Source: Paenibacillus sp. FSL H7-0737 (lineage in GTDB: Bacteria > Bacillota > Bacilli > Paenibacillales > Paenibacillaceae). From it: 64,000 nucleotides of DNA. The DNA is taken from positions 4,960,001 to 5,024,000 of the forward strand of contig NZ_CP009279.1 of assembly GCF_000758545.1 (NCBI RefSeq), given 5' to 3'. A program made the translations under genes and the position numbers. The notes below the pieces were generated by a model that worked only from the letters and a program-made list of their open reading frames with translations, did not search any database and was not told the origin of the DNA. Shown piece after piece: positions 1-64,000 of this stretch (position 1 is the first letter of the stretch; each line of letters begins with the position of its first letter).

Positions 1-5
1 AACGC

Positions 6-145
6 AATCAGGGAATTCCTCCCTAATAATAAGGGGGATTCCTTTAATTGCTATCGAATCAGCAAAACTTTAGGGAGGTTTTCCCTGATTATTAATCTAA
101 TGACCAAAAATCCCGGAATTTCAGGGAGAAATTCCCCAATTACTC
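6..145. repeat. Dispersed triple-palindrome element, copy 1
   Basis: Three short imperfect palindromes with arms AGGGA and TCCCT lie at 10-24 (AGGGAATTCCTCCCT), 72-86 (AGGGAGGTTTTCCCT) and 123-137 (AGGGAGAAATTCCCC, last arm degenerate). A weaker unit is visible at 31-45. Start-to-start distances are 62 and 51 bases, the same as in the second copy at 12648-12786, while the spacers differ in sequence. It lies downstream of the GH112 operon. I see no ORF of its own and no transposase. Apart from this element I see nothing else in bases 1-250. Confidence 0.7.
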
Positions 146-250
146 TATCGAAGCGGTACAATTCAGGAAAGTTTGAGACAACAGCGGCCGCAAGTCCAAA
201 TGTTCTCCGTAGTTACGACTGACTCCTTAAATGTATGTCTTAAAGTGAAG

Positions 251-2419
251 TTACATATTCATATCCAGCCACACACTTTCCATTCCGTTCAATTCCAGCT
301 CTATTCTCAAATCGTTCTCCATCAGGATTGTCGTCTTTTGGGTCTCCGCTGTGTTATTTACAGCACAATAGCGGCCAGTCTCAGGGTAAGCATGACACTC
401 TACATTCGGATTCAATGAGAACCAAGAATACAATTGTTCCTCTTGATGTGCAGCCCAAAAGATCGCCCGGCTCAGTAATCTAGTATTCTGGATACTATAC
501 GGCAGCCCTGCAATATAAACGCCTCGACCCTGCCCAAATGAATTCACGGCAAGATTGCAGCTATTGTCGTGCACATCCAAGACTTGTGCTCCAATCTCCG
601 CTTGATAAATCATGGTCATCCCTTCACCATAATCAATGTCGCCTTCCAGATCTTCCGTAATGAAATGCTCCTTTACTGGCGTTACCTTAGGCTTATTAAC
701 GCTTGCTGTAAAACCCATTTCCTTTTGAACACCTAAAATATCTGCTAGTTGAAAGAGAACCCCTTGATGCTCATATGCCGTTGGATCACCAATTCCAATA
801 AAGCCGCCGCCTTGATGCACCCATTCACGAATGCTAGATACCACTTTCGGATCGCTCCAATGATCTCCGCCACTCCAAGAAGTATGGACATCACCCGCGT
901 TAATGATCACACCGATACTAGGATCAATCCCGTGTTGTCCAATATCATCAAAGCTTATAAATTCAATGTCGAAAGGCAAGCCTGCGAGTGACTCCAGTGC
1001 CCCTATGTAGGAATAACATCTTTGATTCCATAAAGAGTGAGCCACTTGGTGCGTCTGCCAGCTGCGAATGTAGCCCCAAGTATTAAGAATCGCCACTTTA
1101 AACGATGCTTTATACGGCTGAGTCCCTTCAGCATTTGCATGAATTCCTTTAAACTGAGTCGCAATCTCCGTCACATGATCAATAAAATTAGGGAATTGGT
1201 ACGCCAGACTTAGATATCCGCCATACCCCATTCTTCCAACCGATTTACGCATAAGTGCCCGGCGACATTTTATCCAGATCGGCATGGACTCTCCAACAGG
1301 ATCTCCACCTTCAAAGAATACATCTGGGAAGAAGTAAGGGTAGAACCGGGCTTCGGTATCCTTAATAGGAATATCCGCGATCATACGGGTCGTAACCCCA
1401 TCTCCGGCAGCCCCGACCACTGCATCTAGCCCAATCTCGGAAAAATATTTACCATAAGGCTCTGTCCCTGCCCAGTGATCCCCAAAGAACATAATGGCTT
1501 TCTTACCGAAATCATGCACCATATCAACACATTGTTTGGCATAACCTGCAATGAATTTCTGATTAAATTCCATCCAGTCCAAATACCTTGGCGTCGGATT
1601 CATAAACGGTGTATTATATCGTCCTTGATCCACAAAATCTTCCGCAGTCAGACGATATCCATAAGCTTGTTCAAACTGATCTAATGCTAATGGACTTACG
1701 CAGCTTAGATAGCCAAACCAATTAACTTGCTTCTCCTTACCTTCCTTATTAAAAATCAAGTCGAAATTATAAAAGAAGGTAGTAAAACGAACGATATCAG
1801 TCTTCGGATGCTTTGCTAGCCAATCTTTCAGCACCTTCAATACATGCTCTTGCGCCTCGGGATAACGAACATCCAGTGGTAAGCGATGCTCTTCCGTCCA
1901 GTTATTCGTGATGTGATTGTACATAGAGACCGGTTCCCAAATCTGATAGGCCAAGAAACTGACGGTATATTTGTGAAACTGTTCCGCCTGCTCAAGCGTG
2001 ACGATCCCCTCTGCATAACTCCAATGTGCCGAAGGTACTATTTCTCCTGTGGTCCGGTTTACAACCTGCCAATACTTTTTAATATCCACATCTGTATTAG
2101 GAACAAATTGATCTGCAAAAAAATCTGCCATAATATCAATGGTCTTCACCTTCGATGTCGCAATCAATGGTGCAGACATCAGATAAATCTGCTGTCTATA
2201 CTGTGGATGCTGCTTTGCCCACTCGTTGTCCTCACGTACCAGACAAAGCGTTGAATAGATTTGCAGACCCATATCAAGAATGTCCTGCGATAGACTCGTG
2301 CCATCACTGTCACGTACAGCATCTACGCCCCATCTCTCTACAAGATCGGCTATGACCTCTTCCATTCCTGTTTCACCAGGTAGTGTAAATCTTCCTTTGT
2401 CCACACAAATTCCCTCCAT
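251..2419 (-). CDS. 1,3-beta-galactosyl-N-acetylhexosamine phosphorylase (GH112)
   Basis: Cytoplasmic enzyme that splits lacto-N-biose or galacto-N-biose with phosphate to galactose 1-phosphate and the N-acetylhexosamine. At 722 residues it has the usual GH112 length. The N-terminus carries the family pattern GRFTLPGE followed by WGVDAVRDSDGT (about residues 9-41). FFGDHWAGTEPY (about 311-322) contains D314, which lines up with the proton-donor Asp of the bifidobacterial enzyme. A GATase-like domain follows in the second half. It is the last gene of a minus-strand operon behind a lipoprotein and two permeases, which implies import of the disaccharide before phosphorolysis. Whether it prefers GlcNAc- or GalNAc-linked substrate cannot be read from the sequence. 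Confidence 0.93.
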   Translation of the reverse strand: MEGICVDKGRFTLPGETGMEEVIADLVERWGVDAVRDSDGTSLSQDILDMGLQIYSTLCLVREDNEWAKQHPQYRQQIYLMSAPLIATSKVKTIDIMADFFADQFVPNTDVDIKKYWQVVNRTTGEIVPSAHWSYAEGIVTLEQAEQFHKYTVSFLAYQIWEPVSMYNHITNNWTEEHRLPLDVRYPEAQEHVLKVLKDWLAKHPKTDIVRFTTFFYNFDLIFNKEGKEKQVNWFGYLSCVSPLALDQFEQAYGYRLTAEDFVDQGRYNTPFMNPTPRYLDWMEFNQKFIAGYAKQCVDMVHDFGKKAIMFFGDHWAGTEPYGKYFSEIGLDAVVGAAGDGVTTRMIADIPIKDTEARFYPYFFPDVFFEGGDPVGESMPIWIKCRRALMRKSVGRMGYGGYLSLAYQFPNFIDHVTEIATQFKGIHANAEGTQPYKASFKVAILNTWGYIRSWQTHQVAHSLWNQRCYSYIGALESLAGLPFDIEFISFDDIGQHGIDPSIGVIINAGDVHTSWSGGDHWSDPKVVSSIREWVHQGGGFIGIGDPTAYEHQGVLFQLADILGVQKEMGFTASVNKPKVTPVKEHFITEDLEGDIDYGEGMTMIYQAEIGAQVLDVHDNSCNLAVNSFGQGRGVYIAGLPYSIQNTRLLSRAIFWAAHQEEQLYSWFSLNPNVECHAYPETGRYCAVNNTAETQKTTILMENDLRIELELNGMESVWLDMNM

Positions 2420-2430
2420 GACTTTGTAGT

Positions 2431-3285
2431 TCAGCCCTTAATTCCACCAGCGCTTATTCCTTGGAGCAATTGTTTTTGTCCTACCACATATAGGAGAATC
2501 GTTGGAATGAGTACCAAGATCAATGCGGCAAATAGTGCGCTCCAATCTGTAGCATACCTTTGAACCTCAAACAGATTGGCTAAACCCACCGGTAATGTTT
2601 TTTTGCTATCCGTTTGAATTAGAACTAATGCCAGTGGATACTCATTCCAAAAGCCCATCGCTGCCAGCATACAGACCGTTACAATTCCCGGCTTAGCTAG
2701 TGGCGCAATGATTCTGACGAGTACCCCTGTATTCCCGCAACCGTCAATCTTGGCGGCCTCTTCATAATCTCTAGGGACAGATCGCAGAAATCCGCTTAAC
2801 ACAAAGATCGCAAAAGGAAACTGAAGGACAGCATAGATCAAACCGAGCATCCCGCGATTGTCCAGCATCCCGAAAGAATTCACCTGAATAAATAAAGGAA
2901 CCATGATATAAGAAGCTTGGAGAAAGATACAGGCCATATAAATATTAAGAATCATTTTGGAACCCCAAAACTTAAATCTCGTTAATACATAAGCTATAGG
3001 GACCACAAAAATAACTAGAATCGCAGTGGAAAGTACCACTAGAAAGATAGAATTCAGGAAATAACTTCCCATCTTAGATTTCTGAAAAGCACGTACATAG
3101 TTATCCAAGTGTAAGGCTTGTGGAAAGGAGAAAGGATCGGTTAGAAATTCCGTGTTGCTCTTAAATGAGGCTAAAAGATTCCATACAAACGGATATAACA
3201 AAACAATAGTAGCCACAATCAGAAACAGCCGAGTGATCCAATTGATAATGTTTATTTTTATAAGACTCTGTTGATTACTATTCAC
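2431..3285 (-). CDS. Sugar ABC transporter permease, MalG type
   Basis: Inner-membrane permease of a CUT1 importer, 284 residues with about six hydrophobic segments. The EAA loop appears as EEAAKIDGCGNTGVLVRI (about 178-195), where the ATPase docks. The C-terminus QKQLLQGISAGGIKG is typical for MalG/LplC proteins. The start is GTG with a purine-rich site lying in the end of the preceding permease gene, so translation is probably coupled. It pairs with the MalF-type permease upstream and the lipoprotein at 4327-5805. No ATPase gene is present in the operon. Confidence 0.9.
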   Translation of the reverse strand: MNSNQQSLIKINIINWITRLFLIVATIVLLYPFVWNLLASFKSNTEFLTDPFSFPQALHLDNYVRAFQKSKMGSYFLNSIFLVVLSTAILVIFVVPIAYVLTRFKFWGSKMILNIYMACIFLQASYIMVPLFIQVNSFGMLDNRGMLGLIYAVLQFPFAIFVLSGFLRSVPRDYEEAAKIDGCGNTGVLVRIIAPLAKPGIVTVCMLAAMGFWNEYPLALVLIQTDSKKTLPVGLANLFEVQRYATDWSALFAALILVLIPTILLYVVGQKQLLQGISAGGIKG

Positions 3286-3294
3286 CCTTCTCCC

Positions 3295-4236
3295 CTACCC
3301 TTCTGCTCGATTTGTAAGTAGTCTAGACAGAAAAGAAAGGACAAAGGCAAACGCAAGCGTAAAAATCGCGATAGCCATGGCATAACCAAAGTTCGCATTT
3401 TGGAACCCTTGAGTGTACATGTAATGGAGTAATACAGTAGTACCACCTGCCGGTCCACCGCCGGTCATGATTGTTACGACGATAAAGCTTAAATTGATCG
3501 TACCCGCCAGGGACAGCACGAAGGTTATTCCAATGATTTCTTTTAACAGTGGGATCGTAATGCTGACAAGCTTCCGGAAATACCCTGCACCATCAATGGT
3601 CGCCGACTCGAACACATCCGCAGAAATCCCATCTATTGCAGCGATATACATCACCATATAGTAACCAACCGCCTGCCAGATCAGAGTGACCGCAACGCAC
3701 CATAATGCAGTTCGGCTATCCCCAAGCCAAGTCATAGTCAGTTGATCCAGCCCAATACTTGAGAGAATATTGTTCAAGATCCCCATGTTCGGATGAAACA
3801 CAAAGGACCATATGATCCCGACTACCGTCAAAGAGATAATGCTTGGGAAAAAGAATACCGTCCGGTAAAAGCCTCTCTCTTTCAGCTTCGTCTGCGTCAA
3901 TAGAAAAGCAAGCACTAAGCCAAAGGCTAAGGTAACCACCGGCACGACCAGCATCAGCTTGAACGTATTACTAAGCGCTTTGAGGAACATCTCATCTTGG
4001 AACATATATTTATAGTTATCCAGAAAGATAAACTTGTTCTCATCACTCATCCCGGTTGCATCCGTAAAAGACATAACGAATGCCCGAAAGGTTGGAATGA
4101 TCATAAATACGAGAGTCAACAGGAGCGCAGGAATGGTACATACGGCTATGAATAGCTTCGGATTTTTAGTTTTCGTTGACTTAGTCTTTAATTTTCTGTT
4201 TCTAGGAGCTACTTCCGTTAGTTGCATCTCAGACAT
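3295..4236 (-). CDS. Sugar ABC transporter permease, MalF type
   Basis: Second membrane subunit of the importer. I chose the ATG at 4236 (MSEMQLTEV) because GAGGAG sits eight bases upstream; a GTG three codons earlier touches that site. A basic cytoplasmic N-terminus of about 25 residues precedes six hydrophobic segments. The EAA loop reads ESATIDGAGYFRKLVSITIP, as expected for the family. It is separated from the lipoprotein gene by a 13-bp stem hairpin (4260-4308) and lies only 9 bases before the next permease. Confidence 0.9.
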   Translation of the reverse strand: MSEMQLTEVAPRNRKLKTKSTKTKNPKLFIAVCTIPALLLTLVFMIIPTFRAFVMSFTDATGMSDENKFIFLDNYKYMFQDEMFLKALSNTFKLMLVVPVVTLAFGLVLAFLLTQTKLKERGFYRTVFFFPSIISLTVVGIIWSFVFHPNMGILNNILSSIGLDQLTMTWLGDSRTALWCVAVTLIWQAVGYYMVMYIAAIDGISADVFESATIDGAGYFRKLVSITIPLLKEIIGITFVLSLAGTINLSFIVVTIMTGGGPAGGTTVLLHYMYTQGFQNANFGYAMAIAIFTLAFAFVLSFLSRLLTNRAEG

Positions 4237-4259
4237 CTTTCTCACTCCTCTTCATGCAA

Positions 4260-4308
4260 AATGCATCCTGTTCATAGATGTCTGTATCCATTCTTAACAG
4301 GATGCATT
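4260..4308 (-). promoter_or_regulatory. Intercistronic hairpin between lipoprotein and permease genes
   Basis: Perfect 13-base inverted repeat AATGCATCCTGTT / AACAGGATGCATT around a 23-base loop, in the gap between the substrate-binding protein and the first permease. There is no T-run on the minus strand, so it is more likely an mRNA stability or processing element, or a leaky terminator. Such a structure would allow more binding protein than permease. The function is inferred. Confidence 0.65.
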
Positions 4309-4326
4309 GGCATGAGATGCTATAAA

Positions 4327-5805
4327 TTATTTACTAGCTGCTTTCTCTTTACGAATCTGTGCAAAAGCTTTTTCAACATTATCCATCCATTGGTCAGTGG
4401 TCATTTGACCTGTCATGACTGGCGTCATCGTATTCTTGAACATTTCAGTGACTACACTAACTTTGGAGCCCTTCGGTAAGGATTGCCAGCCTTGCAGAAT
4501 TGAAATGGAACCATTGTAAGCCTCAAACATGTCATATACACCTTTGGTCAAGTATGGCTTCGACAGCTCCTTCGCACCATTAAGTGCGTACGCACCATTA
4601 GCTTTTTCCGCGAATAATTTAACGGACTCATCCGTATACAGGAACTTTAAGAATTCTTTAGCCAGCTCTGGATTTTTAGCTTTTGCAGGAATGGAGAATT
4701 GCTCATAGCTGGAAAGTACGTACTTCTGATCTCCTTTATTAAATACAGGGACGGTTGTCATCCCAAATTCAAAGCCATTCTCCCTTGGTGAATCCTTCAT
4801 TTCATTTTCCATCCAGTTGCCGTTTACAATAAACAACGCTTTCCCCATCATCATATCAGTCTGCGATTGGGTATGGTTCAAGGCAACTGTGCCATCCATC
4901 AGATATCCGTCTTTAGATATTTTGTAGAATATATCCAATACTTTTTTGATCGTATCGTTCTTAAATGAACCTTCCTCATAAGCAAAGACTTTATCTAACG
5001 TTTCTTTACCGCCCGCACTAGCAATCGCAGGATACAGAATTTCTTCCAAATAGTCCGGATAGATACCTTGGTAAGTGAACAACGCTCTTTTCGTTTTCGT
5101 TCCATCTGCATTGACCAAGAAGTTCTCTTCTTTTTTCAGCTCATCGCCTAATGCAAAGAACTCGTCCCAAGTCTCAGGAACACTCCAGCCTTTTTCCGCG
5201 AACAAAGTTTTGTTGTAAATCAAGCCCATCGGTCCAGCGTTAAAAGGTGCCAGATAGATCTTCCCGTCTTGATACGGCTGAAATCTTGTGCTGTCCAGCA
5301 TTCCTGGAAGAATCATATCCTTTAGCGTCTCATCTTTATCTAAGGCCTTGCTTTCGAATACATCAGTGATGTCTAGAAGTCCTTTTTCTTTAATCAGGGA
5401 AAGCATAATCCCACTTTGCTCTGTATCCGTAACAGATAGGAAGTCAGGAGGATTACCGGCAACAATCTGTGGTCTGATCACTTCACCAACCTTAGGGTTG
5501 ATCGTCATATTCACTTTTACCCCTGGATAAGTACTCTCGAATTTACTGACAATTTCATTCCAATAATCGGCGCCATATCCACCTTGGAATACAGCAATAC
5601 TCAGTTCCTTGTTATCAAAATCCTTCTTAGCATCCTCTTTAGAAGTATTCTCGGCGTTCGTTGTACTTGTCGCTTCCGCTGTACTCGTAGCTTTTGTAGA
5701 ATTCGAATCCTTTGAGGCAGCTGGTGTATTCGTGCTATTCCCACAACCAATCAACCCCACACCCAGCAGCGTAACTGCTAATAACGTACTCATTGTCTTT
5801 CTCAT
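4327..5805 (-). CDS. Extracellular sugar-binding lipoprotein (GH112 locus)
   Basis: Family 1 solute-binding protein of a CUT1 ABC importer, 492 residues. It has a lipoprotein signal peptide with lipobox LIGC (Cys about residue 21), then a Ser/Thr/Ala-rich linker, then the mature domain beginning near ELSIAVFQGGYGADYW. The start ATG has AGGAGGG close upstream. It is the first gene of the operon that ends with GH112 phosphorylase, so lacto-N-biose or galacto-N-biose type sugars are the likely cargo. A sigma-A-like promoter (5883-5911) and a cre-like site (5858-5872) lie upstream. Confidence 0.92.
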   Translation of the reverse strand: MRKTMSTLLAVTLLGVGLIGCGNSTNTPAASKDSNSTKATSTAEATSTTNAENTSKEDAKKDFDNKELSIAVFQGGYGADYWNEIVSKFESTYPGVKVNMTINPKVGEVIRPQIVAGNPPDFLSVTDTEQSGIMLSLIKEKGLLDITDVFESKALDKDETLKDMILPGMLDSTRFQPYQDGKIYLAPFNAGPMGLIYNKTLFAEKGWSVPETWDEFFALGDELKKEENFLVNADGTKTKRALFTYQGIYPDYLEEILYPAIASAGGKETLDKVFAYEEGSFKNDTIKKVLDIFYKISKDGYLMDGTVALNHTQSQTDMMMGKALFIVNGNWMENEMKDSPRENGFEFGMTTVPVFNKGDQKYVLSSYEQFSIPAKAKNPELAKEFLKFLYTDESVKLFAEKANGAYALNGAKELSKPYLTKGVYDMFEAYNGSISILQGWQSLPKGSKVSVVTEMFKNTMTPVMTGQMTTDQWMDNVEKAFAQIRKEKAASK

Positions 5806-5857
5806 AAACGCCCTCCTTAAGATGTTCTTGCTAATGACCCAACCACAGATTAAATAT

Positions 5858-5872
5858 TGAAAACGCTTTATC
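5858..5872. promoter_or_regulatory. Candidate cre site (CcpA operator)
   Basis: TGAAAACGCTTTATC matches the Bacillus cre consensus TGWAARCGYTWNCW closely. It lies between the predicted promoter and the start of the lipoprotein gene, a position where bound CcpA would block transcription. This is carbon catabolite repression by inference. Confidence 0.7.
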
Positions 5873-5882
5873 TGATAAATTA

Positions 5883-5911
5883 AGTATAGAAGTGTTTACG
5901 TTTTATTTACA
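5883..5911 (-). promoter_or_regulatory. Predicted sigma-A promoter of the GH112 operon
   Basis: Read on the minus strand, TGTAAA and TATACT are separated by 17 bases. The -35 box is weak, which fits a promoter needing activation by the neighbouring YesN-type regulator. The rest of the 329-base gap 5806-6134 is AT-rich, and apart from this promoter and the cre-like site I could not assign sites for the divergent kinase gene. Confidence 0.45.
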
Positions 5912-6134
5912 TTTACAATACAAACTTACCTATGTATTATTTTATCCATCTATCATTCAGGTTTCAGATATGCTTATTCATCAGGATCACATGTCTTGTA
6001 AACTTAGCGGTTAAAGGAATGGATAATACTAACGATTCCATAGATTATTCTTGCTTTTCGCCCATGCATATATATTCCATTCTTCTTTTTATGTTAACTT
6101 GTAAGTAAAGGATATCGAATGGGAGGTCATCCAC

Positions 6135-7925
6135 CTGAGTCATAACAAAGGGAAGCGGTATTTTCCTAGTCCCCCACAAATCATAAGAAAAATTAAAATT
6201 CAAAATCGCTTAACCGTTATCTTCTTAATCGTTTCCGTGATTCCAATCATCTTTATAGGTTTCTATTCCTATACTATCTACTCCAAATCCATTAACAATA
6301 AATTAAGCAAATCTACCTTTCAGGCTTTGACACTGCTCAATCGAACGATGTTAAGCGAGCTTAATAACTATCAATATCTTGCCGGATCTGTTTCTACCAA
6401 TCCTATTATTCAGGAGCGTTTAACGGCAGCACCTAATGAACCCGCTCCTAGCAATGCTACCATTAACCACGCTATGGATAATGTGTACAGAACCATTTAT
6501 CCGGGATATGTTCAGAACGTTCGGATCATAGATTCCAAGAACGAACCTATTTATGAATTAGGCTATGATGGCATTCCCAATCCAAAGTATGGGGAAATCA
6601 TGAAACAGGTAGATCTGAATGCCCCTTATGACAGTCTTAATTATGTAAAAAGCTATCGTGCTTCCCATACGATTGTCCTGGGGCGTAAAATTTTTGATCA
6701 AGAAGACATTGGCGTTCCATTAGGTTATGTGTTTGTTTTTATCGGCGGGGAGTTATTCTCAAAAGTCATTCTTTCCAGTGTGGACTTAGGAACAGGTTCT
6801 AATCTGCTTATCATGAATAGAGAAGGAATAGTGATGTCCTCCAACCTAAAGGGTACAACACTTGGAGAAGCGTATGATAAAGGTCAACTGTTTAAGCAAA
6901 TCAAGGAACAAGAGGCACAGAAGAACCATTCCTTTCAAGGCTTAGTCAATGGCAAAATGCATCAGATCTCCTATATCAATAATAATCAATTAGGCTGGTA
7001 CATGATTTCTACGGTTCCTTTCTCTTATATTAATTCTGAGACAAGTAAAATCACCACTGGACTCCTTATCGTCGTCAGCATCATTGTAATCCTTTGTATC
7101 CTAATTATCATCGTTTTGTATAAAAGCATCCTAAAGCCTATCAAACAAATTATTGTCTTCTGTAATCAAATTTTTTATGGCAATTTATCCAATCGTATAG
7201 AAGATCACAGCAACGATGAGATGGGTGTTCTTGCTAATAGGATTAATAGCATGGTCAGCCGGATTGAGCAACTGATAGAGGATCAGCAGAAAGATCAAAA
7301 GAGGCAGCGTTCGCTTGAATTACAAATGCTACAATCACAGATTAACCCTCATTTTTTATTCAACACTCTAAATTCCTTGCGATGGCTCGCAATGATTAAC
7401 CAGGTTCCGGTGTTAAGTGATGGTATCTCCTCTCTCGCAGAATTACTGCGCAGTACCATCATCGATCAAGATGAGGAAATAACCATCAAACAAGAGCTTA
7501 ATAATCTGGACAATTACTTTGCTATTCAAAAAATACGTTATGCTGATCGATTTGACGTTGAATATGATCTAGATGAATCGGTATTACATAGTCTGATCCC
7601 TAAACTTATTCTGCAGCCGATCGCTGAGAACGCTATCATCCATGGGGTTACGGATATTGGAGGAAAAGTTCTTATCCGCATTAAGGCTTACGCAAAAAAT
7701 GAATACACACTTGTTATAGAAATCATTGATAACGGAAAAGGCTTTGATACGAAAAAATCGGAAAAGGCTGATACGCTGTCCGGTATCGGAATTTCTAATG
7801 TAGCCGATCGCATTAAGCTTCAATATGGTGAGAGCTACGGACTATTCATCACAAGCTTGGTGGGTCAAGGAACCTGTTGCCGCCTGATTATCCCCAAACA
7901 AACCTACGAAGAAGATAAGGGGTGA
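6135..7925 (+). CDS. YesM-type sensor histidine kinase, likely CTG start
   Basis: Membrane sensor kinase that would detect the sugar status for the neighbouring importer. From the CTG it is 596 residues: an N-terminal membrane helix (VIFLIVSVIPIIFIGFYSY), a large extracellular dCache-like region, a second helix, HAMP, the His_kinase motif QINPHFLFN (His about 406) and a HATPase domain ending with GIGISNVADRI. The only ordinary start in frame is GTG at 6237, which would cut the first helix in half and has no ribosome binding site. No ATG, GTG or TTG lies between 6237 and the upstream in-frame stop at 6102, whereas GGGAGG at 6121-6126 sits eight bases before CTG 6135. It overlaps or abuts the response regulator gene. 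Confidence 0.85.
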   Translation: MSHNKGKRYFPSPPQIIRKIKIQNRLTVIFLIVSVIPIIFIGFYSYTIYSKSINNKLSKSTFQALTLLNRTMLSELNNYQYLAGSVSTNPIIQERLTAAPNEPAPSNATINHAMDNVYRTIYPGYVQNVRIIDSKNEPIYELGYDGIPNPKYGEIMKQVDLNAPYDSLNYVKSYRASHTIVLGRKIFDQEDIGVPLGYVFVFIGGELFSKVILSSVDLGTGSNLLIMNREGIVMSSNLKGTTLGEAYDKGQLFKQIKEQEAQKNHSFQGLVNGKMHQISYINNNQLGWYMISTVPFSYINSETSKITTGLLIVVSIIVILCILIIIVLYKSILKPIKQIIVFCNQIFYGNLSNRIEDHSNDEMGVLANRINSMVSRIEQLIEDQQKDQKRQRSLELQMLQSQINPHFLFNTLNSLRWLAMINQVPVLSDGISSLAELLRSTIIDQDEEITIKQELNNLDNYFAIQKIRYADRFDVEYDLDESVLHSLIPKLILQPIAENAIIHGVTDIGGKVLIRIKAYAKNEYTLVIEIIDNGKGFDTKKSEKADTLSGIGISNVADRIKLQYGESYGLFITSLVGQGTCCRLIIPKQTYEEDKG

Positions 7926-7930
7926 TACTA

Positions 7931-9547
7931 GTGTATCCAATGTATAATGTAATGCTGGTGGATGATGAACCCATTGTAAAAGTCGCGCTCAGAACCATGA
8001 TTCCATGGGAAGAGCTTGGATATATGATCTGTGCTACAGCCTCTGACGGAGTTGAAGCTTTAACCCTTGTTGAGAAGTTTAATCCCCATATCATCATTAC
8101 AGATCTCAAAATGCCTAATATGGATGGTTTGCAGCTGATAAAAGAACTCAATAACAGAGGGTTTGCCGGGAAAATCCTGGTGGCAAGTAACCACGGGGAG
8201 TATGAATTGGTTCGTGAAGCATTAGTACTTGGCGCTGTAGATTATATGCTTAAGATTAGTATGAAGACTGCGGACCTCATCCAGTTGCTGGAGAAATCCA
8301 CGCAGCTAATCCAAGAACAGCTTCATTCCAAGCAGCAGCTAGAGACACAATCTCAGCTATTGCAACACAATTTAAAGAGTGTGAAGAATGCGATTTTAAA
8401 AGATTATTTTACCGACCCATATTATGATATGAATCAGCTTGAGCAGCAAAATTCTATAACACTCGCTTTTAGTGACAATAGCTGCTACTTGTTCTACATC
8501 ACCTTTGAGCAAAATAGCGCCAGCCCTAGCGCACGTAAAAACCAGCTATCGGTATCCTTCATTGAAAACATCATCTTAGATATCCTGGAAACCGTAGATC
8601 AATTCGAAATTATTCAGCTTGAATCGAATGCATTGTTGCTGCTAATCTCCACTGATACCTTGGACAATCAGCAAATTATCCGTACCGACTTTATCCATAG
8701 AGTCATTCAGTTGATCAAAATGTATATTTCCATTACCCCTACCATTGTTTATTCCCAGCCCATTAGAGGATACGCTGAGGCGAAAGTAATGCTAGAGCGA
8801 TGTAAAGAATCCTTGGAAATCCAATTTTACAACGAAATAACGATTATTGATCCCGAGATTGTCCATTTAAATGATACGCTCGATTTCGAAAACGTTCATG
8901 AGTTCTCTACGAATTTAATACAGGCCTGGAAACGTTCGGGCGTTGAAGCCGTTAATCAAGCCACTCAAAATTTCCTTGAAACCTGCAGATCGAAACAAAT
9001 AAAGCCGGCTGAAGCCAAAACATTCATCGTCAATTGTCTGCACTATCTTCCATTATGCGATGCTCACATTATCGTTGAAGATCCAAAGCTTTTGAAAACA
9101 ACTATTGAGAATATTGCAAACAGTAAACGAAGTGCTGAGATTCTAACGCAGATGGAGCTTTTATTTCAATTATTCTCACATCAAAAACAACAGATTGTGA
9201 CTACCCATAATAGGGATGTTAAACAAACGATTGATTATATCAATGCAAATTATCAGAAAAAGCTGACCTTATCTCTGATTGCCAAGCAGGTCAACTTAAG
9301 TGAGAACTATCTATCCAGAATCTTTAAAGAAGAAGTCGGCCAAAGTATCATTCATTACATTAACACCGTAAAAATGGAGAAAGCCGCAGAGTTAATTCTA
9401 AAGGGCAACCCTTATGTCAAAGAGATTTCTACGCAAATCGGTATACATGATCAATTTTATTTCACCAGACTTTTCAAGAAGCATTTTGGAGTTAATCCGA
9501 GTGAATATAAAGATTATGTTCAAGCAACGCTTAGCTCAGGAAATTAA
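7931..9547 (+). CDS. YesN-type response regulator, AraC output domain
   Basis: Transcription regulator partner of the preceding kinase. The receiver domain begins MYNVMLVDDEP, with phosphoacceptor D58 in IIITDLKMPNMDG. The middle region is the usual divergent YesN linker. The C-terminal AraC-type double helix-turn-helix contains LSLIAKQVNLSENYLSRIF and ends FGVNPSEYKDYV. I place the start at GTG 7931 because AAGGGG ends about eight bases before it; GTG 7922 and ATG 7940 are alternatives. It probably activates the divergent lipoprotein/permease/GH112 operon. Confidence 0.9.
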   Translation: MYPMYNVMLVDDEPIVKVALRTMIPWEELGYMICATASDGVEALTLVEKFNPHIIITDLKMPNMDGLQLIKELNNRGFAGKILVASNHGEYELVREALVLGAVDYMLKISMKTADLIQLLEKSTQLIQEQLHSKQQLETQSQLLQHNLKSVKNAILKDYFTDPYYDMNQLEQQNSITLAFSDNSCYLFYITFEQNSASPSARKNQLSVSFIENIILDILETVDQFEIIQLESNALLLLISTDTLDNQQIIRTDFIHRVIQLIKMYISITPTIVYSQPIRGYAEAKVMLERCKESLEIQFYNEITIIDPEIVHLNDTLDFENVHEFSTNLIQAWKRSGVEAVNQATQNFLETCRSKQIKPAEAKTFIVNCLHYLPLCDAHIIVEDPKLLKTTIENIANSKRSAEILTQMELLFQLFSHQKQQIVTTHNRDVKQTIDYINANYQKKLTLSLIAKQVNLSENYLSRIFKEEVGQSIIHYINTVKMEKAAELILKGNPYVKEISTQIGIHDQFYFTRLFKKHFGVNPSEYKDYVQATLSSGN

Positions 9548-9571
9548 GATCCTTTCTTTTACGACGAAAGG

Positions 9572-9605
9572 CCGTTGCTGTAGATCAGCAACGGTCTCTT
9601 TTTTT
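9572..9605 (+). terminator. Rho-independent terminator of the YesMN pair
   Basis: Perfect nine-base stem CCGTTGCTG / CAGCAACGG with a TAGAT loop, then TCTC and a run of seven T. It starts 24 bases after the YesN stop codon. Confidence 0.9.
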
Positions 9606-9609
9606 GGTA

Positions 9610-10155
9610 TTACATCACTTTCCGAAACAATTCTTTGTTTAATCGCTCCAGCTGCAGAAGATGATGACGATAGTGCATCTCAATAAGCAGGAACCATTCC
9701 TCCGCGGATAGTCCACCAAATCGCGGGTGAGATACGGTATTTTGTTTGGACGCTTTTTCAAGAGACGGTTCGATCTCTCTCATTCTTTGGATGACTGAAT
9801 GTAACCCTTGACTTAATTGTTCCTTGCTCTCCGGCTGCTCCGGCGTATATTGGGCGGAAGGCGGAACCTGAATACGAATGGGCGGAAAACTGCCTTGTGC
9901 AAATATAGCCGCACCATCCTCGGTTTTCCCCACATGAGATACCGAGGGATCTTGGTTGAGCACCAGACATTGATCAATATTACGAAGCTGCATATACAGT
10001 GCCGAGTTAATGAGATGTTGAACCATCTGTCCGATGGACCACTCGTTTTCACTCGGCTTTTGCATCAGCTGCTCCAGATTGAATCGCTCTACTTCTTGAA
10101 TATAGTATGTCGTAGTTTCTTCAAAACGTTGTAAGGCTTCTTTTGTTGTAATCAT
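9610..10155 (-). CDS. DinB-like domain protein
   Basis: A 181-residue protein of the DinB/YfiT four-helix-bundle superfamily. The N-terminal helix pattern RFEETTTYYIQEVERF is followed by NEWSIGQMVQHLINSALYM, with a metal-ligand type His near residue 47. A second His-rich segment LIEMHYRHHLLQLERL (about 156-171) completes the usual ligand set. Members are metal-dependent thiol-linked or unknown-function enzymes, and the exact role here is not known. The start has a clear CAGGAG site. It follows the WYL regulator after a terminator, so it is probably transcribed separately. Confidence 0.8.
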   Translation of the reverse strand: MITTKEALQRFEETTTYYIQEVERFNLEQLMQKPSENEWSIGQMVQHLINSALYMQLRNIDQCLVLNQDPSVSHVGKTEDGAAIFAQGSFPPIRIQVPPSAQYTPEQPESKEQLSQGLHSVIQRMREIEPSLEKASKQNTVSHPRFGGLSAEEWFLLIEMHYRHHLLQLERLNKELFRKVM

Positions 10156-10196
10156 TATATATCAGCTCCTGTAGTCATTGATTATCCAAGTATATA

Positions 10197-10232
10197 AAAA
10201 CGCTACTGACAGCGTTATGTCAGTAGCGTTTT
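10197..10232 (-). terminator. Terminator overlapping the end of the WYL regulator
   Basis: Perfect 14-base inverted repeat AAAACGCTACTGAC / GTCAGTAGCGTTTT with an eight-base loop. The stem includes the last codons and the TGA stop of the regulator gene. A-rich and T-rich flanks allow action on both strands. Confidence 0.8.
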
Positions 10233-11167
10233 AACATTATTTCTAGTTCGTTTCTAACTTGCTGGCGAAAAGATTCCGGCTCTAGCACAACCATGCCACC
10301 TCCCCAGCCCAGCACCCATTGCAGCAATTCCGCTGGCTCTCGAACCCGAAAAGTAACCCGTAAGCCTTCCGCATGATCCTCTATAGTTTCCATATAAAAA
10401 TTGTTCGATTCCCTTACCTTATCAGCTATGTCAGAATGGACTAAGATAACCACATGAACGTTGCGATCATCAGGAGGTTGGTATACCTCCAATTGAAAAT
10501 CCGCTGGCCGTATAAATTTATCTTCCAGTCCAATAAGCTCCCTCATTCGGGATAACCGGAAATGACGGATGTCTTGACGCAATTCACACCAGGCGACGAG
10601 TACCCATGATCCTTGATGAAGCACAAGTCCGTAAGGAGCAACCGTACGAATACTTTGACGGTTCCCATCGGCTTCGGCGATTCTTTTGGAATAACGAAAT
10701 CTTATTTTCCTTTCCTCCAATATCGCTCGACGAATGGCTTCCAGACATGCCTTTTCTTGTATTGGTGCTATATCTGCTGCGGATGCAAATAAACGAAAAC
10801 TTTTGCGGATCTGTGATGCTTCACTGCGGATGGCTTCTGGCAGGATAGCTTCTATTTTTGCTTTAGAACTTCTAGCCTTATTGCCATAATGGGCATCAAA
10901 CCACTGCTCGATAAAGTCAGTCCCGATAAGCAATGTCACTGCTTCGTCCAGCGTGAAACTAACGGGTGGCAGGAAATACCCCTCAATCAAGGAGTAGCCC
11001 TGCCCTGGCGCTCCTATTATGGATACGCCTGCTTCACTCAGTGCCTGAATATCCCGATAGATAGTTCTCACGCTCGTTTCAAACGTAGCCGCCAAATCTT
11101 CCGCCCGTAACATTTTGTTACGCTGCAGTTCAAGCACTATAGCTAACAAACGGTCCATTTTGTTCAT
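10220..11167 (-). CDS. YafY-type transcriptional regulator (HTH + WYL domain)
   Basis: Cytoplasmic DNA-binding protein of 315 residues. The N-terminal DeoR-like helix-turn-helix reads LAATFETSVRTIYRDIQAL (about 25-43). The central WYL domain begins with RKIRFRYSKR and carries the TVAPYGLVLHQGSWVLVAWC segment, and a WCX-like C-terminal region follows. WYL domains usually bind nucleotides or other small ligands. The target is not evident; nearby candidates are DinB (9610) and the divergent F420-ligase-like gene. The start has GGGAGGGAGA upstream. Confidence 0.88.
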   Translation of the reverse strand: MNKMDRLLAIVLELQRNKMLRAEDLAATFETSVRTIYRDIQALSEAGVSIIGAPGQGYSLIEGYFLPPVSFTLDEAVTLLIGTDFIEQWFDAHYGNKARSSKAKIEAILPEAIRSEASQIRKSFRLFASAADIAPIQEKACLEAIRRAILEERKIRFRYSKRIAEADGNRQSIRTVAPYGLVLHQGSWVLVAWCELRQDIRHFRLSRMRELIGLEDKFIRPADFQLEVYQPPDDRNVHVVILVHSDIADKVRESNNFYMETIEDHAEGLRVTFRVREPAELLQWVLGWGGGMVVLEPESFRQQVRNELEIMLKRY

Positions 11168-11299
11168 ACGGCTCTCCCTCCCCGATAAATTGTTTTAATA
11201 TCTCAAACGGCAATGTAAAAAACCTCTAAAAACTTCTATATCTATAAACCATTTTTATATTAGATATTATAAACATTAATTTTACTTATATCGCTCTAA

Positions 11300-11354
11300 A
11301 AGGGTATAGTAATATAGGGATTATAACCATTACTTATATAGAGAGTATACCCTT
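11300..11354. promoter_or_regulatory. Dyad-symmetry leader before the F420-ligase-like gene
   Basis: Nine-base arms AAGGGTATA (11300-11308) and TATACCCTT (11346-11354) enclose a second pair AGTAAT / ATTACT. A direct repeat TTACTTATAT occurs at 11282-11291 and 11330-11339. The second large arm ends just before the ribosome binding site (AGGAGA, 11360-11365). It could be an operator pair or a leader hairpin. A possible promoter (TTTACT, 18 bases, TATAGT at 11305) overlaps the left arm, which favours a DNA-level operator. Confidence 0.5.
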
Positions 11355-11372
11355 ATAAGAGGAGAGATCATA

Positions 11373-12563
11373 TTGGAAAGAGTAGTTGGAACAGTGATAC
11401 GTGGACTCCGCGGGCCCATCATTAACAATGGGGATAACATTGAAGAAATCGTAGTTCAGACGGTATTGAATGCAGCAACAGTCGAAGGTTTCTCGATCGA
11501 GGATCGTGATATTGTAACCGTAACGGAATCCATTGTGGCTCGGGCACAAGGAAACTATGCGACAATTGATAATATTGCTGCTGATATAAAGGCAAAATTC
11601 GGTGAAGAAACTGTGGGTGTTATTTTCCCTATCCTTAGCCGTAACCGATTTGCTAACTGCTTGCGTGGAATTGCCAAAGGAGCAAAAAAAGTAGTCTTAA
11701 TGCTAAGCTATCCATCTGATGAAGTGGGCAACCATCTTGTAGACATCGACGAATTAGATGCTAAGGGCGTTAATCCATGGACGGATGTGTTAACAGAGGC
11801 TCAATTCCGTGAGTTTTTCGGCTATATTAAGCACCCATTCACAGGTGTTGACTATATCGAATATTATAAAGGTTTAATTGAAGCTGAAGGTGTGGCTTGT
11901 GAAGTCATCTTCTCCAACAACCCAAAAACCATTTTAAACTATACAAAAAATGTATTAACTTGCGATATTCACACTCGCTTCAGAACCAAGCGTATTCTCA
12001 CAAACAACGGTGCTGAAAAAGTATTTGGCTTGGATGATATTCTTACACAATCAATCGATGGCAGCGGCTTTAACGAAGCCTATGGTCTGCTAGGATCAAA
12101 CAAAGCTACAGAAGAAAGTGTAAAGCTATTTCCAAACAACTGCCAACCTATCGTAGATGGTATCCAAGCAAAAATCAAAGAAATTACAGGTAAAACTGTA
12201 GAAGTTATGGTTTATGGCGATGGAGCATTCAAAGATCCAGTCGGTAAAATATGGGAACTGGCAGATCCAGTTGTATCCCCTGCTTACACTGCCGGACTTG
12301 ATGGAACACCAAATGAAGTGAAATTGAAATATTTGGCCGATAACAACTTCTCTCATCTTCGTGGTGAAGAGCTGAAACAAGCCATTTCTAAATACATCCA
12401 GAATAAAAATGATGACCTGGTTGGTGCGATGGAAGCACAAGGGACTACTCCTCGTAGATTAACGGACTTGATTGGTTCATTATCTGATTTGACTTCTGGT
12501 AGTGGCGATAAAGGAACACCGATGATTTATATTCAAGGTTACTTCGATAACTATACAAAATAA
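11373..12563 (+). CDS. Coenzyme F420-0:L-glutamate ligase-like protein
   Basis: A 396-residue protein of the F420_ligase (CofE-like) superfamily as found in Firmicutes. The N-terminus VVGTVIRGLRGPIINNGDNI resembles the CofE opening, followed by FSIEDRDIVTVTESIVARAQGNY, the usual ligase segment. The C-terminal half has VEVMVYGDGAFKDPVGKIWELADPVVSP. It starts with TTG at 11373 behind AGGAGA. Firmicutes of this type are not known to make F420 and I see no cofC, cofD or cofG/H here, so the real substrate is probably different. It is a stand-alone gene with its own terminator. Confidence 0.8.
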   Translation: MERVVGTVIRGLRGPIINNGDNIEEIVVQTVLNAATVEGFSIEDRDIVTVTESIVARAQGNYATIDNIAADIKAKFGEETVGVIFPILSRNRFANCLRGIAKGAKKVVLMLSYPSDEVGNHLVDIDELDAKGVNPWTDVLTEAQFREFFGYIKHPFTGVDYIEYYKGLIEAEGVACEVIFSNNPKTILNYTKNVLTCDIHTRFRTKRILTNNGAEKVFGLDDILTQSIDGSGFNEAYGLLGSNKATEESVKLFPNNCQPIVDGIQAKIKEITGKTVEVMVYGDGAFKDPVGKIWELADPVVSPAYTAGLDGTPNEVKLKYLADNNFSHLRGEELKQAISKYIQNKNDDLVGAMEAQGTTPRRLTDLIGSLSDLTSGSGDKGTPMIYIQGYFDNYTK

Positions 12564-12572
12564 GATGAGTAC

Positions 12573-12609
12573 AAAAAGGGAGTCTCCTCTACGAGACTTC
12601 CCTTTTTTT
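12573..12609 (+). terminator. Terminator of the F420-ligase-like gene
   Basis: AAAAAGGGAGTCTC and GAGACTTCCCTTTTT form a stem of about ten pairs with one bulged base and a short loop, followed by a run of seven T. The A-run on the other side suggests it could act in both directions. Confidence 0.88.
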
Positions 12610-12647
12610 ACTTTGCGGTGCCCTCTTTCATATCAAGGCATTGATAG

Positions 12648-12786
12648 ATTAGGGAATTCCTCCCTGAAATTCGACTGATTTGACGGTAAATCTTGATTTC
12701 ACTCTGTTTTTTAGGGAGGAATTCCCTGATTGCATTCATTTAAAGCAATTATCGGCTTTTATTAGGGAGCTTTTCCCTAATTACTC
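12648..12786. repeat. Dispersed triple-palindrome element, copy 2
   Basis: Palindromes at 12651-12665 (AGGGAATTCCTCCCT, identical to the first unit of copy 1), 12713-12727 (AGGGAGGAATTCCCT, its exact reverse complement) and 12764-12778 (AGGGAGCTTTTCCCT). Start-to-start distances are 62 and 51 bases, exactly as in copy 1 at 6-145. Both copies end with a near-identical AATTACTC. It fills most of the 357-base gap between two convergent genes, together with two hairpins. No coding potential is seen. Confidence 0.72.
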
Positions 12787-12848
12787 ACAATCCACTGGTA
12801 TAGTGACAGCACGCCAAGTAAATCCATGTACCCACTCTATATCAAAAT

Positions 12849-12892
12849 ACACCTTTAACCGTACGGATGAACATCCGAATGGTTAAAGGTGT
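12849..12892. terminator. Strong inverted repeat, probable terminator of the MetE-C-like gene
   Basis: Twelve-base arms ACACCTTTAACC / GGTTAAAGGTGT with an inner CGGATG / CATCCG stem, beginning 28 bases after the minus-strand gene ends. The T-run is short on either side, so termination strength is uncertain. Confidence 0.6.
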
Positions 12893-12920
12893 ATTGTCTC
12901 TGTCTACTTTTTAATTAGAG

Positions 12921-14060
12921 TTAATTCCAGATCTCTTCAGCAATCTCTTTAATATAAGCAAGCTTGCGCCATTGCTGCTCTTCTGTAAGGTGGTTACCTT
13001 CTTCAGTGGAAGCAAAGCCACATTGCGGGCTCAGGCAAATCCGGTTTAGATCGACATATTGCTTCGCTTCCTCAATACGCTTCAGAATATCTTCCTTGCT
13101 TTCAAGCTCACCAAATTTGGAAGAGAACAGGCCAAGCACGACCTGCTGATTGTCTTTTAGGAAGCGTAATGGTTTGAAGTCACCAGCACGTTCAGTATCA
13201 AACTCCAGATAGTAACCTGAGTAGTTATTGATGTTCAGAAGTGTTTGCGCGATAGGTTCATAACCTCCGCCTACTCCAGCATAAGTAGAAACATAATTGC
13301 CTCGGCATACATGTGTCGTTACAACGAGATCTTCCGGCAGTCCGGATACCACTTCTTCGTTCAACTTCGCAAGCTCGTTCGCATATTCAGCTACATTCAC
13401 ACCAACCTGATTCATAAATGCTATAAACTGTTCGTCGCACAGCGCTCCCCACGTGCAATCGTCGATTTGAATGCTGCGGCAGCCCGCTGCATAAAAGGCA
13501 AGAATTGACGCTTTGTATGCTTTGGCAATATCCGAAATTAGCTCTTCACGATTCGGGTATAATTCATTCGTGCTTTCCTTATTTTCTACCCGATCCAGCT
13601 CAAACAGGAATTGCGCTGCTGCAGGAATCGATTGGCGCGCAACAACATCCTCACCAGCAGCGCCTTTTAAGAATTCATAATGCGCTACAAAAGGGTGGCT
13701 GCTGTAGCTTATTTTTCCGGTCAGTCGTGCGGTTTCTGGTCTGGATTCTGCACCATTAAATTGGTAGCCTTGATCAATAATGGTCCGCTCTACACCATCA
13801 AAACCCCAGAAGAAGTCGAGATGCCACCAAGAGCGGCGGAATTCGCCGTCGGTTACAGCTTGAAGACCAACCTCTTTTTGTTTTTGCACGAGCTTCACAA
13901 TCTCGTCGTTCTCTACTTCCTTCAACTGCTCGGCAGTAATTTCGCTGTTTTTGAATTTCAATCTAGCCTCTTTCAACGCCTGAGGGCGCAGGAAGCTGCC
14001 AACAATATCATATCGAAATGGAGTAACGGTTCGCTTTTTAGGTTCGGTTTGAGTGCTCAT
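12921..14060 (-). CDS. MetE C-terminal-like methyltransferase (YxjG/YxjH family)
   Basis: A 379-residue cobalamin-independent methionine synthase-like protein that corresponds to the catalytic half of MetE only. Zinc-ligand segments are visible as TTHVCRGN (His and Cys) and LSPQCGFAST (Cys near the C-terminus). The substrate entry part DIVGSFLRPQALKEARLKF is standard for the family. It probably transfers a methyl group to homocysteine or a related thiol in sulfur metabolism; the methyl donor is unknown. Start ATG has GAGGAG upstream. No S-box or T-box leader fits the short upstream gap, but an inverted repeat at 14153-14170 may be an operator. Confidence 0.85.
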   Translation of the reverse strand: MSTQTEPKKRTVTPFRYDIVGSFLRPQALKEARLKFKNSEITAEQLKEVENDEIVKLVQKQKEVGLQAVTDGEFRRSWWHLDFFWGFDGVERTIIDQGYQFNGAESRPETARLTGKISYSSHPFVAHYEFLKGAAGEDVVARQSIPAAAQFLFELDRVENKESTNELYPNREELISDIAKAYKASILAFYAAGCRSIQIDDCTWGALCDEQFIAFMNQVGVNVAEYANELAKLNEEVVSGLPEDLVVTTHVCRGNYVSTYAGVGGGYEPIAQTLLNINNYSGYYLEFDTERAGDFKPLRFLKDNQQVVLGLFSSKFGELESKEDILKRIEEAKQYVDLNRICLSPQCGFASTEEGNHLTEEQQWRKLAYIKEIAEEIWN

Positions 14061-14152
14061 ATATTAATCTCCTCGTGAACAAATTATTAAAATTAATATA
14101 GCATATCCGATTGCCTATACCGTTACACCAATGAGTTATGGCAGGTTATAAG

Positions 14153-14170
14153 TATTAGTTATACCTAATA
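14153..14170. promoter_or_regulatory. Candidate operator upstream of the MetE-C-like gene
   Basis: TATTAG and CTAATA arms separated by six bases, inside a longer AT-rich region with a TTATAAGTATTAGTTATACC pattern that resembles LysR-type sites. It is the only clear symmetric motif in the 128-base gap between the ABC permease gene and the methyltransferase gene. Confidence 0.4.
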
Positions 14171-14188
14171 AATAAACGATTGTGTACG

Positions 14189-14962
14189 CTAGTATTGCCC
14201 CAGAAGACCTTTCTTCATGGCTATTTTCTCACAGCGATCAAACACAACGAGCCCTAGAATCAAATAAACCAGCGAATTTAATATTAATACGCCATAGTCA
14301 GATAAAGATAGATCCGTTAACGTTAGATTCTCAAGCATCACCGTTCTTACCATATTCACGCCTTTAACGAATGGGGCAAAAGCTAAAAACGGAGCTACAG
14401 TGATCGGAACAAATACAAGTCCCATCAAGACAAATTGAAAAATCTGTAGAAATGCTTGAATTTGTTTCACAATAATAGCCAAACCAGCAATCATAAAACT
14501 AACGCCTACCATACTTATCATAGTAACTATAATGATTGGGATCGTTGTCATGGGATTAAGACTCAACCATTGTCCCGAGGTTAGCATCGCTCCAAACAGC
14601 AAGAGAATCATAATGACGGACTGTAAGCCCAATTGACTGACGATCCGCGTGAGCATAATTTTCCACACACCCATGGGAGACATATATAACTGCTCTAACG
14701 TTCCACGCGTCGCTTCTGTGATTACCGAATAACCAATAAAGTTCATCGTCATCATCGTTAAGCTCCAAAAGACCACACTTACAATTGAATATTGAACATT
14801 CGTATTAAAACTGGCTGGATCTCCTATGAACATAATTCCAAAAAATGCAGCCAGAAATATAATATAAAAAGTGACTACTAATGCAATCGTGTTCGGTAAA
14901 TATCGTTTCAACTCAATATATTCCTTACGAAAATTAGCATTAAATAAATGGAGCCATTTCAT
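14189..14962 (-). CDS. ABC-2 type transporter permease
   Basis: Membrane subunit of an exporter-type ABC transporter, 257 residues with about six hydrophobic segments. ITEATRGTLEQLYMSPMGVWKIMLTRI (about 82-108) is the amphipathic cytoplasmic helix typical of ABC-2 permeases. It begins within the last codons of the ATPase gene (23-base overlap), with GGAGG upstream, so the two are translationally coupled. The exported substrate is unknown. Confidence 0.88.
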   Translation of the reverse strand: MKWLHLFNANFRKEYIELKRYLPNTIALVVTFYIIFLAAFFGIMFIGDPASFNTNVQYSIVSVVFWSLTMMTMNFIGYSVITEATRGTLEQLYMSPMGVWKIMLTRIVSQLGLQSVIMILLLFGAMLTSGQWLSLNPMTTIPIIIVTMISMVGVSFMIAGLAIIVKQIQAFLQIFQFVLMGLVFVPITVAPFLAFAPFVKGVNMVRTVMLENLTLTDLSLSDYGVLILNSLVYLILGLVVFDRCEKIAMKKGLLGQY

Positions 14963-15923
14963 GAGTCTTACCTCCCTTCACAATCTGAATAAACACTTGT
15001 TCAAAATCAATGGTTATTCGATCAATACTTTCCACCATCGTTCCTTCCTCTTTCAGAAGATCGAACAACTCGTAGATATCCTGACCATGCTCTAAATTCA
15101 CTTCCACGATCGTTTCATGAGAGCTTGCTTTATAAGTACTTAAAGGGAATATACTCAACAGTTTATTCTCCTGTTCAGGGCTTAATTGCTCACCTAATTT
15201 AATGGAATATGCCCTTGTTTCAAATAACTTAAGTAAATTCTCCACCCTGTCGTCAATCACAACTTCACCTTTGTTAATGATAATGGCACGGTCACACAGC
15301 TCCTGAACGACGGGCATATCATGTGAGCTAATAATGATCGTACGTTTCTCTTCCCTCACTATCGTTTTTAGAATATTTCGTAATTCATAACTAACCTCAA
15401 CATCCAAACCGAGCGTTGGCTCATCCAGCAAGATGACATCCGTATTAGCTAATAACGCCACAGCGATTGCCAGCTTTTGCTGCATCCCACGAGATAATCC
15501 ATTAACCAGCTCATTCTCCTTTTCTTTAAGGTTGAATTGCTCTAATAATTTATCTGTCTGATCGGCAATTTGCTTCCGAGAGTACCCCCGGTTACCTGCA
15601 AAATATTCTAAATTTTCCCGAACCGTAAGACGCCAATATAAATTCCGGTTCCCTTCTAATACAGCACTAATATGCTCTAGCGCTTTGAGTCTCTTCTTAC
15701 AAATATCTAAGCCATTAATGGATATAGAACCCCCATCCGATTCTAACAAACCACAGAGCATCTTTATTGTTGATGTTTTCCCAGCACCGTTGGGGCCTAG
15801 TAAACCGAGAACCTCTCCACGATTTACATGAAAAGAAACATCACGAACGGCATGGATCTTCTCTTTCGTCTTTCTTTTCTCGTATACCTTGCTAATCCCT
15901 CGTACTTCTATAATTTTCTCCAC
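14940..15923 (-). CDS. ABC transporter ATP-binding protein
   Basis: Cytoplasmic ATPase of the ABC-2 exporter, 327 residues. Walker A GPNGAGKT is at about 43-50, the signature LSRGM at 143-147 and Walker B VILLDEPT at 163-170. The H-loop is in IIISSHD. About 90 extra C-terminal residues form a DUF4162-like accessory region often seen in drug or antimicrobial peptide exporters. The start is GTG. A 16-base perfect palindrome (15990-16005) lies 67 bases upstream and may control the pair. Confidence 0.9.
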   Translation of the reverse strand: MEKIIEVRGISKVYEKRKTKEKIHAVRDVSFHVNRGEVLGLLGPNGAGKTSTIKMLCGLLESDGGSISINGLDICKKRLKALEHISAVLEGNRNLYWRLTVRENLEYFAGNRGYSRKQIADQTDKLLEQFNLKEKENELVNGLSRGMQQKLAIAVALLANTDVILLDEPTLGLDVEVSYELRNILKTIVREEKRTIIISSHDMPVVQELCDRAIIINKGEVVIDDRVENLLKLFETRAYSIKLGEQLSPEQENKLLSIFPLSTYKASSHETIVEVNLEHGQDIYELFDLLKEEGTMVESIDRITIDFEQVFIQIVKGGKTHEMAPFI

Positions 15924-15989
15924 CTTATAACCATCCTCTCCCGTACGATTTAAAAGAGTGATTCCATTGTTAAATTTATTTTATTTGAG

Positions 15990-16005
15990 TATCTAAATTT
16001 AGATA
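15990..16005. promoter_or_regulatory. Perfect 16-base palindrome, candidate operator
   Basis: TATCTAAATTTAGATA reads the same on both strands. It sits between the ABC exporter genes and the decayed MFS/SDR remnant and could serve either. The shape ATCTNNAATTNNAGAT resembles MhqR-type MarR operators, but no such regulator lies next to it. Nothing else was assigned in 15924-16170. Confidence 0.5.
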
Positions 16006-16170
16006 ACTGGCTCCAGATGGATACTTTCTCCGTCTGAGGAATGAGATTTGTATAGACGACAACTATGATATGTCTATAGGAAATATCGCATTTTTTAAGA
16101 ATGATTGGGTGAATGTCCGGCATGGAGCAAATGTAGGTTATTTCATCATAGAGAAAACGAGGAGGACATC

Positions 16171-16436
16171 ATGAATCAAAAAAAAATCCATTTTGCGTGG
16201 TGGGTATTAGTAGTACTTGTTTAAATGGTTGGCGTTGCAAAAAGTGGCGTTATGACCGCAGGCGGGCTATTTTTGGCACTAACAATGATCTTATCGTTAT
16301 TGCCGCAGACATTAATGAGATAGCGCTAGAGAAAGTAAGCCAGAAACAGAATGTTTATGGAATGAAATTTAATCTTGTCTCAGATGAGGATTGGCAGAAA
16401 ATTAATTCCATCGATGGAGGATACTCAGCTCAATAA
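16171..16436 (+). pseudogene. Composite remnant: MFS N-terminus joined to a deleted SDR
   Basis: A good ribosome binding site (GAGGAGG) precedes ATG 16171, which opens MNQKKIHFAWWVLVVLV, a recognisable N-terminus of an OFA-like MFS transporter. A TAA at 16222-16224 interrupts it, and the same frame continues as MVGVAKSGVMTAGGLFL before losing similarity near 16275. From there another frame gives pieces of a short-chain dehydrogenase: VIAADINEIALEKV, then SDEDWQKI, then the SDR C-terminus IDGGYSAQ. Internal SDR parts, including the active-site region, are absent. This looks like two neighbouring genes fused by deletions and now decaying. Confidence 0.75.
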
Positions 16437-16440
16437 CGAT

Positions 16441-16479
16441 AATGACAGCCCTCAAGTTAAATGAGGGCTGTCATTTTTT
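16441..16479. terminator. Bidirectional terminator
   Basis: Perfect 14-base stem AATGACAGCCCTCA / TGAGGGCTGTCATT with a seven-base loop, followed by T4 in addition to the two T of the stem. It follows the pseudogene on the plus strand and the small membrane protein on the minus strand. Confidence 0.9.
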
Positions 16480-16492
16480 CATTACAAGGCCA

Positions 16493-16681
16493 TTAGAAGA
16501 TCCATATGAGTAAGAAAATAACTGCAATTATTGCCACCACGATGAACAGATTGGTTACCTCGCTCCAAAATCCAGGAACACCTTGTGTATGATATTTTTG
16601 CGCATTGACATCATGGTTTGCTTTATGACCGCCAGGGTCCGTCACATTTGGATTAGGTCCTGGATCAAAAAAGTCAGACAT
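16493..16681 (-). CDS. Small protein with one C-terminal membrane helix
   Basis: A 62-residue protein. The N-terminal part MSDFFDPGPNPNVTDPGGHK is polar and rich in Pro and Gly, and the last 20 residues (LFIVVAIIAVIFLLIWIF) form one membrane helix. I chose the ATG at 16681, nine bases after AAAGGTG, rather than a TTG four codons upstream. I do not recognise the family. It stands alone between two convergent-looking units and ends at a strong terminator. Confidence 0.6.
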   Translation of the reverse strand: MSDFFDPGPNPNVTDPGGHKANHDVNAQKYHTQGVPGFWSEVTNLFIVVAIIAVIFLLIWIF

Positions 16682-16755
16682 AGAAATCAACACCTTTCTC
16701 GATTATAAACCATATTATACCAGTTAATTCCCTTTTTAAAAATAATCTCCTTTGC

Positions 16756-17379
16756 TCAATTCATTTGAGAATGAAAATAAGGTAAGTGTTTCTTTGATAG
16801 AGCTTTTTCGATTAGTTCATGATCGTAGCCATATTTTTGCAATGCAGTAATAATCGCTTGTGTCCTGTCTGATCGTTGTCTTCTTAAATTTGATTCTAGC
16901 TGTATTTCTAGAGGAACCGTAGGAATAGTGTACCGTCCGATTGTCACATTCCTAAAATGATTCCAAATGAATTGTCCACCTTCCCATACCCCATCGCCAT
17001 CCATAGAATCAGGAATTCCCGCTGAGTTGGAGATATGAACGACTTCCACTTTAAACCCATCGATGATCCAACTCCCTTTTGTCCATGAAAAGCCTGAAGA
17101 AAAGGTCTGAGTGTATGTAGGTTCTTCTAAAGAGGATAACCAGTTCTCTCCATGAGGGAATTCACATTTACCCAGCAAGGAATATTCCTTCAGAAGTTCT
17201 GCAAATTGTGCAATCCCTTCTTTATTTTTTGTATAAATATCAACGTCTCCCGGAGTCATTTCACAGCCCTGTAAAACCGAACCCACCGAACCAAGCAAGA
17301 TCCATTCTAATTTCGAATTCACTTCCGATGAACAATAAAGCTCACATACCTTTGACAAAGCTATTTCCCAGCTATTCAT
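16756..17379 (-). CDS. Nucleotidyltransferase-like protein
   Basis: A 207-residue protein with the Pol-beta/MNT superfamily motif LLGSVGSVLQG followed by GDVDIYT (about 28-50), meaning the GS and D-x-D residues needed for metal and nucleotide binding are present. The remainder has no obvious fused domain. Such proteins can modify small molecules, proteins or antibiotics, and I cannot tell which. No antitoxin partner is adjacent, so a toxin-antitoxin pair is not supported. Start has a GGTGG site. Confidence 0.7.
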   Translation of the reverse strand: MNSWEIALSKVCELYCSSEVNSKLEWILLGSVGSVLQGCEMTPGDVDIYTKNKEGIAQFAELLKEYSLLGKCEFPHGENWLSSLEEPTYTQTFSSGFSWTKGSWIIDGFKVEVVHISNSAGIPDSMDGDGVWEGGQFIWNHFRNVTIGRYTIPTVPLEIQLESNLRRQRSDRTQAIITALQKYGYDHELIEKALSKKHLPYFHSQMN

Positions 17380-17476
17380 AATTCCACCCCAAATTGACTA
17401 GTAAGTTCGAGTACATGAAACCTTAATAACCTCAGATGCGTTAAAGAACTATACAAATTCACAGGAGGTTTTTAAA

Positions 17477-17677
17477 ATGAGATACAGTGCTGCAGGCGCG
17501 CGAATAACCTGTCCTTGTTGTCAAAACGATACCTTTCATCTGGATTATAAACTGCTTAACACAAGCGGAGCATCCTTTCTAGGATTTGACTGGGCGAATA
17601 AAAACGCTGCTATACTTATTTGTAAGAGATGCACCCATATCTCATGGTTTATGGAAGAACCAACATCAGATAACTAA
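17477..17677 (+). CDS. Small zinc-ribbon protein
   Basis: A 66-residue protein with CPCC (about 12-15) and CKRC (about 49-52), giving two pairs of cysteines for one zinc ribbon. Similar small proteins are annotated as DNA-binding or hypothetical. It has a strong AGGAGG site before ATG. No operon partner is visible. Confidence 0.65.
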   Translation: MRYSAAGARITCPCCQNDTFHLDYKLLNTSGASFLGFDWANKNAAILICKRCTHISWFMEEPTSDN

Positions 17678-17739
17678 ACACTACCAGATTTTTCTACATC
17701 CTCATTATAAAATATTTCTATAGACTATGCGTCCTTGAG

Positions 17740-17767
17740 CTGGATGCAATTGTTCTTTTGCATCCAG
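17740..17767. terminator. Inverted repeat downstream of the LysR gene
   Basis: Ten-base arms CTGGATGCAA / TTGCATCCAG around an eight-base loop, between the convergent zinc-ribbon and LysR genes. There is no T-run on either side, so it is only a probable terminator. Confidence 0.4.
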
Positions 17768-17800
17768 TTAAATACCTCTAGATAACCATCCCCGATTGTC

Positions 17801-18697
17801 TTAAGCCTCTTTGGATAACGATCCGAAATATTCTACAACTACCTTACGAAATTCCAGAGCAGCTCGCGAAATATACCGACTCTTGTGCCATATTAAAGCA
17901 ATTTCCCGTACCAATTCGTGATTCTTTATTTGGAGATATTTGATGTCTTCCCGTGAATTTCTTGCTGTACTTGGTATGAAGGCAAGACCAATCTCAGCTT
18001 CCACAAGAGTGATTAACCTTGCAGGTTCATCCCCCTCATACACATATTTAGGCGTAAATCCAACCGATTGGCACACAGAGTCTATTAAATCCCGAGTTCC
18101 ATAACCACTCTTAACCCCGACGAACCATTCATCTCTCAGCTCTATCAAAGATACGCTGCTTCGATCTGCCAACCGATGCCCCTTAGGAACGGCTACAAGG
18201 ATTGGGTCGATAAATACGACTTGGCATTCGATGTCGTCCCCTTCTAAAGGGGGTGAGGACAAGCAGAAATCCACCTCTCCTCTATCCAAAAGTGTAACCA
18301 TTTCCTTCGTAGTCAGCATCTGCACATGAAATTGAATATCAGGTCGCTTTTTTCGAAACTCGCGAAGGATATTGGGTAATGTACTGGCGGTGGTCACTGC
18401 TAATTCAAGCGTGTTATGTTCCGGGTGAGATAAATCGCTAAGCTCCTGCTTCCCCTGCTCCAATTCAAACAAAGCTCTTTCTGCACGGCGAAGGAATCTG
18501 CTTCCGAACTCATTCAGACGAAGGTTTCGCCCTACTCGATCGAATAAAGGGACCCCTAGATCCTCCTCCAAGCGCTGTATTGTTTTGCTAAGTGATGATT
18601 GAGTAACGTGCAGATTTCGCGCAGCTTCGGTCACATGTTCCAACCGAGCTACCGCGAGAAAATATTGCAGCTGTAGAAGTTCCATTTCGCACCCCAT
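17801..18697 (-). CDS. LysR-family transcriptional regulator
   Basis: A 298-residue regulator (294 if it starts at MELLQLQYF, 18685, the commoner LysR start). The N-terminal winged helix-turn-helix includes HVTEAARNLHVTQSSLSKTIQRLEEDLG. The remainder is the two-lobed effector domain with FHVQMLTTKEMVTLLDRGEVDFCLSS. It is divergent from the MFS gene at 18796, the standard layout for control of an exporter and of itself. The inducer is unknown. Confidence 0.92.
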   Translation of the reverse strand: MGCEMELLQLQYFLAVARLEHVTEAARNLHVTQSSLSKTIQRLEEDLGVPLFDRVGRNLRLNEFGSRFLRRAERALFELEQGKQELSDLSHPEHNTLELAVTTASTLPNILREFRKKRPDIQFHVQMLTTKEMVTLLDRGEVDFCLSSPPLEGDDIECQVVFIDPILVAVPKGHRLADRSSVSLIELRDEWFVGVKSGYGTRDLIDSVCQSVGFTPKYVYEGDEPARLITLVEAEIGLAFIPSTARNSREDIKYLQIKNHELVREIALIWHKSRYISRAALEFRKVVVEYFGSLSKEA

Positions 18698-18795
18698 TCA
18701 TTCCTTTAAGTCAATGAGAATATAACATAAAATGCGTTGGAATGAATAATTAAAATCAAGTAGGATGACATTAATACGCTTTAGGGGGACACAAA

Positions 18796-20187
18796 ATGAG
18801 TGCTCGGAATTGGTGGTTAATGATTTCAGTGGGGCTAGGGATACTATTGAACCCATTAAACTCTTCAATGGTTTCTGTTGCTATTCCAAGATTGCAAAAT
18901 GTATTCCAACTTGACTATACAGGTGTTTCCTGGATTATTTTTTCTTTCTACATCGCTAGTAGCATCGCTCAACCCGTCATGGGAAAGGCCAGCGATTTAT
19001 TTGGTAGGAGGAAGATATTTCTTACCGGGCTTGTAGTAGCCTTCATTGCCTCATTATTAGCTCCATTCGCACCAAGCTTCGCATGGCTCCTCGTGTTCCG
19101 CATTGTGCAAGCCATTGGAACAAGCATGATGGTTGCCGTCGGTATGGCTATAGTGCGAATTCATGTAACGGAAAAACAAGCGACAGCGCTGTCTGTTTTA
19201 TCCATCTTCCTATCTGGTGCGGCAGCCATTGGACCCTTTATTGGAGGGGTTATAATACACTGGTGGGGCTGGCCCGCTATCTTTTTCGTCAATATTCCAT
19301 TTGTGGTAGTGAGCTTTCTATTGTCTTGGAGAAATATCCCTAAGGAAAACTCGTCATTAACCGTTGCACCGGGCATGTCTCTTCGCAAATGGTTCGTTTG
19401 GATAGATGGATCAGGGATTCTGCTCTTCACAATGGGTCTGGTTGCCCTGCTCATTGGATTGCTCTCAGCAAAATCATCCGGGCACATCGCTGTAGGAAAT
19501 GTCATTGTTTCACTGATAGGACTCGCTCTGCTAGGGGTGTTCGTACGACATGAGTTAAAAGCGACTTCGCCTTTTATCCCTTTACGCACATTTGCTAAAT
19601 ATCCTGCAATGACATGGGTTAATGTGGAATTCATGCTCGTCAATGTACTCTTTTACTCACTCTTTTTCGGAGTTCCGTCCTACTTGCAAATGGTTCGCCA
19701 TGTCAGCGAGTATCAAACAGGGATACTTATGCTAACCTTAGGCCTGTGCTCTCTAGTTACTTCTCCAATAGCAGGACGATGGATCGATAAATCCGGACCA
19801 GGACCGGCACTACTAGTGTCTGCAATATTGATGACTGCGGGATCGGTATGGCTCGTGACATTGAATCAATCTTCACCGGTTATTAGCGTGTGCCTGGCTT
19901 TGGCTGCATTCGGGATTAGCAATGGGTTGAATAATGTAGGTATGCAAGCAGCTTTGTTCCAAAGTTCACCCAAGGAAATGATCGGCGTAGCATCCGGTTT
20001 ATTTAATACTTCAAGATATTTGGGAACCATTCTCTCTTCCTTGTTGATAGGCATCGTAATGAGAGGCAAGTTCAGCTTTGAGGGATTTCAAGTACTTGGG
20101 ATTATTCTCACGATCATTGCATTGTCTTTGGTATTCATGAGTCGGCGGCGCCGGAAGTCAGGGGAGTTGCAGGAGAGGATAAATTGA
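18796..20187 (+). CDS. MFS drug-efflux type transporter (DHA2-like, 14 TM)
   Basis: Integral membrane transporter of 463 residues with about 14 hydrophobic segments. Motif A is seen as GKASDLFGRRKIF after the second helix, and motif C-like glycine spacing in SGAAAIGPFIGGVIIHWWGW indicates a proton antiporter. It has a strong AGGGGGA site. The divergent LysR gene suggests inducible efflux of a small molecule. Confidence 0.88.
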   Translation: MSARNWWLMISVGLGILLNPLNSSMVSVAIPRLQNVFQLDYTGVSWIIFSFYIASSIAQPVMGKASDLFGRRKIFLTGLVVAFIASLLAPFAPSFAWLLVFRIVQAIGTSMMVAVGMAIVRIHVTEKQATALSVLSIFLSGAAAIGPFIGGVIIHWWGWPAIFFVNIPFVVVSFLLSWRNIPKENSSLTVAPGMSLRKWFVWIDGSGILLFTMGLVALLIGLLSAKSSGHIAVGNVIVSLIGLALLGVFVRHELKATSPFIPLRTFAKYPAMTWVNVEFMLVNVLFYSLFFGVPSYLQMVRHVSEYQTGILMLTLGLCSLVTSPIAGRWIDKSGPGPALLVSAILMTAGSVWLVTLNQSSPVISVCLALAAFGISNGLNNVGMQAALFQSSPKEMIGVASGLFNTSRYLGTILSSLLIGIVMRGKFSFEGFQVLGIILTIIALSLVFMSRRRRKSGELQERIN

Positions 20188-20209
20188 TGTGAAAAAAACT
20201 TTAATAAAG

Positions 20210-20244
20210 AAAGTCCCTATGACTAATCACATCATAGAGACTTT
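20210..20244. terminator. Terminator between convergent MFS and exported-protein genes
   Basis: Thirteen-base arms AAAGTCCCTATGA / TCATAGAGACTTT with one mismatch and a nine-base loop, in the 91-base gap between the two genes. Flanking A and T stretches fit use from both sides. Confidence 0.7.
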
Positions 20245-20278
20245 ATAATTGCAGTATTTTTAGTTGTTCCACACTAAC

Positions 20279-21211
20279 TTAATTACGATGTTCGTGTTCA
20301 TGATCCTCTTTCAATTGCTGCACTTGTTTACCCGTCAAGTCAATAGACTCTGTTGTAGTGGTATTAAATGCGGAGAGTTGAACATCCAAACTAGCAGCCA
20401 ACGTATGGGAGGTTCCTTGCGCATCCTTACCCACAAACGTAAGATCTAACTGCTGGTGCTGAAGCTCATTCGCTGGAGTGATATCAGCATTCAAACGGAT
20501 GCTTTGAATCTGTACACCGTTCGTCAGAGCAATTGCTTGGAAATCAAACAGGTTACGCTGAATTAGATCTTCTGGATCGTTCGAATCTACAGTGGTTTCC
20601 TTACTGGACTCATGATCCTTCTCTTCAGAAAGACTCTTGAACAAAACCGGGGCTAACGCCTGCACCACTGCCGGGATTTGCGCATTGTCAAGCTGCAGCG
20701 AGATATGCTTGGCACCGTCTTTATCGGTGGTAGATGTGATTTCGTTCTTCAAATTCCCAATCAGCGCATCCATTATTTTCTCTTCTTGGCTGCTTAGCCA
20801 AGCTGTTTCCGTTGACTCTTTCTCGGCTTCCTGATCCTTCTTATCCTGTAAATCCTGCTTTACGTAATAAGTATCGGAAGCATCACTCTTCCAGACTTGT
20901 CCGTCAGACTGACTGTAGAGGCTAAGTACCTGAGAACCTTGTGACCCGGTAATCTTCACATCGCCGCTGACCGCTTCATTTTGTAGGTTTGCTTTTATGC
21001 TTCCTTGTGCCTGACTCAGAATACTTCCGTTATCTTTAAACAACGCATTGGCTTGTACGGTAACACTCTGCGTATTCCCTGCCGTATTCTTAAGCGCAGC
21101 TTTGTAATCCTCATACCCAGAGGTTCCCGCAAACGCCGTCAACCCGCTAACTAACATAATAGCCCCGCTAATTCCTGCTGCACCTCCGGTGATTAGCCAT
21201 TTCTTCTTCAT
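20279..21211 (-). CDS. Exported protein of unknown function
   Basis: A 310-residue protein with a Sec-type N-terminal signal or anchor (KKKWLITGGAAGISGAIMLVSG) and no lipobox. The rest is hydrophilic and Gln/Ser/Asp-rich, with a YEDYKAALKNT segment just after the signal and an acidic, His-rich tail (KEDHEHEHRN) that could bind metal. It has no catalytic motif I recognise. A strong GGGAAGGG site precedes ATG. It appears monocistronic. Confidence 0.6.
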   Translation of the reverse strand: MKKKWLITGGAAGISGAIMLVSGLTAFAGTSGYEDYKAALKNTAGNTQSVTVQANALFKDNGSILSQAQGSIKANLQNEAVSGDVKITGSQGSQVLSLYSQSDGQVWKSDASDTYYVKQDLQDKKDQEAEKESTETAWLSSQEEKIMDALIGNLKNEITSTTDKDGAKHISLQLDNAQIPAVVQALAPVLFKSLSEEKDHESSKETTVDSNDPEDLIQRNLFDFQAIALTNGVQIQSIRLNADITPANELQHQQLDLTFVGKDAQGTSHTLAASLDVQLSAFNTTTTESIDLTGKQVQQLKEDHEHEHRN

Positions 21212-21307
21212 CCTTTTCCCTTCCCTTCATAACTTTTTTGGTCTTTCATATTAAGTTTAGGCGCAATTCCTAAATTCATCGTGAAGAGTCTATTAAATAA
21301 ATCTTAA

Positions 21308-22519
21308 CTACGATACATTTTGGAGTTCCTCGGTCACATTTTTTCTGTGAATAAATAATCGGGCAGGTGAGAGCAAGTAAACTACACTAATCAATCCAAA
21401 TAAACCGGCACTAACTTGAAAAGGTAGCAATTCATCTCCTGAGCTTCCCAACCATCCCCCTATCAAGGGGCCAATAACCACACCTAAGCCTTCTATAGAG
21501 AACAGTAATCCCCAGCTTATACCCACAGAATCTTCAGGAATATAACTGGCCATTAAGGCATTCCAAGAGGGTAGCAAAGCAGCATAAGCACACCCCAGCA
21601 GAAGTGAGAGGCCAATGGCGGCGGAAAAGGAGCTAATAGAAGTTAAGCCGAACAAGGCAACTGCAAACACGCCGAACCCAACAACGAGGAACCATTTACC
21701 CCCGACATGATCAAACCATTTTCCCATAGGCACGAGAAATAGAACTACCCCAGCTCCTCCCATAAATAGCACGATGGACAGCTGAGAATGCGACAGGCCT
21801 AAATGCGAAATGGCAAAGCTTGTTAGAAACGGAACCAGTATCCCGCCCGCTGTAGTTTGCAGTAGCATACCAGGAACCAGAAAACCGCCCTTCTTCACTT
21901 TGTTCCACAAAGAAACAAATTGTTGCCCTACAGATATATTCACGTTCCGCACCGATACCTTATTCATCTTCACAAGACCTACCATGATCCAACCAGCTAC
22001 AAAAAATAATCCAATCACACCAAGGGACAACGACATCCCACCGCCAATTAACAGATTCATAGTCACGGGTCCCAGACCTAAACCAGCCATCCAGTATACA
22101 TATAAGGTTCCCATCTGCTCTGCTCGTTTCTCCTCTGATACCTGGCTCATACAAATGATCCAGATCGGTGAGAATCCAGCTCCCAAGCAAGCAGAAGCTA
22201 CAATAAGTATCCACGGACTATGCGTTGTAACCATCAACAATAGTCCAATAAACCCGAGGAAGAACCCTCCATGTAGTACGGTTCGCCCATGAAATCTGTC
22301 TAAGAGATAGCCGATGAAGCTTTTGATCAAACTGTCCGTCAAATAGTGAGCGGAGACCGCAATGCCAACTACTGAGGTTGTAAGTCCCCAGCTAGTCAAT
22401 ACATAGGTTGGTAAGAAAGTAATCAGAACAGCTCCTCTTATCCACTCTATAAAGAAAAGGAGCATTGCAAGACGGGTGAACGTCTGCTGTCGTTTTTCTA
22501 CCTTGCTAATAGTATCCAT
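21308..22519 (-). CDS. MFS transporter next to MGDG-synthase-type glycosyltransferase
   Basis: About 403 residues with 12 hydrophobic segments. The loop FIGYLLDRFHGRTVLHGG after helix 2 is an MFS motif A variant. I use ATG 22519 (MDTISKVEK); a TTG at 22543 in frame is possible. The start overlaps the end of the glycosyltransferase gene, so the two are coupled. The pairing suggests a lipid- or glycolipid-related role, for example flipping or export, but that is inference. Confidence 0.82.
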   Translation of the reverse strand: MDTISKVEKRQQTFTRLAMLLFFIEWIRGAVLITFLPTYVLTSWGLTTSVVGIAVSAHYLTDSLIKSFIGYLLDRFHGRTVLHGGFFLGFIGLLLMVTTHSPWILIVASACLGAGFSPIWIICMSQVSEEKRAEQMGTLYVYWMAGLGLGPVTMNLLIGGGMSLSLGVIGLFFVAGWIMVGLVKMNKVSVRNVNISVGQQFVSLWNKVKKGGFLVPGMLLQTTAGGILVPFLTSFAISHLGLSHSQLSIVLFMGGAGVVLFLVPMGKWFDHVGGKWFLVVGFGVFAVALFGLTSISSFSAAIGLSLLLGCAYAALLPSWNALMASYIPEDSVGISWGLLFSIEGLGVVIGPLIGGWLGSSGDELLPFQVSAGLFGLISVVYLLSPARLFIHRKNVTEELQNVS

Positions 22520-23690
22520 GAATCGTCTTCGCCTGCCCTTCAACTATCATAGATTTCGCTGATGGAACTGACGGCTGTCTTAGCTTAATTGCATCTAAAG
22601 CTTCGGAGACGATACAATCTGAAGTGTATTTTCGTGAAAAAGCCTTCATACGCTGCTCCCTTTCTTCTCTGTACGCCATATGCTCCAATCGCTGAAGCTG
22701 CTCTACTAACTGCTCCTCATTTCGTGCGATCTCTATCAGATGGTGCCCAGATAACCATTCTGCATTGCCTGCTTCCTGGCCGGGGAGTGGTCGATAGACG
22801 ATAACCGGAAGTGTTTGAGCCATCGCCTCAGTCAAGGTAATCGCGCCCGCTTTGGTCAATAGACAGGAAGATATACACATCAGCTCCTGCATTTCTTCCG
22901 TATATCCCAAAATGTGAACTCGAGGATTCTCTTGAAACAGCTCTTTCGTAGCTGATCGAAGCTTATGATTATTTCCGCATAATACGATGACATCGAAGTT
23001 TGATTTAAGCAGTACTCTTTTTATTAAACTGCTAATGTCACCTAATACGCCGTAAGCTCCTGCCGCAAGTAATAGATGACGACGATTTCTGTCTAACTTA
23101 TGCTTGCGCAAAAGTCCTTCTCGATCCAGCGTTTGCTCAAAAGCCTCTCGTATTGGAATCCCGCTAACCACAAGCTTCTCTTCAGCAATCCCTGCCGATA
23201 TCAGCGTTGCCTTCATGCTTTCCGTAGCGATAAAATATTTCGTAGTTTGAGGATGGAGCCACCTGCCATGAACCACATAATCCGTCATCACCGTGAACAT
23301 GGGAATTCGACTTCCTGTTGTTGATGCAAGCTCAGCAGCGGCCAAATAAGGGAAGGTGTGAATAATAATATCCGGCTGTATATCGTCGATGATTCTTTGC
23401 ACTTTTCGCTTGCCCATAGAATGGATGAGTCTACCCATGAACTGCTCTGGTCTCATCTTGCTAGTCACTGTGTACAGTAATCCATAAAGTTCTTGTGTAA
23501 AGCCCGTACTGTTCAAATAGAATCTTCGGGACAGTTCATTCAGGTAAGGATGGACTACAGCGAATAGATCCATGGTGGTAATCCGACTGATACCTCTTCG
23601 TCTAAATGAATGTTCGATGGCCTCAGCCACTTTCATATGCCCGTCTCCAAATGCCGAAGTAACAATAAGTACTTTAGGATCTGTGTTCAT
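22506..23690 (-). CDS. UgtP/MGDG-synthase-family glycosyltransferase
   Basis: Peripheral membrane enzyme that would transfer a hexose from a nucleotide sugar to diacylglycerol. The N-terminal MGDG_synth domain contains VTSAFGDGHMKVAEAIEHSF (about residues 10-29), and a GT28-like C-terminal half has AGAITLTEAMAQTLPVIVY for donor binding. ATG 23690 (MNTDPKVLI) has AAGGAG eight bases upstream and is preferred over ATG 23711. At about 394 residues the length fits the family. It may supply glycolipid or lipoteichoic-acid anchors. Confidence 0.87.
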   Translation of the reverse strand: MNTDPKVLIVTSAFGDGHMKVAEAIEHSFRRRGISRITTMDLFAVVHPYLNELSRRFYLNSTGFTQELYGLLYTVTSKMRPEQFMGRLIHSMGKRKVQRIIDDIQPDIIIHTFPYLAAAELASTTGSRIPMFTVMTDYVVHGRWLHPQTTKYFIATESMKATLISAGIAEEKLVVSGIPIREAFEQTLDREGLLRKHKLDRNRRHLLLAAGAYGVLGDISSLIKRVLLKSNFDVIVLCGNNHKLRSATKELFQENPRVHILGYTEEMQELMCISSCLLTKAGAITLTEAMAQTLPVIVYRPLPGQEAGNAEWLSGHHLIEIARNEEQLVEQLQRLEHMAYREEREQRMKAFSRKYTSDCIVSEALDAIKLRQPSVPSAKSMIVEGQAKTIHGYY

Positions 23691-23788
23691 GACAAAGCTC
23701 CTTTTTCTCATGGCCTCCTCTAACTCTAACTCTGAATCGTAAAGGGATAGTAAAGGGATTCTTAACTGAATATTAACTTCAATATTTT

Positions 23789-24568
23789 CTAAAGAGAGAC
23801 CTCGTCTGTCTTTGTCTTGGTTAAATAGATAACTAACCCTAGAATAATAACAATAAAAATAATACTTGTTCCCGTTGTGCCCAGTTCTAGCCCACCTTCA
23901 CTTCGGTCCTGTGAAAGATAGTCACCTAGTGATGCTCCTAATGGGCGAGTCAGAATATAAGCAAACCAGAAGGCAGTTACTGCATTTAGCTTAAAGCGAT
24001 AAGCGAGTGTTATCGCGCCAATCAGAGCGGCAAAAATAATAGCTGAAAGTAGGTATCCCCAGTTCAGACTTTCTGCAACTAAATCACCTGCGGCTGTCCC
24101 TAAGGCAAAGGTAAATAGAATCGTTAGCCAATAGAACATCTCGCGCTTTTTGGTAGTAATCGAATGGATGGATAACGTCTTCTGACTGGCATACCAGACT
24201 CCAAAGGTCAGGATTAAGAGTACAGAAAAAACAATAGTGGTCGTCTCCAGCGATACGCCCAGATTGTCCACCAGATTGTCAGTGATGAGCGTACCGACCA
24301 CACTGATTAATACAACTGCAAGCCAATATAGAGCAGGTACGTATTTTGTAGCAGTCATCTGGAAGTATAGTGCTGCAATCAGTAGTCCACCCATCACCAA
24401 GGTTGTGTTGGTCAAGCCCCAGTAGAGGTTAAAATTGAGAAAATCCGCTGCCGTCTCCCCCACGGTGGTAGCCATAATCTTTATGATCCAGAAAAAAATC
24501 GTAACCTGTGGCACCTTGTTCCATAATTTCTGATCTTCTTTTAATAATGAACTGGTTTCCTTCACCAA
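23789..24568 (-). CDS. DUF347-repeat membrane protein (COG4705-like)
   Basis: Polytopic membrane protein of 259 residues built from four repeats, each with a G-[ED]-x-x-x-D core: ATTVGETAADFL (about 33-44), VGTLITDNLVDN, LGTAAGDLVAES and TRPLGASLGDYLSQ. The repeats match the family described as membrane-anchored proteins of unknown function. It starts with GTG behind AGGGGAGATG. It follows the ABC exporter genes on the same strand with a 57-base gap and might be cotranscribed. Confidence 0.8.
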   Translation of the reverse strand: MVKETSSLLKEDQKLWNKVPQVTIFFWIIKIMATTVGETAADFLNFNLYWGLTNTTLVMGGLLIAALYFQMTATKYVPALYWLAVVLISVVGTLITDNLVDNLGVSLETTTIVFSVLLILTFGVWYASQKTLSIHSITTKKREMFYWLTILFTFALGTAAGDLVAESLNWGYLLSAIIFAALIGAITLAYRFKLNAVTAFWFAYILTRPLGASLGDYLSQDRSEGGLELGTTGTSIIFIVIILGLVIYLTKTKTDEVSL

Positions 24569-24625
24569 TCATCTCCCCTTCCTTTAGCGAAACAAATGTT
24601 ACAAGAATCAAGAATAGCTCTAAGG

Positions 24626-25375
24626 CTAAACTTCCTTCCGATCAAAGAAGATGTAACCCATCGATAGAAATAACATTAATCCTGAGAGTAAGAACAAGGA
24701 AGTTGTGGCAAGTCTGCCTGCGGAAATCGTATGACTTAACCATAGAGAGTACCAATCTGTATAAGAAACTATAGAAAAGGATGAGAATCCACTTATAAAG
24801 TAAGGCACAGCTTTGGCTCCGCTGAAGACAAAGATTGAGAACACTAGAAACCCACCTGCGCTGCGAAAAAATTGAGCGATGAACACAAACAAGGCAGCCA
24901 GTGACCACATGGAGAGAAACGCCGCTGTATAAGCTTTTATCAAGCCAATAATGCCTACGCTCCCTATATTCAAAGTTCCAAACAAGAAGCTACATAAAGT
25001 GCTCACTATCCCTAATAGAAGAAGCAGTCCTCCGATCGCTATCCCAAGCGTGAGGAACTTAGCGGCGTACGCTCCCAATCGCGTAATCGGTTTGAGTAAC
25101 GTCAGCTTCAAGGTACGAGAGGAAACCTCTTGTGGAAAAAGCTCAGAGATCTCTACGAACATAAACAATGGAATTAGGAATGTTGTGTAAATCCCCAGCA
25201 TCTGGACTGGATAGGAGGAGCCAACAGCGACAAGGCCCAAAATAGGGTGAAGCGCTTGAAATAAAAACACTAGCAATAGTGGAATAAAGGCAGAAATAAT
25301 GAAGAACATTAGGGTCTTTTTGCGGTAAAACATCAGTAGCAGCTCATTTTTAATACCCGCTCTTAAGCCGTCCAT
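24626..25375 (-). CDS. ABC-2 type transporter permease
   Basis: Membrane subunit of an exporter, about 249 residues with six hydrophobic segments and the ABC-2-like EVSSRTLKLTLLKPITRLGAYAAKF helix after helix 2. ATG 25375 has AGGAGGTG seven bases upstream, within the end of the ATPase gene, so the two are translationally coupled. The layout resembles bacitracin or lantibiotic self-protection exporters. Confidence 0.85.
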   Translation of the reverse strand: MDGLRAGIKNELLLMFYRKKTLMFFIISAFIPLLLVFLFQALHPILGLVAVGSSYPVQMLGIYTTFLIPLFMFVEISELFPQEVSSRTLKLTLLKPITRLGAYAAKFLTLGIAIGGLLLLLGIVSTLCSFLFGTLNIGSVGIIGLIKAYTAAFLSMWSLAALFVFIAQFFRSAGGFLVFSIFVFSGAKAVPYFISGFSSFSIVSYTDWYSLWLSHTISAGRLATTSLFLLSGLMLFLSMGYIFFDRKEV

Positions 25376-26105
25376 TCTCAAGCACCTCCTTTCCTCTTTT
25401 CAGCTCTGTAATGTAAAACTCCTCAAGCGATAGGCTGTCGGTAAGCAGCTCCTGCACTTCACCCTCACGAATCAGAACGCCTTGATTCAGAATCCCTACT
25501 CTATTACATAGCTGTTCCAATTCATGAATCATATGGCTGGAGATGAGAAAGGTGATACCCTGATTAACAGAAAGCTCTTTAACTAATGCACGGAAATGAA
25601 CAACCCCCTCGATGTCCAGTCCGTTCGTCGGCTCATCCCAAATCACCAGCGCTGGGCTATGGATGATGGAAGCAGACATGGCGAGCTTTTGCTTCATTCC
25701 TGTAGAGAAATGTCTGATTTTTTCTTTGGCGAACGAGGCAAGACCCACCGTTTCCAATACCTCGGCGATCCGTTCTGGACGAATATTCGGATAAAAGCTG
25801 GCTGTCAGTTTCAAATATTGTACAGGTGTAAGATAGTCGTAGAAATCAGCCGATTCGATCATGCAGCCTACTTTCCTCATACTAGAGGAATAGGATAACT
25901 CCAGATCGTGCCCGAATAATGAGATACTGCCGAAGCTTGGTGAAATCAGACCCGTTATTACTTTTAAGAGTGTTGTTTTCCCTGCACCGTTAGGTCCAAG
26001 CAATCCATAGACATCACCCTTTTGAAGCTCCAAGGAAATCCCGCTAATCCCACTGCCATTACGAAATTCTTTGGTCACACCTGTTAGCTTGACTACGCTC
26101 TCCAT
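25350..26105 (-). CDS. ABC transporter ATP-binding protein, BcrA-like
   Basis: 251-residue ATPase. Walker A GPNGAGKT is at 37-44, signature FSTGM at 133-137, Walker B with WDEPT at 156-160, and the switch His in ISSHMIHELEQL. It pairs with the overlapping permease. A sensor kinase/regulator pair lies just upstream but ends at its own terminator, so regulation by that pair is likely in trans. Confidence 0.9.
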   Translation of the reverse strand: MESVVKLTGVTKEFRNGSGISGISLELQKGDVYGLLGPNGAGKTTLLKVITGLISPSFGSISLFGHDLELSYSSSMRKVGCMIESADFYDYLTPVQYLKLTASFYPNIRPERIAEVLETVGLASFAKEKIRHFSTGMKQKLAMSASIIHSPALVIWDEPTNGLDIEGVVHFRALVKELSVNQGITFLISSHMIHELEQLCNRVGILNQGVLIREGEVQELLTDSLSLEEFYITELKRGKEVLENGRLKSGY

Positions 26106-26243
26106 CTTAGTTCCCCCTTTTCTTCAATTCTTGTCCTCCAATTTAGCAACTCCATTTTCCTGCAATATTAGACTAAATCGTAAATCTAAAGTGCCCGTGA
26201 ACAGACCCTTAAATAATTCTTAACTCCTTGTATTTTTTAAAAA

Positions 26244-26291
26244 AAGAGGTGCCTCAGAAGCCATGAAAAATGGCTAACTGAGACACCTCTT
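26244..26291 (-). terminator. Terminator of the two-component pair
   Basis: Interrupted stem AAGAGGTG..CTCAG..AGCCAT / ATGGCT..CTGAG..CACCTCTT. On the minus strand it ends in a CTCTTTTTTT run. It lies between the response regulator stop and the ABC ATPase promoter region, separating the two units. Confidence 0.88.
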
Positions 26292-26330
26292 GTGGTTGGG
26301 TCAGGATTAATGTGATCGCTTGGAGTAACT

Positions 26331-27020
26331 CTAAACATGAAAGCGATAGCCGGCACCCCATAGGGTTTCGATATAAAGTGGATTTGCAGAGTCCTCCTCA
26401 ATTTTCTCGCGGAGCTTACGGATATGGACTGTCACCGTCTGGGTATCACCCAAAGAATCAATTCCCCACAATCGCTCAAAGAGCTGATCTTTACTGAATA
26501 CCCGATTGGGATGCAGCGCCAAGAAATACAGCAGATCAAATTCCTTGGTCGTTAAGGTGACCTCCTCATCCCTTACAAAGGCACGTCTAGAATCAGGGTT
26601 TAACCGCACCCCCTTAATTTCCAGTTCATTCGTTGAGGAACCTCGTCCCTTCAGCCGATCATAACGCGAAAGATGTGCTTTCACTCTGGCAACAAGCTCG
26701 GCTGGCTTAAATGGTTTTGTGATATAATCATCTGCACCAAGGCCCAGCCCACGAATAATATCTATATCCTCTAGTCTGGCGGTGACCATAAGAACCGGAA
26801 TATCCAGCTCAACACGAATTTTCTTGCAGACCTCAAATCCATTCAGCTTGGGTAACATCACATCCAGTACGATCAGATCATATTTCCCCGTTAAGCCCAT
26901 CTCCAAGCCTTTTTCTCCATCCTTGGCAATTTCCGTCTGATACCCGCTCATCTCCAAATAATCACGCTGTAGCTCAGCAATAACAGACTCGTCTTCAACA
27001 ATCAATATGGTTCGGTTCAT
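26331..27020 (-). CDS. OmpR-family response regulator
   Basis: 229 residues: receiver domain with ILIVEDESVIAELQRDYLE, phosphoacceptor D53 in IVLDVMLPKLNGFE, and switch Lys in DYITKPFKPAELVARVKAH. The C-terminal winged helix contains VTLTTKEFDLLYFLALHPNRVFSKDQLFERLWG. It overlaps the kinase gene by 26 bases. Likely targets are its own operon and the neighbouring ABC exporter. Confidence 0.93.
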   Translation of the reverse strand: MNRTILIVEDESVIAELQRDYLEMSGYQTEIAKDGEKGLEMGLTGKYDLIVLDVMLPKLNGFEVCKKIRVELDIPVLMVTARLEDIDIIRGLGLGADDYITKPFKPAELVARVKAHLSRYDRLKGRGSSTNELEIKGVRLNPDSRRAFVRDEEVTLTTKEFDLLYFLALHPNRVFSKDQLFERLWGIDSLGDTQTVTVHIRKLREKIEEDSANPLYIETLWGAGYRFHV

Positions 27021-28482
27021 CTCCGATGTCTCCTTTCACGATCGGTAAGGCAATATAAATAATAGTCCCTATTCCTTCCGTGCTATTCGCATAAATCATT
27101 CCCCCATGCCCAGCGATGATCTGTTTAGCAATAGCCAGACCTAATCCACTTCCACCAGTATGCGTGTTTCTGGACTGCTCCCCACGGTAAAAACGTTCAA
27201 AAATATGCTCCGTTGCTTCTGGAGGAATTCCAGGCCCATTGTCTTCAATAGCGAGAATAAACTGCGCTGCTTCCTGCCAGCTGTGAACTGTAATTTTCTT
27301 TTCAAGCTTATCCATGTATTTGAGACTGTTCTGAATTATGTTGCCAAGTACGCGCTTAAAGGAATCACGATCTACAGTGACCCATACTTCCTCGCCACCT
27401 GTCATTTCGATGTTTAGGGCGACCTCTTGCTTCTCCAGCTCTACCTTTAGTTCCTCTGCCCAATCATTTAAGAAGGGTATAATTCTTACGGATTCAAAAG
27501 AAAACGGCAGTTTTTGCATATCCAGCTTGGAGTATAGAAACAATTCATTAATTAGATGATCCATTTCTCCAGCTTTGGCCGCAATCGTACGCATGTATTT
27601 TTCATTTTTTTCTGGAGAATCCGCTATACCTTCCAAAATTCCATCCACATACCCTTTAATAGCAGTGATGGGTGTCTTTAAATCATGTGAAATGTTGGTG
27701 ATTAGCTCTTTCCGGTTCGTCTCATATTGCTGCTGTATAAGAATAGACTGTTGAAGCCTATGTCTCATTTCTTCAAAAGCCATCCCTAGCTGTCCTAGCT
27801 CATCTTTACCATTAATCTCCACCTGAAAATCCAAATCCCCCTCGGTGACTCGTTTTGTCGCTTTACGAAGTTCCAGCAAGGGACGGATAATCCGTCTGGA
27901 CATATATTTAGTCAACAATGTATGTGTCAGTACCAGAATGACCAATGTAATCAAAAATAGTGTCGGAAAGAACGTTCGCACAAACTGGACAAGAGGATCG
28001 ATCGGAGTCAGAAAAAATATACTTACTGGCTTGGCGTCCTTGGATAACAGATCAAACTGGCCTACTTGATACCATTCATTATTAAATTGCTGTCTAATAG
28101 GTTCTATATGCGATCTGTCTCCTTTGTATCCAGGCAAATGATCGATTAATCCTTGCTTAAGCTTCAGATCCTCTGAAGCAAACAATGTCTGGTCCTCAGA
28201 ACGGATATAGACAGACGTATTTTTTTTGAGCATGTCTGCCGATAATTCATTCAGGAAAGCAGTATCTGTCAGTAAATCTGTATTTTGCAAAAAAGTATGT
28301 TTAATAAGATTGCGGGTATCGTTCTCTTCCATTCCTTCAAATTTACTTTCATACGTGCTCTTTAAGCTCTGCACATCACCGTGATAGACAATGCTCATTA
28401 ACATAGCCGTAATGATAAGGAGAAGAAGAGGAACTACAAGCATTGCCGCATAGGATAGCAGAAATTTCCAACGTATAGACAT
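26995..28482 (-). CDS. Membrane sensor histidine kinase (HAMP, HisKA)
   Basis: 495 residues. Two membrane helices (about 8-33 and 171-190) flank an extracellular sensor. HAMP follows at about 191-245, H266 lies in SHDLKTPITAIKGYVDG, and the ATP-binding domain has DNGPGIPPEATEHIFERFYRG and GSGLGLAIAKQIIAGHGG. It phosphorylates the overlapping OmpR-type regulator. Sensor ligand unknown; the adjacent exporter suggests cell-envelope stress. Confidence 0.92.
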   Translation of the reverse strand: MSIRWKFLLSYAAMLVVPLLLLIITAMLMSIVYHGDVQSLKSTYESKFEGMEENDTRNLIKHTFLQNTDLLTDTAFLNELSADMLKKNTSVYIRSEDQTLFASEDLKLKQGLIDHLPGYKGDRSHIEPIRQQFNNEWYQVGQFDLLSKDAKPVSIFFLTPIDPLVQFVRTFFPTLFLITLVILVLTHTLLTKYMSRRIIRPLLELRKATKRVTEGDLDFQVEINGKDELGQLGMAFEEMRHRLQQSILIQQQYETNRKELITNISHDLKTPITAIKGYVDGILEGIADSPEKNEKYMRTIAAKAGEMDHLINELFLYSKLDMQKLPFSFESVRIIPFLNDWAEELKVELEKQEVALNIEMTGGEEVWVTVDRDSFKRVLGNIIQNSLKYMDKLEKKITVHSWQEAAQFILAIEDNGPGIPPEATEHIFERFYRGEQSRNTHTGGSGLGLAIAKQIIAGHGGMIYANSTEGIGTIIYIALPIVKGDIGDEPNHIDC

Positions 28483-28497
28483 AATGGAATACTCACC

Positions 28498-29130
28498 CTA
28501 CCTCTTCTTGTTTCTTGATGAGCTTATCATACGATATCTCCGTACTAACCACCATAAGAGCAGGAGGAGCACAATCCCGCAAACGGTATAACTAATCGGA
28601 CGTATATATTGTTCCACAATACTCCAATTATCTCCTAATCGGTAACCTAGATAGACTAACGCTAGATTCCATGGGATACAGCCCAGCGCTGTAAATACAA
28701 TGAATTTCCATGCCTTCATTCCAGCAATCCCTGCGGGTAGTGAAATAAATGTTCGGATAAAGGGTAACATACGTGTAAAAAACACAGTACTCTCACCATA
28801 ACGCTTGAACCATCGCTCGGATTGCTCCAGATGATGCTCATTCATGAGGATATATTTACCGTATTTCTCTAATAACCGTCTACCTCCGGCTTTCCCAATA
28901 TAGTAAGCAATGACGGAACCTAATAGATTCCCAAATATCCCAGCGATAGCAACTTCCAAAAAAGTAAGTGAGCCTTGCGCAACCAGCCAGCCGCCGCTGA
29001 GCATTATAACTTCACTGGGAATGGGGATACAGGCACTCTCCAGGATCATCCCTAACCATATGCCCCAAATTCCCATCGTATTGACAAGTTGGAGCGCAGT
29101 TTCAGATATCCAAGTTAATAATTGATGCAT
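28498..29130 (-). CDS. DedA-family membrane protein
   Basis: 210 residues with the DedA hallmark segments LESACIPIPSEVIMLSGGWL (first re-entrant, with acidic residues) and FTRMLPFIRTFISLPAGIAGMKAWKF (second, with conserved Arg). Members act in lipid carrier (undecaprenyl phosphate or phospholipid) flipping and membrane homeostasis. It is immediately upstream of the sensor kinase with a 15-base gap and is probably cotranscribed with it. Confidence 0.9.
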   Translation of the reverse strand: MHQLLTWISETALQLVNTMGIWGIWLGMILESACIPIPSEVIMLSGGWLVAQGSLTFLEVAIAGIFGNLLGSVIAYYIGKAGGRRLLEKYGKYILMNEHHLEQSERWFKRYGESTVFFTRMLPFIRTFISLPAGIAGMKAWKFIVFTALGCIPWNLALVYLGYRLGDNWSIVEQYIRPISYTVCGIVLLLLLWWLVRRYRMISSSRNKKR

Positions 29131-29214
29131 GAGTGTTCACTCCGCTTCATAAATTTTACTGTTCCTTAAGAATATAACGCTATAATTAAACAAAAAGCCG
29201 GGGGAAGTACCATA

Positions 29215-30666
29215 ATGAAAAAATTACAAGCACCTAAGTTTTTATATGGTCTATTCGTAATAGCTATTATTCTGCTGATGATTCCCAAATTCTCTTATAA
29301 CGATCCTGATACCTTCTGGCATATTGAGCTGGGACAATATATGATCGATCATGGACAAATCCTGCATCATGCCATACATACTTTTTACGGAGATGAGCTT
29401 CCCTATGTCCCTCATGAATTTGGATTTCAGCTGCTCGTCGCTCCGCTTTATGCTGCATTTGGATGGCCAGGGGTGTATATTTTGACCGCTGTGTGTTTGT
29501 TCTTTTTAGTACTCGGTTTGCTTCGGCTAGGTAAGGTTTCCCGCAAAGAGCTGGGACTTCAACAAGACCATGTGCTGATGCTCCCTTTTGTACTGCTAAT
29601 CACCTGCTGGATTTACTACAATTATTTCAAGGGTCGTCCGCAGATGATCTCCTCGTTTATGATTGTCTGGTTCTTCGTTTATTTACGGGAATACCAGATG
29701 GTAGCTCATAAGAAATACGCCGCTGCAATGGTTGCTCTTTCTATAGCTATTGCCAACTTTCATGCAGGTGTATGGCTTGTAATTGCTGTATTTACAGGGA
29801 TGGCTCTGCTAGAATCCTTGATTAACAAAACGCTCAATTGGCGTAAAATCACAGTCTTTGTTCTAGTTTGGTTAGCTGGCCTTTTAAATCCCGGTGGTGC
29901 AACAAGCCTCTTATTTATTTTGACGGTTACGAAAAAGAACTTTAACCTGCTGATCAACGAATGGCAGCCTATTCAGTTCAATAGTTTGGAGAATTTACCC
30001 ATTCTACTCTTGCTTCTGTTCTTTGCCTGTACGCTTCCTTTCGCACTTCAACGTAAACCATTCCGCTTCTTTCTTATGCTTGGGATTCTGTATCTTGGTG
30101 TATCGAACTTCAAGCAGAACCTATTTATGTGGCTGTTTATTCCTTATTTTGCAGCCGTATTCTTTGACGCCATTCCATACTTCCGTAAACCCGGTGTTCT
30201 AGTTCGGCAAAGCACTTTACGACTGTGGCTTACAATTGGGCTACTCCTAAATATTGCGTATATATTCACTGTACCGCCAGTTATTGATGCTAAGAATTAT
30301 CCCGTTGATGAAATGAATTATATTATGCAGCATACACCTGAAGGCACTCGTCCCAAAGTGCTCGCCCGATACGGTTCATCCGGTTATGTCATGTTCCGAG
30401 GTGGAGATATACTGTGTGACGGCAGACAGGATCCCTTCGTTACGAAGGATTCACTTGGAGTGCTCGGCTGGACTGCTTTTGAGCGTTCCATGTACGGATT
30501 CTCAGAATATCTCCCTGAAATTGTAGAATATGACCATCCCGATTATGTAATTACCGGCAATGGCGTCTCACATAAGCTATTCAATGAATGGGCACAAAAA
30601 TTCGGACAACCCGTTTATTCAGGAACCTATGGCAGTGTCTTCTCACTCCTCAAAGCGACGGAGTAA
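29215..30666 (+). CDS. Multispan membrane protein, GT-C glycosyltransferase-like
   Basis: 483 residues with about 10-11 hydrophobic segments. Just after the first helix lies NDPDTFWHIELGQYMIDHG, which resembles the acidic loop of GT-C lipid-linked glycosyltransferases. A soluble C-terminal part of about 110 residues follows (RYGSSGYVMFRGGDILCDGR, then YVITGNGVSHKLFNEW). The exact reaction is unknown. It is divergent from DedA and ends two bases before the convergent orphan regulator ends, leaving no room for an intergenic terminator. Confidence 0.6.
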   Translation: MKKLQAPKFLYGLFVIAIILLMIPKFSYNDPDTFWHIELGQYMIDHGQILHHAIHTFYGDELPYVPHEFGFQLLVAPLYAAFGWPGVYILTAVCLFFLVLGLLRLGKVSRKELGLQQDHVLMLPFVLLITCWIYYNYFKGRPQMISSFMIVWFFVYLREYQMVAHKKYAAAMVALSIAIANFHAGVWLVIAVFTGMALLESLINKTLNWRKITVFVLVWLAGLLNPGGATSLLFILTVTKKNFNLLINEWQPIQFNSLENLPILLLLLFFACTLPFALQRKPFRFFLMLGILYLGVSNFKQNLFMWLFIPYFAAVFFDAIPYFRKPGVLVRQSTLRLWLTIGLLLNIAYIFTVPPVIDAKNYPVDEMNYIMQHTPEGTRPKVLARYGSSGYVMFRGGDILCDGRQDPFVTKDSLGVLGWTAFERSMYGFSEYLPEIVEYDHPDYVITGNGVSHKLFNEWAQKFGQPVYSGTYGSVFSLLKATE

Positions 30667-30667
30667 C

Positions 30668-31339
30668 TTATTTTCGAATCACATATCCTAGGCCGCGCAT
30701 CGTCTGTACAATACTTGGCTGTCCCACCTCATCAATTTTACTCCTAAGGTAGCTGATATACACGTCAACTACCTTAACATCCACCTCGGAATCATATCCC
30801 CATATGGTTTCTAGCAGCATCTCCCGAGTCATTACTCTGCCTCTATTCTCCAATAGCACTAATAGTATTTCGAATTCCCGTTTCGTTAAATTAACAAATA
30901 TCTTCTTCTTTCTAAGCGCCCGTCCGTCAATGTCCATCTCTAAATCGCGAAATATTAGCATCCGTCCTGTGTTAAAAGTGCCTGCCCTTCTTAACAGAGA
31001 TCTCATTCGTGCCAGCAGCTCTTCCATAGCAAATGGCTTTAGAATGTAATCATCCGCACCGCTATCCAGACCTCTAATTTTATCCGCGAGCCCCGCTTCC
31101 TCCGCAATGATTATGATTGGCGTTTGTTTAGTCTCACGTATTCTGCTACACAACTCCGTTCCACTTAGCCCAGGGATCATTAAATCCAGCAATATGAGGT
31201 CCCATTCCTCTTCTAGTGCTAACTGTAATCCCTTAAATCCTTCGTGAGTAACGGTAATAGAATACGATTCATGACGCAATTCCAATTCCATAACCCTAGC
31301 TAGACGCTTCTCTTCTACTATTAATAATATTTTATTCAT
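30668..31339 (-). CDS. Orphan OmpR-family response regulator
   Basis: 223 residues from ATG 31339 (MNKILLIVEEK), which has GGAGAGG six bases upstream; a further ATG lies at 31354. The receiver has phosphoacceptor D52 in LLDLMIPGLSG and switch Lys in DYILKPFAMEELLARM. The usual acidic D-D/E-D pair near the N-terminus is E-E here (IVEEKRL). The winged helix has VNLTKREFEILLVLLENRGRVMTREMLLETIWGYD. No histidine kinase gene is adjacent, so its partner is elsewhere. Confidence 0.88.
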   Translation of the reverse strand: MNKILLIVEEKRLARVMELELRHESYSITVTHEGFKGLQLALEEEWDLILLDLMIPGLSGTELCSRIRETKQTPIIIIAEEAGLADKIRGLDSGADDYILKPFAMEELLARMRSLLRRAGTFNTGRMLIFRDLEMDIDGRALRKKKIFVNLTKREFEILLVLLENRGRVMTREMLLETIWGYDSEVDVKVVDVYISYLRSKIDEVGQPSIVQTMRGLGYVIRK

Positions 31340-31466
31340 AGGCTTCCTCTCCATGTTCGACCTATATTAAAACTTAATTTTCGAGGCTGTATTGCCAGTC
31401 TACTCGCTATCTATTAAATATTTATTAACTCCTTCTAAAGGAGAATGGTTTAAAGCGCACAAGCAC

Positions 31467-31558
31467 AAACGCCTTCGGCGTCCCTTTAAGGACGGTAAGC
31501 TTTTAAGCGAGAAATATAAGGATGATTTATTACGTAGAACATATAAATTCTTATATTT
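31467..31558. repeat. Structured repeat, copy 1 (degenerate)
   Basis: Begins AAACGCCTTCGGCGTCC, then AAGGACGG, then the conserved GCGAGAAATATAAG (31507-31520), and closes with CTTATATTT, which pairs with AAATATAAG to form a long hairpin. The same architecture and the same 14-base core occur at 53426-53522. In this copy the right half of the first palindrome is decayed. It occupies most of the 285-base gap between the dehydrogenase end and the orphan regulator start. Confidence 0.7.
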
Positions 31559-31563
31559 TAAAA

Positions 31564-31603
31564 AAGCGATGACCCCTGGCGAAATAGCCAGTAGTCACCG
31601 CTT
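31564..31603 (-). terminator. Terminator of the mannoside operon
   Basis: Stem AAGCG-ATGAC..TGGC / GCCA..GTCA-CGCTT with small internal mismatches. On the minus strand it is followed by a T-run (CGCTTTTTT). It starts 22 bases past the dehydrogenase stop. Confidence 0.85.
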
Positions 31604-31624
31604 CTATAAACTTAAAATTAAATA

Positions 31625-32638
31625 CTACCTCTCGTGCACAATAATCCCTTTAGAAACACGCAGTTTCGGATATTCGCCCATGATTTCCGGTATATCTTTT
31701 AGCGAAAACTGATGGCTAATCAACGACTCAATCTGAACGATCCCCTTCTCAATTAACGCAATCGATTCCTCATGTGTATATGGATTAATGAAAGAGCCCA
31801 TGATGTTCAACTCTTTTGTAAAAATTTCGAATGGTGAGACTTGAATCAACGTGTCCGGGGAAGCAACTCCAAACATTAAGACTTGTCCACCCTTACGCGA
31901 TGCCTTAACCGCCAGCTCCATGGAATCCGCCCGGCCTACACATTCGATCACAATATCAAATTGATGATGGAGAGCTTCCATCACACCTTCTGCTGCAGGA
32001 GATACGGCTTCATCCGCACCTAATTCGACTAATCGGTCATGCTTGAACACTTCAGGCTCACTGACAATGATCCCTTTAACACCCGCAGCCTTGACGAGCT
32101 GCAAGAACAATTGACCAATAAAACCACCGCCGATAATCAAGACTTGGTGTGTCGGACGGATATCCAGCTTCTTGTAACCATGCAGCACACAACCTAGAGG
32201 TTCAATCATTGCCCCTTCGATCCAGCTCATTTCATCAGGTAGCAAGTAACAGTTCGCTACAGGAACAACACAATACTCACCCATGCCACCGTCACGAGTC
32301 ACCCCAACAGCCTGCAAGTTATCGCACAAATGCACTTTTCCATTCCGGCAAAAATAACAGTTTCCACAATAGATGTTCGGATCAACCGATACACGGTCCC
32401 CCACTTGTAAGGTCGTAACCTCATCACCCACAGCCACTATTTCGCCCGCAAGCTCATGTCCTAACACAATCGGAGCTTTCACCTCCGCAGATCCAGGGTA
32501 TCCATGATAAATATGCTGATCCGTACCGCAGATCCCGCAGCATTTCACACGAAGTTTAACTTCTTTGGAGCCAATATCCGGAGCTTCCCAATCCATAAAT
32601 TCAATGTGCTTAGTTCCTTTAAATACAGCCGCCTTCAT
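31625..32638 (-). CDS. Zinc-dependent medium-chain alcohol/polyol dehydrogenase
   Basis: 337 residues. Catalytic zinc ligands lie in CGICGTDQHIYHG and GHELAGEIVAVGDEV, the structural zinc site in CGNCYFCRNGKVHLC (about 92-106), and the NAD-binding Rossmann loop in IIGGGFIGQLFLQL. Related to sorbitol/threonine dehydrogenases. It starts just after the GH2 gene stop with GGAGATGAG overlapping that gene, as the last gene of the mannoside operon. It probably oxidises a sugar or polyol released by the other enzymes; substrate not determined. Confidence 0.88.
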   Translation of the reverse strand: MKAAVFKGTKHIEFMDWEAPDIGSKEVKLRVKCCGICGTDQHIYHGYPGSAEVKAPIVLGHELAGEIVAVGDEVTTLQVGDRVSVDPNIYCGNCYFCRNGKVHLCDNLQAVGVTRDGGMGEYCVVPVANCYLLPDEMSWIEGAMIEPLGCVLHGYKKLDIRPTHQVLIIGGGFIGQLFLQLVKAAGVKGIIVSEPEVFKHDRLVELGADEAVSPAAEGVMEALHHQFDIVIECVGRADSMELAVKASRKGGQVLMFGVASPDTLIQVSPFEIFTKELNIMGSFINPYTHEESIALIEKGIVQIESLISHQFSLKDIPEIMGEYPKLRVSKGIIVHER

Positions 32639-32639
32639 C

Positions 32640-35225
32640 TTAGCTCATCTCCTTAATTCCTAGTTTTTGTAAACCCGCATCATTCATTGCCGTTACACGC
32701 AAGGTTTCCCAAGGCAGTGCCCCGGCATCCACATGATGCACACGAACCATCTTCTCCTCACCCGGAATCAGATCAAAGAAATTATCGTCCATGATCACCC
32801 AGGGTGCATCTAGTTCGATCATCACCATCCGCGCCACACGATCCGAGATCAAGCGGATATGTCCTTTCGCTTCATCCACAGAGATCTGAATATGGGCAGG
32901 TTGAAAATTCATGTCCTTATAGTCTCTTAAATAGAGTACGTAATCTTCTGTCGCCATCTTCTTCGAACGAAGTACAGCCACAACCTCGCGCGGGCTATGC
33001 TGTTGCAGTACCTCAGCTTCAGTTAACTTGGCAAAATTAACTTTACTATTCGCTTCAACGGTCACATCGAATGCACGCTGATATACAATTGTACCATCCA
33101 TCCGATAAATCGTTAATTCCGCCTCATCCTGATAAACTTCGCGGCGATCATTGATAGCCCATAGCTGCAGCGGTCCATTCGGATCATGATCCACACATAA
33201 GAGTACTGGTGCAAAGAATTTACGCGCATAGTGGTAGCTCGCCTTTGGTAAACCATAGTAGTCGATGACAGACCAGCTCGTTCCCGGCCAGCAATCATTG
33301 AACTGCCAGAATAAAGCCCCGCTTGTATCCGGCTTATTACGGCGGTAATGCTCAATGCCATACCTCAATCCCTCTGCCTGGGTCAGCATCGAGAATTGAA
33401 TATATTCATAGATATCCTTCGGAATTCCTGTATAACCTTCCATGAGCATAATGCCCTTTGGATAATGGACATCTTTATTACGGTACTTCATTTCATCGCT
33501 ATCCCAATAGAACTGATTGTCCGGCATATTCTTCGCTAGGGTGTAACGATTGGAAGCGGCATGCAGCCCGAATTCACTGGCGAATTTCGTGAAATCTGAC
33601 TTGAATCGTTTGAACGATATCCCTTCAACACTATAATCCTGTGTCTGCGGTTCACCAAACTGACGTGGCTCATTATTCCCATGCCAGACTTGCCAGTTAT
33701 GGGTATCGCCCACCTCACGTGAATTGTGATCATTGCCGCCAAAAGGCGAGCTAGGCCAAAACGTTCGTGTGGGATCGAGTTGCTCTAGTACTGCAGGCAT
33801 GAGCTCATGATAAATTTTTTCTCCATAAAAGGGATGTGTGATCTCGCCGTTAGAGGACAGTGCCTCATACAACCAATCATTCTCGTTATTCCCACACCAT
33901 AGAGCAAGGCTCGTACGACTGCGAAGACGTTTTACGACCTGCTCAATTTCGCGGTGAACATTATTCATGAAATTACGATTGTAATCTGGATACAGTGCAC
34001 AAGCGAACATGAAGTCCTGCCAGATTAAAATTCCTAACCGATCACATTCGTCAAAGAAAATATCCCGCTCATAAATGCCTCCACCCCAAGCACGAATCAT
34101 ATTCATATTGGCATCCTTGGCCATCTGAAGCAGATGTGCATAGCGGCTATCTGGCACGGTCGCAATAAAGCTATCAATAGGGATCCAATTAGCACCTTTA
34201 GCAAAAACTTTTACGCCGTTCAATACAAAAGTGAAAGCATGGCGCCCTTCTTCATCCAGCTGCATCAATTCGATCTTTCGAATCCCAAATGACTGCTCAT
34301 AGGTATCTATTAGCTCCCCATCAGCAAATAACGTAACGCGTAGATGATATAAGAAAGGCGTTCCTAGATCATGGGTCCACCATAACTTTGGATCCATCAC
34401 CTGCAAGGTAACTGAATGATGAAGCGTACGCGCTGTAATTGCCCCGTCAACTGCAATCCCTGAAGCTCTGTCCAAAGCGACATTCGCTTCCGCAACGCGC
34501 TCCGTCCCGTCTAATAGTTCCACACGCGCCGTATACGAACATCCGCGATCAAAGGCATGTGCGCATAAATCCACATCAACAACACCTACTTGACCCTCTA
34601 TCGAAGTTGTACGGGCAAACACATGATCTAAATGTGCATGACGCCGTTTGATCAACTGTACCTCTTTCCAAATCCCTGCACAGACCAGACGTGGACCCCA
34701 GTCCCAGCCAAAATGACTCTGCGCTTTACGTGTCCAGATCCGCTTCTTGCTAAAGCCTGACCAATAATATTGGACCTTATCTCCTGCGTTCACATGAATA
34801 GGATCAAATTTTACGGCAAGCGTATTCTTCCCTTGATTTAATTCACGGGTTACATCAAATGAATGGCTAATGAACATATTATCTGTTGATCCAAGCTCCA
34901 CGCCGTTGAGATATACGGTTGCATAGGTATCTAACCCTTCGAATAATAGCTCCATCTTCTCACCAGGTTTAAGATCAGAATCGTATGAAAAGACCGTACG
35001 ATACCACCATACCTTTTCTTCAATCCAACGGCATTTCTGATCTTGGTGGCCAAAGAAAGGATCATCAATAATGCCTTTCTCCCGAAGCGTCGTATGGATG
35101 TCACCGGGCACTGAGGTGGTCATCCAGAAATAATCAATAAACTCTGGCGATGCAACTTCAAGATCCCGGGCTTCCCCCACATGAAAATCACGAAGTTTCC
35201 AGTTTTCAGTTAATTTAATGTTCAT
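32640..35225 (-). CDS. Beta-mannosidase (GH2)
   Basis: About 861 residues, cytoplasmic (no signal peptide), removing beta-mannose from the non-reducing end. Pattern: N-terminal sugar-binding domain with WKEVQLIKR, barrel entry RAWGGGIYERDIFFDECDRLGILIWQDFMFACALYP typical of beta-mannosidases, acid/base Glu in WCGNNEND (about 448) and nucleophile Glu in ASEFGLHA (about 551). I chose ATG 35225 (MNIKLTENW), nine bases after GAGAGG; ATG 35234 touches that site. It follows the GH130 gene after a hairpin and is followed by the dehydrogenase. Confidence 0.93.
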   Translation of the reverse strand: MNIKLTENWKLRDFHVGEARDLEVASPEFIDYFWMTTSVPGDIHTTLREKGIIDDPFFGHQDQKCRWIEEKVWWYRTVFSYDSDLKPGEKMELLFEGLDTYATVYLNGVELGSTDNMFISHSFDVTRELNQGKNTLAVKFDPIHVNAGDKVQYYWSGFSKKRIWTRKAQSHFGWDWGPRLVCAGIWKEVQLIKRRHAHLDHVFARTTSIEGQVGVVDVDLCAHAFDRGCSYTARVELLDGTERVAEANVALDRASGIAVDGAITARTLHHSVTLQVMDPKLWWTHDLGTPFLYHLRVTLFADGELIDTYEQSFGIRKIELMQLDEEGRHAFTFVLNGVKVFAKGANWIPIDSFIATVPDSRYAHLLQMAKDANMNMIRAWGGGIYERDIFFDECDRLGILIWQDFMFACALYPDYNRNFMNNVHREIEQVVKRLRSRTSLALWCGNNENDWLYEALSSNGEITHPFYGEKIYHELMPAVLEQLDPTRTFWPSSPFGGNDHNSREVGDTHNWQVWHGNNEPRQFGEPQTQDYSVEGISFKRFKSDFTKFASEFGLHAASNRYTLAKNMPDNQFYWDSDEMKYRNKDVHYPKGIMLMEGYTGIPKDIYEYIQFSMLTQAEGLRYGIEHYRRNKPDTSGALFWQFNDCWPGTSWSVIDYYGLPKASYHYARKFFAPVLLCVDHDPNGPLQLWAINDRREVYQDEAELTIYRMDGTIVYQRAFDVTVEANSKVNFAKLTEAEVLQQHSPREVVAVLRSKKMATEDYVLYLRDYKDMNFQPAHIQISVDEAKGHIRLISDRVARMVMIELDAPWVIMDDNFFDLIPGEEKMVRVHHVDAGALPWETLRVTAMNDAGLQKLGIKEMS

Positions 35226-35250
35226 TTTCTTCATCCTCTCTCCCAAATTA

Positions 35251-35282
35251 AAACGCCAAAACCACTTCGGTTTTGACGTTTT
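35251..35282 (-). terminator. Hairpin between GH130 and GH2 genes
   Basis: Interrupted stem AAACG.CAAAACC / GGTTTTG.CGTTT with a short loop, followed on the minus strand by GTTTTAATTT. It may be a partial terminator within the operon, or it may mark a second transcript. Confidence 0.6.
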
Positions 35283-35286
35283 ATTG

Positions 35287-36348
35287 TTATACGTATATCA
35301 AGCTATCTAAAATTTCTTGTACACTAAGTTCTGCGCAAGCCATTGATGTATCCGCGACTCCGTAATACATTTTAACAACATCGCCTTCCACGAGTGCACC
35401 GCAAGAGAATACAACATCGCCGAAGAATCCGTTCTTCTCATAATCCGCTTCCGGCTCCATGATAGGAGCATTGGAGCGCGCAATCACCTTCGAGGGGTCA
35501 TTTAGATCTAACAAAACTGCTCCCATGCAATAACGATGTTCCAGCGTGGCTCCATGATACAGCTCCAGCCAGCCTTTCTCGGTCTTGAATGGAACCGCAC
35601 CGCCGCCAATCCGGCCGCTATCCCACATCCCCTCACGCAAACCGATCAGATGCTTATGGTTACCCCAATATAATAAGTTGTCCGATTCTGCGATCCATAT
35701 TTCCGGATCTCCCGTACTTTTCGTTGTTGGACGGTGCAATGCATAATATTTGCCGTTAATTTTCTCTGGGAAAATCAATACGTCTTTATTATCCGGCCCA
35801 AAGATCATGCCGTGGTGAGTTACATTCACGAAATCTTTAGTTGATACCAGCGATTCTCCAACGCCCACAGGGGAGACTGCCGAGAAATAAATATAGTAGG
35901 TATCCCCAATTTGGGTTACCCGAGGATCTTCTACCCCGAAGGTCTCCAGTGAATTGGAAGGGTACACAAATGGCTTCTCATCCACCGTAAAATGATGTCC
36001 ATCCTTACTTCGAGCGATTCGGATATAAGATAATGAAGTCAAGTACTGAAATGTAGCACTAGCGGATTTATTCTTAATCACACGCGGATCAGAGAAGTCG
36101 AAGCGCTCATCATCTGTATTCAGATCCAAAATATCCAATTCATTGGTCTCCGGATTATAAATCGGAGCTTTCACAATTTTTGGATCCTTGCTAATTGGGC
36201 GTTCTGCTACACGGAGAAACATTAATATTTCACCATTATAGCTAGCAATACCGGCATTAAATGCACCAATCACTTCAAAGTCATCGTGATACGGCTTAAC
36301 GTCCGCCGGTGTAATAAGTGGATTTTGTTCATAACGATAGATTTTCAT
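35287..36348 (-). CDS. GH130-family mannoside phosphorylase/hydrolase
   Basis: 353-residue five-bladed propeller enzyme. The N-terminus NPLITPADVKPY, FNAGIASYNGEILMFLRVAERP, EDPRVTQIGDTYYIYFSA and the C-terminal VFSCGALVEGDVVKMYYGVADT are the usual GH130 landmarks. Members act on beta-mannosides, most by inverting phosphorolysis to mannose 1-phosphate. Linkage specificity (beta-1,2 or beta-1,4) is not clear from sequence alone. It lies between DUF1861 and the GH2 beta-mannosidase. Confidence 0.9.
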   Translation of the reverse strand: MKIYRYEQNPLITPADVKPYHDDFEVIGAFNAGIASYNGEILMFLRVAERPISKDPKIVKAPIYNPETNELDILDLNTDDERFDFSDPRVIKNKSASATFQYLTSLSYIRIARSKDGHHFTVDEKPFVYPSNSLETFGVEDPRVTQIGDTYYIYFSAVSPVGVGESLVSTKDFVNVTHHGMIFGPDNKDVLIFPEKINGKYYALHRPTTKSTGDPEIWIAESDNLLYWGNHKHLIGLREGMWDSGRIGGGAVPFKTEKGWLELYHGATLEHRYCMGAVLLDLNDPSKVIARSNAPIMEPEADYEKNGFFGDVVFSCGALVEGDVVKMYYGVADTSMACAELSVQEILDSLIYV

Positions 36349-36384
36349 GTTGTAATAACTCCCTTAACCAAATGGATTTCATAC

Positions 36385-37329
36385 TTATAAAATTTCAAAT
36401 TGAGCAAAAGGATCAGGGATTGTTGCTCGTTGTGCTTCCGCATCGCTGATTCCTGCATATATATTAGCTGTACCGTCCTCATGACGTACGAGCCCGCCGC
36501 TGAACACAACATCCTCCAAATCAGGACGTTTGGCAACGCCTGGCAAGAACTGATTGCGTACAGCGATTAATTGAATATCCGAGTACTCACCTGTTGCCGG
36601 ATCGATAGCGAATACCATCGGGTAATAGTGACGATCGCCCGAATCATCAAAAGATGCGATATGCCCAAGAACACCGAGCAGTCCGTTCTTTAGCAAGTGT
36701 GCTTCATTCGCACCGCCCCACTCTTCATCAACAAACTGTCCATCCAATAACGGTGTTTCTTCGATCAATGGAATGGATAACGCTTCTAACGATGCAATGC
36801 GGGTAAAGCCGATTTTACCGCGTCCTCCTTTATCTCCTTGAGGGCGGGTCAGTACTCCGATGCTATCTTTCAGATCCACTAGGCGCAGATCTTTCATGCC
36901 ATCCGGTCCTTTAAAGAAGGGTTCTAAGCTCGCGATGTTCTTCCCGCGGTAGAATACTGTACGCCACATTAAGGCATCAGCCTTTACCGGATGCGGATAA
37001 ATTTGAACGCCTCCAACTATCAATTCGCCATTAATTTTCGTGAAAAAAGGATCTTGAAGTTCAAGGGTAGGCGCTCCTTCACGGGGTACCCATTGTCCAT
37101 CACGTTCGACAAAAAAAACGACATCGGAATGCTCGCTGTCACGGGATTCAACCCGACCCGCAATCACCCACTCACCCTCATCTTGGAATGGAGCTGTAAT
37201 ATTGTAGACATCTTTATGATCTACACCTGTGAATGTTAATTTCTGTATATTGGTTACGGATACGTCTTTCATCGCGTATTCCATGAGCAGTTGTTCACAT
37301 GTCTTCACAGCATTCTTGAGCAGTTTCAT
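36385..37329 (-). CDS. DUF1861-family protein (predicted mannoside-active propeller)
   Basis: 314 residues. The opening VTNIQKLTFTGVDHKDVYNITAPF, then IAGRVESRDSEHSDVVFF, DPFFTKINGELIVGGVQIY and the C-terminal VFSGGLVRHEDGTANIYAGISDAEA fit DUF1861. The blade repeats and the closing FSGGLV..IYAGISDA parallel the FSCGALV..MYYGVADT ending of the adjacent GH130. I recall, without being able to check, that DUF1861 proteins are allied to Leishmania mannosyltransferase/phosphorylases (GT108). A mannoside phosphorylase or transferase is therefore likely, but not proven. Confidence 0.78.
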   Translation of the reverse strand: MKLLKNAVKTCEQLLMEYAMKDVSVTNIQKLTFTGVDHKDVYNITAPFQDEGEWVIAGRVESRDSEHSDVVFFVERDGQWVPREGAPTLELQDPFFTKINGELIVGGVQIYPHPVKADALMWRTVFYRGKNIASLEPFFKGPDGMKDLRLVDLKDSIGVLTRPQGDKGGRGKIGFTRIASLEALSIPLIEETPLLDGQFVDEEWGGANEAHLLKNGLLGVLGHIASFDDSGDRHYYPMVFAIDPATGEYSDIQLIAVRNQFLPGVAKRPDLEDVVFSGGLVRHEDGTANIYAGISDAEAQRATIPDPFAQFEIL

Positions 37330-37346
37330 AATAATAAAATTCCTCT

Positions 37347-39002
37347 CTAGTCAAATAATAGCGGCGCACGCATCCATATTGCGGCTTCATTCGGCAACAG
37401 AGTTACCAAGTCTGTACCGCTCACTATGTCTCGGCGGCTTGATAATATATTAGTTGCTTGCCCATCCAGCAGCTCACTAGGATCAATCTGTATGCTCTGA
37501 TTATCGTAATTCAAGGCTACGAGCGCTCTGGTATTGGTTTCTTTCAATGTTCTTACATATAAAATAAGATTGCCTCTGCGTTCCAGCACGTCATAATCCC
37601 CGAATTGAAATACATCCTGTGTATTGCGCAAGTGGAGAAGCTTTTTATAATAATGTAATAATGAATTCGGTTGATTGCATTCGGACTCCACGTTTAATTG
37701 CTGATAATTTGGGCCCATGCCAATCCATGGTGTTCCTGACGTAAACCCGCCATGTGGACTTGCGTTCCATTGCATTGGTGAGCGAGACGCATCTCTTCCC
37801 TTTGCATTCGCAATTTTCAGGGCTTCCGCCCGGGTTATCCCCCGCTGTAGTGCGATTTCATATGCCTTCAATCCTTGGATGTCCCGCATATCTTCCAGCT
37901 TATGGGCTACGAAATTCCGCATCCCAATCTCCTCACCGAAATATAGGAAAGGTACCCCTTTTGCGGTCAAGGCCAGCGTTGCCATAAGGCGGGCCCGTTC
38001 TTCCTCAATCTCCGCGTCCCCTTCGCCAAAACGCGAAATCACGCGATCCATATCATGACTGCCGAAGAATAACGTTGGAATCTGATCCTCACGGTGTACC
38101 TGCTCCATCATCTTAAGCTCGGCGAACAAATTCTCTGGACTAAATTCCTTCTGGCTTCCCAGATTAAAGTTAAAGACCACATCAAACTTACCCGTTCCGC
38201 TGTAACGCTTCAGCATATCCATATCTTCAGAGCCGACTTCACCTACCATGAACATTCCGCTATGCGCATGAACAAACCTGCTAATCTCCTCGATGGCATC
38301 CATAATTCCATCTTGATTCTGATCATGTACATGCTTCTGCTCACCCGTTACTTCATCCATCGGGTTATCCGGGAATTGATCGGACACCGATAAGAAGTTG
38401 ATAACATCTAACCGGAAGCCACTTACGCCTTTGCCCAGCCAATAAGCCATAACATCCTTCATCGCTTCTTTAACTTCGGGATTCGCCCAGTTCAAATCGA
38501 CCTGTTCTTTCGCAAACCCATGATAGTAATACTGTTCTGTTGCAGCATCCCATTCCCACGCGGTTCCACCAAAAAACGATTCCCAGTTATTAGGTACGCC
38601 GCCGTTCACCGCGTCCTTCCAAATGTACCAATCCCGCTTCGGGTTCGTCCTTGAGGATCGGGATTCCTTGAACCATGCATGCTCTGAAGACGTATGATTC
38701 AGGACAAGATCGGCAATCACTCTGATCCCTCGAGCCCTCGCTTCCTGAATAAACCGTTCAAAATCTTCCATCGTTCCAAAGTCTGGATCAATCTGACAAT
38801 AATCTGCAATGTCATACCCGTTATCTACTTTTGGAGACTTATAGAACGGCGTTAGCCAAATCCCTCCGATGCCAAGTTCCCGCAAATAATCCAGCTTGGA
38901 AGTAAGACCGCCGAAATCACCAATCCCATCCCCGTTACTATCACAGAAGCTTGGCATATACACTTCATAGAAAACCGTCCCTTTCCACCACGGCTGTTCC
39001 AA
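37347..39002 (-). CDS. GH13 alpha-glucosidase
   Basis: 551-residue cytoplasmic enzyme of the oligo-1,6-glucosidase / alpha-glucosidase type. A calcium-site DSNGDGIGDF is at 21-30, nucleophile D199 in GFRLDVINF, acid/base E255 in FMVGEVGSED and transition-state D317 in FGSHDMDR. The start is TTG, seven bases after AGGAGGGG. In the mannoside operon it would remove alpha-glucose from the imported oligosaccharide, hinting at a mixed alpha-glucosyl/beta-mannosyl substrate. Confidence 0.92.
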   Translation of the reverse strand: MEQPWWKGTVFYEVYMPSFCDSNGDGIGDFGGLTSKLDYLRELGIGGIWLTPFYKSPKVDNGYDIADYCQIDPDFGTMEDFERFIQEARARGIRVIADLVLNHTSSEHAWFKESRSSRTNPKRDWYIWKDAVNGGVPNNWESFFGGTAWEWDAATEQYYYHGFAKEQVDLNWANPEVKEAMKDVMAYWLGKGVSGFRLDVINFLSVSDQFPDNPMDEVTGEQKHVHDQNQDGIMDAIEEISRFVHAHSGMFMVGEVGSEDMDMLKRYSGTGKFDVVFNFNLGSQKEFSPENLFAELKMMEQVHREDQIPTLFFGSHDMDRVISRFGEGDAEIEEERARLMATLALTAKGVPFLYFGEEIGMRNFVAHKLEDMRDIQGLKAYEIALQRGITRAEALKIANAKGRDASRSPMQWNASPHGGFTSGTPWIGMGPNYQQLNVESECNQPNSLLHYYKKLLHLRNTQDVFQFGDYDVLERRGNLILYVRTLKETNTRALVALNYDNQSIQIDPSELLDGQATNILSSRRDIVSGTDLVTLLPNEAAIWMRAPLLFD

Positions 39003-39025
39003 CCGATAACCCCTCCTGTGCAGAC

Positions 39026-39865
39026 CTATTTCAAGTTAAATTGCATGCCTTCCTGGAACTTCTTGCCGAAAATAATGAACAAAATAATGATTGGCAAGGT
39101 AAGCATCACTGCACCGGCATACATCGGACCCGGATACGATTGATACGGACCGAACATCTGAGATAATAAAACGTTCAATGTTAACATGCCGTCACTTCGG
39201 ACGACGATCATATCCCATAGGAGCTCTGTCCAGCGTTCCATTAGCAGGAATAGGAATACAACGGTCGTAATGGACTTCGACATCGGCATCATAATCTTAT
39301 ACAGGATTTTGAAATCGGAGGCCCCATCCAGCTTGGCGGCTTCTATGAAAGCGTCGGGTACCGCCTTAAAGAAGTTGGTGTACATGAAGATCCCCCATAA
39401 ACTCATCGCCTTGGGAATAATGAGCGCCCAATACGTATCGAACAGTCCTACTTTTTGAATAATCAAAAAGTTAGGGATGATCAGAATGATTGCCGGAAAG
39501 AACATATGAAACAACACAAAGTTGTTGATAGAGTCTCTTCCGCGGAATTTCAGCTTCGCCAACGCATAAGCGACCATAATCGCGAACATCATCATTAAGG
39601 CTGTAGATACCAGGGAAACGAACACACTGTTAAAGAAGGCATGAATCCATGGTCTTGTAATCCCGGTCTCACCACCTGTAAAGAGCCATTGATACGAGCG
39701 CAGCGTAAATTGCGTCGGTATCAGCTTCCGGTCTACCTGTGACCAATCTGCAAGTGAGTTCAATACCATATATAAATAGGGGAATACCATAATCACGAGC
39801 AGTACGATCGCAATCAGATAGCGGATCGACAGCCGGAGCTTGATGTTTGAATTAGACCCAACCAT
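39026..39865 (-). CDS. Sugar ABC transporter permease, MalG type
   Basis: 279 residues, six hydrophobic segments. The EAA loop reads EAAKLDGASDFKILYKIMMP, and the C-terminal tail ends KKFQEGMQFNLK, typical of MalG. It overlaps the MalF-type gene by 14 bases and is followed 23 bases later by the GH13 gene. Confidence 0.9.
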   Translation of the reverse strand: MVGSNSNIKLRLSIRYLIAIVLLVIMVFPYLYMVLNSLADWSQVDRKLIPTQFTLRSYQWLFTGGETGITRPWIHAFFNSVFVSLVSTALMMMFAIMVAYALAKLKFRGRDSINNFVLFHMFFPAIILIIPNFLIIQKVGLFDTYWALIIPKAMSLWGIFMYTNFFKAVPDAFIEAAKLDGASDFKILYKIMMPMSKSITTVVFLFLLMERWTELLWDMIVVRSDGMLTLNVLLSQMFGPYQSYPGPMYAGAVMLTLPIIILFIIFGKKFQEGMQFNLK

Positions 39866-40733
39866 TGCGCTTACCCCACATTTCCAGAATTTTTCGGATT
39901 ACGAATATAGATATAAATGTCGCAACCGCAGCCATAATCGCGATAGCTGATGCGTAACCTGCCTGCAGGTTCTTAAATGCTTGACTGTATATTTCCATTT
40001 GCCATGTATTCGTTGCATAGTTCGGTCCGCCGCCTGTTAATTGGTAGACCTCAGTAAAGATACCGAATGTTGCACCAAAGGATAAAATTAAGGTTGTATA
40101 AATCGCAGGGTAAAGCAAAGGCAACGTAATTCTCCAGAACCTTTGGCTGTCCTTCACGCCATCAATTGCCGCTGCTTCATATACTTCCTGATCAATGCTC
40201 TCTAAACCTGAAGTAAGAATTAACGCATAGTAACCTGTAAATTTCCAAGCCATAATCATCGCAACGACGAACAATGCCGAGAAAGATCCGCCGAGCCAGT
40301 CAATATCAAGACCTAACCGATCCCTTAGAAACGTCTGAACAGGACTTGTATGTGACAAAAAACCTTTAACAATAAGGGATGCAACAACCCCTGAGGATAG
40401 GTAAGGCAAGAAGAATCCAATAAGAAATACGGTTTTTAATTTAGGTAAGCCTTTTACAATTACCGCTACAAAAAGCGACATGGCTGTGACAATCGGTACA
40501 AATACGATCATAAATTTGTACGTTACCCAAAATGCCGATCTTACCCCTGGTGTGCCTAATGCTTTGGTAAAATTCTTGAATCCTACAAAATCATAAGTCG
40601 GTGAAATCAAGTCCCAGTTAGTAAAAGACAAATATAGAGACCAAATAAGCGGGCCCAAGAAAAACACAGTCGAAAAAATAAGGTAAGGGCTGGCAAAAAG
40701 CCAGCCTAACCGATTATTATTTTTTTCAATCAT
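39852..40733 (-). CDS. Sugar ABC transporter permease, MalF type
   Basis: 293 residues with six hydrophobic segments. EAA loop: YEAAAIDGVKDSQRFWRITLP; the TGGGPNYATNTW segment is typical of family members. It begins at the stop codon of the binding protein gene, so translation is coupled. No ATPase is encoded in the operon. Confidence 0.9.
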   Translation of the reverse strand: MIEKNNNRLGWLFASPYLIFSTVFFLGPLIWSLYLSFTNWDLISPTYDFVGFKNFTKALGTPGVRSAFWVTYKFMIVFVPIVTAMSLFVAVIVKGLPKLKTVFLIGFFLPYLSSGVVASLIVKGFLSHTSPVQTFLRDRLGLDIDWLGGSFSALFVVAMIMAWKFTGYYALILTSGLESIDQEVYEAAAIDGVKDSQRFWRITLPLLYPAIYTTLILSFGATFGIFTEVYQLTGGGPNYATNTWQMEIYSQAFKNLQAGYASAIAIMAAVATFISIFVIRKILEMWGKRNGWV

Positions 40734-42046
40734 TATTGAAGTTCCCCTTCAATCGCCTTCTTCATATTGTCCCAACCCGTTTTTGGATCAATCTCACCAC
40801 GAACGATTTTGTTAAAGGCCTCTTGACCAATAAAGGTTTGCAATTCGTTGAATTTCGGATTGTCCATGGATGGAACAGCATTCGGGATTGCTTTTGCATA
40901 CTCTTGCAATACAGGCGTTTTTTCAAATACTGGTTTAAACACTTCATTTGTACCTACATCATCACGTGCTGGAGGCAAGTTTGTTTCTTGGAAAAAGGCA
41001 ACATCGTTTTTGTCATCCGAATATACCCACTTGATGAATTCTATTGCAGCAGCTTGTTGCTCTGGACTTGCCGATGCATAGATAACAATTCCTTTAGCAT
41101 CCGCAAATGTTTTTGCATTCGCTGGATCCATACCGTCAGGAACAGGAGGCAATGTTACTTCAAAGTTCTCCTTGTACTGTAGCTCTGGATATTTCTCAGC
41201 CCATGTGCTGAATGTCCAAGGTCCTACATCCGTAAATACGCCCACTCCATTTTCAAAAGGTTCTGTTACATTCTGAGACAACAGCCCTTTCTCCTTACGA
41301 AGATTGTCCACGAAAGTAAGAACGTCTACACCAGCTTTTTCATCGCCAACAAATTGGCTGCCTTCAATGAATTTGTTGCCATCTGAAGCTGCATTGTACA
41401 GCATAAAGAAGTCGAACCATCTTTTCCAAGAGGTAGGGTCTGCTAAGTCAGGTTTCGCCCAAAGATATTTATCCGGGTATTTTGCTTTTAATTTTTTCGT
41501 TGCCTCAATCACTTCACTGTATGTTCTTGGAACTTCGTTCACACCAGCTTCTCTCAAAATATCCGTTCTCCATCCGAACAACATTGCATTGGAGTAGATT
41601 GGAAGAACATATTGATGGCCATCGGCAAATTCCCAAGGCTCAATCGTTTTGGTCATATTACGTTTTGTCACAATATCATTGAAGCCAGCAATCGTATCCA
41701 ATGGAACTAACGCTTTACTGTTTGCAAGTTGTGCTGCAAAACCACGGCTAATGTTCTCAGTCATCGTCGGAGCGCTTCCACCCGCGATTGCGGCTTGAAT
41801 ACTTGCCTCAGAAGTAGGGGACTCCTTGATCGCACTTACGTTAATTTTCACCTTAGGGTTAACAGTCTCATATTCTTTGGCGATTTTCTGCCAATATGCT
41901 TGTTGAGTCGGGTTAGGTGCAGCCCAGAACTCAATAGTTGTTACTCCATCTGCTGAAGTGCCTGAATTACTGCTCTTTGATCCACAACCGGCAATAATCG
42001 TGAATACAAGCGTAAGTGCAAGCATTACTGAAAGCTTCTTCTTCAT
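40733..42046 (-). CDS. Extracellular sugar-binding lipoprotein (mannoside locus)
   Basis: About 437 residues from ATG 42046 (MKKKLSVML), with GGAGGG nearby; the longer frame upstream is not needed. Lipobox IAGC (Cys about residue 20) is followed by a Ser-rich linker and EFWAAPNPTQQAYWQKIAKEYE. It is first in the operon with two permeases, GH13, DUF1861, GH130, GH2 and dehydrogenase. Promoter, cre-like site and LacI-type operator lie upstream (42109-42204). Confidence 0.92.
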   Translation of the reverse strand: MKKKLSVMLALTLVFTIIAGCGSKSSNSGTSADGVTTIEFWAAPNPTQQAYWQKIAKEYETVNPKVKINVSAIKESPTSEASIQAAIAGGSAPTMTENISRGFAAQLANSKALVPLDTIAGFNDIVTKRNMTKTIEPWEFADGHQYVLPIYSNAMLFGWRTDILREAGVNEVPRTYSEVIEATKKLKAKYPDKYLWAKPDLADPTSWKRWFDFFMLYNAASDGNKFIEGSQFVGDEKAGVDVLTFVDNLRKEKGLLSQNVTEPFENGVGVFTDVGPWTFSTWAEKYPELQYKENFEVTLPPVPDGMDPANAKTFADAKGIVIYASASPEQQAAAIEFIKWVYSDDKNDVAFFQETNLPPARDDVGTNEVFKPVFEKTPVLQEYAKAIPNAVPSMDNPKFNELQTFIGQEAFNKIVRGEIDPKTGWDNMKKAIEGELQ

Positions 42047-42108
42047 AAAATAAACCCTCCCTGAGTATCGATGCACATCAGTGCAGCATTTTGTAATTCC
42101 TAGATATA

Positions 42109-42128
42109 ATTTTGTAACGTTACAAAAT
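42109..42128. promoter_or_regulatory. Perfect LacI-type operator
   Basis: ATTTTGTAACGTTACAAAAT is a perfect 20-base palindrome with a CG centre, as LacI-family proteins prefer. It lies about 63 bases upstream of the lipoprotein start and downstream of the predicted promoter. The divergent LacI gene is the likely user. Confidence 0.8.
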
Positions 42129-42154
42129 TATATAAATATATACCTGTAAGCGGC

Positions 42155-42170
42155 TTTGTAAGCGTTACAA
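42155..42170. promoter_or_regulatory. Second operator, also a cre-like site
   Basis: TTTGTAAGCGTTACAA has TTGTAA / TTACAA arms like the other operator, but its core TGTAAGCGTTACA also fits the CcpA cre consensus. It lies just downstream of the -10 box, so either repressor would block the lipoprotein promoter. Half-site relatives (TTTGTAATGTTA near 42274 and ACATTACAAA near 42243) occur toward the LacI gene. Confidence 0.7.
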
Positions 42171-42176
42171 TTGCTA

Positions 42177-42204
42177 TTATTATAGTTTTTAGCGAAAATG
42201 TCAA
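42177..42204 (-). promoter_or_regulatory. Predicted promoter of the mannoside operon
   Basis: Consensus TTGACA (42199-42204) and TAATAA (42177-42182) on the minus strand, 16 bases apart. Together with the two operators and half-sites this accounts for the 345-base gap 42047-42391. I did not find a convincing promoter for the LacI gene. Confidence 0.6.
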
Positions 42205-42391
42205 CCTGTTATTCGAGTATTAATGAAAAAGACACAATTAATCACATTACAAATTAACTTTACTTAAATGCTTTGTAATGTTAAAATAATTTATAGTTGT
42301 AATGTAGTTTTACAGCATAATCTTTAGTATTATGAGAGACAGTATGGAAGAATATTCATTACACTTCTAATTAGAAAGGACGTATCTTCGC

Positions 42392-43402
42392 ATGAAGGTG
42401 AAGGTAACAATGCAAGATATCGCCGATCGATTGAATATATCGAAGAACTCTGTTTCTCAGGCTCTGTCCGGTAAAGACGGTGTGAGTGAGGAAACGAGAC
42501 AGTTAATTATCGATACTGCGAATGAAATGGGTTACACCTATTCGCGAGGGCGCAAAAGCACAGAAGAAGAAGCTGGAACCTTTGTCATTTTGGCATCAGA
42601 ATTTGCATTTTCCAAACGTAACTTTTTTGGAGAAATTTATTTGAGTATTGAGAAGGAAGCAGCGAAGCGAAATAAGCGTATGGTTATTCAATCTATTGAT
42701 CATCACGCTTCCGAACAATTGATTCTGCCTCCTATATTATTTGATCCTTCCGTAGAAGGAATCTTGATTCTGTCCCATATTACGACCCCATATATTCAAG
42801 CAGTGACGGGCACAGGGATTCCCACCGTATTAATTGATCACCATCACCCTGATCTTAAGGCCGATAGTATTCTCACCAATAATCGTTATGCCGCTTATAC
42901 AGCGGTGCAGTATTTAATTGAATTGGGACATACCCGTATTGGCTTTATCGGCAATATTCAATTCTCACCAAGCTATTACGAGCGTTTAGAAGGTTATCGC
43001 CTGGCTCTATACCAATCTGCCATTGAATACAACCCAAAATGGGTGTTCGATCGTGCCATTGAAGAAATGGATGATGTGTTCAACGCTGTACAAAAGTTGG
43101 ATAAGCAGCCTACGGCTTGGTTCTGTGTCAATGACGGCTTTGGGTTCTTGATCAATTCCGTGATGTACAAGCTTGGGTATCAGATCCCCCAAGATGTATC
43201 TATTGTGAGCTTTGATAATGGACAGTTATCGCGGATAACAACTCCTTTGACTACAACGATGGATGTAGATTTGTCTTACTTTGGACGAAAAGCTATAGAA
43301 CAACTCTTCTGGCGCATTGATCATCCCGAGGAGCCTTTTATAGAAGTTCTCCTTCCTACCCATCTGATCATTCGGGAATCCACACAACATCCAAATACAT
43401 AA
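42392..43402 (+). CDS. LacI-family transcriptional repressor
   Basis: 336 residues. The helix-turn-helix and hinge are MQDIADRLNISKNSVSQAL and GKDGVSEETRQLIIDTANEMGYTY (about 7-48). The effector domain has SILTNNRYAAYTAVQYLIELGHTRIGFIG and FDNGQLSRITTPLTTTMDVD, as expected. It is divergent from the mannoside operon and should repress it through the palindromes at 42109-42170, released by an unknown sugar or sugar phosphate. Confidence 0.93.
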   Translation: MKVKVTMQDIADRLNISKNSVSQALSGKDGVSEETRQLIIDTANEMGYTYSRGRKSTEEEAGTFVILASEFAFSKRNFFGEIYLSIEKEAAKRNKRMVIQSIDHHASEQLILPPILFDPSVEGILILSHITTPYIQAVTGTGIPTVLIDHHHPDLKADSILTNNRYAAYTAVQYLIELGHTRIGFIGNIQFSPSYYERLEGYRLALYQSAIEYNPKWVFDRAIEEMDDVFNAVQKLDKQPTAWFCVNDGFGFLINSVMYKLGYQIPQDVSIVSFDNGQLSRITTPLTTTMDVDLSYFGRKAIEQLFWRIDHPEEPFIEVLLPTHLIIRESTQHPNT

Positions 43403-43456
43403 TCAGTTCATATAGACAGGAATGTTGTATGGAGAATAAATACACGCGCATCACAA

Positions 43457-43504
43457 AAAGGGAGGGTCCCACGAGCCATGAAATGGCTGTGGAACTCTCC
43501 CTTT
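43457..43504. terminator. Bidirectional terminator between LacI and GH88 genes
   Basis: AAAGGGAG / CTCCCTTT outer arms with an inner CCAT-GAA-ATGG tip. On the minus strand it ends CTCCCTTTTTG, so it serves the long GH88 operon as well as the LacI gene. Confidence 0.8.
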
Positions 43505-43548
43505 ACTTTCAGATTAGGATGTATGTTGACGCTCGTTGTGGTCACTAC

Positions 43549-43573
43549 GTGAATGGACCGTTGTTCCATTCAC
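43549..43573 (-). terminator. Hairpin at the end of the GH88 gene
   Basis: Nine-base arms GTGAATGGA / TCCATTCAC with a seven-base loop, directly after the GH88 stop codon. It has no T-run and may protect the mRNA 3' end. Confidence 0.5.
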
Positions 43574-43577
43574 CCTA

Positions 43578-44693
43578 CTACCAATATCCTCGGATTCCGG
43601 TCTGCATGCGGATCAGCGCTTCCAAATAATAATAGTCTCCCCAAATCATATGGCCATCAGGCACACGTCCACCTCTGACATGATAGGAACCATGCTTTAG
43701 AAGCCCCTCCGCCTCCGGATTTCCGGATGTCGCATAATGTTCCGCTAAGGATTTCATGCTGCGGAGTAAGGCTGCTTCATAAATAGCACGATCCGGGTCA
43801 TCTGCGTCCAGAAGATCCAGCAGCTCCAAAAGACCGGAAGCCGCAATGGCTGAAGCCGAGCTGTCGCGAGGGGTACTCGCTTCCACCGGCACATCAAAAT
43901 CCCAATACGCCACATTATCCTCTGGAAGATGGCTGATAAAGTAATGAGCCAGACTTTTAGAAGTATTAAGAAAGTCTTCCTCTCGTGTATAACGATAAGC
44001 CAGGGCAAATCCGTATATTCCCCACGCTTGACCACGTGTCCAGGTCGATCCATCCTCATAGCCTTGATGTGTTCCTCCACGAATTGCACTTCCTGTAGCT
44101 GGATCAAAGTAAAAAGTATGATAAGAGGAAGCATCCCCACGCACAAGAAATTTCCGGCTCTTTAACGCATGTTCGAGTGCTATATCATAATAGCGATTGT
44201 CCCCCGTTTCCTCCGCAGCCCAGAACAGCAGAGGCAAATTCATCAAACAGTCAATAATGATACGTCCCGCATTCTCGGGGTCACTCTCTAAACCCCAGGC
44301 CTGGAGGATTCCAGCGTTTTCACGCCAGCGCTTGCATAGTGTATCCGCAGCCTGTAGACCGACAGCTCGGGCTTCTTCGCTGCCTGTTATTTTCCACTCT
44401 GCTACTGCAGTCAGTGAGTACAAAAAGCCAATATCATGATGGTCCAGGGCGATGTGATGATCCAGACGATGCTTAAAGTCTCCTAACCAAGAAGCTGCCG
44501 CCTCCTTATAGAATGAATCTTTGCTATATTCATAAGCAAGCCACATCATGCCAACATAGAACCCCTCTATCCAATCATCATTGTCTCCCCATTCGTATTG
44601 TTGCCCCTCAGCGATATGAGGCAGTTTGCCCGGATGGCCCGCGATATTACTCTCGATCTTGCGAATAGCATCCTCAATTGCCGTTGTCCACAT
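43578..44693 (-). CDS. Unsaturated glucuronyl hydrolase (GH88)
   Basis: 371 residues, cytoplasmic, hydrolysing the 4,5-unsaturated uronic acid left by polysaccharide lyases. DHHDIGFLYSL contains D87 and IIIDCLMNLPLLFWA contains D148, which line up with the two catalytic Asp of the Bacillus enzyme. GYEDGSTWTRGQAWGIYGFALAYR is the GH88-type substrate segment and distinguishes it from GH105. I use ATG 44693 (MWTTAIED); the longer frame extends into DUF2264. The start overlaps the end of the DUF2264 gene by about 20 bases. Confidence 0.9.
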   Translation of the reverse strand: MWTTAIEDAIRKIESNIAGHPGKLPHIAEGQQYEWGDNDDWIEGFYVGMMWLAYEYSKDSFYKEAAASWLGDFKHRLDHHIALDHHDIGFLYSLTAVAEWKITGSEEARAVGLQAADTLCKRWRENAGILQAWGLESDPENAGRIIIDCLMNLPLLFWAAEETGDNRYYDIALEHALKSRKFLVRGDASSYHTFYFDPATGSAIRGGTHQGYEDGSTWTRGQAWGIYGFALAYRYTREEDFLNTSKSLAHYFISHLPEDNVAYWDFDVPVEASTPRDSSASAIAASGLLELLDLLDADDPDRAIYEAALLRSMKSLAEHYATSGNPEAEGLLKHGSYHVRGGRVPDGHMIWGDYYYLEALIRMQTGIRGYW

Positions 44694-46548
44694 CTTTGTC
44701 TCTCCTTTCCGATAAATCAACCGTATGAAGTACTGCTTGGTTACGAGGATCGTAGATAACAATCCTTCCTTCCGACTGCCGCTGAATAATCGGCGGTGAT
44801 GACAGACTCTCCTGGTTCTCTGGGATATTCGTAGCTCCGAAGACTGCAGATATTAATACATGATCTCCCGGCTCCAATCTGGAGATCAAGCTCGGAAGAA
44901 ACGTCCGAGGCTTCAGCAGATTAGTATTCGGTTCGGGTAGCACGCATTCTCCCCGGTCAAAACCGCTTAGCATATGTATGGCACTGATTCCCCAAGGCAA
45001 TTGCACCGAGACAGCAGTGTTAGATACATGAATGGTTTCCCGATCACTGCGTGAGAAGCCAGCAGACTGGCCAATGGCAAATCCACCCTCCGCTACGTCT
45101 AGACACCGGGCGCTGTGAATGCTGTGAATGCGGACATGCCACAGACCCGCTGGAATAATCCATGTCTTCACATGTACATCGCTCCAGGGATGCCAGCGTG
45201 AATATACATAATTCTCTCCAATTTCCCACATCTCGCAGAATCTGCGTACCCGGTAATGTTCATCGCATTCACACAATGCTAATGTAGAGTCGTAAGCGCC
45301 TTGAACTAAGCCATAACCCGCCTTCGGCACACTGAATCCGAACAGCGTGGAGTAAGCAAACTTGGAATATTTAGCTGCGCTATGGGCCATATCAAAGTTA
45401 GCCATCTGACCAGAGGTATAGGCAATAACATGCTTATTTCCTTCTGGACGACTCACCAGCATACGCGCCTCTTGAAGCGGCAGTTGATCTTTCAATACAG
45501 GCAGTGGTTCTTCTTCCGCTTGCCAAAAAGGATGATCGTCCGGCAAGGCAAGAATAAGCATAGCTTTAAAGGCCCAATACGGTGATCCAGGGGCATTGTA
45601 GTTCTCCGTCATTACCAGATTCGGGTACGCATATCCGATACTTAGTAATCCGTCTATTCCCATAATAGGCTTCTCAAACCACCAACGAAAATGACGCATT
45701 ATAATTCCTTTGAGAACGCCATATGAAAAAGGAAGGACCTCGGCATACACCAGCGCACTCCAGAAAGAGACCTGCGCAAAACGATAGGTCAGACTACGTC
45801 CGAAAGGAATCGCACTTCCGTCCTCAGCAAACCAATACATAAAATCTTTGGCAAATTGTGCGGATCTTTCCCGGTAAACTGCAGCCCTCTGAGGATCATC
45901 ATCCGCCATCAATTTAGCATATATCAGCGTATAATAATGCATAGCAAAAGCAATATAATAGTCTCTCTGATCGGTCAGCCCATCGGAATACCAGCCATCA
46001 CTCAAGTAGTAGGTATCTATCTTCTCCAAATAATGATTCATTATCTCTTGATCGTAGGGCAATCCGACTTTCTTAAAGCCCACATTCACAAGAACCGTGA
46101 ACATCAGCCAGTTATTCGGGTTCGAACGATCCACATGATTGATCTGGTTCAACCAGTTATATACCTGCATTTTCTGAACATCACTCAGCGGCTCCCACAG
46201 CTTATGCGGCGCAAGAGCAAGCCCCAGTCCCAGCACAGCCTGTTCCACCATACGCTGGTCTTTGGTTGAGAATTCACCCCAGTATTCTTCATGTTCAGGG
46301 TCAGTCCCATTGACGATCCCCTCGAGGAACTTCGGCCAAAGCGCACTCTCCCCTCCCCCGCTGGCATGGGGAACAAGCCCCCATAACGGACGAGCGAAGG
46401 CTTCCATAAGCGCGGTAGCTTCATTGTATATTGATCCTGTAGCTCCCATATCGATTCCTGCACATCCAGAAGTAAATCGACTCTCCAGCGGAGCATATAG
46501 GTCATTTAAGAACATTTGTAATTCATTTTTAGTACCCTTCAGTTCCAC
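44674..46548 (-). CDS. DUF2264-family protein
   Basis: 624 residues, cytoplasmic. The N-terminal alpha/alpha-barrel-like part has LMEAFARPLWGLVPHASGGG and NNWLMFTVLVNVGFKKVGLP, and the C-terminal third is beta-rich. The family is commonly next to GH88/GH105 genes in sugar-degradation loci but has no established activity. GTG start behind GGAGGAA. It lies between the YesN-type regulator and GH88 and overlaps GH88, so it probably helps process the same uronic-acid oligosaccharide. Confidence 0.85.
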   Translation of the reverse strand: MELKGTKNELQMFLNDLYAPLESRFTSGCAGIDMGATGSIYNEATALMEAFARPLWGLVPHASGGGESALWPKFLEGIVNGTDPEHEEYWGEFSTKDQRMVEQAVLGLGLALAPHKLWEPLSDVQKMQVYNWLNQINHVDRSNPNNWLMFTVLVNVGFKKVGLPYDQEIMNHYLEKIDTYYLSDGWYSDGLTDQRDYYIAFAMHYYTLIYAKLMADDDPQRAAVYRERSAQFAKDFMYWFAEDGSAIPFGRSLTYRFAQVSFWSALVYAEVLPFSYGVLKGIIMRHFRWWFEKPIMGIDGLLSIGYAYPNLVMTENYNAPGSPYWAFKAMLILALPDDHPFWQAEEEPLPVLKDQLPLQEARMLVSRPEGNKHVIAYTSGQMANFDMAHSAAKYSKFAYSTLFGFSVPKAGYGLVQGAYDSTLALCECDEHYRVRRFCEMWEIGENYVYSRWHPWSDVHVKTWIIPAGLWHVRIHSIHSARCLDVAEGGFAIGQSAGFSRSDRETIHVSNTAVSVQLPWGISAIHMLSGFDRGECVLPEPNTNLLKPRTFLPSLISRLEPGDHVLISAVFGATNIPENQESLSSPPIIQRQSEGRIVIYDPRNQAVLHTVDLSERRDKDVDNGN

Positions 46549-46572
46549 AGTAATGGTTCCTCCAATCCAAAC

Positions 46573-48171
46573 TTAATGCCAAGCCGCATATTCACTGGGC
46601 CTCATGCCCATTTCCCGTTTAAACAGCTTGATAAAATAACTTTTGTTGGCATATCCCAGATACTCGGAGATCTCTTCCACAGTCTTTCCAGACTGATTAA
46701 GCAGCTCTTTTGCCTTCTGGAGCTTTAGCATGTTTACGTATTCGATGAAATTCTGGTTTGTTTCCCGTTTGAACAAGCGGCTGAAATAGCTGGCATTCAA
46801 GTTCAGGCGTCCAGCCATGTCCTCCAGCGTTATTTTCTCCGTTACATGACTGATCACGAACTGCTGGGCTTTAATAACCTCGCTCCGTTTGGACTTAATA
46901 GAGAATATACTTATTTTCCGCGCTAATTCTTCCAAGTACTGAACTAACCACTCTTCCAAATGCTCGAGGGTATCAATGTCACTCACCACGCTAAACAGCT
47001 TTTCTTCCGCCATAGGCAATGGAGACTGCAGCAGCTGTTTCGTCTTCAATTGCAAGTCCATCAGCAACCGGAGAACACATTCCTTAACTTCATTTGGATG
47101 AAACTTTTGCGTTGCCACCCATTCTCGCCATTCCTTTACATGAACACGAAGCTCTGTTTCCCTATTCAGGGCAATATCATCATTAATAACAGCGTACAGA
47201 CTTCCATATTCGGCATAAATATCATCCCGCGAAAAGCTAATCTCTTCAAAACGATGGATGCCCGCTGCTGGAAAATAAAACCGCTGGATCTTCTCCTTTA
47301 ACATCCGCTGCAGTGTTCCGCGAATTTCCTCAGGACTGCGTGCCTCAGCACCAAATATGCAGGAGACAGACAGCTTGAGATATTTCTGTACCGCAGAGGC
47401 TGCATTTTGAATGGAATGATAGATCGCTTGGTGGTCTCTGGAAGACTGGTCGCTGCAGAAAAGAATAACAATCTCCTTATGGCTGTATCTCGAAATAAAT
47501 AAACTGTGATCAGCCTCAAGCACTTCCTGCATAATATTCTCGACGGCAAAAGAAATCGTATATTCACTCATACGGCGCACCCGTGAGGCTTCCTCTGGAC
47601 GGTCAATCACTATAAGCATTGGAATGTAGGTCTTGGCATGGATCATAATTCCGTTTGACCGGGCTTGCTCGATCCAAGCTACCTTGTCCCAAGATTGGTA
47701 TAACGTATCTTTTAGAAACTTTTCTTTTAGCGCAGCACGGTTTTGTGATTGCTTTTGCTTATATACCTGCATCTCGGTATGCTGCTGCCTGTTCAGACCC
47801 ACTTCCTTCACAAGTGTTCTGAGTGCATGTTCCAGCTGCTCGATATTCAGTGATTCTTTTAAAATATATTCTCCTACGTTTAATTTCAGCGCCTGCTGAG
47901 CGTATTTGAACTCGTTGTGGCAGGACAGAATAATCGCACGAATTCCGGGCTTCATCGCTCTGAATTTCTCAAGCATCTCCAGTCCGTTCATCTTAGGCAT
48001 GCCAATATCGGTGATAATCAGATCCGGTGGATTCTGCCGTGCTTTTTCCCAAGCCTCAAGACCGCTATAATAACATCCGGTGAGTTCAATCCCGAGCTCA
48101 CTCCATGACACGGCCTGCGACAAATAACGGATAACCGGATAGTCATCATCCACCAAAATTGCCGTCAGCAT
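46573..48171 (-). CDS. YesN-type response regulator, AraC output domain
   Basis: 532 residues. The receiver begins MLTAILVDDDYPVIRYLSQ, with D55 in LIITDIGMPKMNGLEML and the switch region LNVGEYILKESLNIEQLEHAL. The AraC-type end has ITLEDMAGRLNLNASYFSRLF and FKREMGMRPSEYAAWH. It overlaps the kinase gene by 26 bases. It likely activates the promoter upstream of the permease at 53300. Confidence 0.92.
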   Translation of the reverse strand: MLTAILVDDDYPVIRYLSQAVSWSELGIELTGCYYSGLEAWEKARQNPPDLIITDIGMPKMNGLEMLEKFRAMKPGIRAIILSCHNEFKYAQQALKLNVGEYILKESLNIEQLEHALRTLVKEVGLNRQQHTEMQVYKQKQSQNRAALKEKFLKDTLYQSWDKVAWIEQARSNGIMIHAKTYIPMLIVIDRPEEASRVRRMSEYTISFAVENIMQEVLEADHSLFISRYSHKEIVILFCSDQSSRDHQAIYHSIQNAASAVQKYLKLSVSCIFGAEARSPEEIRGTLQRMLKEKIQRFYFPAAGIHRFEEISFSRDDIYAEYGSLYAVINDDIALNRETELRVHVKEWREWVATQKFHPNEVKECVLRLLMDLQLKTKQLLQSPLPMAEEKLFSVVSDIDTLEHLEEWLVQYLEELARKISIFSIKSKRSEVIKAQQFVISHVTEKITLEDMAGRLNLNASYFSRLFKRETNQNFIEYVNMLKLQKAKELLNQSGKTVEEISEYLGYANKSYFIKLFKREMGMRPSEYAAWH

Positions 48172-49945
48172 TCTCTATACCCACCTTTCCGTAGTTCAGT
48201 GGAAACTCCAAACAAATCTCCGTACCCACATCAGGTTCGCTTGATATATTCAACTTAAATGAAGCACCATAAATCATACTGAGGCGTTGGGCCACATTAC
48301 GTAAGCCTATGCCGGAGAATCCTTTTCTGTCCTCTTCTGCAATTTGCTCACTACTGTATGCGGTTTCACGAAGTCTTTTTAAATTCTCCTGTGACATTCC
48401 GATACCATTATCCTTAATGGTGATAACCAAGGTTCCTGTAGTTGCAATAATACGAGCTTCAATAAAGATCTCACCACCAAACTGCTCAAAACCATGGATG
48501 ATGGCATTTTCGATCATAGGCTGAATCATAAACCGAGGCACCAGTGCTTCAGCAGTTCCGTCTGCTAAATTCATTTCCAGCCTGACCTGATTGGCATGAC
48601 GAAAATTCATCAAAGTCACATAATGAGATATCGTATCTGTCTCCTCACGAAGCGGGATAAACTCATTGTCTCTGTTAAAGGTCATACGGAGCAAAGACGA
48701 CAACGAACCAATCAACTCGGCGTTCTCCTTGTCTCCTTGCATCAGAATATTTAACCGGATCGAATTCAACAGATTAAACATAAAGTGCGGATTGATCTGT
48801 GCCTGCAGCATTTCCAGTTCAGCTTTTCTCTTTCCTGTTTGCTCATAGGTGATTTGTTCAATCATGGACTCGATTCGATCTAGCATTTGGTCGATGGTAC
48901 GGGCCAGTTGAGCCGCCTCATTATTCCCACGGATTAACGAACGTTCATCCAGTTGACCACGACCTATTCGCTTTACAAAAGCACTTAATTTCACGATGGG
49001 CTGAGTCAGCTTAGAGATTAGAACGGTTAAGAGAACGGAAAAGAAGGTAAAGAATAGAATTTGCACGGCTAAGCTGATAAATAAAATCTGTTTATTCTTT
49101 GACAATGCCGCCTTCATAGGGATAATGCTCACCATCTGCCATCTGTTGCTGCTCAGCTCCTGGTCAACATACAAAAATTTCTCCCCACTGATCTCGACAG
49201 TATCAAGCCGACCTTCCTTTTTCCACCACGTCATTGTTTCACCAATTCGGGCTGGATCAGAATGTGAGACTACAGTTCCCTTGTCATCCAAAAGCATCAT
49301 CTCTTTGCCATTGTCATTGTTCAGATAAGGGCGGAGTTTACGCTCATTGATGTTGATAATCATATATCCGATCGTGCTGCTGGAGGTCGATTGTATAGGT
49401 CTCGCAATAGTTACCCAATTGGCTGAGCCCTTATCAGAATAGTTGTAGTAGGTGTCGTGCTCCGCTCTCCAGAAAGTCGAAATCGGCTGAGTTTGTTTCA
49501 ATAGTGACATCCAACGCTCGCTATAAAAGGTTTTCGGATTAAAGTCGCTATAAGGATAACTCGTATAAATAAATCCATTCTTACCGATCAGCGTCACTTT
49601 CAAATACTCTGAAAGAACGAACATATCATCCAGCATCCGCGACATACGGTTATACTGGATGATCTCTTTCGCTGAATGGAGCGACTCTGGAACAGCAGAC
49701 ATCATCTGCCTGATTTCGCTGTTCTGAAGCACAAAATTGGACTGCTCGAGCGTTTGTTCAAAAATGGCATTCATATTGGCACTGGACGCATTGAGAGATT
49801 CTCTTGCGCTGCCAACGGCCTTCTCCAGAATCAGATCCCGGGTTAAATAATCTGTAACCATGTAAATGCAGACTAGCGGGATAAGTACGCAAATCATTGA
49901 AGACCAGACAAGTTTCATTCGAAGTGATTGATGCTTTCTAAACAC
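48146..49945 (-). CDS. YesM-type sensor histidine kinase
   Basis: 599 residues: first membrane helix about 12-30, extracellular dCache-like region, second helix about 288-310, HAMP, His motif QINPHFMFNLLNSIR (H387) and HATPase ending with GFSGIGLRNVAQRL. GTG start with a weak purine-rich site. It sits inside the sugar operon rather than divergent from it, between the lipoprotein and its response regulator. Confidence 0.92.
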   Translation of the reverse strand: MFRKHQSLRMKLVWSSMICVLIPLVCIYMVTDYLTRDLILEKAVGSARESLNASSANMNAIFEQTLEQSNFVLQNSEIRQMMSAVPESLHSAKEIIQYNRMSRMLDDMFVLSEYLKVTLIGKNGFIYTSYPYSDFNPKTFYSERWMSLLKQTQPISTFWRAEHDTYYNYSDKGSANWVTIARPIQSTSSSTIGYMIININERKLRPYLNNDNGKEMMLLDDKGTVVSHSDPARIGETMTWWKKEGRLDTVEISGEKFLYVDQELSSNRWQMVSIIPMKAALSKNKQILFISLAVQILFFTFFSVLLTVLISKLTQPIVKLSAFVKRIGRGQLDERSLIRGNNEAAQLARTIDQMLDRIESMIEQITYEQTGKRKAELEMLQAQINPHFMFNLLNSIRLNILMQGDKENAELIGSLSSLLRMTFNRDNEFIPLREETDTISHYVTLMNFRHANQVRLEMNLADGTAEALVPRFMIQPMIENAIIHGFEQFGGEIFIEARIIATTGTLVITIKDNGIGMSQENLKRLRETAYSSEQIAEEDRKGFSGIGLRNVAQRLSMIYGASFKLNISSEPDVGTEICLEFPLNYGKVGIENADGNFGG

Positions 49946-50050
49946 GGATGACAGGCCCCATATCTGTTTTAAATTTGGAGCAGGAGGCAGAAATGCTTTC
50001 CTGCCCCCACATTATAAGCCCCCTTGGGGAAGCGTACAATCAGTCTCCGC

Positions 50051-51415
50051 CTACTTTCCGCTGTTGTTCTGAACGACTTCCGAAATTTTCTTATCGATAT
50101 TGGCAACTGTGACATCCAGATCCTGTTGGCCAAGGAGATACATTTCCGCTTCTGGAATAACGTTGTTCTTAGCTTCATCCGCATATTTAGCCGGAACTTG
50201 CGTCGCACCAGGTGCCGAATTCTCCATCGTATATTTCAGGGAATCAACATCAATCATAGATGGATCCTTAGAACCACTCACAATCGTATCCACCAATTTG
50301 TTCGTATCCGATTTCGCCCAGCCAGAGAAGACACGTCCGCCAATTTCCAGTCCTTCTGAGGTATACCAGCGTACAAAGGTGTAAGCAGCTTCCTTATGCT
50401 TGGATTTAGCAGCGATCCCCATATAGGTTGGCTGAACAGGTGAGTAATGTTTGCTCTCACTATCCAGTCGAGGGATCGGCGCAAACGCGGTAACGAAGGT
50501 TGCTGGAATGGCATCCGTACCACCCGATTCCGCAACCATCCAGTCACCCATCGGAAGCATCGCTGCTAAACCATTAAAATACTGATTCCGGTAGGCAAGC
50601 TTCTGCGAAATAATATCCTCGTAAGGAGTAGCACTCTTATCTTCGTACATCATTTTCTTCATCATCTGCAGATTAGCCTTAAATTGCGGGTCCAGAGCAT
50701 TGGAGGTTCCGTCAGATTTTAGAAAAGTATTATCCTTAGGTTTACTCATCAGCTGGAGTTGGAAATAATCTGGCCAATTGTGCAGATATGCGCCAAAACG
50801 CTTCGTTGCGCCCTCACCCTTGGTCAATTTCTTGGCATACTCTTCGAAATCCGCCCAAGTCCAGTCGGTCGGTACCGGCAGACCAGCCTCATCTAGCATT
50901 TCTTTGTTAAGAAGCACGAACCAGCGCTGCATAGATGACGGTAACGCATAGACTTTGCCATTGACCGTAGTGTCCACTAGATATTCATCGGAGAGCTTAT
51001 ACCCTTCTTTCTGAATATATTCGTCCATCGGTGCTAACACACCGATATCTGCTCGCTGCGAATAGTTGGTATACGGCAGTTCGACAATATCCAGCGGGTC
51101 ACTTGCAGCGGCCATCAAATCCAGTTTCTGCATAGAGGCTACTGAATCGCCTTTTTCATTCAGTAGATCCACTTCTACATGAATGTCGGGATGCGCCTTC
51201 TCAAACTCTGCGATAATCGTACTCCACTTCGCTTTGGCTTCCGTCTGCCAGGTACTCAGCTTCAACGTAACCTTCTCTGCTGCAGGCTCCTTATTTCCAC
51301 CAGCATCAGGCGCATCTGTTGCTCCTGCATTATTTGTTTTCGCATTTCCACCGCAAGCGGCCAATGACAACGCCATAGATGTGATCATAAGCACGGATAA
51401 TAATTTCTTTTTCAT
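50051..51415 (-). CDS. Extracellular sugar-binding lipoprotein (GH88 locus)
   Basis: About 454 residues from ATG 51415 (MKKKLLSVLMI), with AGGAGGG upstream. Lipobox LAAC (Cys about residue 20), then a Gly/Asn/Ala linker, then KLSTWQTEAKAKWSTIIAEFEKAHPD, the standard fold entry. It belongs with the permeases at 51555-53300. The gene order permease, permease, lipoprotein is the reverse of the other two loci in this window. Confidence 0.9.
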   Translation of the reverse strand: MKKKLLSVLMITSMALSLAACGGNAKTNNAGATDAPDAGGNKEPAAEKVTLKLSTWQTEAKAKWSTIIAEFEKAHPDIHVEVDLLNEKGDSVASMQKLDLMAAASDPLDIVELPYTNYSQRADIGVLAPMDEYIQKEGYKLSDEYLVDTTVNGKVYALPSSMQRWFVLLNKEMLDEAGLPVPTDWTWADFEEYAKKLTKGEGATKRFGAYLHNWPDYFQLQLMSKPKDNTFLKSDGTSNALDPQFKANLQMMKKMMYEDKSATPYEDIISQKLAYRNQYFNGLAAMLPMGDWMVAESGGTDAIPATFVTAFAPIPRLDSESKHYSPVQPTYMGIAAKSKHKEAAYTFVRWYTSEGLEIGGRVFSGWAKSDTNKLVDTIVSGSKDPSMIDVDSLKYTMENSAPGATQVPAKYADEAKNNVIPEAEMYLLGQQDLDVTVANIDKKISEVVQNNSGK

Positions 51416-51554
51416 ATAGACCCTCCTATAAATGTGTTGGGTATACCTCGCTTTACAGCCAAAGCTATGTAACTGCTTACAAGAACATCCTAACATGCAG
51501 GATAGACGAGGAAAGTTCTCATATTCTACCGAAGAGAAACTATTTTGACTTTTA

Positions 51555-52379
51555 TTATCCTTTCACGCCTCCGAGGGCAATTCCCTCAATAACCTGCTTC
51601 TGACCGAGAGCAAAAATAATCAGCAGTGGCAGAATTGCAGATACCGCACCAGCCATCATGAGGGAATAAACATCCCCGTATTGGTCCCCAAACAACCGAA
51701 TACCTAACTGAATAGTAAACAGCTCTTTAGATTTCAAAAAAATGAGTGGATACTGATAGTCGTTCCAGGTCCAGATAAAACGCAGAATAGCATAAGTAGC
51801 TACAGCGGGACGGATCAGCGGAAATGCAATTTGTAGAAAAGAACGAAAATGACCTGCTCCATCCATCCGCGCCGATTCAAGATACTCGTTGTTTACCCCC
51901 ATAAAAAATTGCTTGAGCATAAACGCACCGATAATACTAAAGCTGTTAATTAAGATCAATCCTAAATGCGTATCAATCAGATTCAGCCAGTTAAATAGTA
52001 GAAACTGTGGAACCAGCGAAGCCTGCGGAGGAACCATGTAAAGGGCCAATACAACTACAAACATCGCATCTCTACCCGGAAAACGCAGCTTGGAGAACCC
52101 ATAAGCAGCCAGTGCGCATATCAGCACATTAATTATAGTCGTTGCCAGCGTAATATAAATGGAATTTCCGTAATAACGAGCGAAATCACCTGACCAAACC
52201 TGTTTATAATTCTCAATGAGGTTCCACTGCTGCGGCAGCCATTGTATCGGAAAATCAAACACATCTTTCTCCAGTTTAAAGGAAGTGGATAACATCCATA
52301 GAAACGGTAAAAGAAATGCGATACCTAGCAGTCCCATTGCGATTGTCCAGAAGGTTCTGGATAGAAGCTCTTTTCTCAC
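51555..52379 (-). CDS. Sugar ABC transporter permease, MalG type
   Basis: 274 residues, six hydrophobic segments. EAA loop ESARMDGAGHFRSFLQIAFP and C-terminal QKQVIEGIALGGVKG. GTG start behind AAAGGAG. It is separated from the MalF gene by 21 bases and from the lipoprotein gene by 139 bases, in which I see no strong hairpin. Confidence 0.9.
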   Translation of the reverse strand: MRKELLSRTFWTIAMGLLGIAFLLPFLWMLSTSFKLEKDVFDFPIQWLPQQWNLIENYKQVWSGDFARYYGNSIYITLATTIINVLICALAAYGFSKLRFPGRDAMFVVVLALYMVPPQASLVPQFLLFNWLNLIDTHLGLILINSFSIIGAFMLKQFFMGVNNEYLESARMDGAGHFRSFLQIAFPLIRPAVATYAILRFIWTWNDYQYPLIFLKSKELFTIQLGIRLFGDQYGDVYSLMMAGAVSAILPLLIIFALGQKQVIEGIALGGVKG

Positions 52380-52400
52380 TGTAATTTCTCCTTTCTGCCT

Positions 52401-53300
52401 TTAATAATTGACCCATTTTTTTTGCGCTAACATCTGCAGGGCTGTAATGATCAGGCAGATGAGGAACAGGACAAGTGCCATGCTAGAGGCATAACCAGTC
52501 TTCAATTGATTGAAGGCGGTGTCATATAGCTCATAGACGATGACGGTCGTGGAGTTGGCCGGTCCACCCTGTGTCAGCACTTGGATCAGATCGAAGATTT
52601 TAAATGAACCAATGACCCCTGTAACCAACAGGAAAAAGGTAGTTGGCGAAATGCAGGGAACCGTGATATTGCGGAATTTCCGCCAGCTATTGGCCCCATC
52701 AATATCAGCCGCTTCATAAAGGTCCTTCGGAATACTCTGTAACCCAGCGATAAAAATAATAATGTTGTACCCGAGCTGAATCCAAATCTGGATCAACATA
52801 AGCGACGGCAAAGCATAATGGATATCAGCTAACCATTTTGGCGGATTACTCCACCCCAGTGACATCAGGAATTGATTGACAGGTCCTAGTGAGGGATGAA
52901 ACATTACCTGCCAAACCATAGCGATGGCAACTACACTGGAGATGTAGGGAAGGAAGTAAATCACTTTAAACAAGTCCTTCAGGAACACCTGTTTATCAAT
53001 CAGGATCGCTAACAGCAGAGCAACGATGATCGTAACCGGTACTGTGATAATAAAGAGCAGATTGTTCAGCAAGCTTTTCATAAAAGCATCATCATGAAAC
53101 AGCCTTATGAAATTATCCACGCCCGCGAACTTAATCCCCCCTAACCCAGCTACAAAGTTCCAGTTCGTGAAGCTTAACAGCAGTGAGCCCAGCACTGGGA
53201 TCAAGGTCAAGATGATCAGCCCCAACATCAGTGGAGCGACGAATAAATACCCAGCGATTGCTTCGCGCGTATCCATTTTAAGATGAAATTTTCGTATCAT
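52401..53300 (-). CDS. Sugar ABC transporter permease, MalF type
   Basis: 299 residues with six hydrophobic segments and EAA loop YEAADIDGANSWRKFRNITVP. It is the first gene of the long minus-strand unit that ends with GH88. AAAGGAGGAG precedes ATG. No ATPase is encoded nearby, so the importer needs a shared ATPase. Confidence 0.9.
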   Translation of the reverse strand: MIRKFHLKMDTREAIAGYLFVAPLMLGLIILTLIPVLGSLLLSFTNWNFVAGLGGIKFAGVDNFIRLFHDDAFMKSLLNNLLFIITVPVTIIVALLLAILIDKQVFLKDLFKVIYFLPYISSVVAIAMVWQVMFHPSLGPVNQFLMSLGWSNPPKWLADIHYALPSLMLIQIWIQLGYNIIIFIAGLQSIPKDLYEAADIDGANSWRKFRNITVPCISPTTFFLLVTGVIGSFKIFDLIQVLTQGGPANSTTVIVYELYDTAFNQLKTGYASSMALVLFLICLIITALQMLAQKKWVNY

Positions 53301-53425
53301 AGTTCTCCTCCTTTACTTATCCATAATTGTAGAAAAAGTAAGCCGTAATCATAAGAACTAGAATTGTTCATTTTGGAACTAATTTTACCGATCCTTTAGT
53401 TGCGAAGTTTTCTAGACAACCAAGT

Positions 53426-53522
53426 ATAAACGCCTTTGGCGTCCTTATAAGGACGCCAAAGGCGTTTATGCGAGAAATATAAGACATAAAGTATATTGTA
53501 AAACTTATACTTTCTTATATTT
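53426..53522. repeat. Structured repeat, copy 2, with a perfect 44-base palindrome
   Basis: Bases 53426-53469 are a perfect palindrome (left half ATAAACGCC..CTTA). It is followed by GCGAGAAATATAAG (53470-53483), an AAAGTATA / TATACTTT inner stem and a closing CTTATATTT. The whole unit folds into two long hairpins. Copy 1 at 31467-31558 has the same order but a decayed first palindrome. Both copies abut a terminator on the same side. The remaining gap 53301-53425 is AT-rich with no site I can defend. Confidence 0.75.
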
Positions 53523-53523
53523 G

Positions 53524-53550
53524 CAAAAAAAGCGCGAGCCAAGCTCCCGC
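53524..53550 (-). terminator. Terminator of the MepRA-like operon
   Basis: GCGCGAGC / GCTCCCGC stem with one mismatch and a three-base loop. On the minus strand it is followed by seven T. It lies 44 bases after the MATE gene stop. Confidence 0.85.
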
Positions 53551-53593
53551 CATCCACTACATTTCTATTTTTCCACGTAAAGTAAAGATCGTT

Positions 53594-54976
53594 TTACACG
53601 GACGCAACCTCTACAACACCTTTTCCATCCCCACCCGTGCTTTTCAGCTTCTTACTAAAAATCATAAACAAGATGACGCCCATTAAGCTCGTTATAACTT
53701 CTGTTATGGTCATTGACCAGATCACGCCATGAAGTCCAAAAACAGAGTGTAACACGATAATCATAGGGATAAACAATACGCCTTGTGTGATGGCCATAAT
53801 GTTAGTTGGTATCCCCTGTCCGGTCGCTTGAAAAATACTCATAAACAAACCTGTAAATCCATTAAATAAAGCGGAAATCAGCATGGCTACCAAAATATAA
53901 GTTCCCATACTTAACACTGAAGGGTCATTCGAGAAGAAGTGCAGGATCGTTCCTCTAAACAGAAACACTAGACCTACAAAGACAAAAGCAATACCTCCGA
54001 TATAGGCAAAAGCATGTTTAATCGTTGATTTAAGTCTCGCCATATTTTGACTAGCAAAGTTAAACGCAAATAGCGGAATCAAACCTAAGAATAAGCCCAT
54101 TGATAAGAACTCCGGAACTTGCACAATTCTTAAGGCCACACCAAATCCGGCAACCACATTTTCTCCATATTGAATCGCGAAGTTATTTAACAAAAGCGTG
54201 CTCACAATCACAAAACTGAATTGTAATAACTCCGATACACCTATTTTGTATACTTCTAATTGATCTCGAACAGATATCTTGAAATGCTTCAAAAATCCCC
54301 TTAAATGCTCACTTTTCGTTTCTAAAAAATAGACATAATAAATCGCGGAACCCACATTCGCTAAAACCATCGCCAACGCAGCACCTGCCACATGCCATTT
54401 CAGCACAAGAATAAAGAGTGGATCAAAAATTAAACTTAAAGCCGTACTAATAAAGATACCGTACATCGATTCTTTGGAGGCACCTTCGGAACGGACTAGC
54501 TGTTCCAAGGCAAAATTAAGCACAATGGCAAATCCACCGACAAAAAGGGTCAAAGCATAAGCCTTAGTAAAGTCTAGAGTAGCAGCATCTGCGCCTAGTA
54601 ATCGCGTAATTGGATCAATCGCTAACATCGCTATTAGAGCAATAAGAATACCCACTATAATGCTTCCATAAAAAGTGTATCCGGCAACCTTCTTTCCCTT
54701 CTCCGTATCCTTTTGCCCCGCGAGCCTTGTAATAAATGTTCCGCCACCTACGCCAAGCATATTCCCAAAGGCCATAAGGACTGTGAAGATGGGTAGACCC
54801 AGCGTAATGGCAGTCAGCATACTAGTATTGTGGAGTAAGCCAATGAAATAAGCATTGATTACATTATAGATGGTACCAACAGACATCCCGATCATCATAG
54901 GAATGGATAAATGAGCAATTGCCTTCTTGATCGGCGCCGATTCTAAATAATATTGATTGGAGACTTCTGTTTCCAT
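53594..54976 (-). CDS. mepA: MepA-like MATE multidrug efflux transporter
   Basis: 460 residues with 12 hydrophobic segments. Landmarks similar to Staphylococcus MepA: LSIPMMIGMSVGTIYNVINAYFIG near the N-terminus, LGVGGGTFITRLAGQKD, and ATGQGIPTNIMAITQGVLFIPMIIV in the C-terminal half. It exports cationic drugs or dyes using an ion gradient. Follows the MarR-family gene by 18 bases, the same order as in the staphylococcal mepRA operon. Confidence 0.85.
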   Translation of the reverse strand: METEVSNQYYLESAPIKKAIAHLSIPMMIGMSVGTIYNVINAYFIGLLHNTSMLTAITLGLPIFTVLMAFGNMLGVGGGTFITRLAGQKDTEKGKKVAGYTFYGSIIVGILIALIAMLAIDPITRLLGADAATLDFTKAYALTLFVGGFAIVLNFALEQLVRSEGASKESMYGIFISTALSLIFDPLFILVLKWHVAGAALAMVLANVGSAIYYVYFLETKSEHLRGFLKHFKISVRDQLEVYKIGVSELLQFSFVIVSTLLLNNFAIQYGENVVAGFGVALRIVQVPEFLSMGLFLGLIPLFAFNFASQNMARLKSTIKHAFAYIGGIAFVFVGLVFLFRGTILHFFSNDPSVLSMGTYILVAMLISALFNGFTGLFMSIFQATGQGIPTNIMAITQGVLFIPMIIVLHSVFGLHGVIWSMTITEVITSLMGVILFMIFSKKLKSTGGDGKGVVEVASV

Positions 54977-54994
54977 GATTAACCCTCCGAACGT

Positions 54995-55426
54995 TTATAG
55001 ACTTGAATTAACTTTTTGCAGTAAAGACTTTAAGTTTGCTGTTTCTTCCGGACTGAGTGCTTTTGTAATGCTTGCTTCTACCCCTGAGAAAATCTCATTG
55101 AACTCCTCGACCAAAAGAGCGCCCTTTTCCAAAACAAAAATGCTCTTCTGCCGTTCATCATTTTCAGGTGTGACACGCTTGATATAGCCTTTCTTTTCTA
55201 ACCCTTGAAGCATGCTGGTGATACTCGCCCCTTTTCTATTAAAGACTTCCGCCAAATCCTTTTGAATTACACCTTTTTCTTGATGCTCAAAAATATAACC
55301 GATCATGCGTCCTTGCTGTGAATTCAGCCCTAGCTCATTCAGCCTGGCGTCAGCTGTACTTTTTAGTTTCATCCCGATCTCTCGAATCAAATTAGAAAAT
55401 GGTGTATTTTCAACGGGTTTGCTCAT
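54995..55426 (-). CDS. mepR: MepR-like MarR-family repressor
   Basis: 143 residues from ATG 55426 (MSKPVENTPF), with GCGGAGG upstream; the longer frame reads through the promoter and is rejected. The winged helix is seen in VIQKDLAEVFNRKGASITSMLQGLEKKGYIKRV followed by the basic wing ENDERQKSIFVLEKG. It should repress itself and the MATE gene from the two palindromes at 55451-55499, which contain GTTAG, the core reported for MepR. Confidence 0.87.
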   Translation of the reverse strand: MSKPVENTPFSNLIREIGMKLKSTADARLNELGLNSQQGRMIGYIFEHQEKGVIQKDLAEVFNRKGASITSMLQGLEKKGYIKRVTPENDERQKSIFVLEKGALLVEEFNEIFSGVEASITKALSPEETANLKSLLQKVNSSL

Positions 55427-55450
55427 TATTATTTCCTCCGCATTCGTATT

Positions 55451-55466
55451 AGTTAGAACTCTAAGT
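55451..55466. promoter_or_regulatory. MepR-type operator 1
   Basis: AGTTAGAACTCTAAGT, the same as operator 2 with one mismatch in the right arm. It lies downstream of the -10 box, over the expected transcript start. Confidence 0.75.
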
Positions 55467-55475
55467 AACATCATT

Positions 55476-55504
55476 ATCATAATAGTTAGAACTCTAACTG
55501 TCAA
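55476..55504 (-). promoter_or_regulatory. Sigma-A promoter of the MepRA-like operon
   Basis: On the minus strand TTGACA (55499-55504) and TATGAT (55476-55481) are 17 bases apart, close to consensus. The spacer holds operator 2. Confidence 0.8.
55484..55499. promoter_or_regulatory. MepR-type operator 2
   Basis: AGTTAGAACTCTAACT has perfect seven-base arms and fills nearly all of the -35/-10 spacer, so a bound repressor would exclude RNA polymerase. A further half site (TTCTAACTAA) follows at 55507-55516. Confidence 0.8.
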
Positions 55505-55621
55505 TATTCTAACTAAATAAACTGGTTTTATTCTTCCTTTAAGGTAAGTACATGACGGCGGTGAATGTTTGGACTTCCGGTCACTGTTCCCTTGTAGAAT
55601 GTTTTTTTAGTTCACCTTATT

Positions 55622-55673
55622 AAAAAACGCCCCTCTCCAGCACATGCCCGTAGACATGTACTGTAAAGGAGCG
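55622..55673 (-). terminator. Terminator of the M16 peptidase gene
   Basis: Interrupted stem CGC.CCT..AG.ACATG / CATGT.CT..AGG.GCG. On the minus strand it is followed by six T. It begins 12 bases after the peptidase stop codon. Confidence 0.82.
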
Positions 55674-55684
55674 ATTAGAGAAAC

Positions 55685-58615
55685 TTACTTCACAAGTTCT
55701 TCCAGCTTCCCGAATAAAGCGGTTTTCGATTTCAGCTTTGAAGCATTGCCGACCACCGTGAAATAATTTTGTTCCGTCACAGCCTTAAGTAAATCAGTGT
55801 ACTGTCTGATATCTTCCGGTGTTGTCGACAAGATTTCATCCCGCTCTCGCTGCAGCTCGGCCTCCGTCACCTGTTCAAAATAATGCCGGTCCGCCCGCCG
55901 TCCCTGTGCGCTGGGACTAAGAGGCTGATCCAGCATAGATAAGGTGCCAATGATCGCTTTGGTCATCTCATCGGGATCTGCTTCATACCCCTCAACAAAT
56001 CGATAAGCCTGATCATAAACCTCCAGCGTCTCCTGCAAATTTGGATCACGGTAGGAGGTGAACATCATCATCCCATCTCTGCGCAGAACCAGGTTCCCGC
56101 CATACGCACCGCCCTTCACACGTACAGCATTCCACAGATAGGTAAGGCTCATGATTTTCTTGAGCACCTGCATTTTGCCTGAATATGTGAATCCTAGCTT
56201 AGTGAAGTCGTATCCCTTAACCACATATTGCACCTGGCTGGAAGACATGAATCCTTCATTGTCCGCATGTCCCTGTGCCGTAATCTTAGGCCTATTTACT
56301 ACTGGCCGATCCTGGATACCCAGCTTCGCTGCATTAGCTATGAATTCTTCATACAAATCAGGCGTACCAGTCACGCTGATGATCAAATTGTTTTTATTGA
56401 ACAAATCCCCACAGATGCCCTTTAGTGTGTCTGCCACCTGAGCTCCCTGTTGGTCGAACGTCTCCGCAAGCTGGCGGATAAAGCGGTAATAAGTAACACC
56501 GCCCTGTTGTTCCTGATAAGCTCCCATATCCGAGAAATAGGACATCAGGCGGCTGGCCGCAATCTCATTCCCTCTTTGATTCAGAATCGATTCCATCTGC
56601 GAGGCTTCCCGGCGGACGATTTCCTGCAGTTTAGTCAGATTGTCGAGCGTACTTGTGTAGAGTATCTCTCGCAGTAGGTCCAGTGATTCACCAATATGCC
56701 CCGCCATCACCTTCACCAGCGCAGAGAATTTAGGCTGATAACTCGCCCCCGTAGCTTTTGCAGCGCCATAGAGCTCATTCCTGAAATATATGCCCCCGGT
56801 TTTGATCCCGATTTCACTGGTGAGCTCTTTAATAGCGTAAGAGGCAGTCTCCATTTGGCCCAATACCTCTGCCAATAGCACCAAATAAGGAATTCGTTCA
56901 GGAGCTATAACACCCGTATCCCAATAAAGCTTGCAGTAGGCAATCTTATGGGTAGCTACCTCATGGTGGATCACCTTTATGCCCTCATGGATTTGTTCAT
57001 GGGTCGGCACCTGAGGTTCTACGCTGCGGTTAATATCCTGTAAAGACAAGCTCGGTAGCTTCTGTAAATCTTCGGCTGCATCCGCACGACTCTGCCGCGC
57101 CAGAAGATGCTGTGTACTCTGAACAAGCTGCTCCAACTGATCTGGTTGCAGTGACGCTTTGTATTCACTCAATTGATGCTGAGTGGATGCTTCCTTTTCC
57201 GCTGCGATCGTCTTGGACGGGTTCAGTACCACTACACTGCAATGATCACTGTTCAGCAAATAGTCCTCAATCAGCTTCTCAAAATAACGGTCCGCAAGCT
57301 TTTCCCGAATGGCCGTGAGCACCTCTTCATAGCGCATGTGAGTAGTCGGCTGACCGTCATAGAGCCAGGACTTCATCACTTCGATATTGTAAGTAAGACC
57401 CTTCGGATACTGATTAAAGTCCGCTTCCCGCAGTTCAAATTCCTTACTGTTGACCGCTGCCAGCACCAGCTTCTCATCTAGTCCGTCCTGGACCAAACGC
57501 TTTAATGTAGTCTTCACCAGCTCCACAAAGGCATCTTTAGAGGAGGCATTGGAATGCGTCAGCGTAATACCAAGCAGCGGTTGAACCATACTGTCGGAAT
57601 AAAAAGCAAACGCGTCTTTGCCAAGTCCGCTTTCGAGCAAGGCTTGCTTGAGCGGAGCTGCGTTGCTGTCCATCAGCATGCTTTTTAAAATATCAAAAGC
57701 GAGGTTCAGTTCCCGATCAGTAGAAGTTCCAATCACATAATTCAGACTCAAATAAGTCTTATCAGTGGCTGTTTCTGCTTCCAGAATCGGATAATCCCCT
57801 ACCAGCTCCGTCATTCCAATGGGCTGTTGTAGGGCAATGGAAGTATCGAAGCTATTTCGTTCATAAGACCCAAGATATTCCTGGTCTATGAATTGCAGCT
57901 TCTCTTCAATATTAACGTCTCCGTAGAGATAAAAATAACTATTGGACGGATGATAATAGTTGCTGTGCGCCTTGAGAAACTGCTCATAGGTTAGCGCAGG
58001 AATTTCCTGTGGATCTCCACCTGAAGAATGACGGTAAATCGTGTCCGGATACAATGACTTTTTGATTCTATCCATCAATACCGTAGTCGGCGAGGAATAT
58101 GAACCTTTCATCTCGTTGTAAACCACGCCTTTATAGATTAACTCATCTTCGGGATGCTGAAGCTCGTAATGCCAGCCCTCTTGCTCAAAAATTTCTTGTT
58201 GCTTATAAATATTCGGTTGAAAAACACTATCCAGATAAACCTCCACCAAATTAGAGAAGTCCTGATCGTTCCGGCTCGCTACTGGATACATCGTCTTATC
58301 CCCAAACGTAAATGCGTTCAGGAACGTCTGCATCGAGCCTTTCAGTAATTCTACAAAAGGTTCCTTGACCGGATATTTCTCTGAACCACATAATACGGAA
58401 TGCTCCAAAATATGAAAGACCCCCGTACTATCTTCAGGCGGGGTCCTGAAGCTTACACTAAATACCTTGTTGTCATCCTGATTCTGCACGAACAGCAGCC
58501 TGGCGCCGCTCTTCAGATGTTCCAGCGTGAATACGTTGGATTCGTTCTCCGGGATAAATTCCTCATTAACAACCTGAAATCCATAATAAGTGTTCCCTGT
58601 GATCAAACGGCTCAT
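55685..58615 (-). CDS. M16C-family zinc peptidase (presequence-protease-like)
   Basis: 976 residues from ATG 58615 (MSRLITGNTYYG), with GAGGAGGG upstream. The inverted zinc motif HILEH is at 68-72 (H68, E71, H72), and the distal zinc Glu lies downstream in the VVYNEMKGSYSSP region. The four-domain length, with a middle M16C-associated segment and an inactive second half, fits the PreP/CYM1 type. No signal peptide is seen, so it is cytoplasmic and probably degrades peptides. Single gene with its own terminator; a long hairpin lies just upstream. Confidence 0.92.
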   Translation of the reverse strand: MSRLITGNTYYGFQVVNEEFIPENESNVFTLEHLKSGARLLFVQNQDDNKVFSVSFRTPPEDSTGVFHILEHSVLCGSEKYPVKEPFVELLKGSMQTFLNAFTFGDKTMYPVASRNDQDFSNLVEVYLDSVFQPNIYKQQEIFEQEGWHYELQHPEDELIYKGVVYNEMKGSYSSPTTVLMDRIKKSLYPDTIYRHSSGGDPQEIPALTYEQFLKAHSNYYHPSNSYFYLYGDVNIEEKLQFIDQEYLGSYERNSFDTSIALQQPIGMTELVGDYPILEAETATDKTYLSLNYVIGTSTDRELNLAFDILKSMLMDSNAAPLKQALLESGLGKDAFAFYSDSMVQPLLGITLTHSNASSKDAFVELVKTTLKRLVQDGLDEKLVLAAVNSKEFELREADFNQYPKGLTYNIEVMKSWLYDGQPTTHMRYEEVLTAIREKLADRYFEKLIEDYLLNSDHCSVVVLNPSKTIAAEKEASTQHQLSEYKASLQPDQLEQLVQSTQHLLARQSRADAAEDLQKLPSLSLQDINRSVEPQVPTHEQIHEGIKVIHHEVATHKIAYCKLYWDTGVIAPERIPYLVLLAEVLGQMETASYAIKELTSEIGIKTGGIYFRNELYGAAKATGASYQPKFSALVKVMAGHIGESLDLLREILYTSTLDNLTKLQEIVRREASQMESILNQRGNEIAASRLMSYFSDMGAYQEQQGGVTYYRFIRQLAETFDQQGAQVADTLKGICGDLFNKNNLIISVTGTPDLYEEFIANAAKLGIQDRPVVNRPKITAQGHADNEGFMSSSQVQYVVKGYDFTKLGFTYSGKMQVLKKIMSLTYLWNAVRVKGGAYGGNLVLRRDGMMMFTSYRDPNLQETLEVYDQAYRFVEGYEADPDEMTKAIIGTLSMLDQPLSPSAQGRRADRHYFEQVTEAELQRERDEILSTTPEDIRQYTDLLKAVTEQNYFTVVGNASKLKSKTALFGKLEELVK

Positions 58616-58634
58616 AGATTTCCCTCCTCTGTTT

Positions 58635-58672
58635 AGGGATATGATAACTCTACATGAGCTTATCATATCCCT
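58635..58672. promoter_or_regulatory. Long hairpin upstream of the M16 peptidase gene
   Basis: Perfect 13-base arms AGGGATATGATAA / TTATCATATCCCT, with an inner CTC / GAG that extends the stem past one bulged base. It ends about 20 bases before the peptidase ATG. No T-run is present. It could be an operator or a 5' leader hairpin. Confidence 0.6.
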
Positions 58673-58722
58673 GGGCGATTATTCCATCAGTAGAAGGTCT
58701 CCGGGATTAATTTCTGGTTCAC

Positions 58723-58770
58723 ATAAAACAAGACCACGCCAGTATAATTACTGACAAAGCCTTGTTTTAT
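58723..58770 (-). terminator. Terminator of the SOS operon
   Basis: Ten-base arms ATAAAACAAG / CTTGTTTTAT with an inner CCAGTA / TACTGA stem. It overlaps the stop codon of the 157-residue gene. The arms themselves provide short A and T runs on both sides. Confidence 0.65.
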
Positions 58771-59240
58771 TTCAAATGATCTTTTAATATTGCTCCGAGT
58801 TCAGCTGTGTATTTAGTCAACCTTAAGCTTATCTCTGTACGCATAACATCTCGAGTTAAACCAAAGCGTTCCTGATATCCTCGGCAAAAGATTTTGTAAT
58901 ACACCAAGAATTCCTCCTGTTCATCTGCCAGCACCCTGATATTCCGCTGTTTCAGCTCTTTTTGCAGCCGATAAGTATCCTGCATGATCCGGCGTTGAAT
59001 GGCTTGACCAGCCATCAAATAGGCACGTTTAAGAATATTGCTGGAGGGCTCGATCTCCTTCAGACTCTTGCTAACCATAGTATCTATATAAGGAAGCAAA
59101 ATGAGGTCTCGAACCATCGTACGTTCCTCCATAGTTATCATTTTATCTGGGTTCTCACGCTGCTGTTCCTCATACTGCTCAACATGCTCGGTCATGATCA
59201 TTTTCGTTTTCCAGCGTTCATTACCCTCAAGTTTACTCAT
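58767..59240 (-). CDS. Protein of unknown function, third gene of the SOS operon
   Basis: 157 residues, mostly predicted helix and rich in charged residues, with no signal or membrane segment. Visible patterns include QYEEQQRENPDKMITMEERTMVRDLILLPYID and RIMQDTYRLQKELKQRNIRVLADEQ. I do not recognise the family. It overlaps the polymerase gene by four bases, so it is translationally coupled and likely made together with it on DNA damage. It may be an accessory or regulator of the polymerase. Confidence 0.7.
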   Translation of the reverse strand: MSKLEGNERWKTKMIMTEHVEQYEEQQRENPDKMITMEERTMVRDLILLPYIDTMVSKSLKEIEPSSNILKRAYLMAGQAIQRRIMQDTYRLQKELKQRNIRVLADEQEEFLVYYKIFCRGYQERFGLTRDVMRTEISLRLTKYTAELGAILKDHLK

Positions 59241-60499
59241 TTATAGTGACCTCCAATCTGTTCAGCTCTTTCTAAGGCAACACCGGATTCAAGCATAGAT
59301 GAAGCTCTGATTAGAGCTTTACTGCCATAACGAGCTTTTATTTGATCGATTGCACGTTCTTTGTTGTAAGCCCGAACCCTGTCATCAAAGAGTGTAAGTT
59401 GGATGACGCTATCATCTGATAGGTTAGTCAAGGAAATCGCTAATCGACCTATGGGAAGGCCCGACCAGTTGTCTGCAAATAATTTTTGCGCAGCAGCAGC
59501 TACTTCGTGTGTTAGTGATGTAGGTTCGGGCATTGTCATCTGACGCTCGTAAGCATTTGAACGCTCTCCGTCCGTCTCTAAAACTGAAATAGATACTACC
59601 GATCCCATATAACCATACCGCCGCGCTCGCTGGCATACTTCAATGACGAGCTCAAGCAGCACAACCTCAATATCCGTATGCCTGGTGTATAAATTCCAGC
59701 GCAAAGCCTTACCATGTCCCACTGATTTGATTTGATGACGCATTCCTGTGACCACTGGACTAGGATCTAGCCCGCGCGCAGTTTGCCAATAATATTCCGC
59801 TTGAATATCACTTTGCTTACCCATGGTAGTTCGCATTCGTCGCTTAAATTCTGACAGTTCCATTCGTGCAATATCTCCAATTGTGGATATACCCATACGC
59901 CAAAAATTCTTGGTCATTCTAGCCGCTACCATAAACATATCCTGCACGGGAAGTTTCCAAAGGGTCGTCTCTAATTGATCAAAAGTCAGTTCGTAAATTC
60001 CATCCTTCATCTTTTTGGCGTAGTTATCTGTCGCCATCTTTGCCATAACCTTAGTAGATCCAATACCTACCCGAGTCCAGACTCCCGTCGAAAGTAAAAC
60101 ATGGTGCTGAATTTTATGAATCATATCCTGCAGCGATCCTCCGAAATATGCAAGAGATCCTGTGACATCCAGAAACTGCTCATCGATACTGTAGGGTTCT
60201 ACCAGGTCGGTGTATGTTCGATAAATCTCTGATATCAAGAGAGATACTTTAATGTAAGTCCCCATACGGGGACGTATTACGATTAGTTCTGGGCATTTTG
60301 CTAAAGCTTCACCTACACGCGAAGCCGTTGTTACACCCTTTGCTTTTGCAAGCGGGCAGGCCGCCAACACAATACCGTTCATTCTTGTTGGATCCCCCAC
60401 TGCAACAGGTTTATCTCGATATTCAGGGTGGGCAGCTTTCTCGACAGAGGCGTAAAATGCCTGGCAATCAGACAGTAGAATGACGCGATTCTTAGGCAT
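59237..60499 (-). CDS. Y-family DNA polymerase, UvrX-like
   Basis: 420-residue translesion polymerase. Metal ligand D11 in LLSDCQAFYASVEKAAHPEY and the catalytic pair D106-E107 in EPYSIDEQFLDVTGS are present; the fingers, thumb and little-finger regions follow (LWKLPVQDMFMVAARMTKNFWRMGISTIGDIA and the SVGHGK segment). It overlaps the small gene upstream and the 157-residue gene downstream. A LexA-type site upstream (60711-60724) implies SOS induction. Similar to Bacillus UvrX/YqjW. Confidence 0.92.
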   Translation of the reverse strand: MPKNRVILLSDCQAFYASVEKAAHPEYRDKPVAVGDPTRMNGIVLAACPLAKAKGVTTASRVGEALAKCPELIVIRPRMGTYIKVSLLISEIYRTYTDLVEPYSIDEQFLDVTGSLAYFGGSLQDMIHKIQHHVLLSTGVWTRVGIGSTKVMAKMATDNYAKKMKDGIYELTFDQLETTLWKLPVQDMFMVAARMTKNFWRMGISTIGDIARMELSEFKRRMRTTMGKQSDIQAEYYWQTARGLDPSPVVTGMRHQIKSVGHGKALRWNLYTRHTDIEVVLLELVIEVCQRARRYGYMGSVVSISVLETDGERSNAYERQMTMPEPTSLTHEVAAAAQKLFADNWSGLPIGRLAISLTNLSDDSVIQLTLFDDRVRAYNKERAIDQIKARYGSKALIRASSMLESGVALERAEQIGGHYK

Positions 60500-60689
60500 G
60501 ACGTTGTTCCTGCACGGGCTGCCATGAAAGAATATTTGCTGCCAAGAACATGCGAGGCGTTCCTGTAGTCAGACAACTTGCTCGTATGCGTCCGTCACGG
60601 ATACTGTGTATTTCAATTTTCCGCTGGCTGATATTTCTCGCCTTATCCTGATATATAATTTCAATTATTTGGCCGATGCTGATTTGCAT
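60492..60689 (-). CDS. Small protein before the Y-family polymerase (WYL/YolD-like)
   Basis: 65 residues from ATG 60689, eight bases after GGAGG; the longer frame passes through the promoter and is rejected. IGQIIEIIYQDKARNISQRK and SIRDGRIRASCLTTGTPRMF resemble the beta-barrel of WYL-type or YolD-type proteins (I-x-Y, R, A-x-C, R-x-F spacing). YolD proteins accompany Y-family polymerases in Bacillus. It overlaps the polymerase start codon. Confidence 0.7.
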   Translation of the reverse strand: MQISIGQIIEIIYQDKARNISQRKIEIHSIRDGRIRASCLTTGTPRMFLAANILSWQPVQEQRHA

Positions 60690-60710
60690 GCGATCGCCTC
60701 CATAAAAATA

Positions 60711-60724
60711 AGAACATTTGTTTG
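60711..60724. promoter_or_regulatory. LexA (DinR) box
   Basis: AGAACATTTGTTTG fits the Firmicute SOS box GAACNNNNGTTC with one mismatch (GTTT). It lies immediately downstream of the -10 box of the polymerase operon. Confidence 0.72.
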
Positions 60725-60725
60725 T

Positions 60726-60755
60726 ATTATATGCGTAATCGGGAATTTTAAGCAA
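60726..60755 (-). promoter_or_regulatory. Promoter of the SOS operon
   Basis: On the minus strand TTGCTT (60750-60755) and TATAAT (60726-60731) lie 18 bases apart, with the LexA box just after. This accounts for the left part of the 319-base gap 60690-61008. Confidence 0.75.
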
Positions 60756-60927
60756 CAAAAAAGGTGAGGTAATTTCCCCCACCATACTGGATCTGATTTT
60801 TTTAAAGCTGAGAATAATCTAATCCAGACCGAACGAGATCACAGTTCATTAGAGTGCATCCATGTGCTATAAAAAATGAGTATCTAAACCTGCATATTCA
60901 ACAGAGATTGAACAGACAACGAAAAAA

Positions 60928-60950
60928 GTTTACACTTTGATAGAGTAAAC
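60928..60950. promoter_or_regulatory. Inverted repeat upstream of the AraC gene
   Basis: GTTTACACT and AGAGTAAAC form nine-base arms with one internal A-A mismatch around a five-base centre. It is 58 bases before the AraC start and could be its operator or part of its promoter. The stretch 60760-60925 shows nothing else I can assign. Confidence 0.4.
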
Positions 60951-61008
60951 AACAGTAGTAAATTATTGATCTGTACTCAAAAGCTTTTTCTAGAAAGGAA
61001 TTTTGCTA

Positions 61009-61887
61009 ATGTTCCGTTCCTCCTACACCTTTCGCTCGGAAGAAGAAGCTTCCATGCTTCTGTTTGATTCTATCGGTTGGGAACAACTCGATTCACCTGC
61101 CTACTCCTTCAACGGCCAGAACCGGACGGAGAGAAGTTGTGTTATTTTTCAGTACACATTATCGGGAGAGGGTAGAATTGAAATAGATGGGGTTGTTCAT
61201 CGGTTAACGAAGGGCAAAGCTTTTCTAGTGACTGTCCCCAGCATACACAGGTATTATTATCCGGAAGAAGGCACCGAGCCTTGGGAAGTTTTATGGCTCA
61301 ATCTACGGGGGCCTTTAGCGATTTCACTTTGGAACCAACTCGCTGCTCATTGCGGTCCAATTGTAGAACTCCCCCAAGAATCGGTTTCGATAGATTTATT
61401 GTGGAGTACATTCAAGGACATTCAGGTTCATGAAGAAAGAGATTTGCATCTTTTAACGGGAAAAGTCTTTCAGTGGATCTTGTCCATGGAGAAATACCTC
61501 AAGAAACCAAATTTGTTAACCACCTATATAAAAAATGACAAGCTTCACGCCGCTATTCAATTCATGAAGGATGATCTGCATAATAATAATCTAAGCTTAG
61601 ACGATGTTGCCGCTCATGTTGGTGTTTCCAAACATCATCTTTGCAGACTGTTTCAAAAAAACATCAATCTTTCACCCTTTGAGTATTTAAAAAGACGGCG
61701 GATCGAGTTGGCAGCTTCCAAGCTTAAAACAACAGATTTGAGTATCAACCAGATTGCGACGGAAAGCGGATTTGATAATGCCAGCTACTTCGGAAAGGTT
61801 TTCCGGTCCTATTTTGGGGTCAATCCTTCGACTTACCGCGAACAGGATCTAGCGTTCCAAACCAAACATGTATTTTTCGAAAATTGA
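61009..61887 (+). CDS. AraC-family transcriptional regulator
   Basis: 292 residues from ATG 61009 (a TTG two codons earlier is possible; AAGGA precedes both). The N-terminal cupin-like sensor has QYTLSGEGRIEIDGVVHRLTKGKAFLVTVPSIHRYYYP, typical of sugar-sensing AraC proteins. The C-terminal double helix-turn-helix has LSLDDVAAHVGVSKHHLCRLFQ and FGVNPSTYREQD. It faces the convergent GH36 gene, which it probably controls. Confidence 0.92.
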   Translation: MFRSSYTFRSEEEASMLLFDSIGWEQLDSPAYSFNGQNRTERSCVIFQYTLSGEGRIEIDGVVHRLTKGKAFLVTVPSIHRYYYPEEGTEPWEVLWLNLRGPLAISLWNQLAAHCGPIVELPQESVSIDLLWSTFKDIQVHEERDLHLLTGKVFQWILSMEKYLKKPNLLTTYIKNDKLHAAIQFMKDDLHNNNLSLDDVAAHVGVSKHHLCRLFQKNINLSPFEYLKRRRIELAASKLKTTDLSINQIATESGFDNASYFGKVFRSYFGVNPSTYREQDLAFQTKHVFFEN

Positions 61888-61897
61888 TCCATATAAC

Positions 61898-61930
61898 AAA
61901 GGAGCAAGCCAGTGGCTTACTCCTTTTCTT
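61898..61930. terminator. Bidirectional terminator between AraC and GH36 genes
   Basis: Perfect 13-base stem AAAGGAGCAAGCC / GGCTTACTCCTTT apart from one C-A mismatch, with a three-base loop and T-rich sequence after it. It lies in the 44-base gap between the convergent genes. Confidence 0.85.
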
Positions 61931-61931
61931 A

Positions 61932-64000
61932 TTAAACCTCTTTGAGTACAAATAATAAGCTTTTGAAATCGCCCTCAAGCTGTGGAAGTGAGAGTCCGAA
62001 GTGCATCAGCTCATCCCCTCTGTACACTTCACCGTTAAGCTCAAGTTTGTAGTTCTTAGCTGGGTCGAGTCCTTTCAACCGCAATCTACGGAGAGGTGCA
62101 TTAGGCTCGGCCAGAACTCTGAAGTACGTGGCAAAAGCTTCTTTTTTATCATCCGAAACAAACATCCACGCAGTCTGATTCCCCTCAAATGGACTAAGCA
62201 GTCGATAGAAATCACCGAACTGAATCAGCATTCTCAGTTCCTTGTACTCAGAAACCTGTTTCCGGATATCCTCCCGCTCATCATCAGTTAGCTTGGTCAT
62301 ATCTAGTTCGTAGCCAAAGTTACCAGACATCGCAACATGACCGCGTGTTTCGAGTGGTGTGATACGGTGCACCTGATGGTTAGGAACAGCCGATACGTGA
62401 GCACACATAGAGCTTGCAGGATACACCATGCTTGTTCCGTATTGGATCTTCAATCTTTCAATCGCGTCCGAATCATCACTGGTCCAGGTCTGTGGCATAT
62501 AGTACAGCATTCCCGGATCATATCGTCCGCCGCCGCCGGAGCAGCTTTCGAATAAAATATGAGGGAAACGGGTGACGATACGCTCCAGCACATCATAAAG
62601 TCCAAGAATATAGCGGTGAGCCGTTTCGCGTTGACGTTCCGCTGGCAGAAGAGCAGATCCAATCTCCGTCATATTCCGGTTCATATCCCATTTCACATAA
62701 GTAATCGGAGCCGATGACAGCACGGAGCTAACCGAATCTACGATATAATCACATACATCCTTACGGGATAAATCCAGAACAAGCTGCTGGCGAGCTAACG
62801 TTCTTTTGTGACCTGGTACATGAAGACACCAATCCGGATGCTCGCGATAAAGATCGCTTTCTGGCGACACCATTTCCGGTTCGAACCATAATCCGAACTC
62901 CATGCCCATTGCCGTAATGTCTTCCCCGAGTTTTCCGAGACCCTCTGGAAGCTTGCGGCGATCCTCTACCCAATCTCCGAGGGAGCTATCATCATTGTCT
63001 CGTTTCCCAAACCAGCCGTCATCTAAGACAAACAGTTCAAGGCCAAGATCTTTACCTGCTTGAGCAATTTCTTTGATTTTATCTGCGTTGAAATTAAAAT
63101 AGGTCGCTTCCCAGTTGTTGATGAGAATAGGGCGCTTCCGATCACGGAATTCACCTCTGCATAACCGGGTCCGGTACAGACGGTGATATGTTCTTGATAA
63201 TCCGCCAAGGCCTTGGCTGGATCTTACCAGCACTGCTTCAGGAGCCTGGAAGGATTCTCCCGGTTCAAGCAACCATTGAAAATTAAACGGTTGAATGCCG
63301 ATGCCCACTCTGGAAATACCGTATGGATCCACTTCTGCTTGCGCAAGAAAGCTTCCGCTGTACACAAGGCTGAACCCGTATACTTCACCGTGGTCCTCTG
63401 TTGCATCTTTTGCAAGCAAAGCCATAAAAGGATTCTGCGTGGAGCTACTAGCGCCGCGCTTACTGTCAATTCGTTGGATACCAGGCACGAGTGGTCTTTT
63501 GTGGATATGACGTTCTCTTGTCCAAGTACCAGATAATTGCAGCATGTCATAATCAGAATCATGGAAGTCAACATTTGCGCTTAACACACGCTTCAGCACC
63601 ACATTGTCCTTACCTTGATTCTCAATCCGTACAGAACGTGTGATCACATCCTGATTATTAAACACGGTGTAGCTCAATACAGCAATCAGCCCGCTTTTGT
63701 CATCTTGAAGAAAAAGTTCCAGTGTCTCTGCTTCTTCTTCACTTTCAACATAAGTGGAAGGCAATCCCTTTAACTCAGGCTTCCCTTTATTGATCTTATA
63801 GCTCTTATAAAGGAAATCCGTAACGGTCGTACCATCTACCAAATGAACCTCAAGCGCTGGTTCCCGGAAATCACCATTCCCATAAGACGGAAATTCACTC
63901 GGAATAGTGTCGAGGGAGATTCTCTTGTCCTCCATTGTGTAGGTCGGGCTAAAAGAGCAACGTTCCACCAAATTCAGCGGTTGCACTATTCCTTCTAATT
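61932..64000 (-). CDS. Alpha-galactosidase (GH36), N-terminus beyond the right edge
   Basis: At least 684 residues are visible, and the frame stays open to base 64000, so the GTG at 63986 is probably internal. About 40-50 family N-terminal residues are missing. Landmarks: SLDTIPSEFPSYGNGDFREPA, nucleophile Asp in YVKWDMNRNMTE, and the acid/base region ESCSGGGGRYDPGMLYYMPQ followed by WTSDDSDAIERLK. It has no signal peptide in the visible part and should hydrolyse imported raffinose-family or galactosyl oligosaccharides in the cytoplasm. Confidence 0.93.
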   Translation of the reverse strand, partial: LEGIVQPLNLVERCSFSPTYTMEDKRISLDTIPSEFPSYGNGDFREPALEVHLVDGTTVTDFLYKSYKINKGKPELKGLPSTYVESEEEAETLELFLQDDKSGLIAVLSYTVFNNQDVITRSVRIENQGKDNVVLKRVLSANVDFHDSDYDMLQLSGTWTRERHIHKRPLVPGIQRIDSKRGASSSTQNPFMALLAKDATEDHGEVYGFSLVYSGSFLAQAEVDPYGISRVGIGIQPFNFQWLLEPGESFQAPEAVLVRSSQGLGGLSRTYHRLYRTRLCRGEFRDRKRPILINNWEATYFNFNADKIKEIAQAGKDLGLELFVLDDGWFGKRDNDDSSLGDWVEDRRKLPEGLGKLGEDITAMGMEFGLWFEPEMVSPESDLYREHPDWCLHVPGHKRTLARQQLVLDLSRKDVCDYIVDSVSSVLSSAPITYVKWDMNRNMTEIGSALLPAERQRETAHRYILGLYDVLERIVTRFPHILFESCSGGGGRYDPGMLYYMPQTWTSDDSDAIERLKIQYGTSMVYPASSMCAHVSAVPNHQVHRITPLETRGHVAMSGNFGYELDMTKLTDDEREDIRKQVSEYKELRMLIQFGDFYRLLSPFEGNQTAWMFVSDDKKEAFATYFRVLAEPNAPLRRLRLKGLDPAKNYKLELNGEVYRGDELMHFGLSLPQLEGDFKSLLFVLKEV

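Follow-up and report, generated by a model that had tools for sequence, protein, structure and literature searches.

A sugar-import operon pairs a DUF1861 gene with a GH130 gene

Positions 36385–37329 of the window (the whole 64,000-nucleotide stretch of Paenibacillus sp. FSL H7-0737 analysed here) hold an intact open reading frame for a 314-aa DUF1861 protein on the minus strand; the initial annotation had placed the protein there and given no strand. It is the fifth of eight minus-strand genes that form an operon at 31625–42076, with −14 to +40 bp between neighbouring genes. In gene order, these encode an extracellular solute-binding protein (40733–42076; the true start is probably the internal ATG of MKKKLSVML), two ABC sugar permeases (39852–40733 and 39026–39865), a GH13 alpha-glucosidase/oligo-1,6-glucosidase-like protein (551 aa; 37347–39002), the DUF1861 protein, a GH130 protein (353 aa; 35287–36348), a GH2 beta-mannosidase (868 aa; 32640–35246; best PDB match the beta-mannosidase 5n6u, E 5e-156) and a zinc-dependent medium-chain dehydrogenase (337 aa; 31625–32638). 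The shared operon with a GH130, a GH2 beta-mannosidase and an importer that had been proposed earlier thus holds, with all eight genes on one strand and the importer comprising the solute-binding protein and both permeases.

The GH130 protein scored 675 bits against NCBIfam NF050092 (cut-off 550) and 552 bits, at 66% identity, against Lin0857, the beta-1,2-mannobiose phosphorylase of Listeria innocua (PDB 5b0p), and is predicted to be a beta-1,2-mannobiose phosphorylase of Lin0857 type. Given this type, the substrate class of the operon is likely to be beta-1,2-mannosides and not plant beta-1,4-mannan. The genome carries three more GH130 genes, at 1.755, 1.764 and 1.928 Mb of contig C1 (L005, L002 and L003), with 28–35% identity to that of the operon.

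A LacI-family regulator gene (42392–43402, plus strand) is divergent from the operon. Between the two lies a perfect palindrome, TTGTAACGTTACAA (42112–42125), which we propose as a LacI-type operator; it closely follows a promoter-like TTGACA-17-AATAAT that precedes the operon (42176–42204, minus strand) and was recognized by consensus match alone. Across 78 related bacterial loci, from which all context counts here are taken, sites with up to two mismatches to the palindrome were found between the LacI gene and the operon 117 times, in 67 loci, compared with 4 in shuffled sequences. The exact palindrome occurs once in the 6.77-Mb genome. A genome scan found one further site, with a single mismatch, and a reversed control pattern matched equally often, so we make no claim for a regulon wider than the operon. 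About 30 bp from the perfect operator, at 42155–42169, is another operator-like site, TTGTAAGCGTTACAA, whose half-sites are separated by one additional base. Past the LacI gene, at 43578–46548, are GH88 and DUF2264 genes, which are probably a separate neighbour because they accompany the operon solely in the closest relative (L047).

The DUF1861 protein is a GT108 family member with a GH130-like fold

The 314-aa protein matches Pfam DUF1861 (PF08950) over residues 24–309 with an E value of 6.4e-124 and a score of 413 bits against a cut-off of 28; the match covers positions 8–295 of the 296 in the profile, as for a full-length member. It gave no match to PF04041 (Glyco_hydro_130) at E ≤ 0.01, a profile that the neighbouring GH130 protein matches at 1e-60, and no NCBIfam match. 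In phmmer comparison with the PDB, matches were exclusively to Leishmania proteins, with MPT-4 first (7e-45), joined by an L. major homologue (2b4w), MPT-2 and MPT-1. The primary paper on GT108 is reportedly that of Sernee et al. 2019.

Structural comparison gave the same answer. An AlphaFold2 model of the protein (mean pLDDT 93.1, pTM 0.91) returned GT108 proteins as its best nine Foldseek matches, with GH130 phosphorylases next. In VIA-align it superposed on MPT-4 with Z 40.4 (2.0 Å over 296 residues; TM 0.87 and Z 40.4 for PDB 6q50) and on MPT-2 with Z 40.3, followed by Lin0857 (Z 25.9, 267 residues) and other GH130 proteins (Z 21–26, the phosphorylases at 24–26), with GH159, GH62 and GH43 at Z of about 19 and lower. 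The Leishmania MPT proteins belong to CAZy family GT108. They are dual-function enzymes, mannosyltransferase and phosphorylase, of mannogen, a beta-1,2-mannan reserve that the parasite both makes and degrades with them, and their fold is a GH130-like five-bladed propeller (review PMC8950772). MPT/MTP-1, -2 and -4 (PDB 6q4w, 6q4x and 6q50) share their Pfam family and this propeller with the 314-aa protein (Z 39–40). Kinship of DUF1861 to the Leishmania GT108 enzymes, which the initial annotation had put forward, is agreed on by the PDB matches, the structural matches and the review, and the product of 36385–37329 is confirmed as a GT108 (DUF1861) family member. A structure without a propeller active site had been named as the finding that would speak against the earlier reading; the model instead matches the propellers of GT108 and GH130 with high confidence and retains the catalytic Asp.

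The earlier reading had also drawn a parallel between the C-terminal segments of the two neighbouring proteins, FSGGLVRHEDGTANIYAGISDA (residues 276–297 of the DUF1861 protein) and FSCGALVEGDVVKMYYGVADT (residues 314–334 of the GH130 protein at 35287–36348). Profile–profile alignment with hhalign does pair these segments, placing D296 opposite D333, and also pairs D93 with D141 and R162-P163 with R206-P207. Its E value was 0.0027 and its probability just 11% with shallow profiles, so we used it for residue pairing alone and place the homology of GT108 and GH130 on structure (Lin0857, Z 25.9); together, the pairing and the superposition identify the segments as homologous. The DUF1861 protein therefore shares with Lin0857 and its relative next door a fold (Z 26), a catalytic Asp, an R-P motif and a C-terminal mannose-binding Asp, but at about 16% identity and from another CAZy and Pfam family.

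Active-site residues are conserved, and a few favour phosphorolysis

The key residues of the 314-aa protein are N43, R59, D93, R162-P163, W204-G-G, H223 and D296. D93 occupies the column of MPT-2 D94, in which a PDB chain described as ‘inactive variant D94N’ has N, and this catalytic Asp is invariant among 104 bacterial GT108 sequences, as are N43, R59, K146, D147, R149, R162, P163, W204-G-G, N208, G222, H223, K267 and D296. By sequence alignment, D141 and D333 of the neighbouring GH130 are Asp92 and Asp281 of Teth514_1788, which with Asn28 are the mannose-recognition residues of its subsite −1 (PMC4264767); N43 is likely to be the counterpart of that Asn28. The Leishmania GT108s likewise have this catalytic Asp and these subsite −1 residues. 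That a propeller fold by itself shows no function is a general point that might be raised for a non-enzymatic or regulatory protein, such as a sugar sensor; with the catalytic Asp and subsite −1 residues fully conserved in all 104 sequences, we give this next to no credence.

GH130 also contains enzymes that hydrolyse beta-1,2-mannosides (PDB 5a7v title), and the 314-aa protein might by likeness be a beta-mannoside hydrolase. This is very unlikely, as GH130 hydrolase matches (Z 21.5) rank below the phosphorylases and the R, H and K residues that we propose for phosphate binding are invariant.

Phosphorylases and transferases occur within this one family: MPT-4 is a phosphorylase, and MPT-1 and MPT-2 are GDP-Man transferases (review PMC8950772 and PDB titles). 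Over the 38 positions that set MPT-4 apart from MPT-1/2, the 314-aa protein agrees with each side at 7, and overall similarity was dropped as a discriminator. Given this tie, information is found only in strictly conserved columns: R162, G222, I173 and P193 favour a phosphorylase, while F95 and F261 count against. At positions 162 and 222, MPT-4 has the R and G of the 314-aa protein, where MPT-1 and MPT-2 have H and S, and R162 may be a phosphate-binding residue. The case for phosphorylase over transferase rests on a few strictly conserved positions. An enzyme like MPT-1 and MPT-2, using GDP-mannose or Man-1-P to make a beta-1,2-mannosyl intracellular reserve or cell-surface glycan, has in its favour this family membership and the company that some GT108 genes keep with ManC and GT4, but R162 and G222 agree with the phosphorylase, and the operon has an importer, GH2, GH13 and a LacI regulator and lacks ManC and GT4; we regard such a transferase as quite improbable.

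Bacterial GT108 proteins fall into two deep branches

In a maximum-likelihood tree, the 314-aa protein fell in a bacterial branch A (33 rows), which was split from a bacterial branch B together with the Leishmania enzymes with support of 100/100 and a branch length of 1.35. The Leishmania proteins have 50–57% identity to branch B and 34 to about 40% to branch A (32–35% to the 314-aa protein itself); an AU test (p 0.34) did not separate a position nested within branch B from one as its sister group. In a same-clade test with the characterised Leishmania GT108s, the 314-aa protein lies outside, which is a difference of subfamily and leaves family membership intact. Unlike the parasite enzymes, it is encoded in a catabolic operon of a bacterium, together with an importer and a GH130.

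Branch B proteins (for example, in L133, in L135 and at L092:8998-9957) share DUF1861 and the same invariant residues with branch A but have only 35–38% identity to the 314-aa protein, and are sometimes encoded beside GH38 alpha-mannosidases, next to or near them at L135:9261-12404 and L142:13988-17038, suggesting use of fungal-type mannan. Some loci carry both branches. At L092:8998-10933 and L136:8747-12154, branch-B and branch-A GT108 genes are side by side or with a dehydrogenase gene between, with LacI present and no GH130 nearby, as if the second GT108 had taken the place of the GH130. In L106 and L114 (about 9983–13041), a branch-A GT108, a branch-B GT108 and a GH130 lie in one operon, giving three phosphorylase-like propellers.

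We found no characterised bacterial GT108 in the literature searched, although paywalled or later work may hold one. As the Leishmania enzymes are on the other branch, no characterised enzyme in the sources searched represents branch A. Transfer of function carries a caveat, because every GT108 with a solved structure lies across the split from the 314-aa protein, and specificity may differ, because branch A is only 34–40% identical to any characterised GT108.

GT108 and GH130 genes are paired across related genomes

Lin0857-type GH130 genes are present in 73 of the 78 loci (absent from 5), and in 64 the GT108 gene is directly followed by the GH130 gene, with a median gap of 17 bp. The LacI gene recurs in 69 loci and an orthologous solute-binding protein in 60; GH13 is found in 34, GH2 in 30 and the dehydrogenase in 27. 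ManA is encoded in 16 loci and a phosphomannomutase-type gene in 9 (either or both in 21), forming a putative route from Man-1-P to glycolysis. Among 398 evenly drawn genomes of the class, 46 had the GH130 and 40 the GT108, the two occurring together in 30 (Fisher p 4e-25, uncorrected for phylogeny), and about half of the sampled genomes of the host’s family carry the DUF1861 gene. The L. innocua locus of Lin0857 itself was not among the sampled genomes; the nearest to it, L125 (70% to Lin0857), has a GT108 gene immediately before its Lin0857-like GH130 and a phosphomannomutase-type gene immediately after it. A small AAA-type kinase-like gene lies near the operon in 12 loci (L105:5136-5636 and 11 more). 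The catabolic beta-mannoside role suggested in the initial annotation is supported by gene context across the 78 loci. The two deep bacterial GT108 branches and the GT108–GH130 operon pairing are well supported and, in the literature searched, undescribed.

This context also bears on whether the protein acts on a different mannoside, by phosphorolysis of a mixed chain or cap such as beta-Man on Glc or an alpha-glucosylated or alpha-mannosylated core, from which GH13 would remove alpha-glucose. The GH13 gene in 34 loci, the deep split from the Leishmania enzymes and the branch-B genes adjoining GH38 alpha-mannosidases would fit such a substrate. We nevertheless consider it rather unlikely, given the strong pairing with a Lin0857-type beta-1,2-mannobiose phosphorylase, the known beta-1,2 specificity of GT108 (review PMC8950772) and the more than half of loci that are without GH13.

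GT108 replaces GH130 in a related cluster

In Thermoanaerobacter, a 1,2-beta-oligomannan phosphorylase and a mannobiose phosphorylase are tandem GH130s, clustered with genes for an importer, a GT4 and a Man-1-P guanylyltransferase (PMC4264767). Two sampled genomes repeat this cluster at least partly, L219 (with two GH130s) and L220; the GH130 of this cluster type is 96% identical to Teth514_1788 and has as neighbours a GT4 gene and an ‘ITDDTG’ gene without a Pfam match. In three Paenibacillaceae loci (L132, L138 and L117), the same two genes, GT4 and ITDDTG, accompanied by ManC or a nucleotidyltransferase, instead adjoin a GT108, and GH130 is absent. This swap of GT108 for GH130 gives independent, if circumstantial, support for equivalent function.

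Teth514_1788 and Teth514_1789 are a pair of phosphorylases that act on beta-1,2-mannosides and are served by a single ABC importer, the arrangement also predicted for the operon studied here; they are proposed to divide long chains and mannobiose between them (PMC4264767). The systems differ in that both Thermoanaerobacter enzymes are GH130s, whereas the Paenibacillus operon has one GT108 and one GH130, and in that the Man-1-P of Thermoanaerobacter is thought to feed GDP-mannose, whereas the Paenibacillus operon genes point to catabolism.

A proposed relay for beta-1,2-mannoside breakdown

Because the gene sits in a conserved sugar-import operon, its role is most likely in the breakdown of beta-1,2-linked mannose chains. 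On sequence, fold, conserved residues and gene context, we consider the branch-A protein at 36385–37329 to be probably an intracellular, exo-acting, inverting beta-1,2-oligomannoside phosphorylase of family GT108 that feeds mannobiose to the GH130. The analysis shows family membership, fold, residue conservation, the operon with its operator motif, and gene co-occurrence; we infer the activity of the protein, its linkage, its chain-length split with GH130, its phosphate-binding residues and its use of phosphate as opposed to GDP-Man. Beta-1,2-linked mannooligosaccharides would enter by the ABC importer of the operon, and the non-reducing-end mannose would be held in the propeller pocket of the GT108 (N43 and D296). 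D93 would then protonate the leaving oxygen while phosphate, on Arg and His side chains (R59, R162 and H223), attacks C1, giving alpha-mannose 1-phosphate and a chain shorter by one unit. The remaining beta-1,2-mannobiose would be phosphorolysed by the adjacent GH130 and residual beta-mannosides hydrolysed by GH2, with Man-1-P passing through phosphomannomutase and ManA into glycolysis. The suggested division of labour by chain length follows the analogy with Teth514_1788/1789.

Several points count against the proposed oligomannoside phosphorylase, among them the 34–40% identity to characterised GT108s, the even split at the 38 positions and the 5 loci that lack a GH130. Pure beta-1,2-mannan does not explain the GH13 gene, which with the dehydrogenase suggests a substrate with other residues; the adjacent GH130 could alone suffice for Man-1-P production; and no secreted depolymerase was identified. 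Tentatively, branch A could be an enzyme lineage of its own, apart from branch B, evolved for a relay with a GH130 mannobiose phosphorylase and with a specificity not yet described. Two distant propeller phosphorylases from different CAZy families would then split chain-length or linkage tasks within a single beta-1,2-mannoside operon found in Bacillales and relatives.

DUF1861 is still of ‘unknown function’ in Pfam, and the evidence here assigns to it a specific predicted activity. If true, this would identify the bacteria able to use beta-1,2-mannosides of the kind present in the mannans of yeast and Leishmania, and would provide a new phosphorylase for the synthesis of beta-1,2-mannosides. 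The question of where the mannogen enzymes of Leishmania came from would also gain a further, uncharacterised bacterial lineage in branch A, the genes of the parasite themselves resembling branch B.
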